Shown here: positions 1 through 64,000 of the stretch, one piece after another
Layout: every line of letters begins with the position of its first letter
How positions within the stretch are numbered: the stretch's first letter is position 1
Origin: Thraustochytrium sp. TN22
Taxonomy: Eukaryota > Sar > Bigyra > Thraustochytrida > Thraustochytriidae
Assembly (NCBI GenBank): GCA_013306675.1
Contig: JABLUY010000146.1
Span: 32,113-96,112 of the forward strand
DNA length: 64,000 nucleotides
Reading direction: 5' to 3'
Notes under the pieces: model-generated
Told to the model about the DNA's origin: nothing
Database searches by the model: none
Seen by the model: only the letters and a program-made list of their open reading frames with translations
Program-made: the position numbers and the translations under genes

Positions 1-3000
1 AGCCCTGACGCTGACTCCGTCTCGGCAGCAAGCCCTGGCTCGCAAACCTTTGCATCCGTCGCCTGGAAGCAAATTCATCTCATGCGCGAAGGTCACCGTC
101 GGCGTGCCGCGGAGTTGGTGGATGCCGCCGCTTCGAGCGCAGCCCAGCTCGCCCAGCTGCAGGAGGAGCTGGCCGGCCTCCCTGAAAAGGTTGTTCGGGT
201 GGGCGCCAACGGCGTCCCGCACGTGGACACCATGATCAGTCATGCGGTGTGGCAGCGCGTCCCGCTGCCGGTGGCGGAGGCAGCGTTCCGCGAACGCATT
301 TCGGCAGCCGAGGCAGCGCTCAAAGACGCTCAGGAGGAGCTCGACGACATTAACGTCGGCCTCAACGCGCGCGCCTCCACCATGATGCAGCGCTGGATCC
401 GAGCGACCTTCAAACGTACCGAGCCGGAGCGCATGGAGCGCGCTCGCGTCGAGAAGAACAACGACGATTCGGCGGTCGCCGTGCAGCGACTCTACAGGGG
501 GCACCGGGGTCGCCGGCGCGCCGCCTTCTTTCGAAAGCGCAGGCGTGACGGCGCCGCGCGGCGAGTGCAGCGAATCGTGCGAGGTCATCTTGGTCGATGC
601 GCCGCCCGCCGCTGCGTCGTGGAGCGGGCCGAGGAGGGCCGCGAGGAGGCGGCTCAGCGCATCCAACACTTTGTGCGCCAGTCGCGACGCACGGCCATTG
701 CGCGGGTGCAGCGACAGGCAGTGGCCGAGGCGAAGCAGGCCGCGACCCAGGATGTGCAGGCGCGCATCATTCAGCGTATCGCGAGAGGCTACCTGGCGCG
801 CAAGCAAAGGCACGCGCGCCGGACAGAACTGCGCCTTGGGCCGCGCGTACGTGAGCTGGCCAACCGCTACATTGCGCGAGGCGATCTCTTCTCCTTCTTG
901 CACGCCATCAATCGCGATTACGAGCTCCACATGGCCCAGCAGGAGAAGCTCCGCAAGCTGGAGATGGAGAACGCTGCGACCTTTATCGAGGAGGTGCTCG
1001 CGCATCGAGAGCGCCTCGTGCGCGAGCGTTGGCTGCAGTGGGAGCGGCAGAAGGCGGCAATGCGGACCACGGACGAGGCGATCCGCGTCTACGAGGCCAA
1101 GGCCGCGCAGGGCATCGAGGAGGGTACACGGGCCTCGCTCAGCTCACACACTGCCTCGTCCTGGACGGATCCCTCTTCGCCATCGCGGCAACAGCAGCAG
1201 CGCCAGCAGCATTCACATCACCAGCACTCGCAGCGGGAGCAGCACGCGGGCCGACGTCAGTTGCGCGCTGGCCAGCGTCGCCCTCGCGCTCTCAAGAGCC
1301 TAGGTAGGCCACACGAGAGCAGTCGGGGCGGCGCGACGAGGCTGGCCAAGCGTCCTCCCTATTTGCCCAACGCTCTCGAGGCGCTGCAGGAGCAGCGCTA
1401 CAAGGAGGCGATGCAGCAGCCAGGAATCGGCCGCGGCCGCCGCAAGCAGCGCCCCGGCCGGCGCGCTCGTGGTGTCGTCGGCAAGACCGGCCCCGATACG
1501 CGTCGTGCAGACGCCAGGGACGGCCAACAGCTTTTGGAGGAGCTGGACGCCGCCCTTGAGCAGGACCCTGGCGAGGTTCCGCACATTGTGGCCGTGCCGG
1601 CGCGTACCGCCGTGGTGCGTGACCCGCTCGCCAAGCCAGAAGCCCCGGAACAGTCGGTGCTGGAACTCAAGCATCAGGCCTTCAGCCGCCGGGTGGCGCC
1701 AGAGGTCCTGGCGCGCGCTGCCTTTGCCACACAGCTGCGCGCCACGGAGATCCCGAGCCTGAATTTGCCCATTGATAACCTCGTCTTCCAGGCTGCGCTT
1801 CGTGACCGCGTGCAAAAGATGCGTTTTGGCGACGCGGGCAACTCCACCGAGGCAAATCTGGAACAGTTCGTCTTCTCCGCACCGGCCACGCTGCGCATTG
1901 CCGTCGAGGAGGAAGCGCTGCAACTCTCTGCGCCACTGGTCGCCGGATTTCGCGCGCGAGGCGTGGAGACGTGTCGGCAGCTGCAAGAGGTTGCCGCCCG
2001 CTTCGAAAGCGAGTACTTTGTGCCACCGTCCCTCGCTCATGGCTTGCGTACCCTCCTCGGTGTGGCCGCCCAGACCATTGAGTACATGCGCCCAAGCTGC
2101 GTTCAAAATCAATGGGAGCATATTTTGGAGGCCACCGCCGAGGGTGCAGCAACAGAGCCTGCTCCAGGGGCGAAGCTATTGCCTGCGGCGAGCCGCGCCA
2201 GCAGCACCAGCACCGCTAGCACCAAACCCAACTGCACGAGCAGCACGAGCAGCAACAACAACAACAGCAGTCATGAAGACGACGACAACAAGAATGGCAA
2301 CCAGAACAACAACGAGGGTCAAGATAGCGGCCAACTCGGCACGAACAACACGAAGTGCCCGCTCGAGATCGCGACACAAAAGGCACAGTCGGCTGCAGCG
2401 GAGCTTGAGGCCAACCTCTATGCGCAACCGGACGCTGGGTCGACCATGCTCGGCCACTTTGGCGTTGCTGAAGCTGAGCGGCCCCGCACCTCGCCGCACG
2501 TGCAGGGTGCACTTTTTGAGGAGAGCCTCCGACCTGGCACTGCAGCACTGCGGGACTGGGACTGGCGCGGCAACATGGGCCTTCCTACGGAGCTCGCCGC
2601 TTTGCAGGCTGAAGACGAGAACAACGACGAGCGGAGGCCTGGCACAGCGGCGGCGGCGCTCGGGGGCTGGAGATCGTCGAGCGACCGAAGTCTACTGCGA
2701 CGGCCGTCAACACAGTCGTCTATGGCGTCACGCAGCTCATCCGGCACGCGTGTGACCTTTGCGGCGGACGTCGTGGACCGTCCCTCGACGCAGGCCTCGC
2801 TGTTCTCAACGACTTCAGATGCCTCCCGCCCGCCGAGTCGCGCGAGCTACGCATCAACCCTGGCGACGGTGGATTGGAACCACGGAGCTGTCATGGGCGA
2901 GGGCGAGGGCGTTGATGGCAACGTTCAAATCTGGAAGTCTGACGCAGACGGGCAGGAGCAGCAGTCGCCCACCGAGGAGGCTGATTGTGCGCGGACCGCC

Positions 3001-3801
3001 AAGGACTCGAGCGAGTCGCTGCTCCCAGAGGAGCTCCGCGCCGCATTTACAGAGCGCGTACGGCGTGGCATCGCGCATTTTGGGCCAGAGGACTCCATCC
3101 ACGAGCTGCTGACACACATCTTCATGGACGCGGACTCGTCCATGCAGACGTTCGCGGGCACAGATCTCGGCTCGCTGCTCGAAGATTTGGCGCGCCTGCC
3201 GCCCGAGGCCGAGGTGGCGCGGCGCGAGATGCTGCGCGCACACTACCGAGCCGCGGCGCAGGCCGCTGCGCCTGTCGCGGAGGATCTGGCCCGCGCGGGG
3301 TTTTTGAGCATCAGCTCGTTAGCAGCCTGCCCGCTCCGATCGCTAGGGGTGCCGGACGAGGTGGCCGCCGCCCTGCAGCGCGAATGCATGAGGATTTTGA
3401 AGGCGGTACAGCCCGCGGTGGCGCGGGACTTTGACGCTCGCTATGCGCGGAGCAGCACGGGGCCATTTGGCAGTGCGACGCTCCGCGCGCCGCTGGACCC
3501 GGTTCGCTTCGGACGGGCGCGAGCGACTGGCCATGAGGCTGGTGAGCACGACGACAGCCTGAGGTGCCCAGTCTCGCCGGGCCCTCGTCGCGAGCAGCTC
3601 GTCGCGCGCGTGCTGCACCGCCGCGACCAGCTGGCCCAGGCCAGCATGGTGCCCGTGGCCGATGCATCGGCGGCCGACATTGACCAGGAGCTGACGTACG
3701 CTGAGTGGAAGGCCGCAGGCCCCAAGGTTGGGCTCGACGCGGTGGTGGCGACGCACGAGGAAGCGGACAGCATCCGCGGGTGGCACCCATTTCCCCGATG
3801 A
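1..3801 (+). CDS. IQ-motif protein, 5' end outside the window
   Basis: The first ATG in frame is at 82, but the frame has no stop back to base 1, so the true start probably lies upstream and the gene is partial. From the ATG at 82 it codes 1239 residues. Four IQ-type calmodulin-binding motifs are visible at about residues 131-147, 158-176, 188-205 and 226-244 (for example VQRLYRGHRGRRR and IIQRIARGYLARK), with a weaker one near 101-113. They are followed by a charged helical stretch (about 250-345) that looks like coiled coil. The middle is low complexity, with Gln/His, Ser/Thr and Asn/Asp runs (Asn-rich about 730-765), then Arg/Ser-rich segments. The C-terminal 250 residues look helical and match no family I know. 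IQ motifs normally bind calmodulin or myosin light chains, so a cytoskeletal or flagellar scaffold is possible; that is inference. The stop overlaps a TGACGC hexamer repeat. Confidence 0.75.
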   Translation, partial: SPDADSVSAASPGSQTFASVAWKQIHLMREGHRRRAAELVDAAASSAAQLAQLQEELAGLPEKVVRVGANGVPHVDTMISHAVWQRVPLPVAEAAFRERISAAEAALKDAQEELDDINVGLNARASTMMQRWIRATFKRTEPERMERARVEKNNDDSAVAVQRLYRGHRGRRRAAFFRKRRRDGAARRVQRIVRGHLGRCAARRCVVERAEEGREEAAQRIQHFVRQSRRTAIARVQRQAVAEAKQAATQDVQARIIQRIARGYLARKQRHARRTELRLGPRVRELANRYIARGDLFSFLHAINRDYELHMAQQEKLRKLEMENAATFIEEVLAHRERLVRERWLQWERQKAAMRTTDEAIRVYEAKAAQGIEEGTRASLSSHTASSWTDPSSPSRQQQQRQQHSHHQHSQREQHAGRRQLRAGQRRPRALKSLGRPHESSRGGATRLAKRPPYLPNALEALQEQRYKEAMQQPGIGRGRRKQRPGRRARGVVGKTGPDTRRADARDGQQLLEELDAALEQDPGEVPHIVAVPARTAVVRDPLAKPEAPEQSVLELKHQAFSRRVAPEVLARAAFATQLRATEIPSLNLPIDNLVFQAALRDRVQKMRFGDAGNSTEANLEQFVFSAPATLRIAVEEEALQLSAPLVAGFRARGVETCRQLQEVAARFESEYFVPPSLAHGLRTLLGVAAQTIEYMRPSCVQNQWEHILEATAEGAATEPAPGAKLLPAASRASSTSTASTKPNCTSSTSSNNNNSSHEDDDNKNGNQNNNEGQDSGQLGTNNTKCPLEIATQKAQSAAAELEANLYAQPDAGSTMLGHFGVAEAERPRTSPHVQGALFEESLRPGTAALRDWDWRGNMGLPTELAALQAEDENNDERRPGTAAAALGGWRSSSDRSLLRRPSTQSSMASRSSSGTRVTFAADVVDRPSTQASLFSTTSDASRPPSRASYASTLATVDWNHGAVMGEGEGVDGNVQIWKSDADGQEQQSPTEEADCARTAKDSSESLLPEELRAAFTERVRRGIAHFGPEDSIHELLTHIFMDADSSMQTFAGTDLGSLLEDLARLPPEAEVARREMLRAHYRAAAQAAAPVAEDLARAGFLSISSLAACPLRSLGVPDEVAAALQRECMRILKAVQPAVARDFDARYARSSTGPFGSATLRAPLDPVRFGRARATGHEAGEHDDSLRCPVSPGPRREQLVARVLHRRDQLAQASMVPVADASAADIDQELTYAEWKAAGPKVGLDAVVATHEEADSIRGWHPFPR

Positions 3802-3840
3802 CGCTGACGCTGACGCTGACGCTGACACTGACGCTGACAT
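3799..3840. repeat. (TGACGC)n hexamer microsatellite at the stop codon
   Basis: About seven copies of TGACGC, one altered to TGACAC, start exactly at the TGA stop of the IQ gene and grade into TGACATGACATGG. Length change here would not alter the protein. The first bases of the window (5-15) also contain CTGACGCTGAC. Confidence 0.8.
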
Positions 3841-4047
3841 GACATGGCATGGCATGACTTGACTTGACAATAGGCATCCCACAACCTCTGTGATTTCTTA
3901 TATGTTTGTCAGGCGACGCGCGCATGGTCGCACAATGAAGGTGTATGGTATGGTCTACAGCGCGAGCAAAGCCAGGCCAGGCCAGGCCCGGCCGGGCTGG
4001 GTGAGCAGGCAGGCGGGCTTTTGAGCGATGAAGTGGAAGTGACAAAG

Positions 4048-5448
4048 TCAGAATGACCTGAGAAAGGAGTCGGAGTCCTTGAGAAACTGACTGTGACGAT
4101 CGAGCACATCGTGCGAGCGATTGTTGGAGCACAGGCAGGTCTGCGTAGCGAGCGCGCCGTGCTGCAGGTCCTGCACGGCGGCGGCGATGGCTGCCCTGTC
4201 AGAGCGGCGCTTGATGCCCATGTTGCGCAGGTCGCGCTCCTCCATTTGCACGAGCATGGGGCCGTCGACGTGGGCGTCCTCAAAGTGCACGCTGAGGAAA
4301 TCGCCGCCGGCCACGTGGTCGCGCACCCAGGTGGCGACCTGGCGGGAGGTCCAGTCGGCGACCGGGTGGCAAACGTAGCAGTCAAGGTCGTCGGCGGAGA
4401 CGGGCATGGAGAGGCCAGCGCGGCGGAGGCCGGCGGAGTCGAGCGAGGAGGAGAAGGACATCTCGTTCAGATACGAGTCGAGCTCGTCCATGTCGCCATC
4501 CGCGTAGGATGAATACTCGGATGAATACTCGTACCTGGCTGGCGGGTAGGTGTAGTTGAAGCCGCCAAAGTCCGCGGCGGCCTGGTCGTCGTAGATGGAC
4601 TGGCGCTCCTTGCGACGCAGCAGGTCCTGCAGCTCCTTGCGCGTGAGCGGCACGGGGCGGAACTCTTGCAAGTCGCCGTCCCAGAGCTCGTCGTGCTCGG
4701 GCGCCGGCTCCCACGGGCCCTTGCGCGAGCGCTTGGCCGCCGTGAGCTCGTGGCCCGGCATGTGGTGTACGGTGGCCATACGGTTGAAGGTGACGCGGCG
4801 GCGGCCCTTGTTCGGGTTGCGGTCCAGCGGCGCCTTGGCCGTGCTAAGGATACCGCGGACCTGCTTTGCGCCGACGGACTTGCTGCGGACACCGAGGCCG
4901 CGGTGGCCCTTGGCAGAGCTGCTCACATCTTCCGCCTTGGACTCTTCGTCCTCGCCGCGCGCCAGCCCGCGCGGGTCGCTCTGCGTACGCGAGCGCCCAG
5001 ACCCATACTTGGCCAGCAGCGCGCGAAGCTCATGCTCGTCGGCGTCAGTGTCGGTGTCCGTATCGCCGTCCACCACGGTCGAGGCCTCCCGGGCGCGGCT
5101 CTGGGTCAGGTCCAAGCTGTCGCGGCGCGACAGCGGTGGCTTGCCGGCCTTGCGGGTGGCGGTCCCCAGCAGTGCGCTGCCCCCAACGCTAATGGACTTG
5201 CTGGAGCTGGAGCTGGAGCTCAAGGCGCTGCTGCTGCTGCTGCTGCTACTGCTGCCGCCGCTGCTGCTGCGCGACGCCTTGCGCTGCTTGGACAACGACG
5301 CTGTGCCGGTCGTGAGGGAGGATGACGTTGGCCGCGCCGGCGGCTTGCCGCTGCTGGTCTTGGAGGAGGATACCGTGCGTGAGGACCGCGAGGACGAGCT
5401 GCTGCTGCCCAAGGCGGCGTGCTTGGCGCGGTACGCCGCCGTGAACAT
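4048..5448 (-). CDS. SAM-domain protein with Ser-rich N-terminus
   Basis: The product is 466 residues from the ATG at 5448, which sits in an ideal CCACCATG context; an in-frame ATG at 5463 would add five residues and has a poorer context. The N-terminal 150 residues are Ser/Arg/Lys-rich with poly-Ser. A basic-acidic middle follows, including a WEPAPEHDELWDGDLQEF segment. Near the C-terminus a sterile alpha motif can be read, from DWTSRQVATWVRDHV through FEDAHVDGPMLVQMEERDLRNMGI to DRAAIAAAVQDL. SAM domains mediate homo- or hetero-oligomerisation or RNA binding in signalling and scaffold proteins. No catalytic domain is seen, so the exact function is unknown. The gene converges with the IQ gene (246 bp between stops). 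The frame stays open upstream of the ATG, but that stretch translates tetranucleotide repeats and is unlikely to be coding. Confidence 0.8.
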   Translation of the reverse strand: MFTAAYRAKHAALGSSSSSSRSSRTVSSSKTSSGKPPARPTSSSLTTGTASLSKQRKASRSSSGGSSSSSSSSSALSSSSSSSKSISVGGSALLGTATRKAGKPPLSRRDSLDLTQSRAREASTVVDGDTDTDTDADEHELRALLAKYGSGRSRTQSDPRGLARGEDEESKAEDVSSSAKGHRGLGVRSKSVGAKQVRGILSTAKAPLDRNPNKGRRRVTFNRMATVHHMPGHELTAAKRSRKGPWEPAPEHDELWDGDLQEFRPVPLTRKELQDLLRRKERQSIYDDQAAADFGGFNYTYPPARYEYSSEYSSYADGDMDELDSYLNEMSFSSSLDSAGLRRAGLSMPVSADDLDCYVCHPVADWTSRQVATWVRDHVAGGDFLSVHFEDAHVDGPMLVQMEERDLRNMGIKRRSDRAAIAAAVQDLQHGALATQTCLCSNNRSHDVLDRHSQFLKDSDSFLRSF

Positions 5449-6745
5449 GGTGGAGGCCGACATGCGCGAGCGATTGCGTGAGAGAGAGAGAGAAAGAATG
5501 AGTGAGTGATTGAGCGAGCGAGTGAGCGAATAGAGCAAGCGAGGAAGGGAGCACGCGTCTCCTTTCTCTTGGCCCTCACGCTTCTGCCCTTGCTGCCGTC
5601 CGCCACCGCCGCCGACACTCGCGAGCACGGCACCGAGCGAGCTCGCAGGAGCACGCCAGCCCGAGCACGCGGCGGCAAAGCAGCACGCCGCTGCGAGCGA
5701 GCGAGCAAGCAAGCAAGCAAGCGATGAAGCAAGCAAGCAAGCAAGCACGCAGCGAGCGAGCGCTTCGGTTTGCTACGGCCTCCGCTCTCGCCGGTCGCTT
5801 GGCGTGCCAACGTTTGCTTGCAGAACGTCTGCTGCGCGCGTGCCGCGTTCAACTCAAATGCTGCACCGTGCGAAAGGACTATCCATCATTTGCGCCGAGG
5901 GAGTTCGACTATGAGCGCAACACGGCACTGACAATTGCTGGAAGGGCCACGCGTATCGGCAACGGATATGGTGGTTCACACACCGAGCAACCAAGCAACC
6001 TAGCAACCAACGAAAAGCCGAGTTAGCCAGCCAAGAAAGCAGGTGCGGCGGGAGAAGGCCAAGCCGCGCTTCGCATTCGAGGTTGGTCGGTGAAGCACAG
6101 GCGCGTGGCCGGCGGCAGCCTTGCGGCGGCGCGGGATCCAACGGCGTCCGTGTTGGGGTGTGCGCGGGCCGATGTGGACGGCGCCATCACCCGTATTCGA
6201 CCTTGGCGACTCCGCGGCGGACGGAATGGAGTGAGTCGCACGAGGTTCGTCGGCCAGCTGCTGCCTGCTCGCGCGTAGCTCGTACCCTATCATTTGCACT
6301 TGAGTCTTGATTGGATTTCGCAGTGCGTCAACTTGAAGGTGTGTGCTCGAGAACGCAAGGTCACGCACAAGTGCGCGGCACCGCGCGCTGCCAGTGCGCT
6401 GTGCTGCGCTGCGCTGCGCTGCCAGTGCGGGATCGCTGTGGGCCTATGCGAGCCAGGCGCCATTTGGACAGGGGAAAAGTACAGGCCAGGCCACTGCAAG
6501 AGAGGCAGGCCCGAGAGCCTGCGTGAGATAAAATGGAGGCGGCGGAGGCAGAAGGTTGGACGGATGGACTGGAAGCCTCCGCGGCGGCGCGGCGCGGGCC
6601 TGCGCGCGTGGCGCGGCCCATCTGGGCCGAACGGGACTCAGAGTTCGTGGACACGAGCAGGCTTGCGCAGTAAGCCTGGCCGCAGACCCAGATTGGCGGC
6701 TCGGTTGCGGCAGCTGATCGAAGACAAGCGCGAGCGCGACGTGAG
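5449..6745. promoter_or_regulatory. Divergent intergenic region, SAM gene / PAN-vWA gene
   Basis: 1.3 kb between two divergent genes, with no convincing ORF. It has a GA run near 5480-5495, GCAA/GCGA tetranucleotide repeats at about 5695-5760, a (GCTGC)n pentamer run at 6403-6421 flanked by two TGCCAGTG words (about 6391 and 6420), and CAACTTGA at 6329-6336, about 410 bp before the downstream ATG. No clear TATA box. Confidence 0.5.
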
Positions 6746-8419
6746 ATGGTGGGCTCGTGGCGGGCGTCCGCCATGGTGGCGCTGGGCGCCGTGGTCTACG
6801 TGGCGGCCGGACAGCGGCTGACGGACCTGCGGTCGCTGGTGGACGAGGCGGAACCGCGATTGTGCCTGGAGAAGAACGTGCGGCTGGACGGCGATACGCT
6901 GTCGGTTCATGACGGCGTGGACGACATGGAGGACTGCCGCGACCTGTGCCTTGGCACGAGCGCGTGCGAGCACTGGGTGTTCTACGAGTGGTACACCTTC
7001 AACAAGTGCAAGCTCCTGACGAGCGTGACAGAGGTGGACACGTCCTCGTGCCACATGTCTGGGTCGAAGACGTGCGTGACGGCCACGCCGACTGCGTTGC
7101 CGACGGAGCTGCCGACTGAGGCGCCAACCGCGTTGCCGACGGAGCTGCCGACTGCGGCGCCGACGGACCTGCCGACTGAGGCGCCGACGGCCTACCCGAC
7201 GCGGCTGCCGACGCGGAGCCCGACGGGCTCGCCGACCGAGGAGCGTACGGTGGAGGAGGAGGAGGTGTGCCACGTGAGCGGGCACATGTACACGGGCGGC
7301 AAGAACATCGGGAAGCTCAGCGGCATCGCGAGCGTGGATGACTGCCGGGCCGAGTGCCTCAAGCAGACCAACTGCGAAGGCTACTCGTACGGCACGAAGA
7401 ACAAGAAGTGCTACCTCAAGGGCAAGTCGTACAAGCTCAAGCTGAAGTCCGACTTTGTGGCCGGCCCGCGCACGTGCTCGCCCCTGAGCGCCGAATGCGA
7501 CAGCCAGTTCTTCGAGTACATGGGCACATCGATCAAGACGATCAAGAACGTGGCGTCCCCCAAGGTGTGCGCGCAGGAGTGCATAAATACCGCTTCGTGC
7601 GAGTCGTGGACTGTGCGCCAGGACAAGAAGAAGTGCGAGCTTCGCAAGGATGTTCATGCGGAGCCTGAGGAGCGCAACGCGTACTACCACACCGGCCTGG
7701 TGAGCGGGTGCGAGAGCGTTATCGTGGCGACGGCGAGCCCGACGTCCGAGCCGGCGATGCCGACGCTGCCGCCTGTGATCTCGTGCCACCACAAGACCAC
7801 GGACGTGCTCTTTGTGGTGGATGCATCGTCGTCCATCGATCTGGAGGAGTGGGCCCACCTCAAGCTGTTCGTGCGGCAGCTGGCCAGCGCCTTTGACGTC
7901 GGCACGGGCGCCTACCAGTCGCGCCTGACCATGATGAACTACTCCACGACCGTGGACCTGCTGTGGGACTTTTCGTCTCCGATTGCGACGGACCAGGACG
8001 AGTTCCAGTCCCACGTGCACGCGATCGTCCCGGAGCAGCGCGCCACCGGCACGGGCCCGGCGCTCGTGGAGGCCATCAACCTGTTCTGGCCGCTCGAGGT
8101 GCGCGATAACCTTGACCACCGCGTCGTCATCATCGCCACGGACGGCAACCCGAACCAGCTCGAAGGCTGCAAGGCTGCGGGCTTCTCCAACTCGGCCAAG
8201 AAGTGCCCCAAGGAGGCCGCCGAGGCGCTCCGCAAGGGCCCGGACGGCGTCCTCGGCACCGAAGACGACGTCTACCTCGTCTACGTGCGCGTCGGAGACC
8301 GCGTCAAGGCTGGTGTCTTCGACTTCGTCGAGGACCTCCAGGTCAACAGCGAGCCCGAGGACCTCTACACCATCGCTGACGCCATCATCTACGACGTCTG
8401 CGGTGCCAGCACCGGCTAA
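6746..8419 (+). CDS. Secreted PAN/apple-domain and von Willebrand A-domain protein
   Basis: 557 residues. The N-terminus has a hydrophobic signal peptide (MVALGAVVYVAAG). The ATG at 6773 (residue 10) has a perfect GCCATGG context and could be the real start; either start leaves a signal peptide. Cys-rich PAN/apple-like modules lie at about 37-110, 175-244 and 251-322. The first two are joined by a Pro-Thr linker (113-166) of PTxLPTxxPT units. A vWA domain (about 350-557) keeps a complete MIDAS metal site: D359-x-S361-x-S363, Thr 434/436 and D466 (ATDGNP). There is no C-terminal membrane helix or GPI-like tail. PAN modules bind protein or carbohydrate and vWA domains bind protein ligands through a metal ion, so an extracellular adhesion or wall role is likely; that is inference. 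PT-linkers of this style are common in stramenopile secreted proteins. Confidence 0.85.
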   Translation: MVGSWRASAMVALGAVVYVAAGQRLTDLRSLVDEAEPRLCLEKNVRLDGDTLSVHDGVDDMEDCRDLCLGTSACEHWVFYEWYTFNKCKLLTSVTEVDTSSCHMSGSKTCVTATPTALPTELPTEAPTALPTELPTAAPTDLPTEAPTAYPTRLPTRSPTGSPTEERTVEEEEVCHVSGHMYTGGKNIGKLSGIASVDDCRAECLKQTNCEGYSYGTKNKKCYLKGKSYKLKLKSDFVAGPRTCSPLSAECDSQFFEYMGTSIKTIKNVASPKVCAQECINTASCESWTVRQDKKKCELRKDVHAEPEERNAYYHTGLVSGCESVIVATASPTSEPAMPTLPPVISCHHKTTDVLFVVDASSSIDLEEWAHLKLFVRQLASAFDVGTGAYQSRLTMMNYSTTVDLLWDFSSPIATDQDEFQSHVHAIVPEQRATGTGPALVEAINLFWPLEVRDNLDHRVVIIATDGNPNQLEGCKAAGFSNSAKKCPKEAAEALRKGPDGVLGTEDDVYLVYVRVGDRVKAGVFDFVEDLQVNSEPEDLYTIADAIIYDVCGASTG

Positions 8420-9075
8420 GTTTTGGCCCCTCCTCACTCCCAGTAGCCTACCACTCTAGCTAAGTTAGCTCAGAAGAAAAGCAGCCCAACCCGTTGCCAT
8501 CCACCAGCGCCTTGTTCCAAGATCGCGGCCCCGCAGCCAGACACTGCAACCAACCAACCAACCAACCAAATAAAATCGCCTTGGAGAGCTTCGCGAGACC
8601 AACCAAGCAACCAGGGCAAGCAAGCCCGGGGCCAGACCGTGACTGACTTGCCTCGGGCACCGCAGCATGCCAAGCAAGCCCGCCAGCTCGCCGGGCGCGG
8701 CAGCTCGGCTCCCGCCTCGCGACCCGGGGCCGCTGCGGCTCCGAAGACCGCGGAATTGTCCTGGCTCAGCTCGCTGGAGCCTTCGCGACGCTGGAGCCCG
8801 GATCCGAGGCGCCCTCCGAGGCCGGGGCTGCCTTGCCTTCTAGCTCGCAAGCTAGCTGGCCTTGCCCTGATGCCTGGCCTTGGCCGCCTTGTGCTTCTGT
8901 TCAGGGCTTGTTTGCCCTGCCTCGCCTCGCCTTGCCTTGTAGGTCTGCGCCGGCGCGGCGGCCGCCCAGGCCAGAACCCGGACGGACGCCCGCGCGGGCG
9001 GCGAGCGCGAGCGCGCGGCGGCGGCGGCGGCGTTGTTGGCGCTGGCGGCGGCGGCCTCGAGGGGCGCCGCGCCGG
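8420..9075. other. Intergenic region with possible polyadenylation signal
   Basis: 656 bp between two plus-strand genes. It carries a (CCAA)n run at about 8547-8568 ending in AATAAA at 8569-8574, about 150 bp past the stop and a possible poly(A) signal. The rest is GC-rich leader of the RING-CH gene. The downstream frame is open back to 8833, but there is no ATG before 9076. Confidence 0.45.
8569..8574 (+). terminator. Candidate AATAAA polyadenylation signal
   Basis: An exact AATAAA 150 bp downstream of the PAN/vWA stop codon, directly after a (CCAA)n run. Such an A/T-rich hexamer is rare in this DNA. Its use is not demonstrated. Confidence 0.35.
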
Positions 9076-9945
9076 ATGAGCATGGACGGCGGCGCGGCGG
9101 CGGCGGCGACGGCGGCGGCCGCGGAGAAGAAGCGCGACGCGCGCGCGGCGCTCGGCGCGGCGGCCGCCGACCGCGGCGACGCCGACAAGGCCGCGCGAGC
9201 GGACGACCGAGCGGACGACCGCCACGACGGAGACGCTGCGGGCGCCGGCGCCGCGAAGGCCGCCGAGAGCGACGAGCCCACCACGTCTGGGGCGACGAGC
9301 GACGGGGCCCGGGACGCCAAGGAGGAGGAGGAGGATGACGACCGCATGTGCAGGTTCTGCTTTGAGGGCGAGGAGGAGGAGGCGCTGTGCAAGGACGTGT
9401 GCGCGTGCAAGGGCGACCAGCGGTACGTGCACATGGGGTGCCTGCGGCGGTGGCAGCGCATGGTGCTGGTGAGCCAGCCGACGCACCCGGCGTTCTACCG
9501 GGACGACATGCGGCACCACGTGTGCGGCGTGTGCAAGAGCAAGTTCACGTGTCCGCCGCCGACGCGGCTGGAGCTGATGCAGAGCTTCACGGGCGCGGAG
9601 ATCGCCGCGCTGGTGGGCGAGGGCCGCTTCATCGCGGCACGCTCCATGTTCTCGGAGATGATGAAGCGCGAGGCGATGGAGCAGCCCATGCTCACCATCA
9701 TGGGCTCGTACGCGCATTGGATCGATGGCGCCTACCTGATCACGCGCGTCGAGGAGGACCGCGGCTGCTTCGAGCTCGAGGTTGTTTCCGAGGCGCAGCT
9801 GCGCACCTTTCGCGAGCTGTGTGCGAGGGCCGGCGGGCTGGACTCGGACGAGTCTGGCTCGGATTCAGACTCGGACTCGGACGCGGACTCGAACGCAGAC
9901 CTGAATGCCGAGTCGCAGGCGGAGACGCAGGCGGGCAGCCGCGGT

Positions 9946-9985
<40 letters not shown>

Positions 9986-10923
9986 CAGCAACACCGCCAG
10001 CCGCGCCGACATCGCCTGCGCCGATGGAGCGGCCCTCACTGCAGATCCGCGGGCGCGTCTTCAACCTGATGCCGGAGGGCTCGCTGGAGGGCGTGCCGGA
10101 GTCGGACCTGGGGTCGGCCCTGGCGAACCTGCACGCGCCGTGCACCGTGGTGCTGCGCACTGCGCTGAGCTGCGCGGAAGACACGGTGCAAGCGGTGAAC
10201 TTGACGCGCCCGTTCTCGGAGCCGTCACCGCGGTGGGTGCGGTCGGCGGTGGCGGCTGCGCGCGCCACGGCGCGGGAGACGTGCCCAACGGCGGCCGACG
10301 TGGCCGTCGTGTGCTACCGCGGCGGGCCCTGCGAGGAGGACGAAGTGAGTGCGTGCATCGTGTTTGGCGGGGACGGGGGCTACGAGGTGGTGTACTCCCT
10401 GGTGGACGCCATGGTGGCTGCGGGACGGCGCGCGGCACCGGAGGCTGCTGTGGAGGGCCTGGTCGCCGGGCAGCTCGCGGAGCTGCACGGGCTGACGCAG
10501 GCGACGCAGCACAACGGGGCGCGCGGCGTGCTGGAGTCCTTTGACGCGGCCGGCGAGCGTTGGCACGTGCGGCTCACGGGCGGCGCGCTTGTGCGCGCGC
10601 GGCCAGCGAACGTGCGCGGGTTGTCGGCCGGCGAGAAGGGCCGCGTGCTGGCGTTCTTCGGGTACGCGGGGTGGAGCCGCGCGCAGCTGCTGGGCGAGAT
10701 CGCGCGCGGGCACTGGGGGCTCTGCCACTCGTGCCTGCAAGACATTTGCTGCGCCCCGGAGGACTGCCGCGCCAGCCTCGAGTCGCGACTCGTGTACGCG
10801 CCTGAGTCGGAGATGACGGACGAGTACATCAAAGAGCAGCAGCGGCAGATGGAGGCCTTGCGCGGCGAGGCCCAGCAGGCCACCTCGCACGCCGGCGGCG
10901 CTGCCAATGCGAGGCGTTCATGA
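9076..10923 (+). CDS. RING-CH (MARCH-type) E3 ubiquitin ligase-like protein, soluble
   Basis: 615 residues from the first ATG in this frame (ATGAGCATGGACG); the preceding open frame has no ATG. After an Ala/Asp/Arg-rich N-terminus, a C4HC3 RING-CH finger occupies residues 92-153: C92-x2-C95, C109-x-C111, H119-x2-C122 and C150-x2-C153. The seven-residue gap between C111 and H119 is canonical. The family transfers ubiquitin from an E2 to substrates. Most eukaryotic MARCH proteins have membrane helices beside the finger; none is visible here. Residues about 255-305 hold Ser-Asp repeats and a polyQ tract (nt 9946-9981). The C-terminal half has a predicted beta-rich segment (LESFDAAGERWHVRLTGG) and a second Cys cluster (CHSCLQDICC), both unassigned. 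The substrate is unknown. Confidence 0.8.
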
Positions 10924-11497
10924 TGTTGATGATGAAGGTACCAGTACGTACGTCTTGAATCGCGCTTCGTTTCGTTTCGAGTCGAGTCGAGTCGAGTGGC
11001 GGCCGCTCCGCTCGGAGCCAGAGGTGGTGCTGCTGGCTGCGCGAGATGGAGGCACTCTTTCCGAGACCTTGCTTGTGCTTGGCTTGTTCTTCTCGAGAGA
11101 AGAGCACCCTAACCACGCACATTTGACGCACGTGCCGGGCCTCGTGTACCCTTTCCTTTCCTTTTTCACACCACACAAAGACGACAAGCGCGCTGCAGGC
11201 CTGACCTGACAAGCGCGAGAGCGTGCGGGGATACTATTATAAGACAAAAGTTTGCTTGATTGGAGTCGACAGGCAGGTATCGAGTTCATAAAAGCGGGCG
11301 AGGCCACGAGGCTCCCGCACGAAGTTTGGGTGTAGAGAGGGGCTCTTCGTGCGCGCGCATCTCAAGCCAATTTTCGCCGGCGGCGCAAGCGTTCCAAACA
11401 CTTGCGTCCGGCGGGAGAAGAAGATAGGCGAGGCGGGCACGAGAAGGGAAGAGAGAGAAAGAGAGAGACCGCGCGGGCGCATGCTCGCGCGGCGGAA
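10924..11497. other. Convergent intergenic region
   Basis: 574 bp between the 3' ends of the RING-CH gene (+) and the hook-like gene (-). It contains a short GTCGA run (10981-10995), an A/T-rich patch ATACTATTATAAGAC at about 11230-11244, and purine-rich GAGAGAGA at 11450-11466. No ORF is believable. Confidence 0.4.
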
Positions 11498-12433
11498 TCA
11501 GTTGACAAAGTGGTGGAGGCGCTCGGACATGCCGTAGGCACGGCGGTCGACAGCGCGCAGGTAGTCGGCGAGATCCGAGCCGCAAAAGTCGCGCATGCAG
11601 GCGAAGCAGCGCTGGTCCTGCAGGTTTTCGGCCTTTTGGTTGCGCAGCTCGGTGAGCTGGCCCGTGCGGATGTTGAAGGCGACGCGCTGGCACATGTCGA
11701 GCGCAGGCTGGGCGGCATCGTCCGAGCCCGCGTCCGAGTCGGCCTCGGCCATGATCATCTCGGTGGGGCCGCGCGGCGAGGCGCTGGCCACGGCCACAGC
11801 GGCGCGAGAGGCCTCGGCGGAGTCGTCGTCGTCCGTCTCCATGGCGTCGGGGATGTCGGTGGCGGCGCCGCCAGCGTTGGCGGCGGTCGGCGCGCGCAGT
11901 GCGGCGTCGAGCGCCTGCTTGCACAGCTGGAAGCGCTCGACGACGCGCGACTTGTCGCGGGCCACCTCCGTGGCGCGGATCTTGGCGCCGATCTCGTCGA
12001 GCGTGGTGCGCACCTCGGCTTCGGACGCGAAGGCGCGCGCGCAGACGCTGCAGCAGCCGCCGGCCTCGGCGTCCTCGTGCTGGTCCGCGAGCAGCTGGAT
12101 GGCGCCGGCGAAGATGCTGATGTCGCGCTCCATGTCGGTCTTGATGTCCAGGAGCGTCTTGTATTGGTCATACGCGTCTTCCGGGTCGCCGTACTCCTCG
12201 AGCAGTTCCTTCAGCTCGGCCGACGACTCCACCAGCGCGCTCAGCTGCGCCTTGATCAGGCCTCCACGGCCTGCCGGCGCATCCAGCGTGGCGCACGGCG
12301 GCAGCAGCACCTGCTGCTGCTGCTGCTGCTGCTGCTGCTTGTTGCCGCCCTGCGCCGCCGGGGGCTGCGCGCCCGCCTGCTGCAGCTCCGCCGCCGACGC
12401 GCACAGGGGCGTCTGGCCGGACGGCGGCGCCAT
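11498..12433 (-). CDS. Small coiled-coil protein with Rad50-type zinc-hook motif
   Basis: 311 residues from the ATG at 12433 (AGCATGG context). A polyQ run lies at residues 33-41. Residues about 60-180 are helical, broken by GGCCSVCARAFASEAEV at 125-141, with hook cysteines C128-x2-C131. Both the cysteines and the following F-x-x-EAE-x pattern resemble the zinc hook of Rad50, where two hooks share one zinc to bridge DNA ends. A second CxxC (C276-x2-C279, CFACMRDF) lies near the C-terminus after an acidic Asp/Ser-rich linker. There is no Walker A, signature or Walker B motif, so this is not an SMC/Rad50 ATPase. It could be a stand-alone hook protein or another treble-clef-like zinc protein with chance similarity. 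The upstream leader is a GTCGA satellite. Confidence 0.6.
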   Translation of the reverse strand: MAPPSGQTPLCASAAELQQAGAQPPAAQGGNKQQQQQQQQQVLLPPCATLDAPAGRGGLIKAQLSALVESSAELKELLEEYGDPEDAYDQYKTLLDIKTDMERDISIFAGAIQLLADQHEDAEAGGCCSVCARAFASEAEVRTTLDEIGAKIRATEVARDKSRVVERFQLCKQALDAALRAPTAANAGGAATDIPDAMETDDDDSAEASRAAVAVASASPRGPTEMIMAEADSDAGSDDAAQPALDMCQRVAFNIRTGQLTELRNQKAENLQDQRCFACMRDFCGSDLADYLRAVDRRAYGMSERLHHFVN

Positions 12434-12456
12434 GCTTGCGCTGCGCGAGCGCGAGC

Positions 12457-12578
12457 GGGGGTCGAGTCGAGTCGGGTCGCGTCGAGGCAGCACGAGGCAG
12501 CACGAGTCGAGTCGAGTCGGGACGAGAAGAGTTTGGTCTTCTTGTCGAGTCGAGTCGAGTCGAGTCGAGTCGAGTCGA
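12457..12578. repeat. GTCGA pentanucleotide satellite
   Basis: Interrupted GTCGA units from 12457, then seven perfect copies at 12544-12578. It lies in the leader of the hook-like gene, starting about 25 bp upstream of its ATG. Shorter copies of the same unit occur at 10981-10995 beyond the other end of this gene. Confidence 0.85.
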
Positions 12579-12970
12579 GACGAGACCTGACGCGAGGAGA
12601 GGAGAGGGCGAGCGCCAGGCGTCCGCGTGGCACGCAACCTCGCGCGGCCGAAGCCGGCGGCCGGCGCTGCGCTCGCGCGCGGGCCTAGATGATGCTCTTT
12701 GTTTTGTTTGAATCCCGGGCGAGCGAGCACAGTCACGCCTCGCCTCCTCGCCGCCGCTGCTGCTCGCCGCTCTCCGCCGCCGCTGCCTGCGCCGGCGCGC
12801 GGCTGCTGGGCGCTCCGCGGCGGCGCGGCGGGCGCGGAGGCGGGCGCGGCGGGGCGGCGCGGCCGGGCGGGCGGGCGGGCGCGAGCGCGAGCGCGAAGGC
12901 GAGATGGAATAGAAACCAGCGGGAAGGAGGCGCGCTCCGAGCGCAGGCAGGAGAAGCGACTCTACTGTGC

Positions 12971-13054
12971 GGCGCGCGGGCCCCACTTGCGGGCGCGCCG
13001 GCCCCACTTGCAGGCGCGCCAGCGCCACTTGCAAGCGCGCAAGCGCCACTTGCG
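12971..13054. repeat. 21-bp minisatellite, four copies
   Basis: Four tandem 21-bp units (12971, 12992, 13013, 13034) of the form GGCGCGCC-R-GC-S-CCACTTGC-R. CCACTTGC is invariant in all four. It lies between two divergent promoters, so it may be a binding-site array or a plain minisatellite. Confidence 0.75.
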
Positions 13055-13765
13055 GCGGACGCGCGGCCGGCGCCCAAGTGCGCTTTCGCGGGCGCGCGCA
13101 GGATGCGCCGCCTCTGCGCCCAAGCCGCGCAGCGGGGCGGGGGGGGCGCCGCACTGGGGCGGGCCGGCGCCGGGAGGGGGGGCTGCGGGAGAAGGGCGAG
13201 GGGGGGGCGCGCGGGTGGGGGGACGGGGGGATGCGAGGGCGGGGGCGCGGCCGCGCGGTCAGTCAGGTGCGGGGAACGGCGGCGCGGGAGACGCGCGGGA
13301 GAAGGGCAGTGGCGGAGGATTCGAGGGATCCGCGCGCAGAGGGGCGCAGGGGCGGCGGATTGCCGATCCCCGCCGCGTTCGCGCGAAGCGCCCCCCCACG
13401 CAGCGGCCCGCAGCCACGCGGCGCGCGTTCGGCCGTCCTCCGCGCGCTCTGCGCGGCGGCGCCGCGGCGCCCCCCGCCAGGCGCGCCAGTGGGCGCGGTC
13501 GCGGAGTCTCCGAGAGGAACGGCTAGCCCCCACGGATTCGCCGGTGCCGCCGGCGGCGCTGACTGGCGCGCGGTTGGGCCGGAAAATAGGCCGCTTAGCG
13601 GTACCGCGCGGCGGTACCGCGCGGCGCGGCGGGAGGCGGACGCAGGGCGGGCTGCGCAGGCGCGCAGGCGAGGCCAGGCAGATCCGGAGACGGCGGAGAG
13701 GCCGAGCGCGCGCGGGAGAGGCGCGGCGCCGGCGCGCGGGCGGAGACGCGGCGGAGGAGCGCGGG

Positions 13766-14314
13766 ATGACGGGCGCGCTGGCGGCAGGCCTGCGCGGCGC
13801 GGCGCGGCGCGGCGCGGCGCGGCCCATGGCGGCCATGGGCATCGCGCAGACGCGGGCGCAGACGCGGGCGCAGGCGCAGACGCAGGCGCACGCGCAGGCG
13901 CAGGCGCAGGCGCGCGCGCTGGGAGGCTGGGCGGCCACGGCTCGGGTCGGCCAGGCGCACGCGCGGGGATGGACGGCCGCGCAGCTTGCGCCGCGAGGCG
14001 TCTCCGTGCGCGCCATGTCGACGGGGCTCTCGCAGGATGACCTGCGCAAGCGCTCCGGCGAGTTTCAGGACGACTTCGCGGAGGCGCGCCTGTGCCTGGG
14101 CGACGCCATGGACTCCATGGAGACTGTGTACTTTGAGGAGGACCTCGAGGAGGCCCAGAACGCCGTCGCCGCCTGCCTCGACTCGTACAAGGCCCTTATC
14201 GCTGACCTGTCGGAGGAGCAGGCTGGCGCCTTTAAGCGCGAGAATGGACTCAAGGTCGAGCAGCTCAAGGGCGAGCTGGACGCCCTGATGAAGAGTCTCA
14301 TCGAGGACCACTGA
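13766..14314 (+). CDS. Small protein with probable mitochondrial presequence
   Basis: 182 residues from the ATG at 13766. The first 85 residues are rich in Ala, Arg and Gln with almost no acidic residues, typical of an organelle-targeting presequence, and include an unusual (R/Q/H)AQ(T/A) run encoded by CAGGCG-like hexamers. The segment VSVRAMSTG near residue 85 resembles a processing site. The mature part (about 86-182) is acidic and alpha-helical, with a FQDDFAEARLCLGDAMDSME segment and C-terminal LKGELDALMKSLIEDH, suggesting a small helical-bundle or coiled-coil protein. I do not recognise the family. It starts a plus-strand run with TBCE. Confidence 0.65.
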   Translation: MTGALAAGLRGAARRGAARPMAAMGIAQTRAQTRAQAQTQAHAQAQAQARALGGWAATARVGQAHARGWTAAQLAPRGVSVRAMSTGLSQDDLRKRSGEFQDDFAEARLCLGDAMDSMETVYFEEDLEEAQNAVAACLDSYKALIADLSEEQAGAFKRENGLKVEQLKGELDALMKSLIEDH

Positions 14315-15207
14315 TTGCCTGGCTGTGAAGACGGGTGAGCCACGCGAGGCTGAGCCGAGTTGGCCAGCCAGCCAGCCTTGGCCTCGAAAGGCCAGGTGCG
14401 CACGCAGCGTCGCAGGCAGGCAGGTTGGCAAGCGACAAAGAGTGTATCCTGCCGTCATGTCAAAAAGTAGGTTGGCCTCTGTTTTGGGGAAAAAATCCCT
14501 TGGAGAGGTCGCGTAACAGAATTCTTCATCCAAGCGCTTTTCCTTCATGTCCTTTTCCTTCTTAGTCCAGCCGTCGGCCGCGCGGCGATGGCAGGCAGCA
14601 GGCACGACATCACCCTGCCTCACAGTTTGCTCTCCCTCTCGACCTTCACGACCCTCTCCGGCCTCTCGGCCCTCTCGGCCCTCTCGGCCCCGCGTGGCCA
14701 GTTCCGGATTTGCCTTGCGTGGCCAGTTCCGGTTTTGCCTTGGATGCTTGCAAACGTTGAGAGCGAGGAGGTTGCGAGGAGTGTCGCCAAGCCTTCATCA
14801 TCGCCGGTTGCAACGTACTTCAAATGAGCAAGAGTGGCGCGCGCTCGCGGCATGACATGTGCAGCGAAGGAGGCGACTTCTGTTCTGGCGACCGTGGCGA
14901 ACGGATGCACGCGCCCTGGGTGCCGCGCCAGCCCAGTTGCCTGAGTCAGCCTGACGATGGCGATGATGCGAAGAACCGGACTCAATAACAACGTCTAACG
15001 GTCGCGCTGCTCGCCATCCCAGCCAGGGTCGCGAAGGCGCGTTCAAGGCGGGCTCGCGGCGGCAATCAAGAAACTCCCGCGCAGGCGCGGCGGCGGCGGC
15101 GGCGAGGCGCGGCAGCGGCGGCGGCGGCGGCGGCGGCGGCGGAGCTTGAGCTTGCTCGGCGGCGGCCCGCGGCCCGGCGCTCGCGCGCGCGGCCGGAGGC
15201 GGCGGGG
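14315..15207. other. Intergenic region before TBCE
   Basis: 893 bp with no supported ORF. Two small repeats are present: a CCTCTCGGC-type run (about 14651-14690) and a 25-bp tandem duplication (14692-14741). The last 150 bp are a CGGCGG-rich leader. Confidence 0.45.
14692..14741. repeat. 25-bp tandem duplication
   Basis: Two adjacent 25-bp copies (14692-14716 and 14717-14741) beginning GCGTGGCCAGTTCCGG, with one mismatch (ATTTG against TTTTG). Confidence 0.85.
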
Positions 15208-17583
15208 ATGGCGGCCTTCGAGGTGGGCGGCGTCGTGGTGGACGAGGAGGGCCACCGCGGCTGGGTGCGCTACGTGGGGCCCGTCGCGACGGCCAAGAAG
15301 AAGGAAGCCGTGTGGGTCGGCGTGGAGTGGGAGACGGCGGGGCGCGGCAAGCATGACGGCGCCGTCAAGGACAAGGCGAGCGGGGAGGAGACGAGGTATT
15401 TCACGTGCGCCGAGGGCCAGGGGTCCTTCGTCAAGCCGCAGTTCCTGCGCGCCGGCGTGACCTTCGCGGACGCACTCATCACCAGATACGAGCCCGAGGC
15501 CGCGCAGCGCGAGGCCGAGGATGGCGAGGGCGCCGGCGCGGGCGGCGAGGGCGACGACGGCGAGGCTGGGCCCCGGCGGCGCAACGGCGAGGTCGTGGAG
15601 ATCGAGGCCGTCGGCATGGACCAGATCCGCGGCAAGCAGCGCATCCACAAGCTCCGCGAGGTGTCGCTGGCATCGTGCGTCGTGGTGTCCGCCGGCCGCG
15701 CCGGCTGGATCCGCGAGAACTGCCCGCACGTGCACGAGCTGGACCTGTCGGACAACCTGATCGACTCGTGGGCCACGGTCGGCGAGGTGGCGCAGCAGCT
15801 CGACCAGCTCGAGCACCTGTCGCTGGCGCGCAACCACCTGCGCTCCGGCCTGCCCATCAACCCGATCGAGCCGCTCCCGGCGCCGCTCAAGGTGCCCATG
15901 GCGGCGCTTCGCGTGCTGGTGCTCAACCGCACCGGCACCACCTTCTCGCAGGTGCAGCGCCTGGACGAGGAGGGCGTGCTGCCGGTGCTGGAGGAGCTCG
16001 TGCTGGGTGACAATGACCTGACCTCGCTCGACCCCATCGGCAGCCTCAAGTCCGCCGAGGTGGCGCACCCCAAGGGCTCCTACGCCGCCTGGGCGCAGGA
16101 GCAGATCAAGCTGGTCGACCGCAAGGGCTTCACGCCGGAGTCCTTCGCCAAGGGCTTTGCGTGCCTGCGCAAGATCGACATCTCGCGCAACAAGCTCGCG
16201 ACCTGGTCCGAGGTCTGGCGTCTCGCGCGCCTCCCGGCGCTGCGCCACATCAACGCGAGCGACAACCCAATCGAGGAGGTCTTCTTCGACCCGCCCGCTG
16301 CCGTCGCCGCCACGGATCTCAGCGAGGGTGGCCAGGAGCAGCAGCAGCAGCAATCGGAGGGAGAGGAGGCCTGCTGCGGCGCCGAGGGCGGCGCCTGCGC
16401 CCCGCCCGCGCCGGCGCCACGCACCGAGAACGAGCTGCAGCAGTCGCGCCTCGAGGCCGCACAGGCCTTTGAGCGCGGGCTCGCGCCGGACGCCGCCTCG
16501 CCGCAGCCCGTGGCCGAGTCCGAGTCCGAGGGGGGGAGCCCTGAGCCGCAGGACGCCGAGCGCAAGGCAGAGGACGGGGCAGCCCCCGCCGACGCGCGGT
16601 CCGCCGACGGCAAGAAGCCGTCCCGCTTCGTGGAGGAGCTGGACATCGTCATGAGCAACGGCATGGTGATCCCCATGCTCGAGAAGCGCGAGCGCGCTCG
16701 CTACACCGAGGCGCGCCTCTTCCGCGGCTCCGGCAAGGTGGGCGGCTCGCAGCCCTTTAGCGCGCTCGAGACGCTCCTCCTCTGCAGGACGCGCATTGCG
16801 GCCTGGTCCAGCGTCGACGCGCTCAACGCCTTCCCTGCGCTCAAGGAGCTGCGCCTGCAGGGCTCGCCCGTCATCGCCGCGGCCGGCAACGCCGGCGCCG
16901 CGCGCCAGACCACCATTGCGCGCGTGCGCGGCCTCGAGCGCCTCAACGGGTCCGAGGTCGCCCCGCGCGAGCGCTCCGACGCCGAGCGCCTCTACCTCAA
17001 GCGTGTCGCCGTCGCGCTCACCGACCTGGCGCCGCCCGCGCGCGACGCCAAGCTCGCTGAGCACCCGCGCTACGCCGAGCTCGTCGCCGAGCACGGCGAC
17101 CCGGCCGAGGCCGCGCGCCGCGCCAAGGCCGCGCAGGAGGCTGACGGCTCGCTCGCCTCCAACAGCGCCAAGGTCACCATCCGCAGCTTCGATCCGCGCA
17201 CCTGTACGGCGCCGCCCGTCACCAAGCGCCTCCCGCTCGCCATGACCGTCAAGGAGCTCAAGCTGCTCTGCCAGCGCCTCTTTAGCGTCGACACCGATCT
17301 GCAGACGCTCTTTTACCGCGAGACCGGCAAGGACTTTGGCCACCCCGTCGCGCTCGACGAGGACGGCATGTCCATCGTCGACTTTGGCGTCAAGCCCGGC
17401 GGCGAGATCATTATGGAGGCGCGCGACCCGGAGAAGGACAAGGCAGACGCTGACAAGCGTGCCGCCCGCGACGCGCAGCGCATGAAGGACCAGGAGTCCC
17501 GCGCTGAGCGTGAGGCTGCCATCAAGCGCGACGAGATCCAGCAGCTCAAGGACTCCGTTCTCTCTGGCGGCCCGGCCAGTTAG
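15208..17583 (+). CDS. TBCE: Tubulin-folding cofactor E (CAP-Gly, LRR, ubiquitin-like)
   Basis: 791 residues. The domain order is that of tubulin cofactor E. An N-terminal CAP-Gly domain spans about 5-80 (GVEWETAGRGKHDG, then the GSFV element). Leucine-rich repeats follow at about 165-365 (HVHELDLSDNLI, LEHLSLARNHL). A Gln/Glu/Pro-rich insertion (about 370-490) is not found in most homologues. More LRR follows (about 510-590). A ubiquitin-like domain at about 645-740 begins KVTIRSFDPRTC and ends in GGEIIMEAR. TBCE binds alpha-tubulin and, with cofactors C and D, assembles the tubulin heterodimer. At 791 residues it is longer than the usual roughly 500-550 because of the insertion and a charged C-terminal coil. 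The GGGGATGG start fits. Confidence is high from domain order alone. Confidence 0.9.
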   Translation: MAAFEVGGVVVDEEGHRGWVRYVGPVATAKKKEAVWVGVEWETAGRGKHDGAVKDKASGEETRYFTCAEGQGSFVKPQFLRAGVTFADALITRYEPEAAQREAEDGEGAGAGGEGDDGEAGPRRRNGEVVEIEAVGMDQIRGKQRIHKLREVSLASCVVVSAGRAGWIRENCPHVHELDLSDNLIDSWATVGEVAQQLDQLEHLSLARNHLRSGLPINPIEPLPAPLKVPMAALRVLVLNRTGTTFSQVQRLDEEGVLPVLEELVLGDNDLTSLDPIGSLKSAEVAHPKGSYAAWAQEQIKLVDRKGFTPESFAKGFACLRKIDISRNKLATWSEVWRLARLPALRHINASDNPIEEVFFDPPAAVAATDLSEGGQEQQQQQSEGEEACCGAEGGACAPPAPAPRTENELQQSRLEAAQAFERGLAPDAASPQPVAESESEGGSPEPQDAERKAEDGAAPADARSADGKKPSRFVEELDIVMSNGMVIPMLEKRERARYTEARLFRGSGKVGGSQPFSALETLLLCRTRIAAWSSVDALNAFPALKELRLQGSPVIAAAGNAGAARQTTIARVRGLERLNGSEVAPRERSDAERLYLKRVAVALTDLAPPARDAKLAEHPRYAELVAEHGDPAEAARRAKAAQEADGSLASNSAKVTIRSFDPRTCTAPPVTKRLPLAMTVKELKLLCQRLFSVDTDLQTLFYRETGKDFGHPVALDEDGMSIVDFGVKPGGEIIMEARDPEKDKADADKRAARDAQRMKDQESRAEREAAIKRDEIQQLKDSVLSGGPAS

Positions 17584-17916
17584 TTCTAGAAGTCTGTGCG
17601 TTATTGGCTCGTGCGTAGAGCCCGACAAGTTGTGGTAACCTAACTCTTTGTTGCAAACAAATCTGTGGTAGAAGAAAAGAAAAGAAGCTTCGATCAAAGT
17701 ACCATAGTTCGCTCCTTGGCATTGACAGAGATGACCTTGGCCAGAACACGGACAGACCCTGGGTGTAAGCCCTCCGCGTCTCCTCTCTCCTTTGCGGCTC
17801 GATACGCGAGCGACCGTGACAGCCTCGTGTGTGTGCAAGTCCAAAAAAAGAAAATTACATCGTTTCCCATGGATCAAAAGCATCTTCTACTTGAGTTGTC
17901 TTGAGTTACTGGACAG
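17584..17916. other. Short convergent intergenic region
   Basis: 333 bp between the TBCE stop and the LRR-gene stop on the other strand. It is less GC-rich than its surroundings, with A-rich patches (17667-17690, 17845-17857) that could serve 3'-end formation. Nothing else is seen. Confidence 0.4.
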
Positions 17917-19386
17917 TTACTGCTGCTGGAGGCCATCCAGCGCCACAATCAACGTGGGCCGAGCAGCGCGGAACTGCTCCGCAAGCTCCTTACCGTCGCC
18001 TAGGTCATTGCCACCGAGCTCCAGGACGCGCAGGCCATCGCCTTCCGAGGCAGCTAGAACCTGGATGAGCGCCTCGGCACCAGGTCGAGTCAGACCGACA
18101 CCACCAAGGGCCAGCGTGCGCAGCGCGCCCTCGCCCTCGCCGTTAGCGAGCGCAGCGCACACCAGAGCGGCGCCATCGTCGCCCAGCGCATTGCCCATGA
18201 GGCGCAGCTCCTCGAGAGAATTGGCCGAGAGCGCGAGGCGGACCGCCTCGGCGAAGGCCGCGCTCTTTTCGCTGTCATTGCCGCTGCGAGGCGCCACCGG
18301 ATCCTCCTCCTCCTCCTCGTCGTCGCCGGCCTGGTTGCCCTTTTGCAGACCGATTCCGACGCTAGTTAGGTTGAGGCGAGCGAGCGTCGGGGCGCTGGCC
18401 GCAGCGAGAGCCGCCGCGAGCGCACGCAAGCCGTCCAAACCGACTGGGTTGGCCCGAATGTCGAGGTCCTCGAGCTGCGTCGCGCAGGCCGCCGCGGCCG
18501 CCTCGTCCACAGCGCTGATCTCATTGCGACCGGCCGCCAAGACGCGCAGCGTGCGAAAGCGAGAGCCGGGCCGCGCCGCCGCCGCGCAGGCCGCCGCAAA
18601 GCCAGCCGTACCGAGACCGCAGCCGTCCACGTGCAGCTCCCGCACGCCGTGCTCGTGCTCCTGGGCAGCCTCGGGGCCTTCGTCCTCCTCCCCTTGCTGC
18701 TGCTGCTGCTGCTCCAGTTGGTCGGAGCCGCTCGAGCCCACGAGCGCGGCGACGCCCTGGTCGCCCACGGACGGGTTGTCGCTGAGCACGAGGCGCAGGC
18801 CGGCGTTGCCCTTGGCAGCGGCGCGCAGCGCGAGGCCGAGCGCGCGGCAGCCGTCCACGCCGAGCCCCGTGGCGTTGAGCTCGAGATTGCGCAGGAGCGC
18901 GGGCGCGTCGCGCAGGCCGGCGGCGAGCGCGGCGACGCCCTCATCGCCGAGCGCGTTGCGGCCCAGGCGCACGTCCTGCAGCGCGTGCGAGGGCGTCGCC
19001 AGCACTCGCGCGAGCGAGGCCATGCCGGGCGGGCCGATGCTCTTGAGCTCCAGGTCGAGCGCCTCGAGCGTCGGGTTGTCCCAGGCGTCCAGCAGCGCGT
19101 GCAGCTCGTCGTCGCCAAAGGCCGCGCACCCGAGCGCCAGCCTGCGCAGGCGCCTGTTCCTGCGCAGCGCGGCGCCGATCCTGCGCGCGGCCTCAGGCGT
19201 CACGCTGTGTCCCGAGCAGAGCAGCTCGTCCAGCGAGGTGTTGTCCGCGAGCGCGTCGGCGAGCGCGGCCAGCCCTGCCTCGTCCACCTTGCGCAGGCTC
19301 AGCACCAGCATCGCCGGCCCGGTCTCGTTGGCGCGCAGCTTCGCGACCAGGTCGTCCACGCCGCGCCGCGGCTGGCCCCACGCCAT
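17917..19386 (-). CDS. Leucine-rich-repeat protein, ribonuclease-inhibitor type
   Basis: 489 residues from the ATG at 19386, the last start before the repeats (MAWGQPRRG). Almost the whole protein is RI-type leucine-rich repeats of about 27-30 residues, such as LRRLALGCAAFGDDELHALL, LQDVRLGRNALGDEGVAAL and LRTLALGGVGLTRPGAEALI. Short acidic/Gln inserts (QQQQQQGEEDEGPE, DDEEEEEDP) interrupt two loops. There is no NACHT, kinase or F-box, so this is a pure scaffold like RanGAP- or NLRC3-type LRR proteins. The catalytic Arg of RanGAP cannot be assigned. It is divergent from the TOG gene, with only 203 bp between ATGs. Confidence 0.8.
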   Translation of the reverse strand: MAWGQPRRGVDDLVAKLRANETGPAMLVLSLRKVDEAGLAALADALADNTSLDELLCSGHSVTPEAARRIGAALRRNRRLRRLALGCAAFGDDELHALLDAWDNPTLEALDLELKSIGPPGMASLARVLATPSHALQDVRLGRNALGDEGVAALAAGLRDAPALLRNLELNATGLGVDGCRALGLALRAAAKGNAGLRLVLSDNPSVGDQGVAALVGSSGSDQLEQQQQQQGEEDEGPEAAQEHEHGVRELHVDGCGLGTAGFAAACAAAARPGSRFRTLRVLAAGRNEISAVDEAAAAACATQLEDLDIRANPVGLDGLRALAAALAAASAPTLARLNLTSVGIGLQKGNQAGDDEEEEEDPVAPRSGNDSEKSAAFAEAVRLALSANSLEELRLMGNALGDDGAALVCAALANGEGEGALRTLALGGVGLTRPGAEALIQVLAASEGDGLRVLELGGNDLGDGKELAEQFRAARPTLIVALDGLQQQ

Positions 19387-19589
19387 CCTGCCTCGCCGAG
19401 CGCTCTGCGAGCGACGCGCGCGTGCGCAGCCGGGGCCCGCCTGGAGCCCGGGCAAGCTGTGGTTCTGCGCAGCGGCGGCCGCGCGGCGCAACGCCGGCCG
19501 CGGCGTGCGCAACGCCGGCCCAACGGACCGCAGGCGGCGTCGAGCCCGCAAAGCGCGACAGAGCGCGAGTGGGGCGCGCGCGGCGGCGC
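19387..19589. promoter_or_regulatory. Compact bidirectional promoter, LRR / TOG genes
   Basis: 203 bp separate the two divergent ATGs. It includes a near-duplicated CGCAACGCCGGCC (about 19487-19499 and 19507-19519). Both leaders must lie here, so the genes probably share regulatory DNA. Confidence 0.55.
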
Positions 19590-21359
19590 ATGGGGCCCGC
19601 GCGCGAGGGCGATGCGGAGGCGGAGGAGGAGCTGGCGGGCGCCAGCTGGGACGAGCAGGAGGCGCGCGCGCGCGCGAGGGCGTGCGTGGCGCTGCTGCGC
19701 AGCAAGGAGGACTGGCAGCGCCAGGCGAGGGGCCTGCGCACGCTGCGCGCGCTGGCGGAGAGGGCGCCGCAGGTGCTGCGCGAGGACGCAGCGCTGTACA
19801 GGACGCTCCTGGGCTGGGCCGTGCGCTGCCTGGCGTCGCTGCGGTCCGCCGTGTCCAAGGGCGCCGCGCAGACGCTGTCGGAGCTCTTCGGCCGCCTCGG
19901 CGCCGACCTCAACCTCCCGCTCGCCGACGAGCTCGTGCCAGCGCTCCTCAAGCGCGCCTGTGACAACACCAGCGAGTTCATACGTCTGCACGCCGACCAG
20001 GCGCTCGCCGTCTTTTGCGCGCACTGCGCCTCGCGGGACGTCCTCGCGCGGCTCCTGCGCTACGTGCAGCACGCCAACCCCATGGTGCGAGAGACCGCGC
20101 TCGTGGCCATCGCCCGCTGCTTGCGCGCGGCGCCCGCGCTCCGCGACGCCCCGGGCTTGGCGCCCGCTGTCGACACGGCGCGTGCCGACGCCAGCCCGCA
20201 GGTGAGGCGTGCGGCCTCGGACCTGCGAAGCCTGCTCGGCGCCGTCACGCCGGAGAACTTTTTGCCCCCGCGCTCCGCGCGTTCGCCCGTTTCCAAGCCA
20301 GCCGCGGCGGCGCCCGTTTCCAAGCCGGCCACGGCGGCAGCGATGAAGCCGTCCTTTCTCCCGAGGCTGGGCGGCAAGCCGCCCGCGTCCTCGTCCTCGT
20401 CCTCGTCCTCGGCAGTCCCGAGCCTGCCGGTGCGCGAGGCGAGGCTATCCAGCGCCGCGCCCGCCACGGACGATGAGCTCGGCACGCAGCACAGCATGTC
20501 CATGGACACCTGGCGGCGCGCGCGCGCGGAGCAGGCCCGCTTGCCGTCGCCCATCAAGCAGGGGCGCCAGTCTTCGCCGATGCGGCAAGGACGAGGGCCG
20601 CCGGGGAGCCCAACCAAGCTGGCGTCGCGAGGGGTCGCTTCGCCCTTGGTCCACGCTCCGCGCCGCCCTGCAGCAGGCTCCCGCGAGCGCCAGGAGCCGC
20701 ACTGCAAGCCGCGTCTGCGGCCGCTGGCCTCTTCGGATCCGCGCCAAAGGCCGCACGCGCCACGGGCGCCGCAGCTCTCCGCGCCGCACAACATGCGGCC
20801 GAGCAAGCCGCAGGCCGACCTGAGCCTCCCGCCGACCGACATTGGGGCGTACGCCTTTGACTACCACCAGATGTCGAACCAGCAAGCGTCGCTCCCGCGG
20901 ATGCAGCAGCGATTGCCGTCCATGCCCGCCGAACGGGACCCACCTGCCGCACTGGGCACGACCGTGCATGCGGCCGCCCAGGCTGCCGTGCCCGCCGCGC
21001 CCGTAGCGCTGCAGGCGCCGAGACCGGTCCAACTGCGCGGAATTGTGACGCCAGCGGCCACGGGCGCGGCAGCGATGGCGGACGACATCTGGGCGCCTGT
21101 GCCCGAGACGGACGTCTCGCTGCCGACGACGGTGCAGAGGCCGCCGAACCAGGACGCCGACGAGCGCCGCCTGTGGCGCGAGATTGCCGACCTGGAGCAA
21201 CGCTTGGCCCAGGTCCGTGCGCGCTCGCACCTGCGTCGCGTGCGGGTTGCTGGCGGCGTGGACGCCGCGCCTCCGGAGCTTGGGCTCAGCCCCATGGGCG
21301 CTGCGATCTACGCCCGTGCCGTCACCGAGGCGCCGCCATACAAGGATCTCCGCAGATGA
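19590..21359 (+). CDS. TOG/HEAT-repeat microtubule-associated-like protein
   Basis: 589 residues from the ATG at 19590. Residues about 15-235 are paired HEAT helices with a TOG/CLASP-N look: LRTLRALAERAPQVL, VSKGAAQTLSELFGRLGADL, FIRLHADQALAVFCAHC, NPMVRETALVAIARCL. One such array is the size of a single TOG domain, the module that binds free tubulin in CLASP, XMAP215 and TOGARAM proteins. The rest (about 240-560) is Ser/Pro/Arg-rich and disordered, ending in a short coiled coil (DERRLWREIADLEQRLAQV) and a conserved-looking tail. Basic Ser/Pro linkers beside TOG domains usually contact the microtubule lattice. The assignment is by pattern; a general armadillo-type protein is the alternative. 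Confidence 0.7.
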   Translation: MGPAREGDAEAEEELAGASWDEQEARARARACVALLRSKEDWQRQARGLRTLRALAERAPQVLREDAALYRTLLGWAVRCLASLRSAVSKGAAQTLSELFGRLGADLNLPLADELVPALLKRACDNTSEFIRLHADQALAVFCAHCASRDVLARLLRYVQHANPMVRETALVAIARCLRAAPALRDAPGLAPAVDTARADASPQVRRAASDLRSLLGAVTPENFLPPRSARSPVSKPAAAAPVSKPATAAAMKPSFLPRLGGKPPASSSSSSSSAVPSLPVREARLSSAAPATDDELGTQHSMSMDTWRRARAEQARLPSPIKQGRQSSPMRQGRGPPGSPTKLASRGVASPLVHAPRRPAAGSRERQEPHCKPRLRPLASSDPRQRPHAPRAPQLSAPHNMRPSKPQADLSLPPTDIGAYAFDYHQMSNQQASLPRMQQRLPSMPAERDPPAALGTTVHAAAQAAVPAAPVALQAPRPVQLRGIVTPAATGAAAMADDIWAPVPETDVSLPTTVQRPPNQDADERRLWREIADLEQRLAQVRARSHLRRVRVAGGVDAAPPELGLSPMGAAIYARAVTEAPPYKDLRR

Positions 21360-22539
21360 ATGTTGTCTTCGGCGCCAAGGCACACGCTCGCTCTGCAAAG
21401 CTCCGGCAGGGCTGTCGGTCTTGGTCTCGCCGAAGAGCAAACCTCGCCCGCCCTGGAGCTCATTGTACTCTTAATATCAACGAGACTGAAATCTGATTCG
21501 TGGTCGCTTTCGGCCCGAACGTCCAAACTTATGCTGGTAGTCGTCCACGGCAGCCAGCGCATTCCCTCGATACGCGAGCGTCTCAGCACGCAAGAGCCGC
21601 CAAGAGCCGCTCCGTGCTTGCGCTCCCTCGCGCTCCCTCATCATATAAGCCTCGTTCCCTATGCTCGCTTGCTCCGTGCTTCAGCTAGCTCGCTAGCCTC
21701 GTCCCGGCCCGACGGCCGCAACGAACCGCGGCCCGGCGCCGACGTCGAGCCCTCGGCGCCCGAACCCAGGTCGGCCGACGTCCAGCGGCCGCCGCCGCCG
21801 CGCGACCCGGGCCCGAGCTCCACGATTTCAGAGGCCGCTGACAGTGAGGTGCGCGCGTGCACTGGCAGGGCCGCGCAGGGCAGTGACGTTGAAGTTGTGT
21901 GCGGTCCCAATGCGCGCGGCGCAGGGCCCCGAGTCGGAGTCCGAGTCCGAGTCCGGGTCTGTAACGCAGTACTGCCGCGACGTGCGCTGACAGTGATCAT
22001 GAGAGCGGGCACTGCAGGCCGTCACTGTTACTAGCGCAGCCTGGTGCCACTGAAGTCGGCGGCGCGGCGGCGCGCGGGGGACGCGACGGCGGTACTGCTT
22101 CGGCAGCCGGCAGCGCGGCGGTACATAACTCCGTGCCGCGTGGCCGCCAGCCTGATGAGGTTGATACGCTGCAAGCATGCACAACGAACGAGGGCGGCGG
22201 TCCGGGAAGCACCTGGGGGAGCAGACCGGGTCCTCGGGTGACGTCGCACGCGCGGCCGGAGCTGCCTCTTAGCTCTTACTAACTAGGAACCTGAGGTCCG
22301 GACAAGTCCTGTCCTCTCGAGCATTCCTGAGAGCGAGAGAGAGCGCTCCGTCCGTGTGCAAAAGAGCAGCCAGCGGGCCGCCGCAATCACCTCTGGCTGG
22401 CTGCAGGGTTGTCTGACTGTCCCTGAGCAATCGTAGCTCCCTTGTGCTCATCGTCGTGGCGTCACTGGCAGGGCTGCGCGCGGCTGGCGGCCAGCAGTAC
22501 GGAAACCTCCCTGACCAAGCGCAACAAGAGCCGCACGTT
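21360..22539. other. Intergenic region
   Basis: 1.18 kb with no supported gene. It includes a GAGTCC hexamer run (about 21934-21958), CACTGGCA words (about 21859 and 22461), CAGCTAGCTCGCTAGC at about 21682 and TATAAG at about 21644. The dioxygenase frame is open from 22444 but has no ATG until 22540. Confidence 0.4.
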
Positions 22540-23661
22540 ATGATGATGGCGATGGGCCAGCAGCACGAGCAAAAGGCGCACCAGGAAGAACTCCTCAAGG
22601 GCGGCAAGTCCCCTGGCGTGGAGGTAGGAGAGGTGCCGCGCACGAACGTGCCTACCTGGAGACTGCTCGCGGTGCTTGCCCTCTGTGTGTTGGCGGGGCT
22701 CTCCGCCGCCGCGCCCCTGCACAGCAAGCAAGGACACGTGGTGGAGTGGGGCCCGAAGAGCCTCCGTATCGAGCCCATGGCGGGCAAGAGCTTCGGCGCC
22801 GAGGTCTACGGGTTCGACCCGCGTGCCATGGCGACGGACCTCGAGATGATGGCGCGCGTGCGGACAGCACTGGAGAAGCACCTCGTGCTGCGCTTTCACA
22901 ACGTGACTACGGAGCTAACGCCGGAGCTGCACTTGGCCTTTGGGCGCGGGCTAGGCCCCGTGGACGCGCGCATCTCGTCGCCGCCCGGCTACCTGCTCAA
23001 GGGCGTCTTCAACAGTCCGGCCCGCGTCAAGGAGGCGGCAGCCAAGGGCATCGACGCGCGCTCGCTGGGCCAGACGATGCGCGAGGCGATGGCGGCGTCC
23101 CGCATGCCGCCCGAGATTACGCGCATCGTCAAAGAGCCGAGCGACGTGGCAGCCTTCGGCGAGGGCTGGCACTCGGACATTACCTACCAGAAAGCGCCGC
23201 CCTTTGCCGCGGCGCTCGCCTCTCGCGACCTGCCGCCCGTGGGCCAGGGCAACACCTGGTTCCTCGACATGCGTGCCGCCTATGACAGGTTGCCCGAGGA
23301 CGTGCGCGCGCGTGTGGACGGCCGTGGCGCCAACCACACGGACGGGGACGAGCACTGGGCCGTGCACCCGGTGGTCCGCCACGACAACGTGCAGGGCCGC
23401 CGCAGCCTCTTTGTGAACCGCGCCTTCTCGCGGCACTTGGTGCCTGCCAACACGCCGGGGGACGAGGGCTTGCTTGAGACCCTGCTCGCCCACGTGGACG
23501 CGCTGCCCGTGGAGTGCCCTGAGAGCTTCCTGGACCTCACGTGGCGCGACGGCCAGATGCTCATCTGGGACGAGCGCTTCACGCAGCACGCCGCCATCGC
23601 GAACTACCACACGCGCCGCGAGATGCACCGCGTCCTCGTGTCAGGCACCATTCCATTTTGA
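22540..23661 (+). CDS. TauD/TfdA-family Fe(II)/2-oxoglutarate dioxygenase, membrane-anchored
   Basis: 373 residues from the run of ATGs at 22540. A hydrophobic segment at residues 40-58 (RLLAVLALCVLAGLSAAA) after a polar N-terminus predicts a signal anchor with the enzyme on the lumenal or outer side, unusual for this mostly cytosolic family. The TauD fold follows, with iron ligands H211-x-D213 (GEGWHSD) and a distal His, H350 (FTQHAAIANY), then Arg 360/364 for 2-oxoglutarate. The family hydroxylates taurine, alkylsulfates, chloro-aromatics and related acids. The substrate cannot be read here. All three metal ligands are present, so an active enzyme is likely. Confidence 0.85.
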   Translation: MMMAMGQQHEQKAHQEELLKGGKSPGVEVGEVPRTNVPTWRLLAVLALCVLAGLSAAAPLHSKQGHVVEWGPKSLRIEPMAGKSFGAEVYGFDPRAMATDLEMMARVRTALEKHLVLRFHNVTTELTPELHLAFGRGLGPVDARISSPPGYLLKGVFNSPARVKEAAAKGIDARSLGQTMREAMAASRMPPEITRIVKEPSDVAAFGEGWHSDITYQKAPPFAAALASRDLPPVGQGNTWFLDMRAAYDRLPEDVRARVDGRGANHTDGDEHWAVHPVVRHDNVQGRRSLFVNRAFSRHLVPANTPGDEGLLETLLAHVDALPVECPESFLDLTWRDGQMLIWDERFTQHAAIANYHTRREMHRVLVSGTIPF

Positions 23662-23689
23662 TGGGGCCGACTGTGACGACCAAGAACTG

Positions 23690-23760
23690 TATGAATACAG
23701 TGCAATGCAAAATGCCATGCAATGCAGTGCAAAATGCAACGCAATGAAATATTGTAAATG
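23690..23760. repeat. Degenerate TGCAA-type pentamer run
   Basis: About 70 bp of interrupted ATGCAA/GTGCAA units just after the dioxygenase stop. It is A/T-rich against the regional average and may contain the 3' end of that transcript. Confidence 0.55.
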
Positions 23761-23899
23761 ATTTGGTTCCTGGAAAGAGAGTCAAAGCGGGAGAGAACTT
23801 CGGTTGCTTTGCACCCGGCGCTCGCTCTGCCGCAGTCAATGCAACAGAGGCCGTGCGCCAGGTGGACGAAGAAAATTGAGCTACGTACTGCGACTTGTA

Positions 23900-25537
23900 C
23901 TAGTGAAAGGAGCCACCCTGCTGGTAGCCGAGCTCCTTGGAGCGCAAAAGCGCCTGGTCGGCGCTCTCGACGTCGTCGAGGGCGGCAAAGACGCGCGCCA
24001 GGAGGTGCCACGCAGACGGGCTGTTCGGGTTGCGAAAGGTGCGCTCGCTGAGGTAGGCGCGTGCGAGCAGGAGCTGGCGGTCCGGGTCGGCGATGTTCTG
24101 CGCGAGCGGCTTGTCGGTATCGACGTCGATACGCGCGCTGCGCAGCAGGCTGTCGGCGTAGGTGGCCTCGATGAGCGCCACCTCACTGAGGCGGCCCGCG
24201 ATGAGCGGCCAGTCGGCGCGAGAGCGCGCGAGAAGGTGCGCAGCGCGCGCGTGGTCGGCCCGCGAGTGGAGCAGAAAGCCTTCGCACACGTCGCGCAGGC
24301 CGGTCGCGGGCGGCAGCGCCTCCACCATGGAGCTCGCGGCTGCGTCGTCACCGACGCCGAGCGCAACGATGAGGCGCTGCAGGTAGAGCAGGGGTTCGAG
24401 GCGCGGGTCGAGGTGTGGGTCGTCCGGGAGTGCCGCGGCGATCTTCTGGAAGCGGTCCGTGAGCGTGGGCGTGCGGCGGCGCGGGCCCTCGTCGTTGCCG
24501 GAGCGAAAGTACTTGCGCAGGTCGAAGGAGGGCTGGTCCTCGTCCAGCGCGGCGAACCAGCGGTCGGTGGCGCCGACCAGGCGCGCGCGCCACAGCAGCG
24601 AGGCGGCGAGCGGCCAGGAGGCGGGCCAGACCTGGTCCATGGAGAGCAGCGTGTCACAGTTCTGCACAGCCGGGCGCAGCTTGGCCGGCTCGATGGACGC
24701 GACGCCCTGCAGGTAGTAGAACTCCGCGGTGAGCGCCGAGGACGCCTTGAGGCCCTCTTCGTACACGTGCTCGAGCTCGCGCGCCAGCCGCACGCATTCG
24801 CGGAAGCGGTGCGAGGCGAGGAAACCGTGCGCCGTGCCGAGCGCCGCGACGCCACACATGGGCTCCAGCGAGAGGGCCTGGCCCGCGACGCGCTCCGCCT
24901 CGGCCATGAAGCCACACTCAAAGAGCGCGTCGGCGCGTAGGGCCAGCACGGCCGGGTAGCTGGGCAGCTCCGGCACCCAGGCCACGAGTGCGCGCTCCAC
25001 GCTGGCCAGCGCCTCGCGCGGCCGCCCGCGCCGCATGTGCGCGCCCTGCAGGCAGCGCAGCGCCAGCACGTGGTACGGGTTGTGCAGCAGGCGCTCCTCC
25101 CAGATGGCGCAGGCGCGTTCCGTCTCGCCCTCGTGCAGCGCCAGCGCCGAGTCCACCAGGCAGGCGGCGTCCTCCGAGACCGCGACGCTGGCCCCGCCGG
25201 CCTGCTGCCTGCGTTCCAGCAGCGCCGCCACGGCCGCCGCCAGCGCCTCCTTGGTGCTCACCGCCGGGCTGCGCTCGAAGACGGCGGCCAGCGCCCAGAG
25301 CGCCTCGGCCGACCCGCACTGCAGCGCCCCGCTGCTGGCCAGCTCCGCCGCCGCCTCGGCTGGCCGCCCGTAGCCGCACGCCAGCTGCGCCGCCGCCTCG
25401 CCGAAGGCGGCCACGCTCTGCGCCGCCGCCAAAACATCGCCGCCCGCCACCACGCGCACGCTGCTGTACGTGCAGACCGCCTCGCGCGCCTCCGCGCCTG
25501 CGCGCGAGCTCAGCCCGCGCCGCGCCGCGCGCCACAT
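23900..25537 (-). CDS. TPR protein, TTC38-like, probably mitochondrial
   Basis: 545 residues from the ATG at 25537. The N-terminus MWRAARRGLSSRAGAEAREA is Arg/Ser-rich with an RRGLSS processing-like site, pointing to mitochondria. The rest is tetratricopeptide-like helical hairpins. LVDSALALHEGETERACAIW, HNPYHVLALRCLQGAHMRRG and SYPAVLALRADALFECG are reminiscent of TTC38 proteins, which have long degenerate TPRs of unknown function. LSMDQVWPASW also resembles that family, but I cannot confirm orthology. No catalytic motif is seen. The leader upstream is an acidic-looking GAGGAC repeat tract. The gene heads the minus-strand run that continues with the SWEET array. Confidence 0.7.
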   Translation of the reverse strand: MWRAARRGLSSRAGAEAREAVCTYSSVRVVAGGDVLAAAQSVAAFGEAAAQLACGYGRPAEAAAELASSGALQCGSAEALWALAAVFERSPAVSTKEALAAAVAALLERRQQAGGASVAVSEDAACLVDSALALHEGETERACAIWEERLLHNPYHVLALRCLQGAHMRRGRPREALASVERALVAWVPELPSYPAVLALRADALFECGFMAEAERVAGQALSLEPMCGVAALGTAHGFLASHRFRECVRLARELEHVYEEGLKASSALTAEFYYLQGVASIEPAKLRPAVQNCDTLLSMDQVWPASWPLAASLLWRARLVGATDRWFAALDEDQPSFDLRKYFRSGNDEGPRRRTPTLTDRFQKIAAALPDDPHLDPRLEPLLYLQRLIVALGVGDDAAASSMVEALPPATGLRDVCEGFLLHSRADHARAAHLLARSRADWPLIAGRLSEVALIEATYADSLLRSARIDVDTDKPLAQNIADPDRQLLLARAYLSERTFRNPNSPSAWHLLARVFAALDDVESADQALLRSKELGYQQGGSFH

Positions 25538-25962
25538 CCTGCCCGCGCGCCCCTTGAACTTGTGTTTCAAGTTGAGGGTCTGGACTCTGGACGCGCGCGA
25601 CCACGAGAACGAGGACGAGGAGGACGAGGGAGAGGAGGAGGAGGAGGACGAGGACGAGGACGAAAATGACGACGACGACGAGGACGACGACCAAAAGGAG
25701 GAGGAGGATCGCAGGGTGGCGTGCAGGGGACGAAGAGGACCAGGCTTGGTGGCGATGGCGAGGTCGAGATTGATGGCGCCGAGGTTGAGGTTTTCCTCAG
25801 CTCTGGCCTTCGACTTCAACGCCTCGACGCTAGTCTTGACGCTCAGACCAAGACTGGAGTGTGCGATTGAAGAGCGGTTCACGCCGCCTTGGTAGCTACG
25901 GAAAGTTTTGTGAGTATACTGTTACACGCTCAACACGGTGGACAGACAACTTGGGGACCCGA
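25538..25962. other. Gap between TPR gene and SWEET array
   Basis: 425 bp. TCAAGTTG occurs at 25567-25574, next to CCTTGAACTTG, about 30 bp upstream of the TPR ATG. A GAGGACGAG-type repeat spans about 25605-25715. The remainder is ordinary. It serves as the TPR promoter and the 3' flank of the first transporter. Confidence 0.45.
25605..25715. repeat. GAGGACGAG-type purine-rich repeat
   Basis: About 110 bp of GAGGAC/GACGAC trinucleotide mixtures, giving one purine-rich and one pyrimidine-rich strand. It lies 70-180 bp upstream of the TPR start codon, in its presumed promoter. Confidence 0.7.
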
Positions 25963-26805
25963 TCAAACCAAGGCGACGCGGTCCGAGGTGTTGAGAGGCT
26001 CGACAAAGGAGAGCGGCGGGCGGTAAGAACCCTGATCGGCCTGCTGAACGAGCGGCGGAGGGGTGCCGGCGAGATCCCGGGCAGAAACGGCGTCGCCTGC
26101 GGTGACGGCAGCGGTGGTGGCTGCGGTGTCCTCCGTGACAACAGGTGTGGCATCGAGTGGAGCGCGCTCGCCGCGGCCATAGCGGAGCACGAAGCCAAGC
26201 TGCATGAGGCCAAACATGAGACCGACGAGGCTCTGCACGAGCGGCCAAAGATCGAAGTCAAAGTACAGGAAGATGCTCCACATGGAGTTGGAGATGATCT
26301 GCATGGTGAGGAAGCCGCGGTTGATGGAAGAGGCGTTGCGCGTGAGCATGATGACGCGCATGTTGCGCAGTGGCGAGGCGTAGGAAGCGCAGGTAGCCAG
26401 CAGGCTGTAGATGCCGACGGCCGAGGTGGCCTGCGCCCGGTTGAAGAGGCTCCAGACGACAAAGGCGGCGATGATGGAGAGCTGCATCAAGAAGATGATC
26501 TCCATGCGGCGGATGGCTTTGGAACGCGAGGATAGCTCGGCGACCGAGAGCAAGTAGAATGCGTTCATGATGACGCCGCCGATGGAGCCCAGCGTGTGGT
26601 AGTAGACGCCCGAAAGGCCGCCGTAGATGGACCAGAGGATGGCCTGTGGCATGGTCATGGCAAAGAGCACCGGGTCGAGGCTGCCGAGGTGGCCGCGCCT
26701 GCGTGCCTCTAGCACTGCGTACATGGGCCCCATGTGCAGGCCCTCTGTGCACACGAGGCCGAGGATGGGCGCCACGCGCGTCACGAAGAAGTCCGCGCTG
26801 CTCAT
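25963..26805 (-). CDS. SWEET/MtN3-type transporter, array copy 1
   Basis: 280 residues from the ATG at 26805 (CGCCATGAG). Seven hydrophobic helices fill residues 5-212 in the 3+1+3 arrangement of eukaryotic SWEETs: two MtN3 repeats around a linker helix. Recognisable elements are LGSLDPVLFAMTMPQAILW in repeat one and YASPLRNMRVIMLTRNASS followed by INRGFLTMQ in repeat two. SWEETs are facilitative sugar uniporters of plasma or internal membranes. The 68-residue tail ends GSYRPPLSFVEP...DRVALV, almost as in copy 2, so copies 1 and 2 form subgroup A. The usual pocket asparagines are replaced (see findings), so the substrate is uncertain. Confidence 0.85.
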   Translation of the reverse strand: MSSADFFVTRVAPILGLVCTEGLHMGPMYAVLEARRRGHLGSLDPVLFAMTMPQAILWSIYGGLSGVYYHTLGSIGGVIMNAFYLLSVAELSSRSKAIRRMEIIFLMQLSIIAAFVVWSLFNRAQATSAVGIYSLLATCASYASPLRNMRVIMLTRNASSINRGFLTMQIISNSMWSIFLYFDFDLWPLVQSLVGLMFGLMQLGFVLRYGRGERAPLDATPVVTEDTAATTAAVTAGDAVSARDLAGTPPPLVQQADQGSYRPPLSFVEPLNTSDRVALV

Positions 26806-27350
26806 GGCGGCTGTGCTGCGAGCGCGAGGGCGAGCGACCGTGCGAGCGACCGTGCGAGCGAGCAAGGAGGCAAGGCTGACAGGGCGTCTCAGCTTTGCGG
26901 GCGGGCGGCGTTGAACCCCAGCTCACCGCGCCGCGCCCCGCCCTCTTCTTGGGACGAGCTGCACTGGCCGCCGCAAGGTCGCAGCGGCGGCATCGGCCTG
27001 GGGCGCGCAGAACTCGCAGCCGCCGCCGGCGGCGGCGCGGCGCGGCGTGACCCTGGGACGGCCCAATTGCCCACAGTTCGTGGCTGCTACCTTGCTTGCC
27101 AGTGGACGCGCAACTTGAAGAAAAGTACTGGTGGGAGCCTTTTACCGTGGCCAGCGAAAACCAGCCTGAGTTCGCACTGTAAGCCAAGCTAGCTAGCTAG
27201 CTAGTAGAGCGACGCCTAACGTTAGCGGACCGCCACGCGCTCCTGCTTCGTCTCACTTGGTTGGTGTTTTGTCAGTTGCACCTGGCTGTTCTTTTTTTTT
27301 CCTTCGATGCCGGGCTGCTGCAGACTGCACTGTCCTGGTAAAGATCACGA
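26806..27350. promoter_or_regulatory. Promoter region of SWEET copy 1
   Basis: 545 bp. GAGCGACCGTGC repeats lie just upstream of the ATG. At 27098-27118, GCCAGTGG is followed six bases later by CAACTTGA, a pairing seen elsewhere in the window. CTAGCTAGCTAG is at about 27188-27203. No ORF. Confidence 0.4.
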
Positions 27351-28190
27351 TCACACGAGGGCCACGCGGTCCGTCGTCTGCATCGGCTCGACGTAGGAAA
27401 GCGGAGGGCGGTATGAGCCCTCCGAGGCAGCAACGACGGACGGCAGGCCGGAAAGGTCCTCGGCCGCAACGGCCTCGGCCTCAGCAGCAGCTGCTGCTGC
27501 TGCTGCGGAGGCGGCGGAGGGCGGCGCTGTATCCGAGGTGCGCATGCCGCGGCCATAGCGAAGCACAAAGGCGACCTGGAGGACGCCAAAGAAGACGCCG
27601 ATGACGCTCTGCACGAGCGGCCAAAGGTCAAAATCGAAGAAGAGGTAGACGCTCCACATGGTGTTGGAGAGGATGGACATGAAGAGGAAGCCGCGGTTAA
27701 TGGAGGAGGCGTCGCGCGTAAGCATGATGAGCCGCAGGTTGCGCAGCGGCGAGCCGTAGGACGCGCAGGACGCGACGAGGCTGTAGACGCCGACTGCCGT
27801 GGTGGCGCCGGCGCGGTCAAAGAGGCCCCAGACGACGAAGGCGCAGATGAGCGAGAGCTGCAGGAGCAGCACGGTCTCCATGCGGCGCACCGCCGGGCTG
27901 CGCGTGGACACTTCGGCGGCGGAGAGCAAGTAAAAGGCGCCGAGGACAATGCCGCCGACGGATCCCAGGACATAGTAAATGTTGCCGGTGAGGCCGCCGT
28001 AGAGCACCCAGAGGATGGCCTGCGGCGTGGTCATGGCGAAGAGCACCGGGTCGAGGCTACCCAGGCGGCCGCGCTTGCGCGCCTCCAGGACCGCGTACAT
28101 GGGCCCTAGGTGGAGGCCTGAGGTCACGATGACGCCAAGGACAGGCGCCACCTGCGTCGCGAAGACGCTGCTCACCTCACCCGTCGGCAT
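27351..28190 (-). CDS. SWEET/MtN3-type transporter, array copy 2
   Basis: 279 residues from the ATG at 28190. Seven membrane helices with the same landmarks as copy 1: LGSLDPVLFAMTTPQAILW, YGSPLRNLRLIMLTRDASS, then INRGFLFM and DFDLWPLVQS. The tail contains an Ala/Glu run and ends GSYRPPLSYVEP...DRVALV. Copies 1 and 2 are the most similar adjacent pair by eye, over both membrane core and tail, so they probably arose by one tandem duplication. The end motif, kept while the tail middle diverged, may be a sorting or partner-binding signal. Confidence 0.85.
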   Translation of the reverse strand: MPTGEVSSVFATQVAPVLGVIVTSGLHLGPMYAVLEARKRGRLGSLDPVLFAMTTPQAILWVLYGGLTGNIYYVLGSVGGIVLGAFYLLSAAEVSTRSPAVRRMETVLLLQLSLICAFVVWGLFDRAGATTAVGVYSLVASCASYGSPLRNLRLIMLTRDASSINRGFLFMSILSNTMWSVYLFFDFDLWPLVQSVIGVFFGVLQVAFVLRYGRGMRTSDTAPPSAASAAAAAAAAEAEAVAAEDLSGLPSVVAASEGSYRPPLSYVEPMQTTDRVALV

Positions 28191-28951
28191 GGCTGCTGCC
28201 GTGCGTGGGTGCCGGCCGCGCCGCTACTTGGTCGGCCGTCGAAGGGCGCCAGGGTTTTGGTCTGCCCACCACTGCAGCAACGTGAAGGCGTGGCAGCCGC
28301 TGCCTGCCAGGCGACGCACGGCCCGATCGGTCCATCACAGCAGCGCCTGCGCCTGCACCGGCCGCGGCAGTTTGGCCGCCGCGCGCGCGCTGCTGCATTA
28401 TGAGAAGAGTACGCCCCGCAGCTCGTGCTCGCGAACCCGGAGGTGAACAACTCCTGGGCCCCGCTCAAGTGCGACTGCGTGCGCTCCCGGGGCGGGCCTA
28501 GCCTTAGTAGTTGAGTCCGAGTCAGGGCGGTTCGGCCGGCTCGGCGCGGCTCGGCGGCTCGGGGGCCAGTCGAAGGTTCTGCGCACGCTGCGAACCGCAT
28601 GCAGGCGCAGGCTGAAGGCAGACTGCCCGCCGGTTCTTTGAAGCTGCAAACATGGGCGGAACTTGAGGCCGTCGCGCGCGCGCTGCCCGGTCGCCGTCTG
28701 GCTGTGAGGAAAGCAGCTCGTGTGCGGCTTGCAACAGGTAGCTGGCCGCGTGCAGGGTTCTGTTCTTGCGTGTAATACGGTTGACGCTGCAAGCATGGGC
28801 AAAGAGGCGCGTGAGTTACAACAAGGTTGAGCTCCCGGGCCGGCGGCGTCGGGACGGCGTCGGCCGACAGGCCCTGGCGTCAGCCTGCCGGAGCGTCTGT
28901 ATTCTGTGTCGAGCTGCAAAATCTTTCAGGGGCGTCGTTACTTGGTCTTTG
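28191..28951. promoter_or_regulatory. Gap between SWEET copies 2 and 3
   Basis: 761 bp serving as promoter for copy 2 and 3' flank of copy 3. GAGTCCGAGTC is at about 28514, and GGCTCGGCGCGGCTCGG pentamer-like units follow. No supported ORF. Confidence 0.4.
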
Positions 28952-29851
28952 TCATACCTGCGTGACCACGACATGGTCGAGGCGGTGCTCGACCAGCCCG
29001 AGCGGCTGCGGCGGCGGCTGCATGGGGTCAAAGATGGCCTGCTCGACGGTGCTGTTGTGGTTCGCAGCTTCGTCCCGAAGGCGCAGCGCGCCAGCACCCG
29101 CGTGAGCGGCGCCCGAGGCGAGCGGGCGGGTCTCGTTGAGGTGCAGACAGCCGCGCATGGAGTTCACGAAGGATGCTGCACGGCCGCGGCCCTCTAGAGA
29201 GCCGTGCGAAGGCTTGTAGTAGACGATGACGAGGCCGAGCTGCACGAGGCCGAAGGCGAGCCCGAGCAGTGCCGGCACGAGCACGTACGGGTCAAAGTCG
29301 AAGATGGAATAGACCGACCACATGACACCCGAGAGCAGCTGCATGAAGAGAAATCCAAGGTTGATGGACGAGGCGTCGCGCTCCCAGCAAATCTTGCGCA
29401 GGTTCAAAAAAGGCGTCGCGTAGAGTACGACGGACGCCACCAGGCTGTAGAGGCCGGCGGCCGTGACGCCGGCCTCGCGTTGGATGTAGCTGATGACGAT
29501 GATGATGCAAATGACCACAAGCTGCACGAGCAGCACGCGCTCAATCTTTCGCGCAGTCACCACGCATGTGTTGAGCCGAGTGACGGTGAGCAGGTAGAAG
29601 GTCCCAATGATGATGCCGCCCAGCGAGCCCAGCACGTAATACATGTTGCCTGCAAGACCACCGTAGACGCACCACTGGATAGCCTGCGGCATGGCCATGG
29701 CGAAGAGCATGGGGTCCAGGGCGCCCAGCGCGCCCGCCTTGCGAGCCTGCAGCACCGCGGCCATGGGCCCCAGGTACAGCAGCTCCGTCAAAAGGGCGCC
29801 CAGGACGGGCGCCACTTGCTTTACAAAGACATCTCCGCCCGGCGTCGCCAT
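28952..29851 (-). CDS. SWEET/MtN3-type transporter, array copy 3
   Basis: 299 residues from the ATG at 29851. Helices at about 9-32, 47-63, 69-90, 103-122, 128-149, 163-185 and 191-212, then an 87-residue cytosolic tail. Landmarks: LYLGPMAAVLQARKAGALG, AMPQAIQWCVYG, ATPFLNLRKICWERDASSI and MQLLSGVMWSVYS. It shares LQARKAGALGA and the RLNTC element after helix 3 with copies 4 and 5 (subgroup B). It is the only copy with Leu in SSINLGF, where others have Arg, and with Ala rather than Ser after the helix-7 proline (VPALLG). The tail has no counterpart in copies 4 and 5. Confidence 0.85.
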   Translation of the reverse strand: MATPGGDVFVKQVAPVLGALLTELLYLGPMAAVLQARKAGALGALDPMLFAMAMPQAIQWCVYGGLAGNMYYVLGSLGGIIIGTFYLLTVTRLNTCVVTARKIERVLLVQLVVICIIIVISYIQREAGVTAAGLYSLVASVVLYATPFLNLRKICWERDASSINLGFLFMQLLSGVMWSVYSIFDFDPYVLVPALLGLAFGLVQLGLVIVYYKPSHGSLEGRGRAASFVNSMRGCLHLNETRPLASGAAHAGAGALRLRDEAANHNSTVEQAIFDPMQPPPQPLGLVEHRLDHVVVTQV

Positions 29852-30770
29852 GCAGCAAACCTGACTTTCGCGGGGAGACCACGCTCGCCTCTTGCCTCAG
29901 CTCGGCTCGGCTCGGCTCGGCTCGGCTCGTATCGATTGCAATCTGCTCTCCACTCCCGACGCCGCGGCCGTGTCGCGCATCTGGGTCACGGTCACGCGAA
30001 CGTTGCTTGGCTGATGAAGTTGTGGTCGAGCGGACGTCTCGACGAGTCACTGCACCACCTGACAGGCTAGGCGGCGTCGGGCTCCCATCCGAGAGGCCAT
30101 GTTTCTCTGTCTCACTCTTCCACGAGGTTGGCCAGGCCAGCGGATCGCACTGCAAGCTTATCAAGTCCTTGAGGCGCGGCGAGCGGCGAGCGGCGAGCCG
30201 CGGCCAGAACTCCCAGCGCTCTGGATCGCGGCGACCCCCGGCGCCTCGAACCTGCACAGCGCCGTCGGCGCGTCGTCGGCCCCTGCGCCGAGAGCCCTGC
30301 CCAGCAGCCCAGCGTGAGTCACATCACGTCCACGGCTGGCGCGGAGGCGGCCTCGGAGGCCGGCCGACCAAGGCGAGGCGCGAGGCAGAGCTTGGCCGGC
30401 GAGCGTGATCGCGCAGTCAGACTTCGTTCACTGTCAAGGCGCGCCGCGCGCTGCTCGCCGCTGCCGGGCCGCTCGCGAGCTCGGCGATCATCTCGGAACT
30501 TGGTGCTGGCCAGCCGTACGCCGCTCTGGGCGTCCGTACGACCCTCGTTCTACCGAAGGCAAGGCTGCTCGGCGCCGACCCGTGCAAGGGGCGGCAAAAA
30601 GCGAGGTTAGCCACTGCAGTGCCGGAGCGTGCGTGCGCGCTTATCATGATGACAACACGATACCAGCCACAAAGAAATCTTCTTTCTTTGATTGATTGAT
30701 CAATGGTCAGGACATTTCAGGCTCGTAGGCCTAGTTCTCTTGGATTTCTTCCTCATCGCCATGCTCAGGC
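29852..30770. promoter_or_regulatory. Gap between SWEET copies 3 and 4
   Basis: 919 bp. Five perfect CTCGG pentamers (29901-29925) lie 50 bp upstream of the copy 3 ATG. A 23-nt sequence GACCCGTGCAAGGGG followed by CGGCAAAA (30577-30599) recurs near copy 5. No supported ORF. Confidence 0.45.
30577..30599. repeat. 23-nt dispersed repeat, 3' flank of SWEET copy 4
   Basis: Matches 32700-32722 at 22 of 23 positions. Both lie 120-175 bp beyond the stop of a subgroup B transporter, so the duplication that made copies 4 and 5 included the 3' flank. Confidence 0.7.
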
Positions 30771-31697
30771 TCATTGCAGCGCAATCTCGATGCTGGGCGA
30801 GGGCAAGATGGCCGGGAAAGCCTCCTCGGCGTGGCGGGCGCTGACGGGCACGTTGTGCGCGGCAGGCACGGAGTAGACGGGCAGGTCGATGGAGGGGAGG
30901 CTCGGGATCGGCAGGTCGACCGAGGGCAGGCTCGGGAGCGTGAGGTCGATGGAGGGCAGGCTCGGGAGCGGGTCCGTCTTGCCGCGACGGAAGAGACAGC
31001 TCCGCAGCGTGTCCAGCGGGTCCTTGCCCGGGTTGCCGTGCAGGTCGTGCTGCTGCGGCTTCCAGTAGACGAGCACGAGACCGAGCTGCACGACACCAAA
31101 GAGAAAACCGGTGAGGCTGGGCAGCATGAGGTAAAGGTCGAAGACGACGATGGCGTAGCAGGTCCACACGATGCCCGAGACGAGCTGCATGAAGAGGAAG
31201 CCGCGGTTGATGGAAGAGGCGTCGCGCTCCTTGCAGATCTTGCGCAGGTTGTGAAAGGGCGTGGCATAGAGCACCATGGACGTGATGAGGCTGTTCAAGC
31301 CGGCGGCCGTGACGCCAGCGTGCAGGTCGATGAAGCTGATGACGATGATGATGCAGATGAGGATGAGCTGCGCGAGCAGCACGAGCTCCACCTTGCGCGC
31401 CGTGCGCTCGCACGTGTTGAGCCGCGTCACCGTGAGCAGGTAGAAGGTGCCGATGATGATGCCGCCCAGCGAGCCCAGCACATAGTAGGTGTTGCCGGCC
31501 AGGGCACCGTAGACCGTCCACTGGATGGCCTGTGGCATGACCATGGCGAAGAGCAAGGGGTCCACTGCGCCCAGAGCACCGGCCTTGCGTGCCTGCAGCA
31601 CAGCCGTCATGGGGCCCAGGTACAGGAGCTCCGTGATGATGGCACCCAGCACGGGCGACACCTGCGTCATGAAGACATCGCGCGAGCTTGTGGACAT
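30771..31697 (-). CDS. SWEET/MtN3-type transporter, array copy 4, repeat-extended tail
   Basis: 308 residues from the ATG at 31697 (GACCATGTCC); the frame is open further upstream, but that stretch looks unlike protein. Seven helices as in copy 3, with ITELLYLGPMTAVLQARKAG, VMPQAIQWTVYG, YATPFHNLRKICKERDASS and MQLVSGIVWTCYA. The tail carries three 10-residue repeats of the form (L/I)PSLPS(I/V)DL(T/P) (nt about 30875-30965), absent from copy 5. It ends NVPVSARHAEEAFPAI then SPSIEIALQ, an end shared with copy 5. Subgroup B. Confidence 0.87.
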   Translation of the reverse strand: MSTSSRDVFMTQVSPVLGAIITELLYLGPMTAVLQARKAGALGAVDPLLFAMVMPQAIQWTVYGALAGNTYYVLGSLGGIIIGTFYLLTVTRLNTCERTARKVELVLLAQLILICIIIVISFIDLHAGVTAAGLNSLITSMVLYATPFHNLRKICKERDASSINRGFLFMQLVSGIVWTCYAIVVFDLYLMLPSLTGFLFGVVQLGLVLVYWKPQQHDLHGNPGKDPLDTLRSCLFRRGKTDPLPSLPSIDLTLPSLPSVDLPIPSLPSIDLPVYSVPAAHNVPVSARHAEEAFPAILPSPSIEIALQ

Positions 31698-32842
31698 GGT
31701 CAAACGCGAGGAGAGACTTGCCGAAGGCGGGAAGAGGTTGCGGGTCTGACTGCCTGCGGCGGCAGAATGATGCGCTCCTGCGAGTGAGGGGCTGCATGCG
31801 GCGGCATGGCATGATCCAAGCGAGGGGGGCCAACCTGCGCTCGAGAATCGCCGTCCCCGAAGTTGTTCAAGGCATGCACGCCGCGTGCTCCCGCGGGAGC
31901 CAAGATCGGCTCTGTTGCTCCAGAGGCGAGTGACAACTCTCACTCCTCCCTTGCTAAGCGCTTGCTAAGAGCTAGCTACTAGCTCGCAGGCGCCTCCAGT
32001 CAGCTTTCCTCCTGGCGCGGGCTGCCGTGCTGGCTATCACCTCGCGTCGCCACAAGGCTTCCCAGGCAGTACGCCAGCCCGCAAGGGCAGCCACTAGTGA
32101 GGACTGGCTCGCCGAAATGGGAGTCAAGCGGCCTACTACCGCTCGGCGCTCGGGGCGCGCGGCGCGCGCGATTGCGGCGCGCGCGGGGAGCGTGGTGGCG
32201 AGCGGCGTCGACCTTTGCTCCTGACCGTACTACTAGTACTACGGCGCGCAGCCGGTGCCGACGGCGATTCTGTGGCAGGCAGGCCGATGCTTGCGCAGGC
32301 AAGCTGTCAAGTCAAGTCACGCCTCTCCGCGAGCTCTCGCGCCGATCAGCCAGCCGTCGTCCACGATCGCAAGCAAGCCAATGACCGAGGCGCGCCCCAC
32401 TACGCTCGTCAAGGTCGGCCCGACCTGTGAGGTTGCGAGTCCTGCGAGCAACCAGAGTCCATCATCGAGTCGGCGCCCGGTTGCCAGGCCAGTGCGTGGC
32501 TGACGGCGGCTGACGCCTGCTCGCGAGGTGCGGGCCAACTGTGCAAGTTGGCGCTGGCCAGGTGGCTGGCAGGCTGCTCAGCTCGTGGGTCCGTGGCACG
32601 TGGCACGGCTGCTCGGAGCGAGTTGTCTCATCGGCAGCCAGAGTCGCCTCGTTCGCCCAGGGGCGCTTCACAGCGGACCCATGCAAGGGACGTGCCAGTG
32701 ACCCGTGCAAGGGACGGCAAAATCCTGGAGCTGTTCGGAGTCAAGTTGAGGCTGCCCGTGGTGGGCAACGATGATGGCCATCATTTGTTCAAATAGAGTA
32801 CCTTACCTTAGCTCGGTAGGCCAGTCATCCTTTGAGTCACAG
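31698..32842. promoter_or_regulatory. Gap between SWEET copies 4 and 5
   Basis: 1.15 kb. It contains CTAGCTACTAGCTC-like words (about 31970-31985), TGCCAGTG (about 32693), the second 23-nt repeat copy (32700-32722) and TCAAGTTG (32741-32748). No supported ORF. Confidence 0.45.
32700..32722. repeat. 23-nt dispersed repeat, 3' flank of SWEET copy 5
   Basis: Partner of 30577-30599, with a single G/A difference. It lies 121 bp beyond the copy 5 stop. A shorter relative, CCCATGCAAGGGACG, lies 20 bp before it. Confidence 0.7.
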
Positions 32843-33712
32843 TCAGTGCAAGGCAATCTCGATGCTGGGCGTGGGCGCGATGGCGGGAAAGGTCTCTTCG
32901 GCGTGGCGGGCGCTGACGGGCACGTTGTGCGCCGTGGGCACCGTGTAGGTGGGCAGGCTGATGGAGGACGACGTGACTGGGGTTGGGATGGTGTTGGCGC
33001 GGCGGCACAAGCAGGCGTGCAGCGCGTGCAGCGGGTCCCGGCCCGGGTTGCCGTGCAGGTCGTCCTGCTGCGGCTTCCAGTAGACGAGCACGAGGCCGAG
33101 CTGCATGAGGCCGAAAACGAGGCTGGTGAGGCTGGGCAGCAAGACGAAGAGGTCGACATCGACGATGGCGTAGCAACTCCACATGACGCCCGAGACGAGC
33201 TGCATGAAGAGGAAGCCGCGGTTGATGGAGGAGGCGTCGCGCTCCTTGCAGATCTTGCGCAGGTTGTGGAAAGGCGTCGCGTAAAGCACCATGGACGCAA
33301 TGAGGCTGTACAGCCCGGCTGCCGTGACGCCGGCTTCGAGCTCGACGTAGCTGATGATGATGATGATGCAGATGAGGACGAGCTGCGCGAGCAGCACGAG
33401 CTCCAGCTTGCGCGCTGTGCGGGCGCATGTGTTGAGCCGCGCCACCGTGAGCAGGTAAAAGGTGCCAATGACGATGCCGCCCAGGGAGCCTAGGACGTAG
33501 TACATGTTGCCAGCGAGGCCGCCATAGACGCACCACTGGATGGCCTGCGACATGGCCGTGGCGAAGAGCATCGGGTCCAAGGCACCCAAGGCTCCGGCCT
33601 TGCGAGCCTGCAGGACCGCAGCCATGGGCCCCAGGTACAGCAGCTCCGTCACGATGACGCCCAGCACGGGCGCTACCTGAGTCATGAAGACTCGGCGAGA
33701 CTCCGTCGACAT
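32843..33712 (-). CDS. SWEET/MtN3-type transporter, array copy 5
   Basis: 289 residues from the ATG at 33712 (CAACCATGTCG). Seven helices: VTELLYLGPMAAVLQARKAG, AMSQAIQWCVYG (Ser where all other copies have Pro before Gln), YATPFHNLRKICKERDASS, MQLVSGVMWSCYA. Closest to copy 4 by eye. The tails share NVPVSARHAEE and PSIEIAL at the end, but this one lacks the decapeptide repeats. The end NVPVSARHAEE is conserved although the preceding tail is not, so it may be functional. Subgroup B. Confidence 0.87.
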   Translation of the reverse strand: MSTESRRVFMTQVAPVLGVIVTELLYLGPMAAVLQARKAGALGALDPMLFATAMSQAIQWCVYGGLAGNMYYVLGSLGGIVIGTFYLLTVARLNTCARTARKLELVLLAQLVLICIIIIISYVELEAGVTAAGLYSLIASMVLYATPFHNLRKICKERDASSINRGFLFMQLVSGVMWSCYAIVDVDLFVLLPSLTSLVFGLMQLGLVLVYWKPQQDDLHGNPGRDPLHALHACLCRRANTIPTPVTSSSISLPTYTVPTAHNVPVSARHAEETFPAIAPTPSIEIALH

Positions 33713-35226
33713 GGTTGCGGTCCTTGCGATGCGTCAGCCCTCGTTTCGTGTCGCGACTTGATTCTGGTCTGCGGTCGCCTGCGCAAGCACATCTCAAGCG
33801 AGGAGACACGCGACACGCGCAAGAAAGAACCGCCGAGCCGACCTGGCCTGCGAGCGCATCCACAGCGAGGAGACACGCTACACGCGCAAGAAAGAACCGC
33901 CGAGCCGACCCGAGCCGACCCGGTTTTCCTATCATGACAGGTTCAAGGGGGGCCTCGATTCGCCTGCTGGCACTGCAGGCCAGGCTGCGCGCTGCAGTGG
34001 TCAAAGAACGCGCAGGACCTGCTGGTCTGGCCTGGTCTGGTCTGGTCTGGCCTGGTGCGCCCCAGGTTGCGATCTATCTCAAGGCAACCAAGAGGCTCAG
34101 CTTGTCGAAGGCCGAGCAGGCGGAGGTCGACCCGCGATAACGTTAGTGCACGTGCGTACCGTGCCGTTCGCGCGCGCAGAGATGTTCTGCGCTCCGCTGC
34201 TCGGCCGCGCTGCTCGGCCGCGGCGGCGGTACTCGTAACTCGTCCAAAGGCTTCCAAGCGAAAGAAGGCGAGCGACCGCGAGCGGTGACGGACGTCCCGT
34301 GGAAGGTTGGACGGCGCAGAGGTTGAACAAGGAGTCGCGCGCGAGACCGCCGGTGCACTCTTGTCAAGCTGAGCCTGCGAGCGCAGCTAGAGCGAGCGCT
34401 AGCAAGCACGCTAGCGGCTCCAGAGCTTAGTCTACGTAGCTACTAGGCCTAAGTAGCTAGCTAGTAGCATGACACGCTGGTGAGGCACCGGCGATGGCGA
34501 TCGACACAACAGGCACGCCGCCACGCGGCGCCACGCAGCCACGGTCCGTGCGTGGAATGCATTGCAGCATGTTGATGGACCAGAGTCAAGGCGTTTCCGT
34601 GGCAGAGACCTCGCCGGAGCAGTTTTGTCGGCTCCTGACGCGAGGTCGCGAGCCGAGGCTCGTTCCAGCACCGCGCCAGGCTGCCAGCCCTTTGGAAAAC
34701 GCCTCGCCTCGCCCGCCCGCTCGCGGGTTCCTTTGTCGCGTGACTCGGTTTTGCAACGAGGGACAGTCGCAGGCCGGGACCAGGCTTGTCGCCGACTCGC
34801 CGCCGCGTGGCCGCCGTCGCGGGCGGCGCGCGGGCTGGCCCGGGCGGGCAGACTGGGGCAGTCGCCGCAACTGCCGACCGGACGCGACGCCACTGCACGC
34901 CACAAACTCGCACGCCACCGCGGTCGCGGCGCCACGCGCGCAGCACAGCGGCGCCGGTGCACGTGCCGGCGTGGGCCCACGATTACATTGAGGTCGCATG
35001 CGACTACGCACGGTACGCAGCCTGCCAGTGGCAGTGAGTGACTGACGGTCACTTCGTGCAGTCGGGCCGGCGCCGATGGCCGGGCAGTGCAGTGCAGCCA
35101 CATCAATCAAGCATAGCATTCAATGTCACGGGTTGTCAGCGCTTACAATTCTTTCGATACATCATTGACATGACATGCGAATGCATTCAATTGTCACGGT
35201 GGTCAGATTTGGTGGTCAAATAGGCT
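33713..35226. promoter_or_regulatory. Gap between SWEET copies 5 and 6
   Basis: 1.5 kb. A 47-bp direct repeat lies 85-200 bp upstream of copy 5. A TCTGG/CCTGG pentamer run is at 34023-34056. CTAGC-rich DNA is at 34420-34470 and TGCCAGTGGCAGTGAGTGAC at about 35025. Several ORFs of 60-220 codons cross it on both strands, but none resembles a protein family. Confidence 0.45.
33797..33910. repeat. 47-bp direct repeat upstream of SWEET copy 5
   Basis: Copies at 33797-33843 and 33864-33910, beginning AGCGAGGAGACACGC, with one mismatch and a 20-bp spacer. It lies 85-200 bp before the start codon, where promoter duplication could change expression. Confidence 0.85.
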
Positions 35227-36369
35227 TCAGACCTGCGCGAGGTCAAGGTCCGCGGCGCGGAAGGAGTGAGAGGACTCAAGCAGCGGCTCCTGCTGGCCTA
35301 CCGCGGCAGCAGGCGACGCGAGGTCCTCGGGGCCGACCGGTACAACGGTGGACTCGAGGGAAACGGAGACGCGGCGCTCGAGCTGCGGGAGGAGCTGGTC
35401 CTCCGGTTGCTGCTGCCGCTGCTCGAGGTCGAGCTGAGGCTCCACCAGCGCGACGGTAGGCGCTACTAGAGGGAGGATGGCAGCTGCGTTCTCCGCCAGG
35501 ACACCAGGACCCGGCGTCGTTACGTTGGCCGAGGCGACGGGGTCGATCGTGAGGCAAAGGGCGGCGGCAGCGGAGGCGGCGTGGTCCTGGTCGGTCTCCT
35601 GCGGCGAGGGCTCAAAGGGCGCCGACTCCTGGCGCGAGAGGCGCTGGCACGCGGGCGGCTGATAGGCGGAAGACTTGAGCACCGGCACGTCAGAGACCTC
35701 GGTCGTGACCGTCGGCTCGTCAGAACGCGCGGGTCGGCTACGGAAGACGAGCAGCAAAACGATCTGCGTGGTGGCGAAGAGCAGGCTGACGAGGCTCGGG
35801 ATGAGCACGTAAATGTCAAAGTCAAAGGCCGAGTAGATGGACCAGAGCATGGCGCAGAGCAGCTGCATGCTGAGGAAGCCGCGGTTGATGGAGGAGACGT
35901 CGCGCGAAGCGATCATGCGACGCATGTTGACGAGCGGCGTCCCGTAGAGCGCGAGCGAGGAGAGCATGCTGTAGAGACCGGCGGCCTCAACGGCCGCCTG
36001 GCCGGCGAAGAGGCTCGCCACGACGAGCGCACCGGTGATGGCGAACTGTGTGAGCGTGATGCGCTCCATGCGAGTGGCCTCGGCGTCGCTGGCGGTGAGG
36101 CGCACGCTGGTGGTGAGGTAAAAAAGGCCGACGGCGATGCCGCCCACGGAGCCGAGAACGAGATAGGGCGAGCCGACCATTGCTCCGTAGACGGTCCACT
36201 GCAGCGCTTGCGGCGCGGTGACGGCGAGGAGCGTCGGGTTGAGGCTGCCCATGGTGCGCTTGCGGCGGGCCTCCAGCACGGCCGCCATGGGGCCAAGGTA
36301 CAGCAGCTCGGTGGTCATGACGCCCAGCACGGGCGCCACCTTGTAGACGAAGACGTCCTGCGCTGACAT
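35227..36369 (-). CDS. SWEET/MtN3-type transporter, array copy 6, long tail
   Basis: 380 residues from the ATG at 36369, which is preceded directly by eight adenines, an unusual leader here. The core has seven helices: TTELLYLGPMAAVLEARRKR, TAPQALQWTVYG, YGTPLVNMRRMIASRDVSS, MQLLCAMLWSIYS. Subgroup C (copies 6 and 7) is marked by LEARRKR, PQALQW and M-RRMI. The tail of about 165 residues is the longest with copy 7's, rich in Pro, Val, Ala and Gln, and contains LTIDPVASANVT, echoed as ATIDPTTTATS in copy 7. Such tails are cytosolic in SWEETs and carry phosphorylation or trafficking signals. Confidence 0.85.
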   Translation of the reverse strand: MSAQDVFVYKVAPVLGVMTTELLYLGPMAAVLEARRKRTMGSLNPTLLAVTAPQALQWTVYGAMVGSPYLVLGSVGGIAVGLFYLTTSVRLTASDAEATRMERITLTQFAITGALVVASLFAGQAAVEAAGLYSMLSSLALYGTPLVNMRRMIASRDVSSINRGFLSMQLLCAMLWSIYSAFDFDIYVLIPSLVSLLFATTQIVLLLVFRSRPARSDEPTVTTEVSDVPVLKSSAYQPPACQRLSRQESAPFEPSPQETDQDHAASAAAALCLTIDPVASANVTTPGPGVLAENAAAILPLVAPTVALVEPQLDLEQRQQQPEDQLLPQLERRVSVSLESTVVPVGPEDLASPAAAVGQQEPLLESSHSFRAADLDLAQV

Positions 36370-37722
36370 TTTTTTTTCCTATATGGTCTCTAGCTTCGTC
36401 CGCGCGTCGGAGCGTTCCGGATGGTTGTGGTTTTGCTTGCCCGGTTGCTTGGAGCGAGCTTTGGTCGTCGGGGGCTCGGGGCGCCGTGCTGCTGCGCAGT
36501 CTGCGCTCGAGCGCGGCGGCCAGCCAGGCAGTTAGCCAGCGCAGGCTGCCGCGCGCGCGGGGCGCCACATTGGAACTTGTTGTCCCCAGCGCACCACTCG
36601 TCGCGGTCTCGCAACTCGTTCATCTCGTCTGGACACGCCCGCGACGACGCCGCCCCCCGGACTGGACCAGAGTCGCGCTTACTTCGACTTCACAGCTGTG
36701 TGCAACTGCATCTTCCTCCGAGCTATCGGGCCCTTTGGTGGCGCGCCCGCGCGGCCCCGCGGGCGTCTGGGCTGGCCGCCTGCACGCGTCAAAATGCGCC
36801 CCTCTCCACCACCACCGCTGCGCGCGCAAGAGCACGACGGCTAGCGCAGCTAAGCGCACCCACACTGCAGCGCGGCACTCCTCGGGAGAGGTGCGGCTCG
36901 TCGGCGGCGGCGGCGTGACTCGGCGGCGGCGCAACGGCGCGCGCCGCCTGCCTTGACTCCTCACTCACAGCCAGAGTCAGGCTGTGCACCACCACGGATT
37001 GGCTGGACAGGACGATCTTTCCCTCGCCCGTCCGCGCGCGCACGGCACGAGACCCCCACAGCTCGAGCTCTAGCTTCTTCTCGCAAGTCAGGCTGCCCGG
37101 CAGCCCGTGTCCTTGTTCGAGCCAGGGCTGCCAAGCCGCCCGCTCTGCCGCCGCCGCCGCCGCCGTCGCGCGCAGCCGCAACGGTGCGCGAGCTGAGGGA
37201 GGGCCAGCCACCCAAACATTGACAAGAGGCCGTGGTGACCGATGGCAACGGGTGGCAGCCGCGCGTGGCTGCGCGTGGCGGCGCGTGAAGCTGTGTTTTG
37301 CTCTCAGGTCATGAGAGGCGGCATCGAAAACCGAGGACATCCGAGGTCCGAGGCCCGACGACGACTCGACGACGGGTAGGGCCGGCCTTTAAGTTGCCTC
37401 TACCAGCCAGGGAGGCCAAGGAGGCCAGCGATGCGCATCATGAATCTCTCATGACGGTTGGCCATCTCGGCCCCTTCGAATCGATGACGCCGCGGCGAGA
37501 TAGTCAGCGAATCAAGGTGGGTGATTTGTTTGGGGAATGCAAAGTGCGAGTCTCGAGTCTGGACTCGGCAGAGGACGCGTGCGCGGTAGGCGGCGGGCAA
37601 GGCGGCGTGTTGAATAGATGCCAAAAGGGATCGGGTGGGTTTGGTACTGGTACCCGGGTACCACCACCTTGGTAGTAGTGTACAATATTTCTTCACATGC
37701 GCGGTCTGGCCCCTCGGCCCGA
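36370..37722. promoter_or_regulatory. Gap between SWEET copies 6 and 7
   Basis: 1.35 kb without a supported gene. GGTACTGGTACCCGGGTACC (about 37639-37658) is an imperfect palindrome in the 3' flank of copy 7. A poly-T run (36370-36377) abuts the copy 6 ATG. Confidence 0.4.
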
Positions 37723-38772
37723 CTACGCGCGGCTCAAGATGAGGTCTTCGGCGGCCACAGGGTGCGGCAAGAGCACGTCGATTGGGATGACGGCTGCCGG
37801 GTCCTGGGGCGCCGGCAACATGACAGGCATGACTGGGATGGAAATCGTGTCGTTGCTGGAGGCGCTCGTTGGGCTGACGAGGTTCGTGCCCTCGTCGCCC
37901 GGCCGCGGCAGTACGTGCGACGAGAGCGGCGCGAGCGGCGGTTGTGCCTGGTGCTCAGCGAGGGCCGACGACCCCACCGAGGTTGCCGTGGTGGTGGGGT
38001 CGATGGTGGCAATGGCGCGCGAATCATCTTCGGTGTGCGAAAGCTGGCGCGGGGGGCGGTAGGCCTCTGGCTTGGCCCCGACCGGCAGGCAGACCGTCTC
38101 GGCCTCGTCCGGCAGCTCGGGCAGGCGGGGTGGCGGTGCGTTGGGAAAGCAGACGACGAGCAGCAACTGCGCCGAGCCGAAGAGCATGCTCATGAGGCTG
38201 GGCACGAGCACGTAGACGTTAAAGTCGAAGATGGAGTAGAGTGCCCAGAAGACGGCGCCGATAAGCTGCATGCCCAAGAAGCCGCGGTTGATGGAGGAGG
38301 AGTCCTTGGCTTCGATCATGCGGCGGAGGTTGATGAGCGGCGTCCCGTAGAGCGCGAGCGAGACGAGCATGCTATACATGCCGGCAGCTTCGATGGCCGG
38401 CTTTCCCGCGAAGAGGCCGGCGATAGCCAGCGTGCAGGTGATGGTGAACTGGATGAGCACGATGCGCTCCATGCGCGCTACCTCGGAATCGTTCGTGGAG
38501 AGTCGCACGCAGGTGAAGAGGTAGAAGATGCCGACGCCGATCCCGCCCACCGACGCGAGCACCAGGTACGGGTCGCCCACCATGCCTCCGTAGATGGTCC
38601 ACTGCAGTGCCTGCGGCATGGACATGGCGAAGAGCATCGGGTTGAGGTTGCCGAGCGAACGCTTCCGGCGCGCCTCCAGGACGGCCGGCAGCGGCCCGAG
38701 GTACAGCATCTCCATGAGGATGACGCCCAACACAGGCGCCACCTTGAGCACGAAGATGTCCTCTGGGTCCAT
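37723..38772 (-). CDS. SWEET/MtN3-type transporter, array copy 7
   Basis: 349 residues from the ATG at 38772; the open frame upstream only translates GAGC repeats. Seven helices: LMEMLYLGPLPAVLEARRKR, SMPQALQWTIYG, YGTPLINLRRMIEAKDSSS, MQLIGAVFWALYS. It is the only copy with LASVGG instead of LGS-GG in helix 3. The tail of about 140 residues is acidic and Pro/Ala-rich, with TIDPTTTATS and a C-terminal DPAAVIPIDVLLPHPVAAED. Subgroup C with copy 6. It ends the array; the next gene upstream is a methyltransferase. Confidence 0.86.
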   Translation of the reverse strand: MDPEDIFVLKVAPVLGVILMEMLYLGPLPAVLEARRKRSLGNLNPMLFAMSMPQALQWTIYGGMVGDPYLVLASVGGIGVGIFYLFTCVRLSTNDSEVARMERIVLIQFTITCTLAIAGLFAGKPAIEAAGMYSMLVSLALYGTPLINLRRMIEAKDSSSINRGFLGMQLIGAVFWALYSIFDFNVYVLVPSLMSMLFGSAQLLLVVCFPNAPPPRLPELPDEAETVCLPVGAKPEAYRPPRQLSHTEDDSRAIATIDPTTTATSVGSSALAEHQAQPPLAPLSSHVLPRPGDEGTNLVSPTSASSNDTISIPVMPVMLPAPQDPAAVIPIDVLLPHPVAAEDLILSRA

Positions 38773-40167
38773 GATGTGGTCAAGCAAACAGGCGGGCAGG
38801 CGGGTGAGCGAGCGAGCGAGCGAGCGAGCGTGCGAGCGAGCGAGCACTTGCTAGCTGCACGTGCACCTAGCCAGGGCAGGGCGAGGCTTGCTTGCCTCCG
38901 AGTCGAACCGCGGCTCGAGCCCGCTGGCTGCCCGCTGCACCGCCACGCTGTACTGCGCGGCGCCGCGCCGCGTCGCGTCTTCTGGCAAGTACGGCCAGAC
39001 AATTCCTATTGCGGTCTGCTTGCCGCCGTCGCTTGCGAGGGCGGAGCAGCCTGGCGTGTTATTGCTCCGAGCCTGGCCTAGCTAGCCTTTTCCTCCCTCC
39101 TTCCCGGGCCCTCTCTCCCTCCCTCCCTCCCTCTCTCTCTCTCGCGTTGGCCTGTGGCAGCCAGCATGCCTGTAACACAACAGCCCGGCGCGCCGAGTCC
39201 TCCTGGTTCTCTGACCCGCCCCATGCCTGGCACGGGCTGCTGCGCATGCTCGACTGGCTCCGCGGCCGCGGCCACGGCCGTTCGCCGCCGTTGGATGATG
39301 CGAGCAGCGAGCGAGCGCGTCTCGCGCTGTGATCGCATTGCACCTCCGGGCCAGCCCCGGTTCTTGCCAGTGCTCAACGTGAAGCCTCCGCCTGGCACCT
39401 GGCTGCCGCCTGACGCCGTCGCCGCCACGGCGCGCGCGAACCGACTGTGATGAGATGCCTCCTTGCCCAGCCTGCGAGCACGGACATCCCGTTTGGTGGG
39501 GCTTGTGGGAGAGCGAGCCCTGCGCGGCGCCAGCGGCCACGAGCTTTACGCGGTGCGTCGCGCCGCGTCGCGCCGCGCTGCATCGCCCATGCCGTCGGGT
39601 CGGCTGCTGCGCCTGGCGCGCGCGCCGCTGGCCCCCGGGTCGGGCTCGGCGGCCGGCGCGCCGCCGGGCGTGGTGACCGGCAGGCCCCAAGCTGACCCCG
39701 GGAAGCACTGCGCTCGGCTGGGCTCAGCTGTGGTCCGTGCCCCACCGAAAGCCCACTGAGCCAGCCTGTGCCAATCTGTGCCACTGCGGTGGTTCTGCAC
39801 TGCACGCCGCTGAGACGGACGGACCGGCCACGCGACACGGTCGCTGTAGTGGGCGCCGCGGCCGCACAGGCTGCAGAAAGCGGCCGTGGCGCCGGCAGCG
39901 ACTCCGAGGGGCCGACCGCGACTGCACACTGCACAGCGACCAACTTCAAGTTGAGCGTTGTCAGTGCCAGTCCAATGTCACGGCAGCGAATGCCAGAACC
40001 TGGTGATGGCAGGTCCGAGTTGAGCGAACAAGGACACACAACAGCGAGGTATTACTCAGTGTACTTTATGATGTAGCCCGAGCTCAGAGCCGTCCCCAGC
40101 CGCCTGGCCACTCGCCATGGTCGCCGAGGTAAGCCTTGCTTTTCAGTTGTGGTACTCTACGTACGCG
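38773..40167. promoter_or_regulatory. Region upstream of SWEET copy 7
   Basis: 1.4 kb. A (GAGC)n run (38808-38843) lies close to the ATG. A CT-rich run is at 39100-39142. CAACTT-C-AAGTTG, a perfect inverted repeat, is at 39941-39953, followed 13 bases later by CAGTGCCAGT. TGCCAGTG is at about 39366. No supported ORF. Confidence 0.45.
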
Positions 40168-41082
40168 CTACTGTTGTAGCTGCAAGGCCTCGAGCTCGAG
40201 CTCGAGCTCAGGGCGCGTGAAGGCGGGCAGCACGGCCTGGACGCGGGCGAAGAGCGGGCTGGGCTCGGCGCCGGGCTTGCAAAAGACAATCAGCTTGACG
40301 CGCTTGACATCGACAAAGGCCTTGGGGCCGAGGTTGCGGCCGCGCTCGATCATTTCGGGGCGGAAAATGTGTGTGACAGCGAGGATGCCGAGATCGTCGA
40401 GCTTCGAGATGAAGTCGTCAGTGTTACAACGGCAGGGGTCGGAGAGGATGCCGACGGCGCCGGGGCGGAGCGCGCGCGCGAAGAGCTTGGCGACGGGCGC
40501 GACGGTGCCGCGGTAAAAGAGGACGTCGGAGCCGATGACGAGGTCGAAGGCGTCCTGCGGGATGGAAGCCTCGTCGTTCCAGTCAAGCTTGGCGAAGGAG
40601 AGGTTGTCAAGGTCGTTGGCCTTGGCGCTCTGCGCGCAGATGCGCAGCGCGTCCTCCACGAGGTCGGTCATGCGCACGGAGGCGGCGCCGCCGAGGCCGG
40701 CCGTGAGGCTGCAGAGGCCGGAGCCGCCGCCGATCTCGAGCACGTCGACACCGCCCAGGTCAACGGCGTCAATGAAGCTGGCGGTGAGCAGCGAGGTGCC
40801 CCAGACGAACTCCCAGAGGTCGCACTGCTTCTTTTGCTGCGACCACACGCCCGCCTTGGGGTCCTCCAGGTGCACGAGTTGCACAAGTCTGCCGCCCTCC
40901 TCCTCCTCCGCGGCCCCGGCCCCGGCGGCAACTTCTTCGTCCTCGTGCAGCTGGCCGTGGCGCTCATCGATGTCGCCGTCGTCGTCGTCGCCGCCGCCGC
41001 CGCCCCGGGCGAGGAGGCCTGGCAGAGGGCGCGCCAGGCGCACGGCCGACTGCTGCAGGCTGGGCAGGTCGGCGTCCGCCAT
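40168..41082 (-). CDS. METTL21/METTL18-like protein lysine methyltransferase
   Basis: 304 residues from the ATG at 41082. After an acidic Gly/Asp/Glu-rich N-terminus (about 25-70), the seven-beta-strand methyltransferase fold of the Methyltransf_16 family follows. It has an LWEFVWGTSLLTASFI entry helix, SAM-binding motif I VDVLEIGGGSGLCSL, acidic loop RMTDLVEDAL, a LDWNDE element, and DLVIGSDVLFY, whose D-x-x-Y/F-type ending is typical of non-histone protein lysine methyltransferases. Targets in this family include chaperones, ribosomal proteins and eEF1A; which applies here cannot be read. The C-terminus ELELELEALQLQQ is a short helical extension. Divergent from UPRT across 183 bp. Confidence 0.8.
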   Translation of the reverse strand: MADADLPSLQQSAVRLARPLPGLLARGGGGGDDDDGDIDERHGQLHEDEEVAAGAGAAEEEEGGRLVQLVHLEDPKAGVWSQQKKQCDLWEFVWGTSLLTASFIDAVDLGGVDVLEIGGGSGLCSLTAGLGGAASVRMTDLVEDALRICAQSAKANDLDNLSFAKLDWNDEASIPQDAFDLVIGSDVLFYRGTVAPVAKLFARALRPGAVGILSDPCRCNTDDFISKLDDLGILAVTHIFRPEMIERGRNLGPKAFVDVKRVKLIVFCKPGAEPSPLFARVQAVLPAFTRPELELELEALQLQQ

Positions 41083-41265
41083 GGCGCCGCGCGCGACGAG
41101 CGGGTCCCACCGTGTTGCGCCGCGCGGCCCCACGCCTCCGCGCGGTTTGCTTCGGTTTGGTGCACGCGGCGAGCTTCGTCGTGGCGGTCGCCATGGCGGC
41201 GCAGCGGGTGCCGCCGGCGGAGCAGCAGAATTCCAAGGTCGAGGGCAGCGCAGCGCGGCGCGAAG
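41083..41265. promoter_or_regulatory. Compact bidirectional promoter, methyltransferase / UPRT
   Basis: 183 bp between divergent ATGs. GC-rich without a TATA box. Both 5' leaders must start here, so co-expression is plausible. Confidence 0.55.
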
Positions 41266-42108
41266 ATGCTGGGGCGCGCGGGCTTGGCGGCTGCGGCGAG
41301 GGCGGCGCGAGGCCGCGGCGGCGGCGGCGCGGCGGCGGGCCTGGCGGCGGCGGCGGCGGCGGGCCTGGCGGCGGCCGGCGCGGCGGCGCTCGCGGAGGCG
41401 CGCGAGCCCGCGCAGGCGCAGGCGCAGGCGCAGGCGAAGGCGCAGGCGCAGGCGCAGACGCAGACGCGGGGCGTGCGGTGCCTCGTGGACGAGGGCATGC
41501 GCAGCGTGGAGAGCCTGCTGCTGCGCATCCGCGACCAGGAGTGCAAGCAGGACCGCTTCGTGCCGTACGTGGACCGCACGCTGAAGCTGATCATGGAGGT
41601 GGCGCTGGGCGAGCTGGCGACGAGCGAGAAGACCGTGACGACGCCCACGGGCGCGCAGGTGAGCGGACACGACTTTGCGCGGCCCGTGGCGGCCGTCTCG
41701 GTGCTGCGGTCTGGCGACGCCTTCATGCAGGCCTTCAACGCCTGCATGCCGGGCGCGCCCACGGGCAAGCTCCTGGTGGCCAAGCACGACGGCGCTGACT
41801 TGCGCGTGTTGTACTCCAAGCTCCCCAAGAATCTGGCGGACTGCGACGTCCTCCTCATGGACCCACTGCTCGCCACCGGCGGCACCATGGTCAAGTGTCT
41901 TCAGGTGCTCACGCAGGAGTACGCCGTCGACCCCACGCACATTGTCGTGCTCTGCCTCATCTCCTGCCCGGCTGGCATTGACGCCGTCCGCAGCGCCTTT
42001 CCTCAGGTCCGCATCGTCACTGGCGCCGTCGACCCGGGCCTCAACGAGGACCGCTTCATCTCGCCAGGCATTGGCAGCTTTGGCGATCGCTACTTTGGCA
42101 CGCGGTAG
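41266..42108 (+). CDS. UPRT: Uracil phosphoribosyltransferase with targeting presequence
   Basis: 280 residues from the ATG at 41266 (CGAAGATGC). The N-terminal 70 residues are Ala/Arg/Gly-rich, then a (QA)n run (nt about 41413-41460), consistent with an organelle presequence. The mature enzyme has the type I PRT fold: AVSVLRSGDAFMQAF, the PRPP-binding loop VLLMDPLLATGGTM, and the C-terminal uracil-binding region NEDRFISPGIGSFGDRYFGT. The reaction is uracil plus PRPP to UMP plus diphosphate, in pyrimidine salvage. The PRPP loop and the C-terminal FGT are intact, so activity is likely. A presequence on UPRT suggests a mitochondrial or plastid location, which is less common. Confidence 0.9.
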   Translation: MLGRAGLAAAARAARGRGGGGAAAGLAAAAAAGLAAAGAAALAEAREPAQAQAQAQAKAQAQAQTQTRGVRCLVDEGMRSVESLLLRIRDQECKQDRFVPYVDRTLKLIMEVALGELATSEKTVTTPTGAQVSGHDFARPVAAVSVLRSGDAFMQAFNACMPGAPTGKLLVAKHDGADLRVLYSKLPKNLADCDVLLMDPLLATGGTMVKCLQVLTQEYAVDPTHIVVLCLISCPAGIDAVRSAFPQVRIVTGAVDPGLNEDRFISPGIGSFGDRYFGTR

Positions 42109-42403
42109 TTGGTCAAGTCGGCGGCAAGAGTTCAAGGTGGGCGAGCAGGCCTGGGTTCAAGTTGGGGCCAATCCGTGGCTAGCTCGGTTGCGCGCGTGGA
42201 AGTTAGTGGTGCAGTGGTGCTCTCGTGATTCGTAGAACTTTACAATTAGAGATGTACTTCAGGCTCGCGGCTCGGGGCGGCTGCGGGCAAACGCAAGCGC
42301 CTGGCTCTTGTCAAGAATTTGCCGTTCTGCGGAATCCCACGTCGGAGTGGGAGCGCCTGGCCGCGCGAGCACTCTCCTAAGCCTGCTTGGCTCGGCTTGA
42401 CGA

Positions 42404-42458
42404 CTCGGCTCGGCTCGGCTCGGCTCGGCTCGGCTCGGCTCGGCTCGGCTCGGCTCGG
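42404..42458. repeat. (CTCGG)11 pentanucleotide satellite
   Basis: Eleven perfect CTCGG copies, then one altered copy and a degenerate GCGACTCGAC tail to about 42505. The same unit occurs five times at 29901-29925 beside SWEET copy 3. Confidence 0.9.
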
Positions 42459-43134
42459 CCCGGCTCGGCTCGACGCGACTCGACGCGACGCGACTCGACG
42501 CGTCGCAACTTGACCCACCGACTCGAAGCGACTCGACTCGCCTCATCTCGACGTTTGGCGTACAAGCCAGCTCGTCCCGCCAGCTCGTCCAGCGCCGGCC
42601 TTGCTTGTTGACCGTACCGCTCGTCACTCAAAATGCCCGCTTGCGGGTCGCCCTGCGGTGGCCTTGGAGGCCCCGACGAGCAAGGGCGCACTACGCGCTG
42701 GCCGCCGCCTGGCTCAGCCGCGGCGGCTGCCACTGGCAGAGGGCGAGACAGCGAGATCATCCTCTAGCTTTCTCTAGCTAGCAAGCAACGGCCCGGCTAG
42801 GTCGACGCCGCCGAGATTAGAAACCAGCCCATGCACATCTCTGGGCGCGCGCCCATTCGCCAGCCATGGCCAGCTGGCTCAGGCTGCGCGGCCAGCGGCG
42901 GCCAGCGCCGCCCAGCGCCGCGCGCCTCCAACCCGAGCTCGAGTTCTTGCCTCTGATCACCTCTGCCATCAGGGCGACGCCCGGATGCGTGCCTTTCAAC
43001 ATTCAAGTTGATGCCAGCGCGCGGGAGTCTTGCCTTGCGCTCGGCCAGGCCCACCGCCGTCCATGGCCGTCTGCACGCCGAGCGCGCTCGGCACGGCACC
43101 GGGCGAGCAGCCAGGCAGCGTGGGCGCGAGCGTG

Positions 43135-43164
43135 CAAGGCAAGGCAAGGCAAGGCAAGGCAAGG
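43135..43164. repeat. (CAAGG)6 pentanucleotide run
   Basis: Six perfect CAAGG units in non-coding DNA between UPRT and the first EF-hand/RGS gene. Confidence 0.85.
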
Positions 43165-44901
43165 CCGCCTTTCCACGAAGCGAAGCGCGGCACGGCCGAG
43201 GCTGGACTGCTGCGCACTGCTGCCACGAACCACCAAGCAACAGTCCGTCAGGCCGGCGGCCGCCTGTGAAGAGGCTGCGATGCGGCGTCAGGAGGGCGCG
43301 GCGGCGAGCCTGGAGGCGCGTGGCCGCGAGGTAAGCTTGGCTCGGAGCCACTGGCAGCAGGGATGCAGTACAGTGGTGCAAGTCAGCAAGCAGCAGGGCA
43401 TACTTCCCAGGCTCACGGCGGCCAGCAAGGAGAGGCCCGGGCTTGGCCGCTGCTCGGCCAAGCACGGACCCTGACTCGCCATCAGTAGCGTGCCCACCTG
43501 GCTGCACCCGCACCGGCAGGCCGGCCTAGCCGCGCCGTGCCTGGCCGCGCACGCATCCTGGTAGTATGCGCGCCGAGCCAAGCCGCCGCGTGCCGCCAGC
43601 GTGGGTCCCTGCCTCCCAGTCTCGGCGCGGATCTCCAGCGCCGCCCCAGCCATGAGCAAGGGATCGACACCGCGGCCTCGAGAAGCCAAGCGTCCGCGGG
43701 GGGAATGCGGGCGACTACGAGCACGCGCAGGTCGGCTCGGCGCTCGGCGCCCCGTCGACACGCCCCCGGCCGCCCGGCCTGCACTGCCTGCGGCGCGCGG
43801 TCGGCTCGCCCGCCGCCTGCCTGCCATGACCAGGCCGCCGCCACGCCAAGCAGTGGCACTCAAGGCGACGCCGCGCGCGGCCTGAGCGCGGCCCGGCGCG
43901 GCCGCGTTGATCACGCCGCGTGCGGGTCGCGACGCGGCCCGCCGCGCGACGCGGCCCGCCGCGCCCGGCGTCGCCACTGCACAGCAGCGCAGCGCCGCAG
44001 CCCGTGGCAGCCAGGGCCAGTGCAGTCAGGGCGCGGGGAGTCCCCGGCCGCGGTCGCTCTCCGGCCTACTATCAGCCTAGTATCAGGAATGAGCGCGGCC
44101 GCCATCACCACTGGCAGTGGCTGATGGCACTTGCACCGCAGCGGGCGGCGCGGCGCGTGCACGCCTGCGCGGCGCGGCGCGGACACGGACCCCGCTTGCT
44201 CGCTCGCTCGCTCGCTCGTCGCGGCGCCCAGGACGCGCAGGCCAAGCGCAGGGCAAGCGCAGGGCGAGGGCAAGCGCAGGGCAGCGAGGCCGCGCTGGCC
44301 GCGGGCGAGGCGAGGCAGGCGTCGGGCGAGGCCACCGGTGGAATGAATGAAGGAAGAGGGGGATGGAAGCAAGGGGAGGAGCTGGTCCGTGCCAGGCTGC
44401 CAGCCATGGTTCGAGGTAGTTGCGCCGTGGCGGCGGTCTGCTGGCCGCGAGAGTGTGAACGTAAAATTAGGTGGGCGAGTCGCTCGCTCCGCCGGCTGGG
44501 AGCTCGACTGATCGCCCGCACGCTCGCTCGCTTGCTCGCTCGCTTCGAACGGGGCAACTAACTCCGAGGCGGCAGGCCAGCGCGGCGCGCAAACCCGAAA
44601 TCGAAGCTGCCATTCCGCCTGGCCACGTTCGAGCTGCGCAGGGAGCTGCGCAGGGAGCTACGCGGGGAGCTGCGCGCGGCCAAGAAGGCGGCTGCGCGCG
44701 TCACGGACGGCGCAGACCAAGACGCAAGTCCGCGGACGAACTCCATTGTGGGCATCGGCCGAGCCTGAGAGAGCGGCAGCGGCAGCGGCGAGCGAGAGCG
44801 GGGACGAGAGCGGGGACGAGAGCGGGGACGAGAACGGAGCCGGCAGCAACAGCAGCGGCCAAGGCAAAGGCAAAGGCAAAGGCAAAATCGCAAGCGGCGG
44901 C

Positions 44902-44904
<3 letters not shown>

Positions 44905-44934
<30 letters not shown>
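44905..44934. repeat. CAG trinucleotide run in the leader of EF-hand/RGS gene 1
   Basis: About nine consecutive CAG/GCA triplets end about a dozen bases before the ATG at 44946. They are outside the coding sequence as annotated, unlike the CAG tracts that encode polyQ elsewhere in this window. Confidence 0.75.
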
Positions 44935-44945
44935 GTAGCAGCAAG

Positions 44946-46178
44946 ATGCCATGCCTATGGTGCATGGGCGGGCGGCGGCAGCGCGAGCTGGTGGAGGTAA
45001 GCTCGTGGGGCGGGCCGGACACCTTCGAGGTGATGAACGCGCAGTCCTCGGCGCGCAAGGCGTCGGCGGGGCGGACCCGCGGCGGCAGCAAGGCCAAGGG
45101 TCTCAAAGGGCAGGAGGTGCCGCCCCCGCCCGAGTTCACGGACACGCGAGGCAGCCTCATGCCCGGGCATGAGGCGGTGACGAGGCGGCAGATGGACTGG
45201 GTACGTGCAGAGCAGACGACGCTGGACCGGTCCACGCGGCGCACGCTGGAGGAGCAGTTCCGCACGCTGCTGCAGGAGTTCCGCGGCACGGGGGCCACGG
45301 CGGACGGCGCGAGCTCCGACTCGGTGCCGCGACACGCCCTCATCAAGCTCTTCAAGTCGGACACCTCGAGCAGCGGCGACTTCGACGAGGAGCTCTTCGA
45401 GACCATCTTCAAGCTCTTCGATGCCGATGCGGACGGCCAGGTCTCGCAGGAGGAGTTCATGGTGGCCTTTGGCTTCCTGACGCTGCGCGGCTCCGTCAGG
45501 GACCATATCGAGCTGGCCTTTCGTCTCTTCGACACGAACCGTGACGAGCAGCTCTCGCGCCGTGAGGTGAACGAGATGCTGTCGGCGCTCGTCGGTAGCC
45601 GCCTGCAGAACCTCCTCCGCGTCGAGGGCGGCCGCCTCGCGCTGCAGCGCTTCCTGGAGCGCGAGCACAACGCGGAGCTGCTCAGCTTTCTGGACGACGT
45701 CGGCTTTCTCGCGTCGCGGACCCCGCAGCCCGGCCAGCTGCGGCCCAAGCAGATCTCGGTGGAAAATGCGCGCCGCATTTTCGAGACCTACCTCGAGGTG
45801 GACGCGCCGCACCAGATCAACATCTCGGCCACGCACCGCGAGGCCTGCCGCTCGCACATTGAGTCTACCACGCGCAAGTCCACGGTCAGGCGCCGCGCCT
45901 CGCTCTCCAACGCCTTCGACGAGGCGGCCCACGAGGTCCTGCACCTCGTCGAGCAGGGCCCTCTGCAGCGCTTCAAGCAGGAGCTGCGCAATGGCAACCA
46001 CGACCTCCTGGCCAACAACGTCTGGCTCTCGCTGCGTCTCGACCCCAACGCCGGCCTCGGCCTCACGCTCGGCCTCTTTCGCCAGTGGATTGCTGCCAGC
46101 CCTGGCGTCGCCTCGCTCATTGAGGAGCTCTTTCAGCTCCTCGAGGCTGTCGCTGTGCAGCTCAACCGCCGCGGTTAG
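44946..46178 (+). CDS. EF-hand and RGS-domain protein, copy 1
   Basis: 410 residues from the ATG at 44946 (CAAGATGCC). The N-terminus MPCLWCMGG has two cysteines that could be lipidated. Two EF-hands have 12-residue calcium loops at D159-E170 (DADADGQVSQEE, canonical) and D196-E207 (DTNRDEQLSRRE, Glu instead of Gly at loop position 6). An RGS domain covers about 229-355: LALQRFLEREHNAELLSFL, ARRIFETYLEVDAPHQINIS, and FDEAAHEVLHLVEQGPLQRF. RGS domains accelerate GTP hydrolysis by G-protein alpha subunits, so this looks like a calcium-regulated RGS protein. A further 55-residue helical tail (LDPNAGLGLTLGLFRQWIAA) is conserved in copy 2 and unassigned. Confidence 0.88.
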   Translation: MPCLWCMGGRRQRELVEVSSWGGPDTFEVMNAQSSARKASAGRTRGGSKAKGLKGQEVPPPPEFTDTRGSLMPGHEAVTRRQMDWVRAEQTTLDRSTRRTLEEQFRTLLQEFRGTGATADGASSDSVPRHALIKLFKSDTSSSGDFDEELFETIFKLFDADADGQVSQEEFMVAFGFLTLRGSVRDHIELAFRLFDTNRDEQLSRREVNEMLSALVGSRLQNLLRVEGGRLALQRFLEREHNAELLSFLDDVGFLASRTPQPGQLRPKQISVENARRIFETYLEVDAPHQINISATHREACRSHIESTTRKSTVRRRASLSNAFDEAAHEVLHLVEQGPLQRFKQELRNGNHDLLANNVWLSLRLDPNAGLGLTLGLFRQWIAASPGVASLIEELFQLLEAVAVQLNRRG

Positions 46179-48552
46179 GCGAGCGAAGCCCGACGCGCCG
46201 CGCCTGTTTGCGATTCAAGACTTCACTTGTGTATCCGCGCCTATATCTGTGTAATTGTCCATGTGTTCGCGATGTAACTTGGGCCTTCCTGCATGTCGTG
46301 TCCTGGCGTCCCCGCAGACAAAGGACAAGCGCTGCAGCTCCGCACTGGCGTCTGGCAGTTGAAAGCTGCACCTGAATCTAAGCGAGGACAAGCCGAGCAC
46401 GACGGTCGCCGCCGGCCACAGAAACGGGAAATAGGAGCTGGCAATGCACAGCGCAGAGCTTTGCAGCGCAGAGAAGGCCCAGAGGGCCACTCGCTGCACC
46501 ATTTTCAAAGAGGTACTGACAGTGAGTGCACGGGCAAGCAAGATCCGGAGGTACGCTGGTTGCCAGCTATCCGCCGGCGCACATGGCCCGCGCCGCGCTG
46601 TGGGTGGGAGCAGCATTTGCGCATGCGTCACGACATGCCACCTTGGCTGCGCCGCACCGCACACGTGCAGGCAGGGCCTGCAGGCTGCTATCTCAGGCTG
46701 GCGGCTATTTCTGGCTGCACTCCGCTCGATCGCTAATTATCGTCTGGCTCCTCGTCTGGCTGAGGTGGCTGGCTGCTCGCCGTCAATTTTCGGCCAACTT
46801 CTTCCTCACGAGCGTGCCTTCGGCCTCGTATCAGAAAGCGGGACGGCCGAGACAAACGGCTGACCCGTCCGCACTGCAGCCACTGGCAGGCAGCTGCCCG
46901 GATGGCGTCAACCAGAGAAATCGTGTTTTGCTTTGCTTTGCTTTGCTTTGCTTTGCTTTGCTTTGCTTTGCTTTGCTTTGCTTTGCTTTGCTTTGCTTTG
47001 CTTTGCTTTGCTTTGCTTTGCTTTGCTTGGTTTCCTGACAAGGAGCTGGGCCGGGCCGAGCAACATCAACCGGGACGTGCGCACTCGGAGGGGCGCGTTG
47101 AGCAAAGCGCTTTGCGCGGCCCGAGCAGCGCCACTCAGCGGCCACTGGCCACTGCAGCCTGCCAGTGGTGGGCGCGTGCGAGCCGAGGTGTCGGCGTGGC
47201 GCGATGCCGCGCGCCCCGCACCGCTGCCCGCAGCGTCGGTTCGGCGCCGGCGAGCTGCGCGCTTCCTCCGCCCACGGAGTCCGAGTCTGTGCTGCAGCAG
47301 TGCCGCGTGGCGCCCGCCCCGGCCAGCCACAGTCAAGACGTGGGCCGCGGCTGCCAGCACCCCGAGCCAGGTTCAAGTTGCAGTGGCGGAAGGGCGCGAG
47401 GCGTCTTCCGACGTCCCGGCGTCCGCCGCGGCGTCCGCCGGCAGCCGACCTTTTCGCGGTTCGGGCCACGCTGCGCGGCGCGCGCCCACCTGGCACGGCA
47501 CGCCGGGCACGGCAGCGCCGCCTGCTGCTGCTGAGCTGGCCGCGCGGAGCGGGGCGCGTGCCGCGCGGCGGTCCCCGCGCCCATGAGGGCTGCCGTCCAC
47601 CCCGGCAGCGGCCGTCCACGGCCGTCCACGGCCGTCCGCGGCGACAGGCAGGATAACACGGGAGGGGCCGAGCCCGCCACGCCGGCGGGGCCCGGCTGGT
47701 CATGGCACGCCACGGGCGCTGGCGCTGGCAGAGGCTGGCCAGCAAGTGCTGCGCAGCGCTGCGCGGCGCTGCGCGCGGTGCAGCGCAGCGCTGCGCAGCG
47801 CTGCGCAGGACATTCTGAAAACGCGCCGGCCGCGCGGCCCGCTGTGCAGCCTGCAGGCGCGCACGAGTGGGCCAGGCGCGAGGATGGCCGCCGCCAAGTC
47901 GAAAGGATGCTGCACTCGAACCGGACGCCGGGGAGCGAGCAAGAGGGAGCAAGCAGATGACGCGGTGGTTGCCCGCCGCTCATTCCAAGCGTGCAGCCTG
48001 CCTGTGGTACGTGGCGAGGGCGCCGATAGGCTTAGCGAGAGGCTCTCAAAGACCGCCCAAGGACGGGAAATCGGCCCGCTCACTTGCTCCCCGCTTCCTC
48101 CCTCATCACTTCTTCCCTCTGCGTCCCTCGCTCGCGCGCACGCCCGCGCTCCAAATCCGAAACGCAAGCCACGGCAACTCAAGCTCGATTTCGGGCTGCG
48201 ACCAGAGACCGAGGCAGAGGTAGAACTCGCCGAGGGCAGAGCAAGCCGTGGAAGAGCAAGCCGAGGTAGAGCAAGCCGGGGTTGAGCCCAAGCCGAGGTA
48301 GAGCTCAAGAAGCCGAGCTTGAGCACAAGCCGAGGGAACGGAAGCCAGGCTAGGCCGCGGAGTCAAGCAGTTGAGGGGTCGAGCTAGCTAGCTAGGGAAG
48401 GCAAGGTCGAGACACGCCGAAAACAAGGTCCAGGTCGAGAGGTCAAGGTCTCGGTCGTAGATCGGGTCCAAGGCCTCGGGCCCAAGGCCTCGTCGCTCAG
48501 CCTTCTGCCCAAGGTCTCGGCCTCAGACAAAAAGGCTCAGAGGACGAGCGTC
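46179..48552. other. Gap between the two EF-hand/RGS genes
   Basis: 2.4 kb. It holds the (CTTTG)19 satellite (46931-47025), CACTGGCA/TGCCAGTG (about 46880 and 47153), TCAAGTTG (47373-47380), GAGTCCGAGTC (about 47278), GCTGCGCAGC repeats (47748-47810), GAGCAAGCCG units (48236-48290), CTAGCTAGCTAG (about 48380-48392) and an AAGGTCTCGG/AAGGCCTCGG-type leader (48405-48530). No supported ORF. Confidence 0.5.
46931..47025. repeat. (CTTTG)19 pentanucleotide satellite
   Basis: Nineteen perfect copies over 95 bp, the longest and purest tandem repeat in the window and only 40% GC against a GC-rich background. Its perfection implies recent expansion or active homogenisation. It translates to KQSKA-type peptides on the minus strand, which is not evidence of coding. 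Confidence 0.95.
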
Positions 48553-49803
48553 ATGTCGTGTATGTTTGGATGCCTGGGCGGAGGGCTCAAGCTGGAGGAG
48601 ACGAAGCACACTGCCCGATTGCCGGATGGCGAGGTGCTGAACGCGCAGTCGTCCGCTCGGAGTGCGTCGGCTGGGCAGCAAAAGGGAGAGAAGGATGCCA
48701 AGCTAGTGCCGTCACAGCAGGACGCGGACGCGCCCGAGTACACGGACACGCGCGGCAGCCTCATGCCAGGGCATGAGACCGTGACGAGGCGGCAGATGGA
48801 CTGGGTCCGCACGGAGCAGACAACACTGGGTCGCCCCGACAGGGATGCGCTGGAGGAGCAGTTTCGAACGCTGCTGCAGGAGTTCCGCGGCACGGGCCAA
48901 GCAGAGGACGGCGCAAGCCCCGACGCGGTGCCGCGGCATGCGCTCATCAAGTTGTTCAAGACAGACGCCTCGGGCAGCGGTGGGGACTTCGACGAAGAGC
49001 TCTTCGAGACAATCTTCAAGCTCCTCGACGCGGACGCGGACGGTCAGGTCTCGCAGGAGGAGTTCATGGTGGCCTTTGGTTTCTTGACGCTGCGCAGCTC
49101 TGTCAAGGACCACGTGGAGATGGCCTTTCGTCTCTTCGACACGAACCGTGACGAGCAGCTCTCGAGGCGCGAGGTCAACGAGATGCTGTCGGCGCTCACG
49201 GGCAGTCGCCTCCTCAACCTACTCCGCGTCGAGGGCGGCCGCCTCGCGCTGCAGCGCTTCCTGGAGCGCGAGCACAACGGCGAGCTGCTCAGCTTCCTGG
49301 ACGACTGTGGCTTTCTCGCAGCCCGGTCGCCGCGCACAGATCGCATGCGCCCCAAACAGATCTCCCTCGACCATGCGCGCCGCATCTTCGAGACCTACCT
49401 CGAGGTGGACGCGCCGCACCAGATCAACATCTCAGCCGCGCACCGCGAGTCCTGCCGCTCGCACATTGAGTCCACGACGCGCAAGTCGACGGCGAAGCGG
49501 CGCGCTTCGCTCTCCAACGCCTTTGACGAGGCGGCCTATGAGGTGCTGCACCTCATGGAGCAGGGGCCACTGTATCGTTTCAAGGCTGAACTGCGCAATG
49601 GCAACCACGACCTCCTGGCCAACAACATTTGGCTCTCGCTGCGCCTCGACCCGAACGCCGGCCTTGGGCTCACGCTCGGCCTCTTTCGCCAGTGGATCGC
49701 CGCCAGCCCCGGCGTCGCTTCTCTCATCGAGGAGCTCTTTCAGCTGCTCGAGTCTGTAGCTGCGCAGCTCAGCAAGCGCGGCTCCAAGCTAGCTAGAAAG
49801 TAG
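48553..49803 (+). CDS. EF-hand and RGS-domain protein, copy 2
   Basis: 416 residues from the ATG at 48553 (GCGTCATGTCG). Collinear with copy 1 and very similar from TDTRGSLMPGHE to the end. It has the same two calcium loops (DADADGQVSQEE and DTNRDEQLSRRE), the same RGS landmarks (ALQRFLEREHNGELLSFL, IFETYLEVDAPHQINIS, FDEAAYEVLHLMEQGPLYRF) and the same extra helical tail. The first 60 residues differ (MSCMFGCLGGG, again with two Cys), so membrane attachment or partners may differ. It ends SKLARK on a CTAGCTAG sequence. A tandem duplicate in direct orientation, 2.4 kb from copy 1. Confidence 0.88.
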   Translation: MSCMFGCLGGGLKLEETKHTARLPDGEVLNAQSSARSASAGQQKGEKDAKLVPSQQDADAPEYTDTRGSLMPGHETVTRRQMDWVRTEQTTLGRPDRDALEEQFRTLLQEFRGTGQAEDGASPDAVPRHALIKLFKTDASGSGGDFDEELFETIFKLLDADADGQVSQEEFMVAFGFLTLRSSVKDHVEMAFRLFDTNRDEQLSRREVNEMLSALTGSRLLNLLRVEGGRLALQRFLEREHNGELLSFLDDCGFLAARSPRTDRMRPKQISLDHARRIFETYLEVDAPHQINISAAHRESCRSHIESTTRKSTAKRRASLSNAFDEAAYEVLHLMEQGPLYRFKAELRNGNHDLLANNIWLSLRLDPNAGLGLTLGLFRQWIAASPGVASLIEELFQLLESVAAQLSKRGSKLARK

Positions 49804-49990
49804 CGAGCGATTGCGCGTCGGCTGTGCTTCGTAAACGGGCACGTACGTTTTGGTTTGTTGTGTTGGTTGTGCAAGAGGGAGAGTCGGTGGACTGTGAAGA
49901 ATTTGTGAAGTTTTCAAATCTCAACGTGTGCTGCCGTTCGCTTGAGCAGCAACAGACAAACTTTCAATTCTACTTTTTTATAAGTAGCCG

Positions 49991-51799
49991 CTAAAAGTAT
50001 AAAGGGACGAAGCGCACCGCCGTGCAACTGTCCGGGTGCAGGTAGGAAATCATGAGCAGAGCGCCCGAGGTGGTTGCCGGAGAAAAGGCAATCTCGCGCG
50101 GCAGCGCTCCGGGCGGGCCCCACACAAATCCGAGGAAGAAGAAGGCCAGCTGCGGCTCCCAGCGCGCGGCGTACAAGGCGACGGCGGGGGCGTCCTCAAA
50201 GGAAATGGCGAGGCGGTCGCTCGAGGCGCTCCACGCCAGCGCGCGCACGCGAACGGCCGGCGCCAGACCAAGGCCAGCCGCCGACCCGATGGCCGAGGAC
50301 AGGTCGAGCTCGAGGGGGACGAGGTCGCCCGCGATGTGCGGTGGCCGGTGCACAAAGGAAATGGCAAAGGCCGAAACCTTGGCGCCAGCAGCGTCCTCGG
50401 CCGGGTTCACGGGCGCCGACGACGGGCCCGTCGCCACGAGCAGCGTGCGGCCGTCACCCGACCAGGTGGCATCCTGCACCTGGTGCGCAAAGTCGGACCA
50501 GAGCTCGCAGCCCCAGGTCTTGGTCTCCCAGACGCGAAAACCCAGGCCGCGCGCACCGGCGTACAGGTAGCTGCCGTTGGGCGACCATAGCAGACGGTCC
50601 GTGGCGCCACGCATGCGCTCCAGGCGCACGTGCGTCCGGCTGGCCACGTCCCAGAGTACCACGTCGCCGCTCGCCGCGCTGGCGCAAGCCAGGGTGCGCC
50701 CATTCGGGCTCCACGCGAGCGATCCGACCGCAAGGCCGTCGCCCGTCGACAGGTGCACCATCCACTGCAGGTCGGCGGTCCACAGGCAGACGCCCGTCGC
50801 GCAGCCCAGCGCCAGGCCGTCCTCGCTCATGGGCTGCCACGCCACGCAGGCCACCTCGCGTTGAAACTCGTGCGTCACGGCGCCGCGCGCTGCGTCGTGC
50901 CACGCGCCGTCCCGGAGCGCCAGCACGCGCACGCTGTCGTCGCCAAGGACCACAGCCACGCGCCGCGCCTCGGGGTGCCAGCCCACGTGCCGCACCCCGG
51001 CCAGCGCCTCCACCGCGCCGGTCTCGGGCCGCGTCAGCTCCATGCCGCTTCCACTGTCGCCCGTGCCCGACAACAGGCGGTGCACCCAGTCCTGCTCCAG
51101 CAGCGAGGGTGCCACGGTCTCCAGCAGCGCGGCGGCCGCCGCGGAGACCGGCCCCAGCTGGCGCCGCCGGCCCCCGCGTGCGCGCGCATTGCCGCCCTCG
51201 CTGCGCAGCAGCGCCGCCGGCAGCGGCGGCACGGGCTGCTGCCGCGCGTCGTCCGCCACCAGGCTGTCGCCCTCCCACGCGCGCCGCAAGGTGGCGTCCG
51301 CCTCCCAGACCGTGGGCGGGTCCATGAGGCCACTGTCCACCGCCACAAAGTACACCAGCCTCGACAGCGTCGCCGCGTCGCGCGCGCAGTAGCCCGCCAC
51401 CACCTCCTCGCGCTTCATGCCCAGCGAGTCCTCCAGCGTCAGCCCGCTGCGCTTGCGCAGGTTCGGGTCCTGCTCGAAGCGCGCCGTCGCCTCCAGCGCG
51501 CTCGCCAGGCAGCTCAGCACATACTCCACGAAGGCGCGCCGCTTCTCCTCGTCCTCCTCGCCCGCGCCCGCCTCCGCGTGCGGCGTCGCCGCGAACGCGG
51601 GCACCAGCCGCAACTCGAGCAGCGCGCGCCGGAGCTGCGCGTCCAGCGTCGCGAAGTCTAGCGCCGCGCCGCCGCCGCCGCCGCCGTCTGCGCCGCCATC
51701 AGCGGCCACCAGTGCCCACTCCTCCTCCGCCTCCGCCGCCGCCTCCGCCGCGCGCGCCTCGCCGTCGCGCCACACCGCGCGCCGCAGCGCCTCCTCCAT
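49991..51799 (-). CDS. AAAS: Aladin-like WD40 nucleoporin
   Basis: 602 residues from the first in-frame ATG at 51799 (GCGATGGAGGAGG). The N-terminal 290 residues are mostly helical. The C-terminal half is a seven-bladed WD40 propeller with aladin landmarks in order: REVACVAWQP, VGSLAWSPNGRTLACAS, VVLWDVASRTHV, RLLWSPNGSYL, FRVWETKTWGCELWSDF, ATWSGDGRTLLVA, and a last blade ending GALLMISYLHPDSCTAVRF with a final PLYF. Aladin is held at the nuclear pore by NDC1 and works in import and spindle assembly. Two upstream ATGs lie within 55 bp: a two-codon ORF (51845-51853) and an out-of-frame ATG at 51848 that overlaps the start; they may dampen translation. The short C-terminal end lacks the Pro-rich tail of animal aladin. 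Confidence 0.8.
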   Translation of the reverse strand: MEEALRRAVWRDGEARAAEAAAEAEEEWALVAADGGADGGGGGGAALDFATLDAQLRRALLELRLVPAFAATPHAEAGAGEEDEEKRRAFVEYVLSCLASALEATARFEQDPNLRKRSGLTLEDSLGMKREEVVAGYCARDAATLSRLVYFVAVDSGLMDPPTVWEADATLRRAWEGDSLVADDARQQPVPPLPAALLRSEGGNARARGGRRRQLGPVSAAAAALLETVAPSLLEQDWVHRLLSGTGDSGSGMELTRPETGAVEALAGVRHVGWHPEARRVAVVLGDDSVRVLALRDGAWHDAARGAVTHEFQREVACVAWQPMSEDGLALGCATGVCLWTADLQWMVHLSTGDGLAVGSLAWSPNGRTLACASAASGDVVLWDVASRTHVRLERMRGATDRLLWSPNGSYLYAGARGLGFRVWETKTWGCELWSDFAHQVQDATWSGDGRTLLVATGPSSAPVNPAEDAAGAKVSAFAISFVHRPPHIAGDLVPLELDLSSAIGSAAGLGLAPAVRVRALAWSASSDRLAISFEDAPAVALYAARWEPQLAFFFLGFVWGPPGALPREIAFSPATTSGALLMISYLHPDSCTAVRFVPLYF

Positions 51800-51844
51800 C
51801 GCGGGCGCCTGCCGCCGTTGCGTCGCGTTGCTGCTCTGCACGAG

Positions 51845-51853
51845 TCATGGCAT
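51845..51853 (-). promoter_or_regulatory. Two-codon upstream ORF before aladin
   Basis: ATG-CCA-TGA, 46 nt upstream of the main ATG if the leader includes it. Minimal upstream ORFs of this kind usually lower initiation at the next ATG; here that is inference from sequence alone. Confidence 0.4.
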
Positions 51854-53117
51854 GATCACCTAACGAGGCTGGGCTGCTCTTGAAGGCTCAGGCCAAGTAC
51901 AAGTCGTGCGTGGCGTCAGCAGCGCTCTGGCGCGGCGGCGCGAGACCAGGGATGCCGATCGACCCATCTTGTCTTGCTGGCGGGCCTGAAATGCCGCGCG
52001 AGAGGAGAGCATTCCTGTAGAACAGGTGTAGAACAGGATCCACCATGGCCACTGGTAGCGTGTGCACCTGATTTCAAGTTGGCGCAAGTTGTGCGGTCAA
52101 CGCGTAGCCGGCCTGCGAAAATTGTGCACATCTTTGCCAAGGCTTGCCGTGTGGTTGCGAGCTCTTGAATGCTGCTTGTTGTGAGCATGAAACCAAGCTC
52201 GTGTCGTGCAGCGAACTCACAAAACTGGCTGGTCCGCTGCTTTCTTTGCTTGAAAGTGAGCTCGCGGACCGCACGGCGATTAAATCATCGGGGAGCCAGC
52301 CTTCGCCAATCGCCCAGGCCCAAGGTCGGGTACGCGGCAACTTCCCAGACTTGTTCCCGCCTGAGACGCTGTAGCGACCGTGCGAGCAATGCCAGGCGTC
52401 CCACATCTGAATTTTTGAAGCAGCAAGTAACTGCACCGAGCCGGTACCGTGCTTGCCGCTCCGCGGTGCGAAGGCCTTCTCTTCGAGGGATTTTGGCATC
52501 GCAACATGGATAGAGCTCTCCGTCATCCAGGCTCGCATCGTCCCGCGATGAAACCGGCGCTCGCGTACACATTGCGTTGCTTTCACTTACACAGGGCCTG
52601 AAAGCTGAGCATCTCGAGGCTCGCCTTCTTCGTCCGGTGGCCCCGCGCGGCTCTGCGTGGCTCTGCGTGGCTCCTGAGGCTGCAGCGTTTGTAAGACGCG
52701 GCAGCGTTTGCGAGACGCCCCCAGTGCTGGTGAGACGCCGCAACGTCCTGCAACGCACAGCGGACGCGCGCACGGACATGCAAGGTGATGCAGCACAGGG
52801 CAGCACGCGACGAGGGCAATGCGACGTAGCGCCATTTCCGCAGCCGCGCGGCAGATCGTCCCTCTGCGCGCCCCCGCCTTGCCCTGCCCTTCCGCGCCCT
52901 GCCCTGCCGCGCCTTGCCCTGATCGGGCGTGTGTGCGCCCAAAGCGAGCCACCGCGCGCACAGCTCGCGTACCGGTACCGGTACTGGTAGGCCCTCCTTC
53001 GCCGCATCCGCCCCGTTCACGCAGGGCGCTGCGGGGGGCCGATGGCGCTTCCGGGACATGCGCTCTACAGCCAGTGTCCATGCCACCGGCCGGCCGCGAA
53101 CGCCTCGCATTCGCTGC

Positions 53118-53158
53118 GTCTCGTCTCGTCTCGCTTCGTCTCGTCTCGTCTCGTCCCG
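53118..53158. repeat. (GTCTC)n pentanucleotide run
   Basis: About eight GTCTC units with one GCTTC variant in non-coding DNA upstream of the CCCH gene. Confidence 0.8.
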
Positions 53159-53885
53159 TCTTGCGAGAACGGCGAGCGCTCAGCTGCCGGGCGCTGCCGG
53201 GCGCTGCCGGCTGCTTCGTGGCGGCGGAGGGCTCAAAAGCACGCAGCGGCGGTTCGCGAGCAAGCACGCCGGGCGCGGCGGGCGCAGCGGTAGACAGGAC
53301 GACAAAGTAACGCATGCGACGGGAGCTGTTCGTGTCTGGCTGGGCCCTCCCTCCCCTGTGTCCTCCGGCGACCAGGCAACACGACTCGAAGCCTTCAGCA
53401 GGGCTGGCGCTGCTGGCCTCGGTCTGTACAAGCAGGCTCTGCAGTGAAGGCCCGTCCGGCAGGCAGAATACTGGCTTGCCCTAGCTAGGCTTCTAGCTCG
53501 CCAGCTAGCTGTAGAGCTGGAGCAAGTGAGCCTTCCATTCCTAAGCATACGGCGGAGACGCGAGTTGAGCGCGGCGAGCGACTTGCCTGTTACGGCGTCG
53601 TCCCGGCGCCCCGCCGCCGCGCCGCCCGGCTCGGGGCAGGCCGCAGGCGGGCAAGCAAGCGCTCAAAGCGCGCAAGCGGCGGAGCGGCGGCGGAGTGCAG
53701 CGAGCGGCGGCACGCGAGGCCCCGGCGGCCGCGCGCCGCGTCGCAGGCCGTGGCCGTGGCCGCGGGCGCAGGCGGCGCACCGGCGCGCATCTTGAGACCT
53801 CGCCGGCTGCGCCAAGGAAGGAGCAGCAGCGGAAGAGCAACAGACAGAGCGCAACAGCGGCACGAGCGCGGAGCCCCTTGGCGCC

Positions 53886-54422
53886 ATGTCGGGCGTCAAG
53901 GGCACCGAGGCAACGACGCGCGCGAGCCTCGCGAGCGCCAGCGCCAGCGCGAGCGCCAGTGCCAGCGCAGGCGCCAGCGCCTGGGGCGCCTGGCGCAACG
54001 GGCCGCCCGGCAAGCAGCTGGGACCGCAGACCAACAAGGCGCGCAAGGAACATCAGCAGACGGCCACAGATGGCACCGCCTCTCGCGTCGAGGTGAGCAA
54101 GCCGCTCGCATCGCAGGTGGCTGCCTCCGGCAAGACCTCGCCGCCCTCGTCCCAGCTTCAGTCTCAGCAGCAGCAGCAGCAGCAGCCGCCGCCGCAGCAG
54201 CAGCCGCCGCAGCAGCAGCTGCAGCCTCAGACCTCGCAACCCGCGGCCGCATCAAAGTCCGGCCCGCGCAAGAAGACCACAGGCCCGGTGCACAACGCGC
54301 GCTACAAGGCAAAGATGTGCAAGAACTGGATGAAGACGCAGACTTGCCCGTACTACGAGAAGTGCCAGTTCGCTCACGGCGCCGCGGAACTCGAGAAATG
54401 GGCCATGCGCAGGGCCAAGCTC

Positions 54423-54455
<33 letters not shown>

Positions 54456-55671
54456 AATACAAACAAGAACAGCAATGCGGCTGCTGGGAAGGCGCAGATT
54501 GGCGGCGACGACGCCGAGGAGTCCAAGTCCGGCGACGAGGCCTCCGCTGCGCGCAAGCGCGAGCAGTCGCCCGAGACACCCGAAACCCCCGAGACGGGCG
54601 ACGCCGAGCCGCACAGTGCCGCAGCGCCGCTGTTGGATGATGTTGAGGACGTTTGCGCCGGCGAGGAGGAAGAGAAGGAGCCTGGCACCGCCCGCTCCGC
54701 CGCCTCCCTCTTGTCCGAGCAAAACGCCTTCCGTGCGACGCCGAGCAGCGACCAGGACGATCACGCGGCGCTGCGCCATCTCTACATTGGCAGCGAGGCG
54801 CTGGACGTCGCGCCGGCATACGCAGTGAGCTCAACGCCTAGCACGTGCCGTAGTGCGCCCTCGGTATCCTCCTTCCAATCGCAGCCAGCGGAAGCGTTGG
54901 GCCCGATGGCGGGGCATAGCGAGACGGCGGTCGCGGCTTCCTTTGCGGCATTCCCGTTTCACCAACAGCACCAGCAGAACCAGCTGCTCCAGCAGCATCA
55001 GCAGCTCCAGCAGCTCCAGCAGCAGCAAAATGCGATGCCCTTTGGCGGCCCAAGCGCCTTCTCGAGTGTGCTGAGTGCCCGGAACCGGGTGCCGGAGGAC
55101 GGCGACCCGAGCGGCGGCTTTGAGACGACGCGTACGTACCCCGAGCTGAGCAGCCTGCACGCCAGCTTGCCGGACTTGGGCGACTTTGGGTTTGACCACA
55201 CCCGTGGCGACCGGTCACCCATGCATCTGCGCCGGTCGGGGAGCATGAGCTCCTCGAGCCTGGCGAGCGTCGCGAGCACGGACAGCTTCGCGTCCTCGAT
55301 GCGCACCGGGGTGCTGGCATCCTCGCCCCATGACAGCGGCGCTGTACCGGACAGCAGCAGCGCCAGTGTCGCAGCCTTTGGTCGCGCCAGCGCGTCGCCG
55401 GAGACGGCCGCGCTCTTCCACCCGCTGCCGACCCTGTACGAGCCGGAGGTGCCTCAGATGGCCATGGCGCCGAGGCCAGACGCCATGCAGCAGCACTACT
55501 CTGGCCTCAGCTACTCTGATGATGCCATGTACTGCCACGCGCAGCCGCAGCACCAGCAGTTTGCTGGCATGCAGTACCCGGCGTCCACGGGCGCCGTGCA
55601 ACTCGGTTTTCACGAAGACCAGCACGAGCCAGCGAAGGACTTTGCCCCCATGCTCGTGCAGCAGTATCAAT

Positions 55672-55707
<36 letters not shown>

Positions 55708-55760
55708 TCCAGCAGCAGGCTTACTATCAGCAGCAGCCTTACTATCAACACCATCCCTAT

Positions 55761-55793
<33 letters not shown>

Positions 55794-56003
55794 CAGCAGG
55801 AGCCGTCCTTCTCCGCTGGCTACGTTGCGCCGGCGCAGCAGCACCAACAGCAGCAGCAGCAGCAGCACCAACAGCCGCGGCACTCCGCATTCACGTCCGC
55901 CTATTCGCCGTTCCGCGCGGACCCGCTCGCGCTCCTATCCTCGGCCTTCGAGCCGCTGGCCGTGTCTTCGGGCTCCGGCCCGGCCTCTTCCGGCCGCTCT
56001 TGA
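53886..56003 (+). CDS. Single CCCH zinc-finger, polyQ-rich protein
   Basis: 705 residues from the ATG at 53886 (GCGCCATGTC). One CCCH finger at C145-x8-C154-x5-C160-x3-H164, with lead-in ARYKAKMCKNW, matches the tristetraprolin/TIS11 class that binds AU-rich RNA, though those proteins normally have two fingers. Before it are Ser-Ala repeats (about 14-33) and Gln/Pro runs. After it the protein is disordered: several polyQ tracts (nt about 54424-54453, 55674-55705, 55766-55790), Ser-rich segments and Gln/His/Tyr runs, a prion-like composition. A role in mRNA turnover or granules is inference. The CAG tracts are probably length-variable. Confidence 0.8.
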
Positions 56004-56603
56004 ACGAAGTTTCACATGATGCTCTCTCTCGCTCTTCCTCGCTCGCCCCCGAGTCGTCGCGCTCGCCAGTGCTCGGCCGCGAACGCGCTCACGGTTCACC
56101 TCGCCGCAGCGTTCAACTTGCCCTTTTCCCTCACCGTGTGACAGCCCTGCCAGCACAGTCACGGTGGTCTCCGAGCAGCTGGCCGGCCGGCACTCAGGCT
56201 CTGCACACTCGCCACAGAAGCGCAGCTGCGCGATCACGAGGTGTCCGCTCCGACGGCGTCCGAGTCCGAGCCCGGATCTGGCGCCGTGAGGCGGCGAGCG
56301 GGCGCGGCCAGGCTCGCGGTCAGCGGCCTGCTCGGCCTCTCGCCGCCCTCACGTCGGGCGCCCGGCGCGCGGCCCGTCTCACGAGCGCCGCCGCCGCTGC
56401 GGCCGCGCGCTTGCGCAAGCACTTGCAGGAGGATCCTGGCCGTCGTCCGTCCGGACTCGCCGGAGTTGCAGGTAGTTAGTAGGCAGGCCGAGGCAGCTGA
56501 GCAGGCTGGCGGCGAGGCAGAACTGTATCCTTGGCGCGGCGAGCGCGGCGAGGAGGCGGAGCAGCGAGCGCGCGGGCAGGAGCGGCGGCAGGGAGGCAGC
56601 AGC
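56004..56603. other. Intergenic region before cytochrome c peroxidase
   Basis: 600 bp. GTCCGAGTCCGAGCCCGG (about 56258-56275) recalls the GAGTCC words at 21940, 28514 and 47278. The downstream frame is open from 56241, but the first plausible start is 56604. Confidence 0.4.
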
Positions 56604-57959
56604 ATGCGCGGCGCAGGGCTGGTGTGGCGCGCGCGCGCGGCGGCGCGCGGCGCGCGGCGCGGGCTGAGCACCGGGGCGGCGGCGGGCGGCAAGGCCGGCG
56701 GCGAAGCGCAGGCCGCCGCCGCCGCCAAGGCCGCGCCCGCGCCGCCGCCGCCGCCGCCCGAGGGCGCGCCGTCGGGCGGCGGCGGCGGCGGCGGGCTGCT
56801 GCTGGTGGCGGCCCTGGCCGGCGCCGGGTACTACTTCCGCGATGACATCATGAAGAAGGTGGACGAGCTGCAGGGCAAGCAGCCCGGCGCCGGCGCCGGC
56901 GCCAAGGTGGAGGGCACGGACCTGAGCCCGTCGCAGCTCAAGCAGGAGGTGGAGGAGCTGGGCCAGCGGCTGGAGAAGGACATCGAGGCCGAGAAGGCCG
57001 CCGTGGCCGCGTCGGGCGCCTCCCAGAGCGAGAAGGCCGCCCTGGCCGCCGAGGAGGCCGGCGTGCCGTCCGCCACGGCCGCGCAGCCCACCAAGGCCGA
57101 GCCCGTCAACTACGACAAGGTGCGCGAGGCCATCCGCGCCGTGCTCGAGGACGAGTCCTTCGACGACGGCAGCTACGGCCCCATCTTCGTGCGCCTCGCC
57201 TGGCACAACGCCGGCACCTACGACAAGTCCACCGGCAAGGGCGGCAGCGAGGGCGCCCTCATGCGCTTCAAGGAGGAGGGCGGCTGGGGCGCCAACAACG
57301 GCCTGGACCGCGGCCGCGCGCGCCTCGAGGTCGTCAAGTCCCAGTTCCCCGGCCTCACCTACAGTGACCTCTGGTCCCTGGCCGGCACCGTGGCCATCGA
57401 GGAGATGGGCGGCCCCGAGTTCCCCAACTGGCGCCCCGGCCGCAAGGACTTTGACGAGGGCCACGACGTCCAGCCCGACGGCCTCCTGCCGGACGCCGAT
57501 GGCCGCGGCAAGAACCCGGCCGACCACCTGCGCGACATCTTCTACCGCATGGGCTTCAGCGACCAGGAGATCGTCGCGCTCGCCGGCGCCCACGCGCTGG
57601 GCCGCTGCCACTCCTTCGCCAGCGGCTACGAGGGCCCCTGGACGCGCGCGCCCACCACCTTCTCCAGCGAGTTCTTCCGCCTCCTTCTTGAGGAGAAGTG
57701 GACCAAGAAGACCACGCACAAGGGCGCGCCGTGGAACGGCCCCGAGCAGTTCGAGGACCCCTCCGGCGACCTCATGATGCTGCCCACCGACCTCGCCCTC
57801 GTCGAGGACCCCAAGTTCCGCACCTACGTCGAGAAGTACGCCAAGGACGAGGAGGCCTTCTCCAAGGACTTTGCCAAGGCCTGGATCAAGCTCCAGGAGA
57901 ACGGCGTGCGCAAGTTCCACGGCTGGCGCCGCTACATTCTCTTCGGCCCCCGCGAGTAA
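56604..57959 (+). CDS. Mitochondrial cytochrome c peroxidase
   Basis: 451 residues from the ATG at 56604 (GCAGCATGCG). An Arg/Ala presequence (1-24) and a Pro/Gly linker precede a hydrophobic helix (64-77, [14 protein letters not shown]), a bipartite signal that would place the enzyme in the intermembrane space. A coiled segment (about 105-150) leads to a class I haem peroxidase. Distal site: R197, W200, H201 (VRLAWHNAG). Proximal haem ligand: H330 (GAHALG). The tryptophan that becomes the radical in yeast CcP is W346 (GYEGPW), and its Asp partner is D396 (MMLPTD). The ascorbate-binding Arg of APX is replaced by Ala ([10 protein letters not shown]), so reduction of H2O2 with cytochrome c is favoured. 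All catalytic residues are intact. Confidence 0.9.
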
Positions 57960-58427
57960 TTCTGTCCAGCCAGCCAGCCAGCCAGCCAGCCAGCTTGAGA
58001 AAAAGAGGGGAGAAGACGAGAGGAGCGCCACCGTGAGCGCCAAACCTAGCTCGGCATCCCCTAGCAAATCGTTGTCTTTGCCAGCGAGAGATCAATCATC
58101 CATTTCGTCGCGTTTCATTCCGTTTTCCTTTGGCCAAGCTGGGCCAAGCGCACGACCTGGAGCATGCCCTTTTGCAGTGGCCACGGTGGGTGGCTGGGCC
58201 TCGCTGCCACTGACGACTGTGCCACCACTCTCGTGGTCTCGCTGCTCGCGGCTACTACAGCCGCAAAAAGGCAAGCAACGGCGGCGGACCGCAGACCTGC
58301 ACGGCAACACAGCGCGGCACGGCGCGGCGCGGCACGGCACGGCACTGCGCGGCGCAGCGCAGCGCAGCACAGCACAGCGCAGCACAGCGCAGCACAGCGC
58401 GAGACGGCACGCGGCAGGCAGACAGAC
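57960..58427. other. Intergenic region, CAGC and GC-pentamer repeats
   Basis: 468 bp: a (CAGC)7 run (57967-57994) right after the peroxidase stop, then CGGCACGGCG and CAGCGCAGCA pentamer mixtures at about 58311-58405. The SET frame is open from an ATG at 58164, but that stretch translates the repeats. Confidence 0.5.
58311..58405. repeat. GC-pentamer mixture (CGGCA / GCGCA / GCACA)
   Basis: About 95 bp of five-base units differing by single substitutions, ending 22 bp before the SET-protein ATG. It is probably in the leader. Confidence 0.7.
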
Positions 58428-59039
58428 ATGGTCGAGTGCACAGACATGGCCGCGCCGGTGGGCCGTGCAGCGCCAGCGCAGGGCGACGACGACGGCGGCA
58501 AGACGCTCATGTTCGGGACTGACGCGTACGAGGTGGTGGAGGAGCTCGACGGCAAGGGACGCGCCGTAGTGGCGCGCAGGCCCATTGGCCGCGGCGAGGA
58601 GATCGAACGCACCGCCTGCATCGTGTGCCCCAAACCCGAGTACGACGCGCACGGCTGCCACACCATCTTCGACCACTACTTCTTCAAGGGCCGCAGCGGC
58701 GCGCAGTACCTGGCGCTCGGTGTCGGCAGCCTCTTCAACCATGCCGACCAACCCAACCTCGACTTTCGCCTCGACGAAGCGCGAGCGCAGATCCGCTACA
58801 TTGCCTCCCGCGACATTGACGCCGGCGAGGAGCTCTGCATCTTTTATGGCTACAACCTCTGGTTCCAAAACGTGGATCACGACGCCGAGGACGCCGCCAC
58901 GCAGCACGAGGACATTGAGGCCCTCAAACCGGACTCCGTTGCCGTCGAAGACGCTCTGGCCCTCGCTGCCGCCGGCGTCAGCGTCGAGGAGCTGGACGGC
59001 GCCGGCACGCCCTTTGCCGGCCTGAAGCTCGACGAGTGA
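58428..59039 (+). CDS. Small SET-domain protein
   Basis: 203 residues from the ATG at 58428. The ATG at 58446 (MAAPVG) has the same GACATGG context and is an alternative; an ATG at 58164 would add a repeat-coded tail and is rejected. It is a compact SET domain: GKGRAVVARRPIGRGEEIER near the start, then SLFNHADQPNLDF (the N-H and P-N elements that bind SAM), and GEELCIFYGYNLWF (catalytic Tyr motif). No pre-SET or post-SET cysteines are seen. This resembles minimal stand-alone SET proteins of protists and algal viruses, which methylate lysines in histones or other proteins. The C-terminal 50 residues are acidic and helical. Confidence 0.8.
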   Translation: MVECTDMAAPVGRAAPAQGDDDGGKTLMFGTDAYEVVEELDGKGRAVVARRPIGRGEEIERTACIVCPKPEYDAHGCHTIFDHYFFKGRSGAQYLALGVGSLFNHADQPNLDFRLDEARAQIRYIASRDIDAGEELCIFYGYNLWFQNVDHDAEDAATQHEDIEALKPDSVAVEDALALAAAGVSVEELDGAGTPFAGLKLDE

Positions 59040-59923
59040 AGTCCTTTGGCACGTGGTTCAAGAGGGCTATGCAATTTGTGCAGCTACAAGCGCTCGTGTA
59101 TCACAGCGCGCGGGACAGCCTTGTCGCACCCTGCAGCCAGAGCTCGGACCATTGGCACATGCGGCGAGGAGGTCTGACTCTTGTCTGTTCTCGTCAAGTG
59201 CAACGAGGGTCGACGCCGGTGGCCGCTGTGGCCCTCGCTGCTGCCGGTGACAGCACCGAGGGAGGAACCGGAACCGGACGACACCTCCACGGCCCCTTTG
59301 GCCACCTGCAGCTCGTGACGCCAAGCAGGCCGCACGATGCGCGACATGGTCATCGTTCGACCGCCGAATGTGGACGATGAGTGCGTGGGTGCCTCGGAGC
59401 GAGAACTTGAGCGTGCCAAGTCCAGTGAGGCTCCTTCCGTAGCATCCCTCCCGCGCCCAGCATTCCCTCTCACTGTACGCATTCTGCCCGCCACGCAAGC
59501 CACCATCTGCTCGCCGCCGCCACGCAGCGGCCGTGGCCTCTGCGCGCGCGTCCGCGTTGCAGCTTTGCGGCGCCGCCGCTGGCAGTGCTCTGCGTCTGGC
59601 CGAGGCCGTCACTGGCACTGCGCCTCCCGCGAGTTGTGGTTGCGCGCCTCCGGCCAAGTGGACTTTGCCGCGGCAGGACAGTGGACCGCGCGCAGCCTGA
59701 CTGTGACTTGGCAGTGCCGCTGCCACTCGGCGCGGCGGCTTGTCTGTGGCTGCCGCGGCGCCGCGCCCGCGAGCGGCCGGCGCGCGCAGAGCGGCAGCGG
59801 CCTGCGCGCGCGCGGCGGCGGGCAGCGGCACGGGGCGGCGCGGCGGGCGGGCGGGCAGGCGCGGCGGGCGAGCGGCGGCGCGGCGAGGCGCGGCGAGGAG
59901 GCGCGAGCGCGCGCAGCGGCACC
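59040..59923. other. Intergenic region before bL20m
   Basis: 884 bp. CACTGGCA is at about 59608, with further GGCAGTGC / GCCACTCG relatives at 59590 and 59710-59735. The last 150 bp are very GC-rich leader. No supported ORF. Confidence 0.4.
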
Positions 59924-60259
59924 ATGAGCAGCAAGCTGGTCAAGTACGCGAAGCTGGCCAAGGGCTTCCGCGGCAAGGCGAAGAACTGCCGGCGCGTCAT
60001 GTACGGGCGCGTGGACAAGGCGCTGGAGCACAACTACAGGAACCGCAAGGAGAAGAAGCGCGACGCGCGCGCGCTGTGGATCCAACAGATCAACGCCGGC
60101 ACGCGCGAGCACGGCGTCTCGTACGCGAGCTTCATCAACCAGCTCGACGTCGCCAACATCGACCTCAATCGAAAGGTTCTCGCAGACATGGCCATCAGCG
60201 AGCCCTTTAGCTTCCGCGCCGTGCTCGAGCTCGCGCGCCGCGGCCCTGTGCAGCAGTAG
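59924..60259 (+). CDS. MRPL20: Organellar (probably mitochondrial) ribosomal protein bL20
   Basis: 111 residues from an ATG with a strong CACCATGAG context. It aligns over its full length with bacterial bL20: KLAKGFRGKAKNCRR (rRNA-binding N-terminal helix), RKEKKRDARALWIQQINAGT, SYASFINQLDVANIDLNRKVLADMA and a short C-terminal helix. bL20 binds 23S rRNA early in large-subunit assembly. Length is normal for the core family. There is no long presequence, but the basic N-terminal helix can itself direct mitochondrial import; a plastid destination cannot be excluded. Confidence 0.92.
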   Translation: MSSKLVKYAKLAKGFRGKAKNCRRVMYGRVDKALEHNYRNRKEKKRDARALWIQQINAGTREHGVSYASFINQLDVANIDLNRKVLADMAISEPFSFRAVLELARRGPVQQ

Positions 60260-61155
60260 GCTTTGTCCCGAACCACCTGCAGGACAGGAGAGCGAGGGCC
60301 CAGGCGAATGGGCGCCGTCGTTGACTCTCGTGATACCATGATTTTCTGCTTTCGTACTCGCGCTCTCGGAGTATCCACTTGTTCCGCTTGGTTGCCGTCT
60401 CTGGCAAGCCTTCTTGTTGTCCGTCGAATTTCTTGGTGCCACGGTCGCACCGCCTTCGTCCACATCGCTCAGCTAGGCGCGACGTCGCGCTTGGTCCTCC
60501 GTCATCGCACCATCGAGAGAATCGTCGTGCTTGTCGCGTTGTGACGGAAACGCATCATGTACATGACGGCGCTGCCTGCTCCAGCGCACGATTCTGACGA
60601 TGCTTCATCGGGTCAGGCACACGTCGAATTGACAGGATTCAGCATGGGCGCGGACGAGGGAGCTTGCGCCAAGGCAGGTGCTACAGCCTGTCGGCACGAA
60701 GCCCAGCATCTCCATCGCGAGCCTTCTTTGTCGTTCACAGTGGATCGGCGACGCCTCGAAGTCATACTTGCAAGTCGCTGTTGGTGACCTCCGCCAGGTT
60801 GGAGAATGTCTCCACGCGAGCGTATGACAGCGCGACGCTCAGCGCGTCCACACGCGCGTCGATCGGAACGATCGAGTCCTTTGGACTGATATCGTCGCGC
60901 AAACGCATTCTTCGTCCGTGCCCTCTCACCGCTGCCACAAACCAGCCTGCGCCTTGAGTCAGAGAAGCGCCCCCTCAAGCGGACAAGCCCATGACGTACT
61001 TCTTCTGCTACGAAACGCTGCCACGTGCAAGACGCTCGCCGGCAAGTTGACATTTCATTCGTGCCAGGTGTTGCATGAAACCAATCAAAACCGTCGATCT
61101 CCGAGTGCTCCGCAACCGAGGCGGCTTCCTTCGTCTTGAAAATGTGCACATGGAA
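60260..61155. other. Region downstream of the WD40 gene
   Basis: 896 bp with no intact gene. Its right half carries decayed copies of the WD40 gene 3' end (see the pseudogene entry). The remainder (60260-60760) shows nothing recognisable. Confidence 0.45.
60762..61151 (-). pseudogene. Decayed copies of the WD40 gene 3' end
   Basis: At 61080-61151 the minus strand reads VHIFKTKEAASVAEHSEIDGFDW, nearly the end of the intact WD40 protein (VHILKMKGAASFAEHDGFDW). At 60762-60980, in another frame, it reads ...IPIDARVDALSVALSYARVE..., resembling the NARVDAHALATRLDI tail segment. The pieces are out of order and out of frame with each other, so they look like fragments of one or two lost tandem copies. 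The first match is clear; the second is weaker. Confidence 0.55.
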
Positions 61156-63131
61156 CTACCAATCAAAACCGTCGTGCTCCGCAAACGAGGCTGCTCCCTT
61201 CATCTTGAGAATGTGCACAATGCCGGACGCATCCCCTGCGACGACGGTGGCTCCATGCCGAATGCAACAGTTCGATTGCATCGCATTATCAGTTGTGAAG
61301 CCTACCCGGGCATCGCCAAGCATGATCTGGACTCCGTGCGAGACCTCAACCAAGAGAGCCCCACGGCCAATGTCCAGACGCGTCGCCAGGGCGTGCGCAT
61401 CCACTCGCGCGTTGGGCTTGCTCAGGTCCCAGTAGAGAACCTTGCCGGAGCGGTCCTTGCTGGTGATGATGCCGCCGTCCAAGACCACGCTCGTGACCGA
61501 GTTGGTGTGTCCCTCGAGCAGGTGGAGCTGGACGCCAGTGCGAGCCTCCCACACCCGCACCGTGTTGTCTAGAGACCCAGACACGATCCGGTCGCCGTCC
61601 AAAGTCACGCATAATACATATGACGTGTGGCCCTCGAGAACGTACAGCTGGGCGCCGGTGCGAGCGTCCCACACGCGCACTGTCTTGTCTTTGGACCCAG
61701 ACACGATCCGGTCGCTGTCGAAAGCCGCCATCCAGACTTCATCCTCGTGCCCCTCGAGCACGAGCAGCTGGTCGCCGGTGCGAGCGTCCCACATGCGCGC
61801 CGTCTTGTCGTCAGACCCAGACACGATCCGGTCGCCAGCCAGAGCCACGCTGTTTACAGACGACGGGTGGCCCTCGAGCACGTGCAGCTGGACGCCGATG
61901 CGAGCATTCCACACGCGCACCGTGCTGTCCCACGACCCAGACACAATCCGGTCGCCGTCCAAAACCACACTGGTGACGGCATCCGTGTGTCCCTTGAGCA
62001 CGTGCAGCTGGTCGCAGGAGTGAGTATCCCACACACGCACCGTATTGTCGAACGAGCCAGACACGATTCGGTCGCCGTCCAACGCCACGCAGTAGACTTC
62101 CAACGTGTGCCCTTGGAGCACGTGCAGCTGGTCGCCGGTCGCAACGTCCCATACGCGCACCGTCTCGTCGTCAGACCCAGACACGATCCGGTCGCCGCCC
62201 AAAGCCACGCTATTGACTTGGTACGTGTGCCCGACGAAAACGTGCAGCTGGTCGCCGGTGTGCGCGTCCCACATGCGCACCTTGCTGTCTCTTGACCCAG
62301 ACACAATCCGGTCGCCGTCCCAAACCACGCTGTTGACGGGATCTGTGTGTCCCTCCAGTACATGCAGCTGTTCGCCGGTGTGAACGTCCCACACGCGCAC
62401 GGTCTTGTCCGAAGACCCAGAGACGTTCCGGTCGCCGTGCAAATCCACGCTGAAAACAGAGTCAGTGTGCCCCTCGAGCACGTGCAGTTGCTCGCCCGAT
62501 GAAGCGTCCCACGCGCGCACCGTGCTGTCGTCGGCTCCAGACACGATCCGGCCGCCGTCCAAACACACGCTGTAGACGGCCTTTGTGTGCCCCTCGAGCA
62601 CGTGCAGCTGGTCGCTGGTGTGAGCATCCCACACGCGCACAGTGGTGTCCGCAGATTCAGACACGATCTTGTTGCCGTACAGAGCCACGCTGTAGACCAA
62701 GGAGGTGTGCCCCTCGAGCACGAGCTGCTGCTCGCCCGAGCGAGCGTCCCACACGCGCACCGTGAAGTCGTTCGACCCAGAGACGATCCGGTCGCCATTC
62801 AGAGCCACGCTGTAGACTGGCCACTCGTGCCCCTCAAGCACGTGCAGCTGCTCGCCGGTGTGAGCGTCCCACACGCGCACCGTGTTGTCAAATGAACCAG
62901 ACACGATCCGGTCCCCGTGCAGCGCCACGCCTTGTACCCAGCTCGTGTGGCCCCTGAGCACGTGCAGAAGCGGATCGCGCGGCGGGACAAGGCACTGCTT
63001 GGCGGGGCAGAGCCAAGGCTTTTGTTGCGGCGGTTCGAGCGTGCGTCGCAGGGGGTGGTCGGGTCGGCGATGCGCGCGAGGACCTGGCCGGCGAGCCTTG
63101 CTTGTTGCGCTCCCAAGGCGCCCACCGGCAT
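61156..63131 (-). CDS. WD40-repeat protein with exact 40-residue repeats, one predicted intron
   Basis: Proposed as two exons, 63131-63084 and 62994-61156, giving 628 residues. The repeat frame is open to 63144 but contains no ATG. Joining the ATG at 63131 (MPVGALGAQQARLAGQ) across a GT-AG intron restores the frame to CLVPPRDPLLHVLRGH. Thirteen WD40 repeats follow, twelve of exactly 40 residues (120 nt), each of the type LEGHT-x3-V-x-SV-x-L-x-GDRIVSGS-x-D-x-TVRVWD. Beta-propellers this regular are known in fungal NWD proteins and some protist families, where repeats are swapped by recombination. A less regular tail with a degenerate 14th repeat (VVAGDASGIVHILKM) ends DGFDW. No kinase, NACHT or F-box partner is seen. 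Role unknown; probably protein binding. Confidence 0.7.
62995..63083 (-). other. Predicted 89-nt spliceosomal intron in the WD40 gene
   Basis: It begins GTCCTC after CAG and ends CCAAGCAG before TGC; phase 0. The case rests on the repeat frame lacking any ATG upstream and on the frames fitting after removal. The 5' site is not a strong consensus. A frameshift, or a start in a more distant exon, is the alternative. Confidence 0.45.
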
Positions 63132-64000
63132 GCTGAAGAACTCAAGACATGGCTGGCCAAGCCAGGCCACTGCGGACGCCGCTGGCTGGCCGGCGTCCAG
63201 CGCAGCAAGTTGAGTTTCCTGAACTCACTGAGGCGCCGCCGAGACGCGCCTTGCCGCGCGCCGGCCTCGCCCGCCTCGCCTGCCTCGCCCGTCTCGCGGC
63301 CGCTCGCTCATGCGTGCGTGACGTGGCGTGCGGAGCGTGCGTGTGAGCGTGCGCCGCGTGCGTGCCACCCACGCCGCGCACGCGAGGGAGCGTGCAGACA
63401 GACCCGTGAGCCCGGAGCTGCAAAGCTTCCAGCCAGCGGATGTGCGGGGGGCGGGCCAAGCTGGCTGCAGTGGCAAGGAGCGCGCACGCCGCAGGTCGCC
63501 GGTGAGCCTGGTTGGAAGCGCAGTCACTGCACTGCACCGTCGCGCCTTGGGATGGCTGACCGTGCTGCAGCGCAGTGCCCTTACTGGCCGTGAAGGCGCG
63601 GGGCCGTTGGCCGAGCCGGAAGCAGCCACCATGGCCAGCTGCTCCGCGCTGCTCCGGCTTCTGTGGCGGCTTGGCCCGCCGGGAAGCTGCGACGGAGCAA
63701 GAGGGCGAGGCGAGGCGAGGCGCGACTGGAGGCGAGCGTGGCGACTCGGACTCGGACTCGGATGACTGACCAGCTGGAGCCAGGCGAGACTCGGAGATGA
63801 GATGTTCGCCTGCGTCCGCCTGCCTGCCAACCCGTTCACGTGCGTGCGCCGTGCGTGGCCCGGTGGGTGCTGGCTGCCCGGCCCGGCTGCCCGGCGGCTT
63901 GCTCGCGGCCTTGGCTCGCTTGGCCGGGTCGGGCGCCGCGCGCGGCCTCTGACTGGCCAAGAGCTGGCTGGCGACTGCGATCTCCGCACTGTGCCTCACC
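63132..64000. other. Region upstream of the WD40 gene
   Basis: 869 bp to the window edge. ATG-TCT-TGA, a two-codon upstream ORF, is at 63142-63150 on the minus strand. GACTCGGACTCGGACTCGG (63741-63759) is a hexamer run of the GAGTCC type. Long minus-strand ORFs here (up to 285 codons) are compositional. No gene is recognised. Confidence 0.4.

Follow-up and report, generated by a model that had tools for sequence, protein, structure and literature searches.

A tandem array of seven SWEET-like genes without the canonical pocket asparagines in Thraustochytrium sp. TN22

Seven intact, intronless genes of the MtN3_slv (SWEET) family stand head to tail on the minus strand of a contig of Thraustochytrium sp. 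TN22. All seven encoded proteins have kept both pocket tryptophans but lost the two pocket asparagines on which sugar transport by AtSWEET1 depends. The array is probably a lineage-specific SWEET subfamily, whose founder lost both sugar-coordinating Asn residues and was then multiplied by local duplication, with the copies being kept intact. SWEETs belong to the smallest carriers, and the way in which their pocket selects a cargo is under active study.

Organization of the array

The array occupies positions 25963-38772 of the window, which is the whole 64-kb stretch of DNA analysed, and each gene runs from ATG to stop. The genes of the array and the flanking open reading frames (ORFs) are the following:

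g1, 25963..26805, minus strand: SWEET-like, 280 aa; Ser at both former Asn sites, Gln replacing AtSWEET1 P191; end of the tail SYRPPLSFVEPLNTSDRVALV
g2, 27351..28190, minus strand: SWEET-like, 279 aa; 71% identical to its sister g1 over the core; Ser in TM1 where the other six have Glu
g3, 28952..29851, minus strand: SWEET-like, 299 aa; TM3 Asn replaced by Ser, TM7 Asn by Ala
g4, 30771..31697, minus strand: SWEET-like, 308 aa; 81% identical to its sister g5 over the core
g5, 32843..33712, minus strand: SWEET-like, 289 aa
g6, 35227..36369, minus strand: SWEET-like, 380 aa; long C-terminal tail; 64% identical to its sister g7 over the core
g7, 37723..38772, minus strand: SWEET-like, 349 aa; long tail; furthest upstream array gene on its strand
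TauD/TfdA-type dioxygenase ORF, 22444..23661, plus strand: PF02668, E 1.3e-37; left flank, outside the array
TPR-protein ORF, 23900..25882, minus strand: TPR_2, E 9e-5, under the curated cut-off; left flank adjoining g1, outside the array
UPRTase-domain ORF, 40369..42108, plus strand: PF14681, E 1e-55; right flank, outside the array
Methyltransferase ORF, 40168-42135, on the strand opposite the UPRTase-domain ORF and overlapping it: PF10294, E 6.5e-11

The gaps between the array genes measure 545, 761, 919, 1145, 1514, and 1353 bp. An earlier note on this DNA had described seven complete SWEET/MtN3-type genes in tandem on one strand, and the interval it gave begins exactly with the stop codon of g1 and ends with the ATG of g7. 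Its statement that no other gene lies between the copies also holds: none of 24 ORFs with a length of 100 aa or more from the gaps or gap edges, a set that left out a few ORFs located for the most part within array genes in a different frame, matched Pfam at E 0.01, and no pseudocopy was found by protein search. A comparison of the seven proteins with positions 20001-45000, in which the array was masked, gave no remnants (single match at E 0.67), and no remnants were detected by protein search elsewhere in the window.

Family membership and genomic context

The MtN3_slv profile PF03083, which the earlier note had proposed as a check, was passed by all seven proteins with 33-67 bits against a curated cut-off of 23.7, g1 being scored without its first Met. 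A search of the genome with this profile, in which 18 of 18 candidates were scored, yielded 16 matches, comprising 12 in the seven array genes and two in each of two further genes, here called C36 and C97 after their contigs. Since seven of at least nine family members in the genome are adjacent, their arrangement is not due to chance. The protein g5 finds AtSWEET13 (5xpd) with E 1.9e-6. The claimed seven-helix architecture is plausible by prediction: the helices in an AlphaFold2 model of the g7 core (218 aa; alignment of 7 rows; pLDDT 83, pTM 0.79) are consistent with seven TM segments, and those predicted for g5 fit likewise. As regards a putative 3-1-3 layout, TM4 and TM5 run together in the predicted secondary structure of g7. 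Profile scans of viral contig and genome contig sets with the array alignment revealed no relatives, nor did scans of the viral contigs with C97 or with C36 plus plant SWEETs.

The host is a protist, as the earlier note had assumed. Elsewhere in the genome, contig C124 carries a 3044-aa open frame for a PfaA-type PUFA synthase (2540 bits over its pieces), beside which a 2083-aa open frame with related matches lies in opposite orientation; this layout we take to be that of a thraustochytrid PUFA synthase. The light-harvesting family PF00504 had no match in the genome, which together with the PfaA finding is in line with a thraustochytrid. The expansion, which had been called striking for a protist, is notable rather than unprecedented, since 26 SWEET homologues are reported in PMC5742349 for the oomycete Phytophthora parasitica, where SWEETs have likewise undergone a lineage-specific multiplication in a stramenopile.

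Divergence and constraint among the copies

The core regions of the copies differ by 15-41% of bases, which rules out a collapsed or repeated assembly, and by 19-57% of residues, because of which dosage alone, one of two benefits suggested in the earlier note, fits poorly. The tree topology (g1,g2), (g3,(g4,g5)), (g6,g7) matches the gene order. In an 11-row tree, a branch supported at 96/97 sets the array rows apart, C97 stands next to them, and C36, a long branch of unsure placement, groups with the plant SWEETs. For the close pairs g1-g2, g3-g4, g3-g5, g4-g5, and g6-g7, dN/dS values of 0.22-0.41, rough because dS is probably near saturation at this GC3, bear out that the intact reading frames were retained by selection; values of 0.55-1.01 for distant array pairs are uninformative. 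The C-terminal tail is the most variable part of the proteins, with the core being more constrained, and a YRPP or YQPP motif is common to g1, g2, g6, g7, and C97. Altogether, the array resembles a single old clade: its founder would have lost the canonical sugar ligands and then been multiplied, with constraint preserving the copies.

Loss of the pocket asparagines

In a gap-free alignment over 205 residues with C97, which has Asn at both sites, the TM3 Asn (AtSWEET1 N73) is replaced by Ser in all seven array proteins and the TM7 Asn (AtSWEET1 N192) by Ser in six and by Ala in g3. The pocket Asn is thus kept at none of 14 sites (Ser 13, Ala 1). The profile alignment agrees where the array proteins were aligned, which applies to TM3 in five (g2, g3, g4, g5, g7) and to TM7 in six of seven (g2-g7); a MAFFT alignment with plant rows was gapped beside the TM3 Asn, and this site was read from the gap-free and profile alignments instead. 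The TM3 Ser is invariant while its codon drifts (TCC in four copies, TCG in three), and the TM7 Ser is encoded by AGC in 6/6 cases.

In contrast, Asn is found at 4/4 sites of C36 and C97 in the profile alignment and at 4/4 sites of two plant SWEETs. Bacterial SemiSWEETs have the pocket Asn in 42/42 loci and 38/38 distinct sequences, although these controls lean towards Asn because they are best-scoring profile matches and one search pattern itself contained Asn. With just two plant and two own-genome SWEETs as eukaryotic controls, the Ser pair may be more widespread than this comparison suggests.

According to published work, transport by AtSWEET1 is abolished in N73A, N192A, and W176 mutants (PMC5742349), sucrose uptake by the E. 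coli SemiSWEET is lowered by N66A (PMC4309421), and algal Clusters 1-3 as well as fungal Cluster 5 show conservation of the Trp-Asn pairs, which are termed crucial (PMC9520054). Fungal Cluster 4 is not named there among the clusters keeping the pairs; as NcSWEET1 of this cluster is a hexose and pentose carrier, sugar carriers with a changed Trp-Asn pair may exist. The published Asn mutants are mostly exchanges for Ala; Ser retains a hydroxyl and might still hold sugar. Among the matches listed from open-licence PMC literature, there was neither a thraustochytrid SWEET study nor a SWEET clade without both Asn. Sugar transport, assumed in the earlier note with other small solutes as an alternative, is unsupported as stated for seven proteins without the Asn pair required in AtSWEET1.

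Other residues of pocket, gate, and hinge

Both pocket sites carry Trp in 7/7 array proteins (W60 and W178 in g5 numbering), and the outer-gate Tyr, the hinge prolines of TM1 and TM5, and the Gln of TM7 are likewise invariant. The kept Trp proves little, since the first site is occupied by Ser in AtSWEET1 and by Cys in OsSWEET2b, and W50A raised sucrose uptake by the E. coli SemiSWEET (PMC4309421). The inner-gate proline tetrad (AtSWEET1 P23, P43, P145, P162) is half kept: P23 and P145 are present in 7/7, and P43 in TM2 is replaced by Leu and P162 in TM6 by Asn in 7/7. Gln stands at the site matching position 54 of AtSWEET13 in all seven proteins and Thr at that matching position 20 in six, and these changed positions could compensate for the loss of Asn. 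A Glu in TM1 adjoins a pocket position in 6/7, with Ser in g2. The sole pair with a distinct pocket is g1 and g2 (Ser at AtSWEET13-145, Gln for AtSWEET1 P191). No cargo was deduced from what differs at AtSWEET13 positions 54, 145, and 176, since the crystallised protein has engineered residues there (PMC9520054).

Across nine pocket-lining columns, mean pairwise identity among the copies is 0.825 compared to a core average of 0.559, a level reached by 0.55% of 20,000 randomly drawn sets of columns; once the two Trp and two former Asn columns are left out, it is 0.743, an excess that is not significant (11% of sets). Substrate diversification among the copies, the other benefit suggested earlier, therefore finds little support.

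Comparison with known systems

Plant SWEETs (AtSWEET1, AtSWEET13, OsSWEET2b; PF03083) resemble the array in the seven TM segments (predicted for the array), the TM1 and TM5 Pro, the outer-gate Tyr, and the TM7 Gln; Trp at both pocket sites is shared by AtSWEET13, and the second site of OsSWEET2b has Phe. Both Asn replaced, Leu and Asn for the TM2 and TM6 Pro, and the TM1 Glu in 6/7 set the array apart. Bacterial SemiSWEETs share the three-helix unit, of which the array proteins are two fused copies, the Trp (36 of 38 distinct sequences), and the absence of Pro at the TM2/TM6-equivalent site (38/38), but differ in their pocket Asn. The closest relative found is C97 (708 aa; 30-37% identity over the gap-free alignment), which is also without the TM2/TM6 Pro; unlike the array, it is a single-copy gene, has kept both Asn, has Tyr at the first Trp site, and extends into a tail of ~490 aa.

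Proposed origin and alternative explanations

An ancestral gene related to the single-copy C97 SWEET would have lost the TM3 and TM7 Asn before duplication. Repeated local duplication, presumably by unequal crossing-over, would then have led to the seven-gene array, with order and tree supporting a tandem origin. The array proteins most likely still act as alternating-access facilitators moving a small solute down its gradient, since the predicted seven-helix layout, both Trp, the outer-gate Tyr, and the TM1/TM5 prolines are kept. In the putative binding site, two Trp-Ser pairs (Trp-Ala once) replace two Trp-Asn pairs, so that sugar coordination would have to differ from that of known SWEETs. 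As all seven copies have lost two sugar-holding residues, their handling of sugars may be altered, or their cargo may be something else; judged from the pocket residues, altered coordination or cargo is likely, and a non-sugar cargo, such as a different polar solute, is possible. The divergent tails suggest that differences among the copies may concern cargo less than regulation or location. A more specific version is tentative: a SWEET-fold clade might have moved off sugars, with the founder's change from Trp-Asn to Trp-Ser, together with the TM1 Glu, giving a facilitator for another solute (amino-acid-like, polyol, or osmolyte) ahead of the seven tandem copies.

The array proteins could instead be ordinary SWEET sugar facilitators, in which hexoses are bound sufficiently well by the Ser hydroxyls together with the TM2 Gln and both Trp, and the array serves dosage or stage-specific expression in an osmotroph. 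Conservation of the Trp sites, of the outer-gate Tyr, and of the TM1/TM5 Pro is consistent with this. Nor is a carrier necessarily disabled by losing the TM2/TM6 Pro, since C97 is without both and SemiSWEETs have Ser (37) or Ala (1) there. Furthermore, sugar uptake probably matters to this organism, because Sugar_tr (PF00083) gave 9 matches in at least eight open frames of its genome, with 8 of 41 candidates having been scored. However, N73A, N192A, P43A, and P162A each abolish AtSWEET1 activity (PMC5742349) and the array is without all four residues, both Asn are gone in 7/7 but present in all distinct SemiSWEETs and four control SWEETs, and the copies are too divergent for plain dosage, which leaves ordinary sugar transport rather doubtful.

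It is unlikely that the proteins are non-transporting SWEET relatives, i.e. sensors, scaffolds, or oligomer partners of C36/C97 with the variable tails as working part. The loss of substrate ligands in all copies, the variable tails, and the YRPP/YQPP motif shared with C97 would agree with such a role, but the core is more constrained than the tails, and invariance of the Trp pair, outer-gate Tyr, and TM7 Gln is less expected without translocation. That one or two genes were mis-joined into an array is hardly credible, given a DNA identity over the core of 85% for the closest pair and 59-81% for the others, a window without any N, and spacers that are mutually unrelated except in two pairs, which share four short matches (23-45 bases).

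Implications

A natural clade that has the family profile and both Trp but both Asn swapped constitutes a ready experiment on the role of the Asn pair, for which the two Asn-bearing SWEETs of the same genome serve as built-in controls. If the array proteins are ordinary sugar carriers, the rule requiring the Asn pair falls. Thraustochytrids are grown on sugars for DHA oil, and knowing the solutes of the seven carriers would be of practical interest for such cultures.

Gene content of the tandem array

The minus strand carries seven intact genes, all arranged head to tail and termed g1 to g7. The encoded proteins exceeded the cut-off of the MtN3_slv profile in 7/7 cases in a Pfam search, which bears out the earlier note's description of a tandem array of MtN3/SWEET-type genes.

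Genes of the array and flanking features (window coordinates)
25963-26805, minus strand: g1, MtN3_slv match
27351-28190, minus strand: g2, MtN3_slv match
28952-29851, minus strand: g3, MtN3_slv match
30771-31697, minus strand: g4, MtN3_slv match
32843-33712, minus strand: g5, MtN3_slv match
35227-36369, minus strand: g6, MtN3_slv match
37723-38772, minus strand: g7, MtN3_slv match
Left flank of the array: TPR ORF and TauD-type dioxygenase ORF (Pfam search)
Right flank of the array: methyltransferase ORF (Pfam search)
40369-42108, right flank of the array: long ORF with a C-terminal UPRTase domain; this ORF overlaps the methyltransferase ORF on the opposite strand

The intergenic gaps measure 545-1514 bp. 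The suggestion that no other gene lies between the copies agrees with the lack of a Pfam family in all 24 searched ORFs (100 aa or longer) from the gaps or their edges; pseudocopies of array genes were not found in the gaps. Immediately upstream of g5, a 61-nt direct repeat is present in two copies (33783-33910, 90% identical, spacing 67). Long open frames run antisense to array genes on the plus strand (37618-39081, 30774-31787 and 29204-30070) and are probably a by-product of high GC3; the last of them, the one of the three searched against Pfam, gave no match.

A search of the 37.9 Mb genome (453 contigs), in which intron-split genes could be missed, revealed two MtN3 genes outside the array, one each on contigs C36 and C97. 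The genome also encodes a PfaA-type PUFA synthase in one 3044-aa open frame (C124:26703-35603, minus), adjoined on the other strand by a 2083-aa open frame with related matches (C124:38227-41142, plus), and a search for light-harvesting proteins (PF00504) was negative, an arrangement which we take to be that of a thraustochytrid (Labyrinthulomycetes, stramenopile). A further 5691-aa open frame (C410:25857-39995), in which the PfaA profile has several partial matches, is perhaps another polyketide synthase.

Duplication and selective constraint

Over a gap-free core of 205 residues, the array members share 43-81% protein and 59-85% DNA identity. In a tree of 11 rows comprising the array, the SWEETs of C97 and C36 and two plant SWEETs, the array lies on one side of a single branch (support 96/97), with C97 next; C36 groups with the plant proteins on a flagged long branch, making its placement unsure. 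The groups inside the array, (g1,g2), (g3,(g4,g5)) and (g6,g7), with supports of 90/92 to 100/100, are chromosomal neighbours, the pattern that repeated local duplication would give.

Five close pairs have dN/dS values of 0.22-0.41. These are probably overestimates, as a GC3 of 83-90% has probably brought synonymous sites close to saturation; values for distant pairs (0.55-1.01) are uninformative. All seven genes look long kept as proteins, in line with the previous proposal that selection has retained the copies.

The substrate pocket

Trp-Asn pairs have been credited with sugar binding in SWEETs and SemiSWEETs, the bacterial three-helix relatives (PMC9520054; PMC4309421). In AtSWEET1, transport is abolished by N73A (TM3), by N192A (TM7) and by W176 mutants, each alone (PMC5742349). 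All seven array proteins have Trp at both pocket Trp sites, Ser at the TM3 Asn site and, at the TM7 site, Ser in six cases and Ala in g3. The register is confirmed by profile alignment for TM3 in five and for TM7 in six of the genes; for g1 (both sites) and g6 (TM3) it comes from gap-free alignment to sister genes. The TM3 Ser codon is TCC in four genes and TCG in three; its third base has moved, but the residue has not.

In contrast to the array, AtSWEET13 and OsSWEET2b keep Asn at 4/4 sites, as do the genome's own C36 and C97. Three SemiSWEET searches yielded 42 loci (7, 6 and 29, the last with a match in 57 of 118 genomes), all of which aligned, giving 38 distinct sequences. Asn is present in 38/38 and Trp in 36/38, a count leaning towards Asn as loci were best-scoring matches and one search pattern held the Asn. 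The array proteins are SWEET family members by profile match, but their pocket does not pass as that of a SWEET sugar carrier.

The kept Trp is no proof of sugar binding because the first Trp site is Ser in AtSWEET1 (PMC5742349), Cys in OsSWEET2b and Tyr in C97, and because W50A raised sucrose uptake by the E. coli SemiSWEET (PMC4309421). A further caution is that the published list of clusters keeping the Trp-Asn pairs comprises 1-3 and 5 and does not mention fungal Cluster 4, the cluster of NcSWEET1, which carries hexoses and pentoses (PMC9520054).

Gate residues, tails and predicted structure

Two prolines of the inner-gate tetrad survive: all seven proteins retain those of TM1 and TM5 and carry Leu in TM2 and Asn in TM6 in place of the others. 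P43A and P162A each abolish AtSWEET1 activity (PMC5742349). This loss is weaker evidence, since C97 also lacks both prolines and 38/38 SemiSWEETs have Ser or Ala there. A TM1 Glu is found in six proteins (Ser in g2), at a site occupied by Phe and Leu in the two plant proteins and by Phe in C97.

Similarity among the seven is 0.825 in nine pocket columns versus 0.559 in the core, with 0.55% of random core-column sets as high, but the excess is not significant without the Trp and former-Asn columns (11% of random sets). The pocket columns thus give no sign of the substrate diversification proposed earlier, with g1 and g2, set apart from the other five at two more sites, as a possible exception. 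The C-terminal tails span ~66 to 170 residues and are divergent, except that g1, g2, g6, g7 and C97 share a YRPP or YQPP motif, and g1 and g2 a common tail ending.

AlphaFold2, given an alignment of the seven window proteins alone, modelled the 218-aa core of g7 fairly well (pLDDT 83, pTM 0.79) and g5 in full length less well (pLDDT 64, pTM 0.54). In both models the core is helical throughout and its pattern is compatible with seven TM helices, with helix breaks at the retained TM1 and TM5 prolines in g7 and near the TM1 proline only in g5.

Predicted function

The retention of several residues of the gates and hinges suggests that the array proteins continue to transport a small solute through alternating access; a loss of transport appears improbable. 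Their cargo, or the manner of holding it, would have changed, since the two residues most directly holding the sugar are gone. In favour of ordinary sugar transport, Ser remains able to donate a hydrogen bond, but this alternative is rather unlikely given that the Asn pair is missing from all seven copies. Judged from sequence, altered sugar coordination or altered cargo is somewhat favoured; the boldest reading, a cargo that is not a sugar at all, is rather unlikely. Of the transport of sugars or other small solutes suggested before, the movement of a small solute is kept as a prediction; sugar transport is not supported as assumed, since all seven proteins lack both pocket asparagines.

Large SWEET families are already in print for oomycetes, with 26 members in Phytophthora parasitica (PMC5742349). 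Among the literature matches listed, none concerned thraustochytrid SWEETs or a SWEET clade lacking both Asn. Compared at the residue level with two plant SWEETs, the genome's two other SWEETs and SemiSWEETs, the array is a set of SWEET family proteins by profile with a predicted pocket devoid of the Asn pair.
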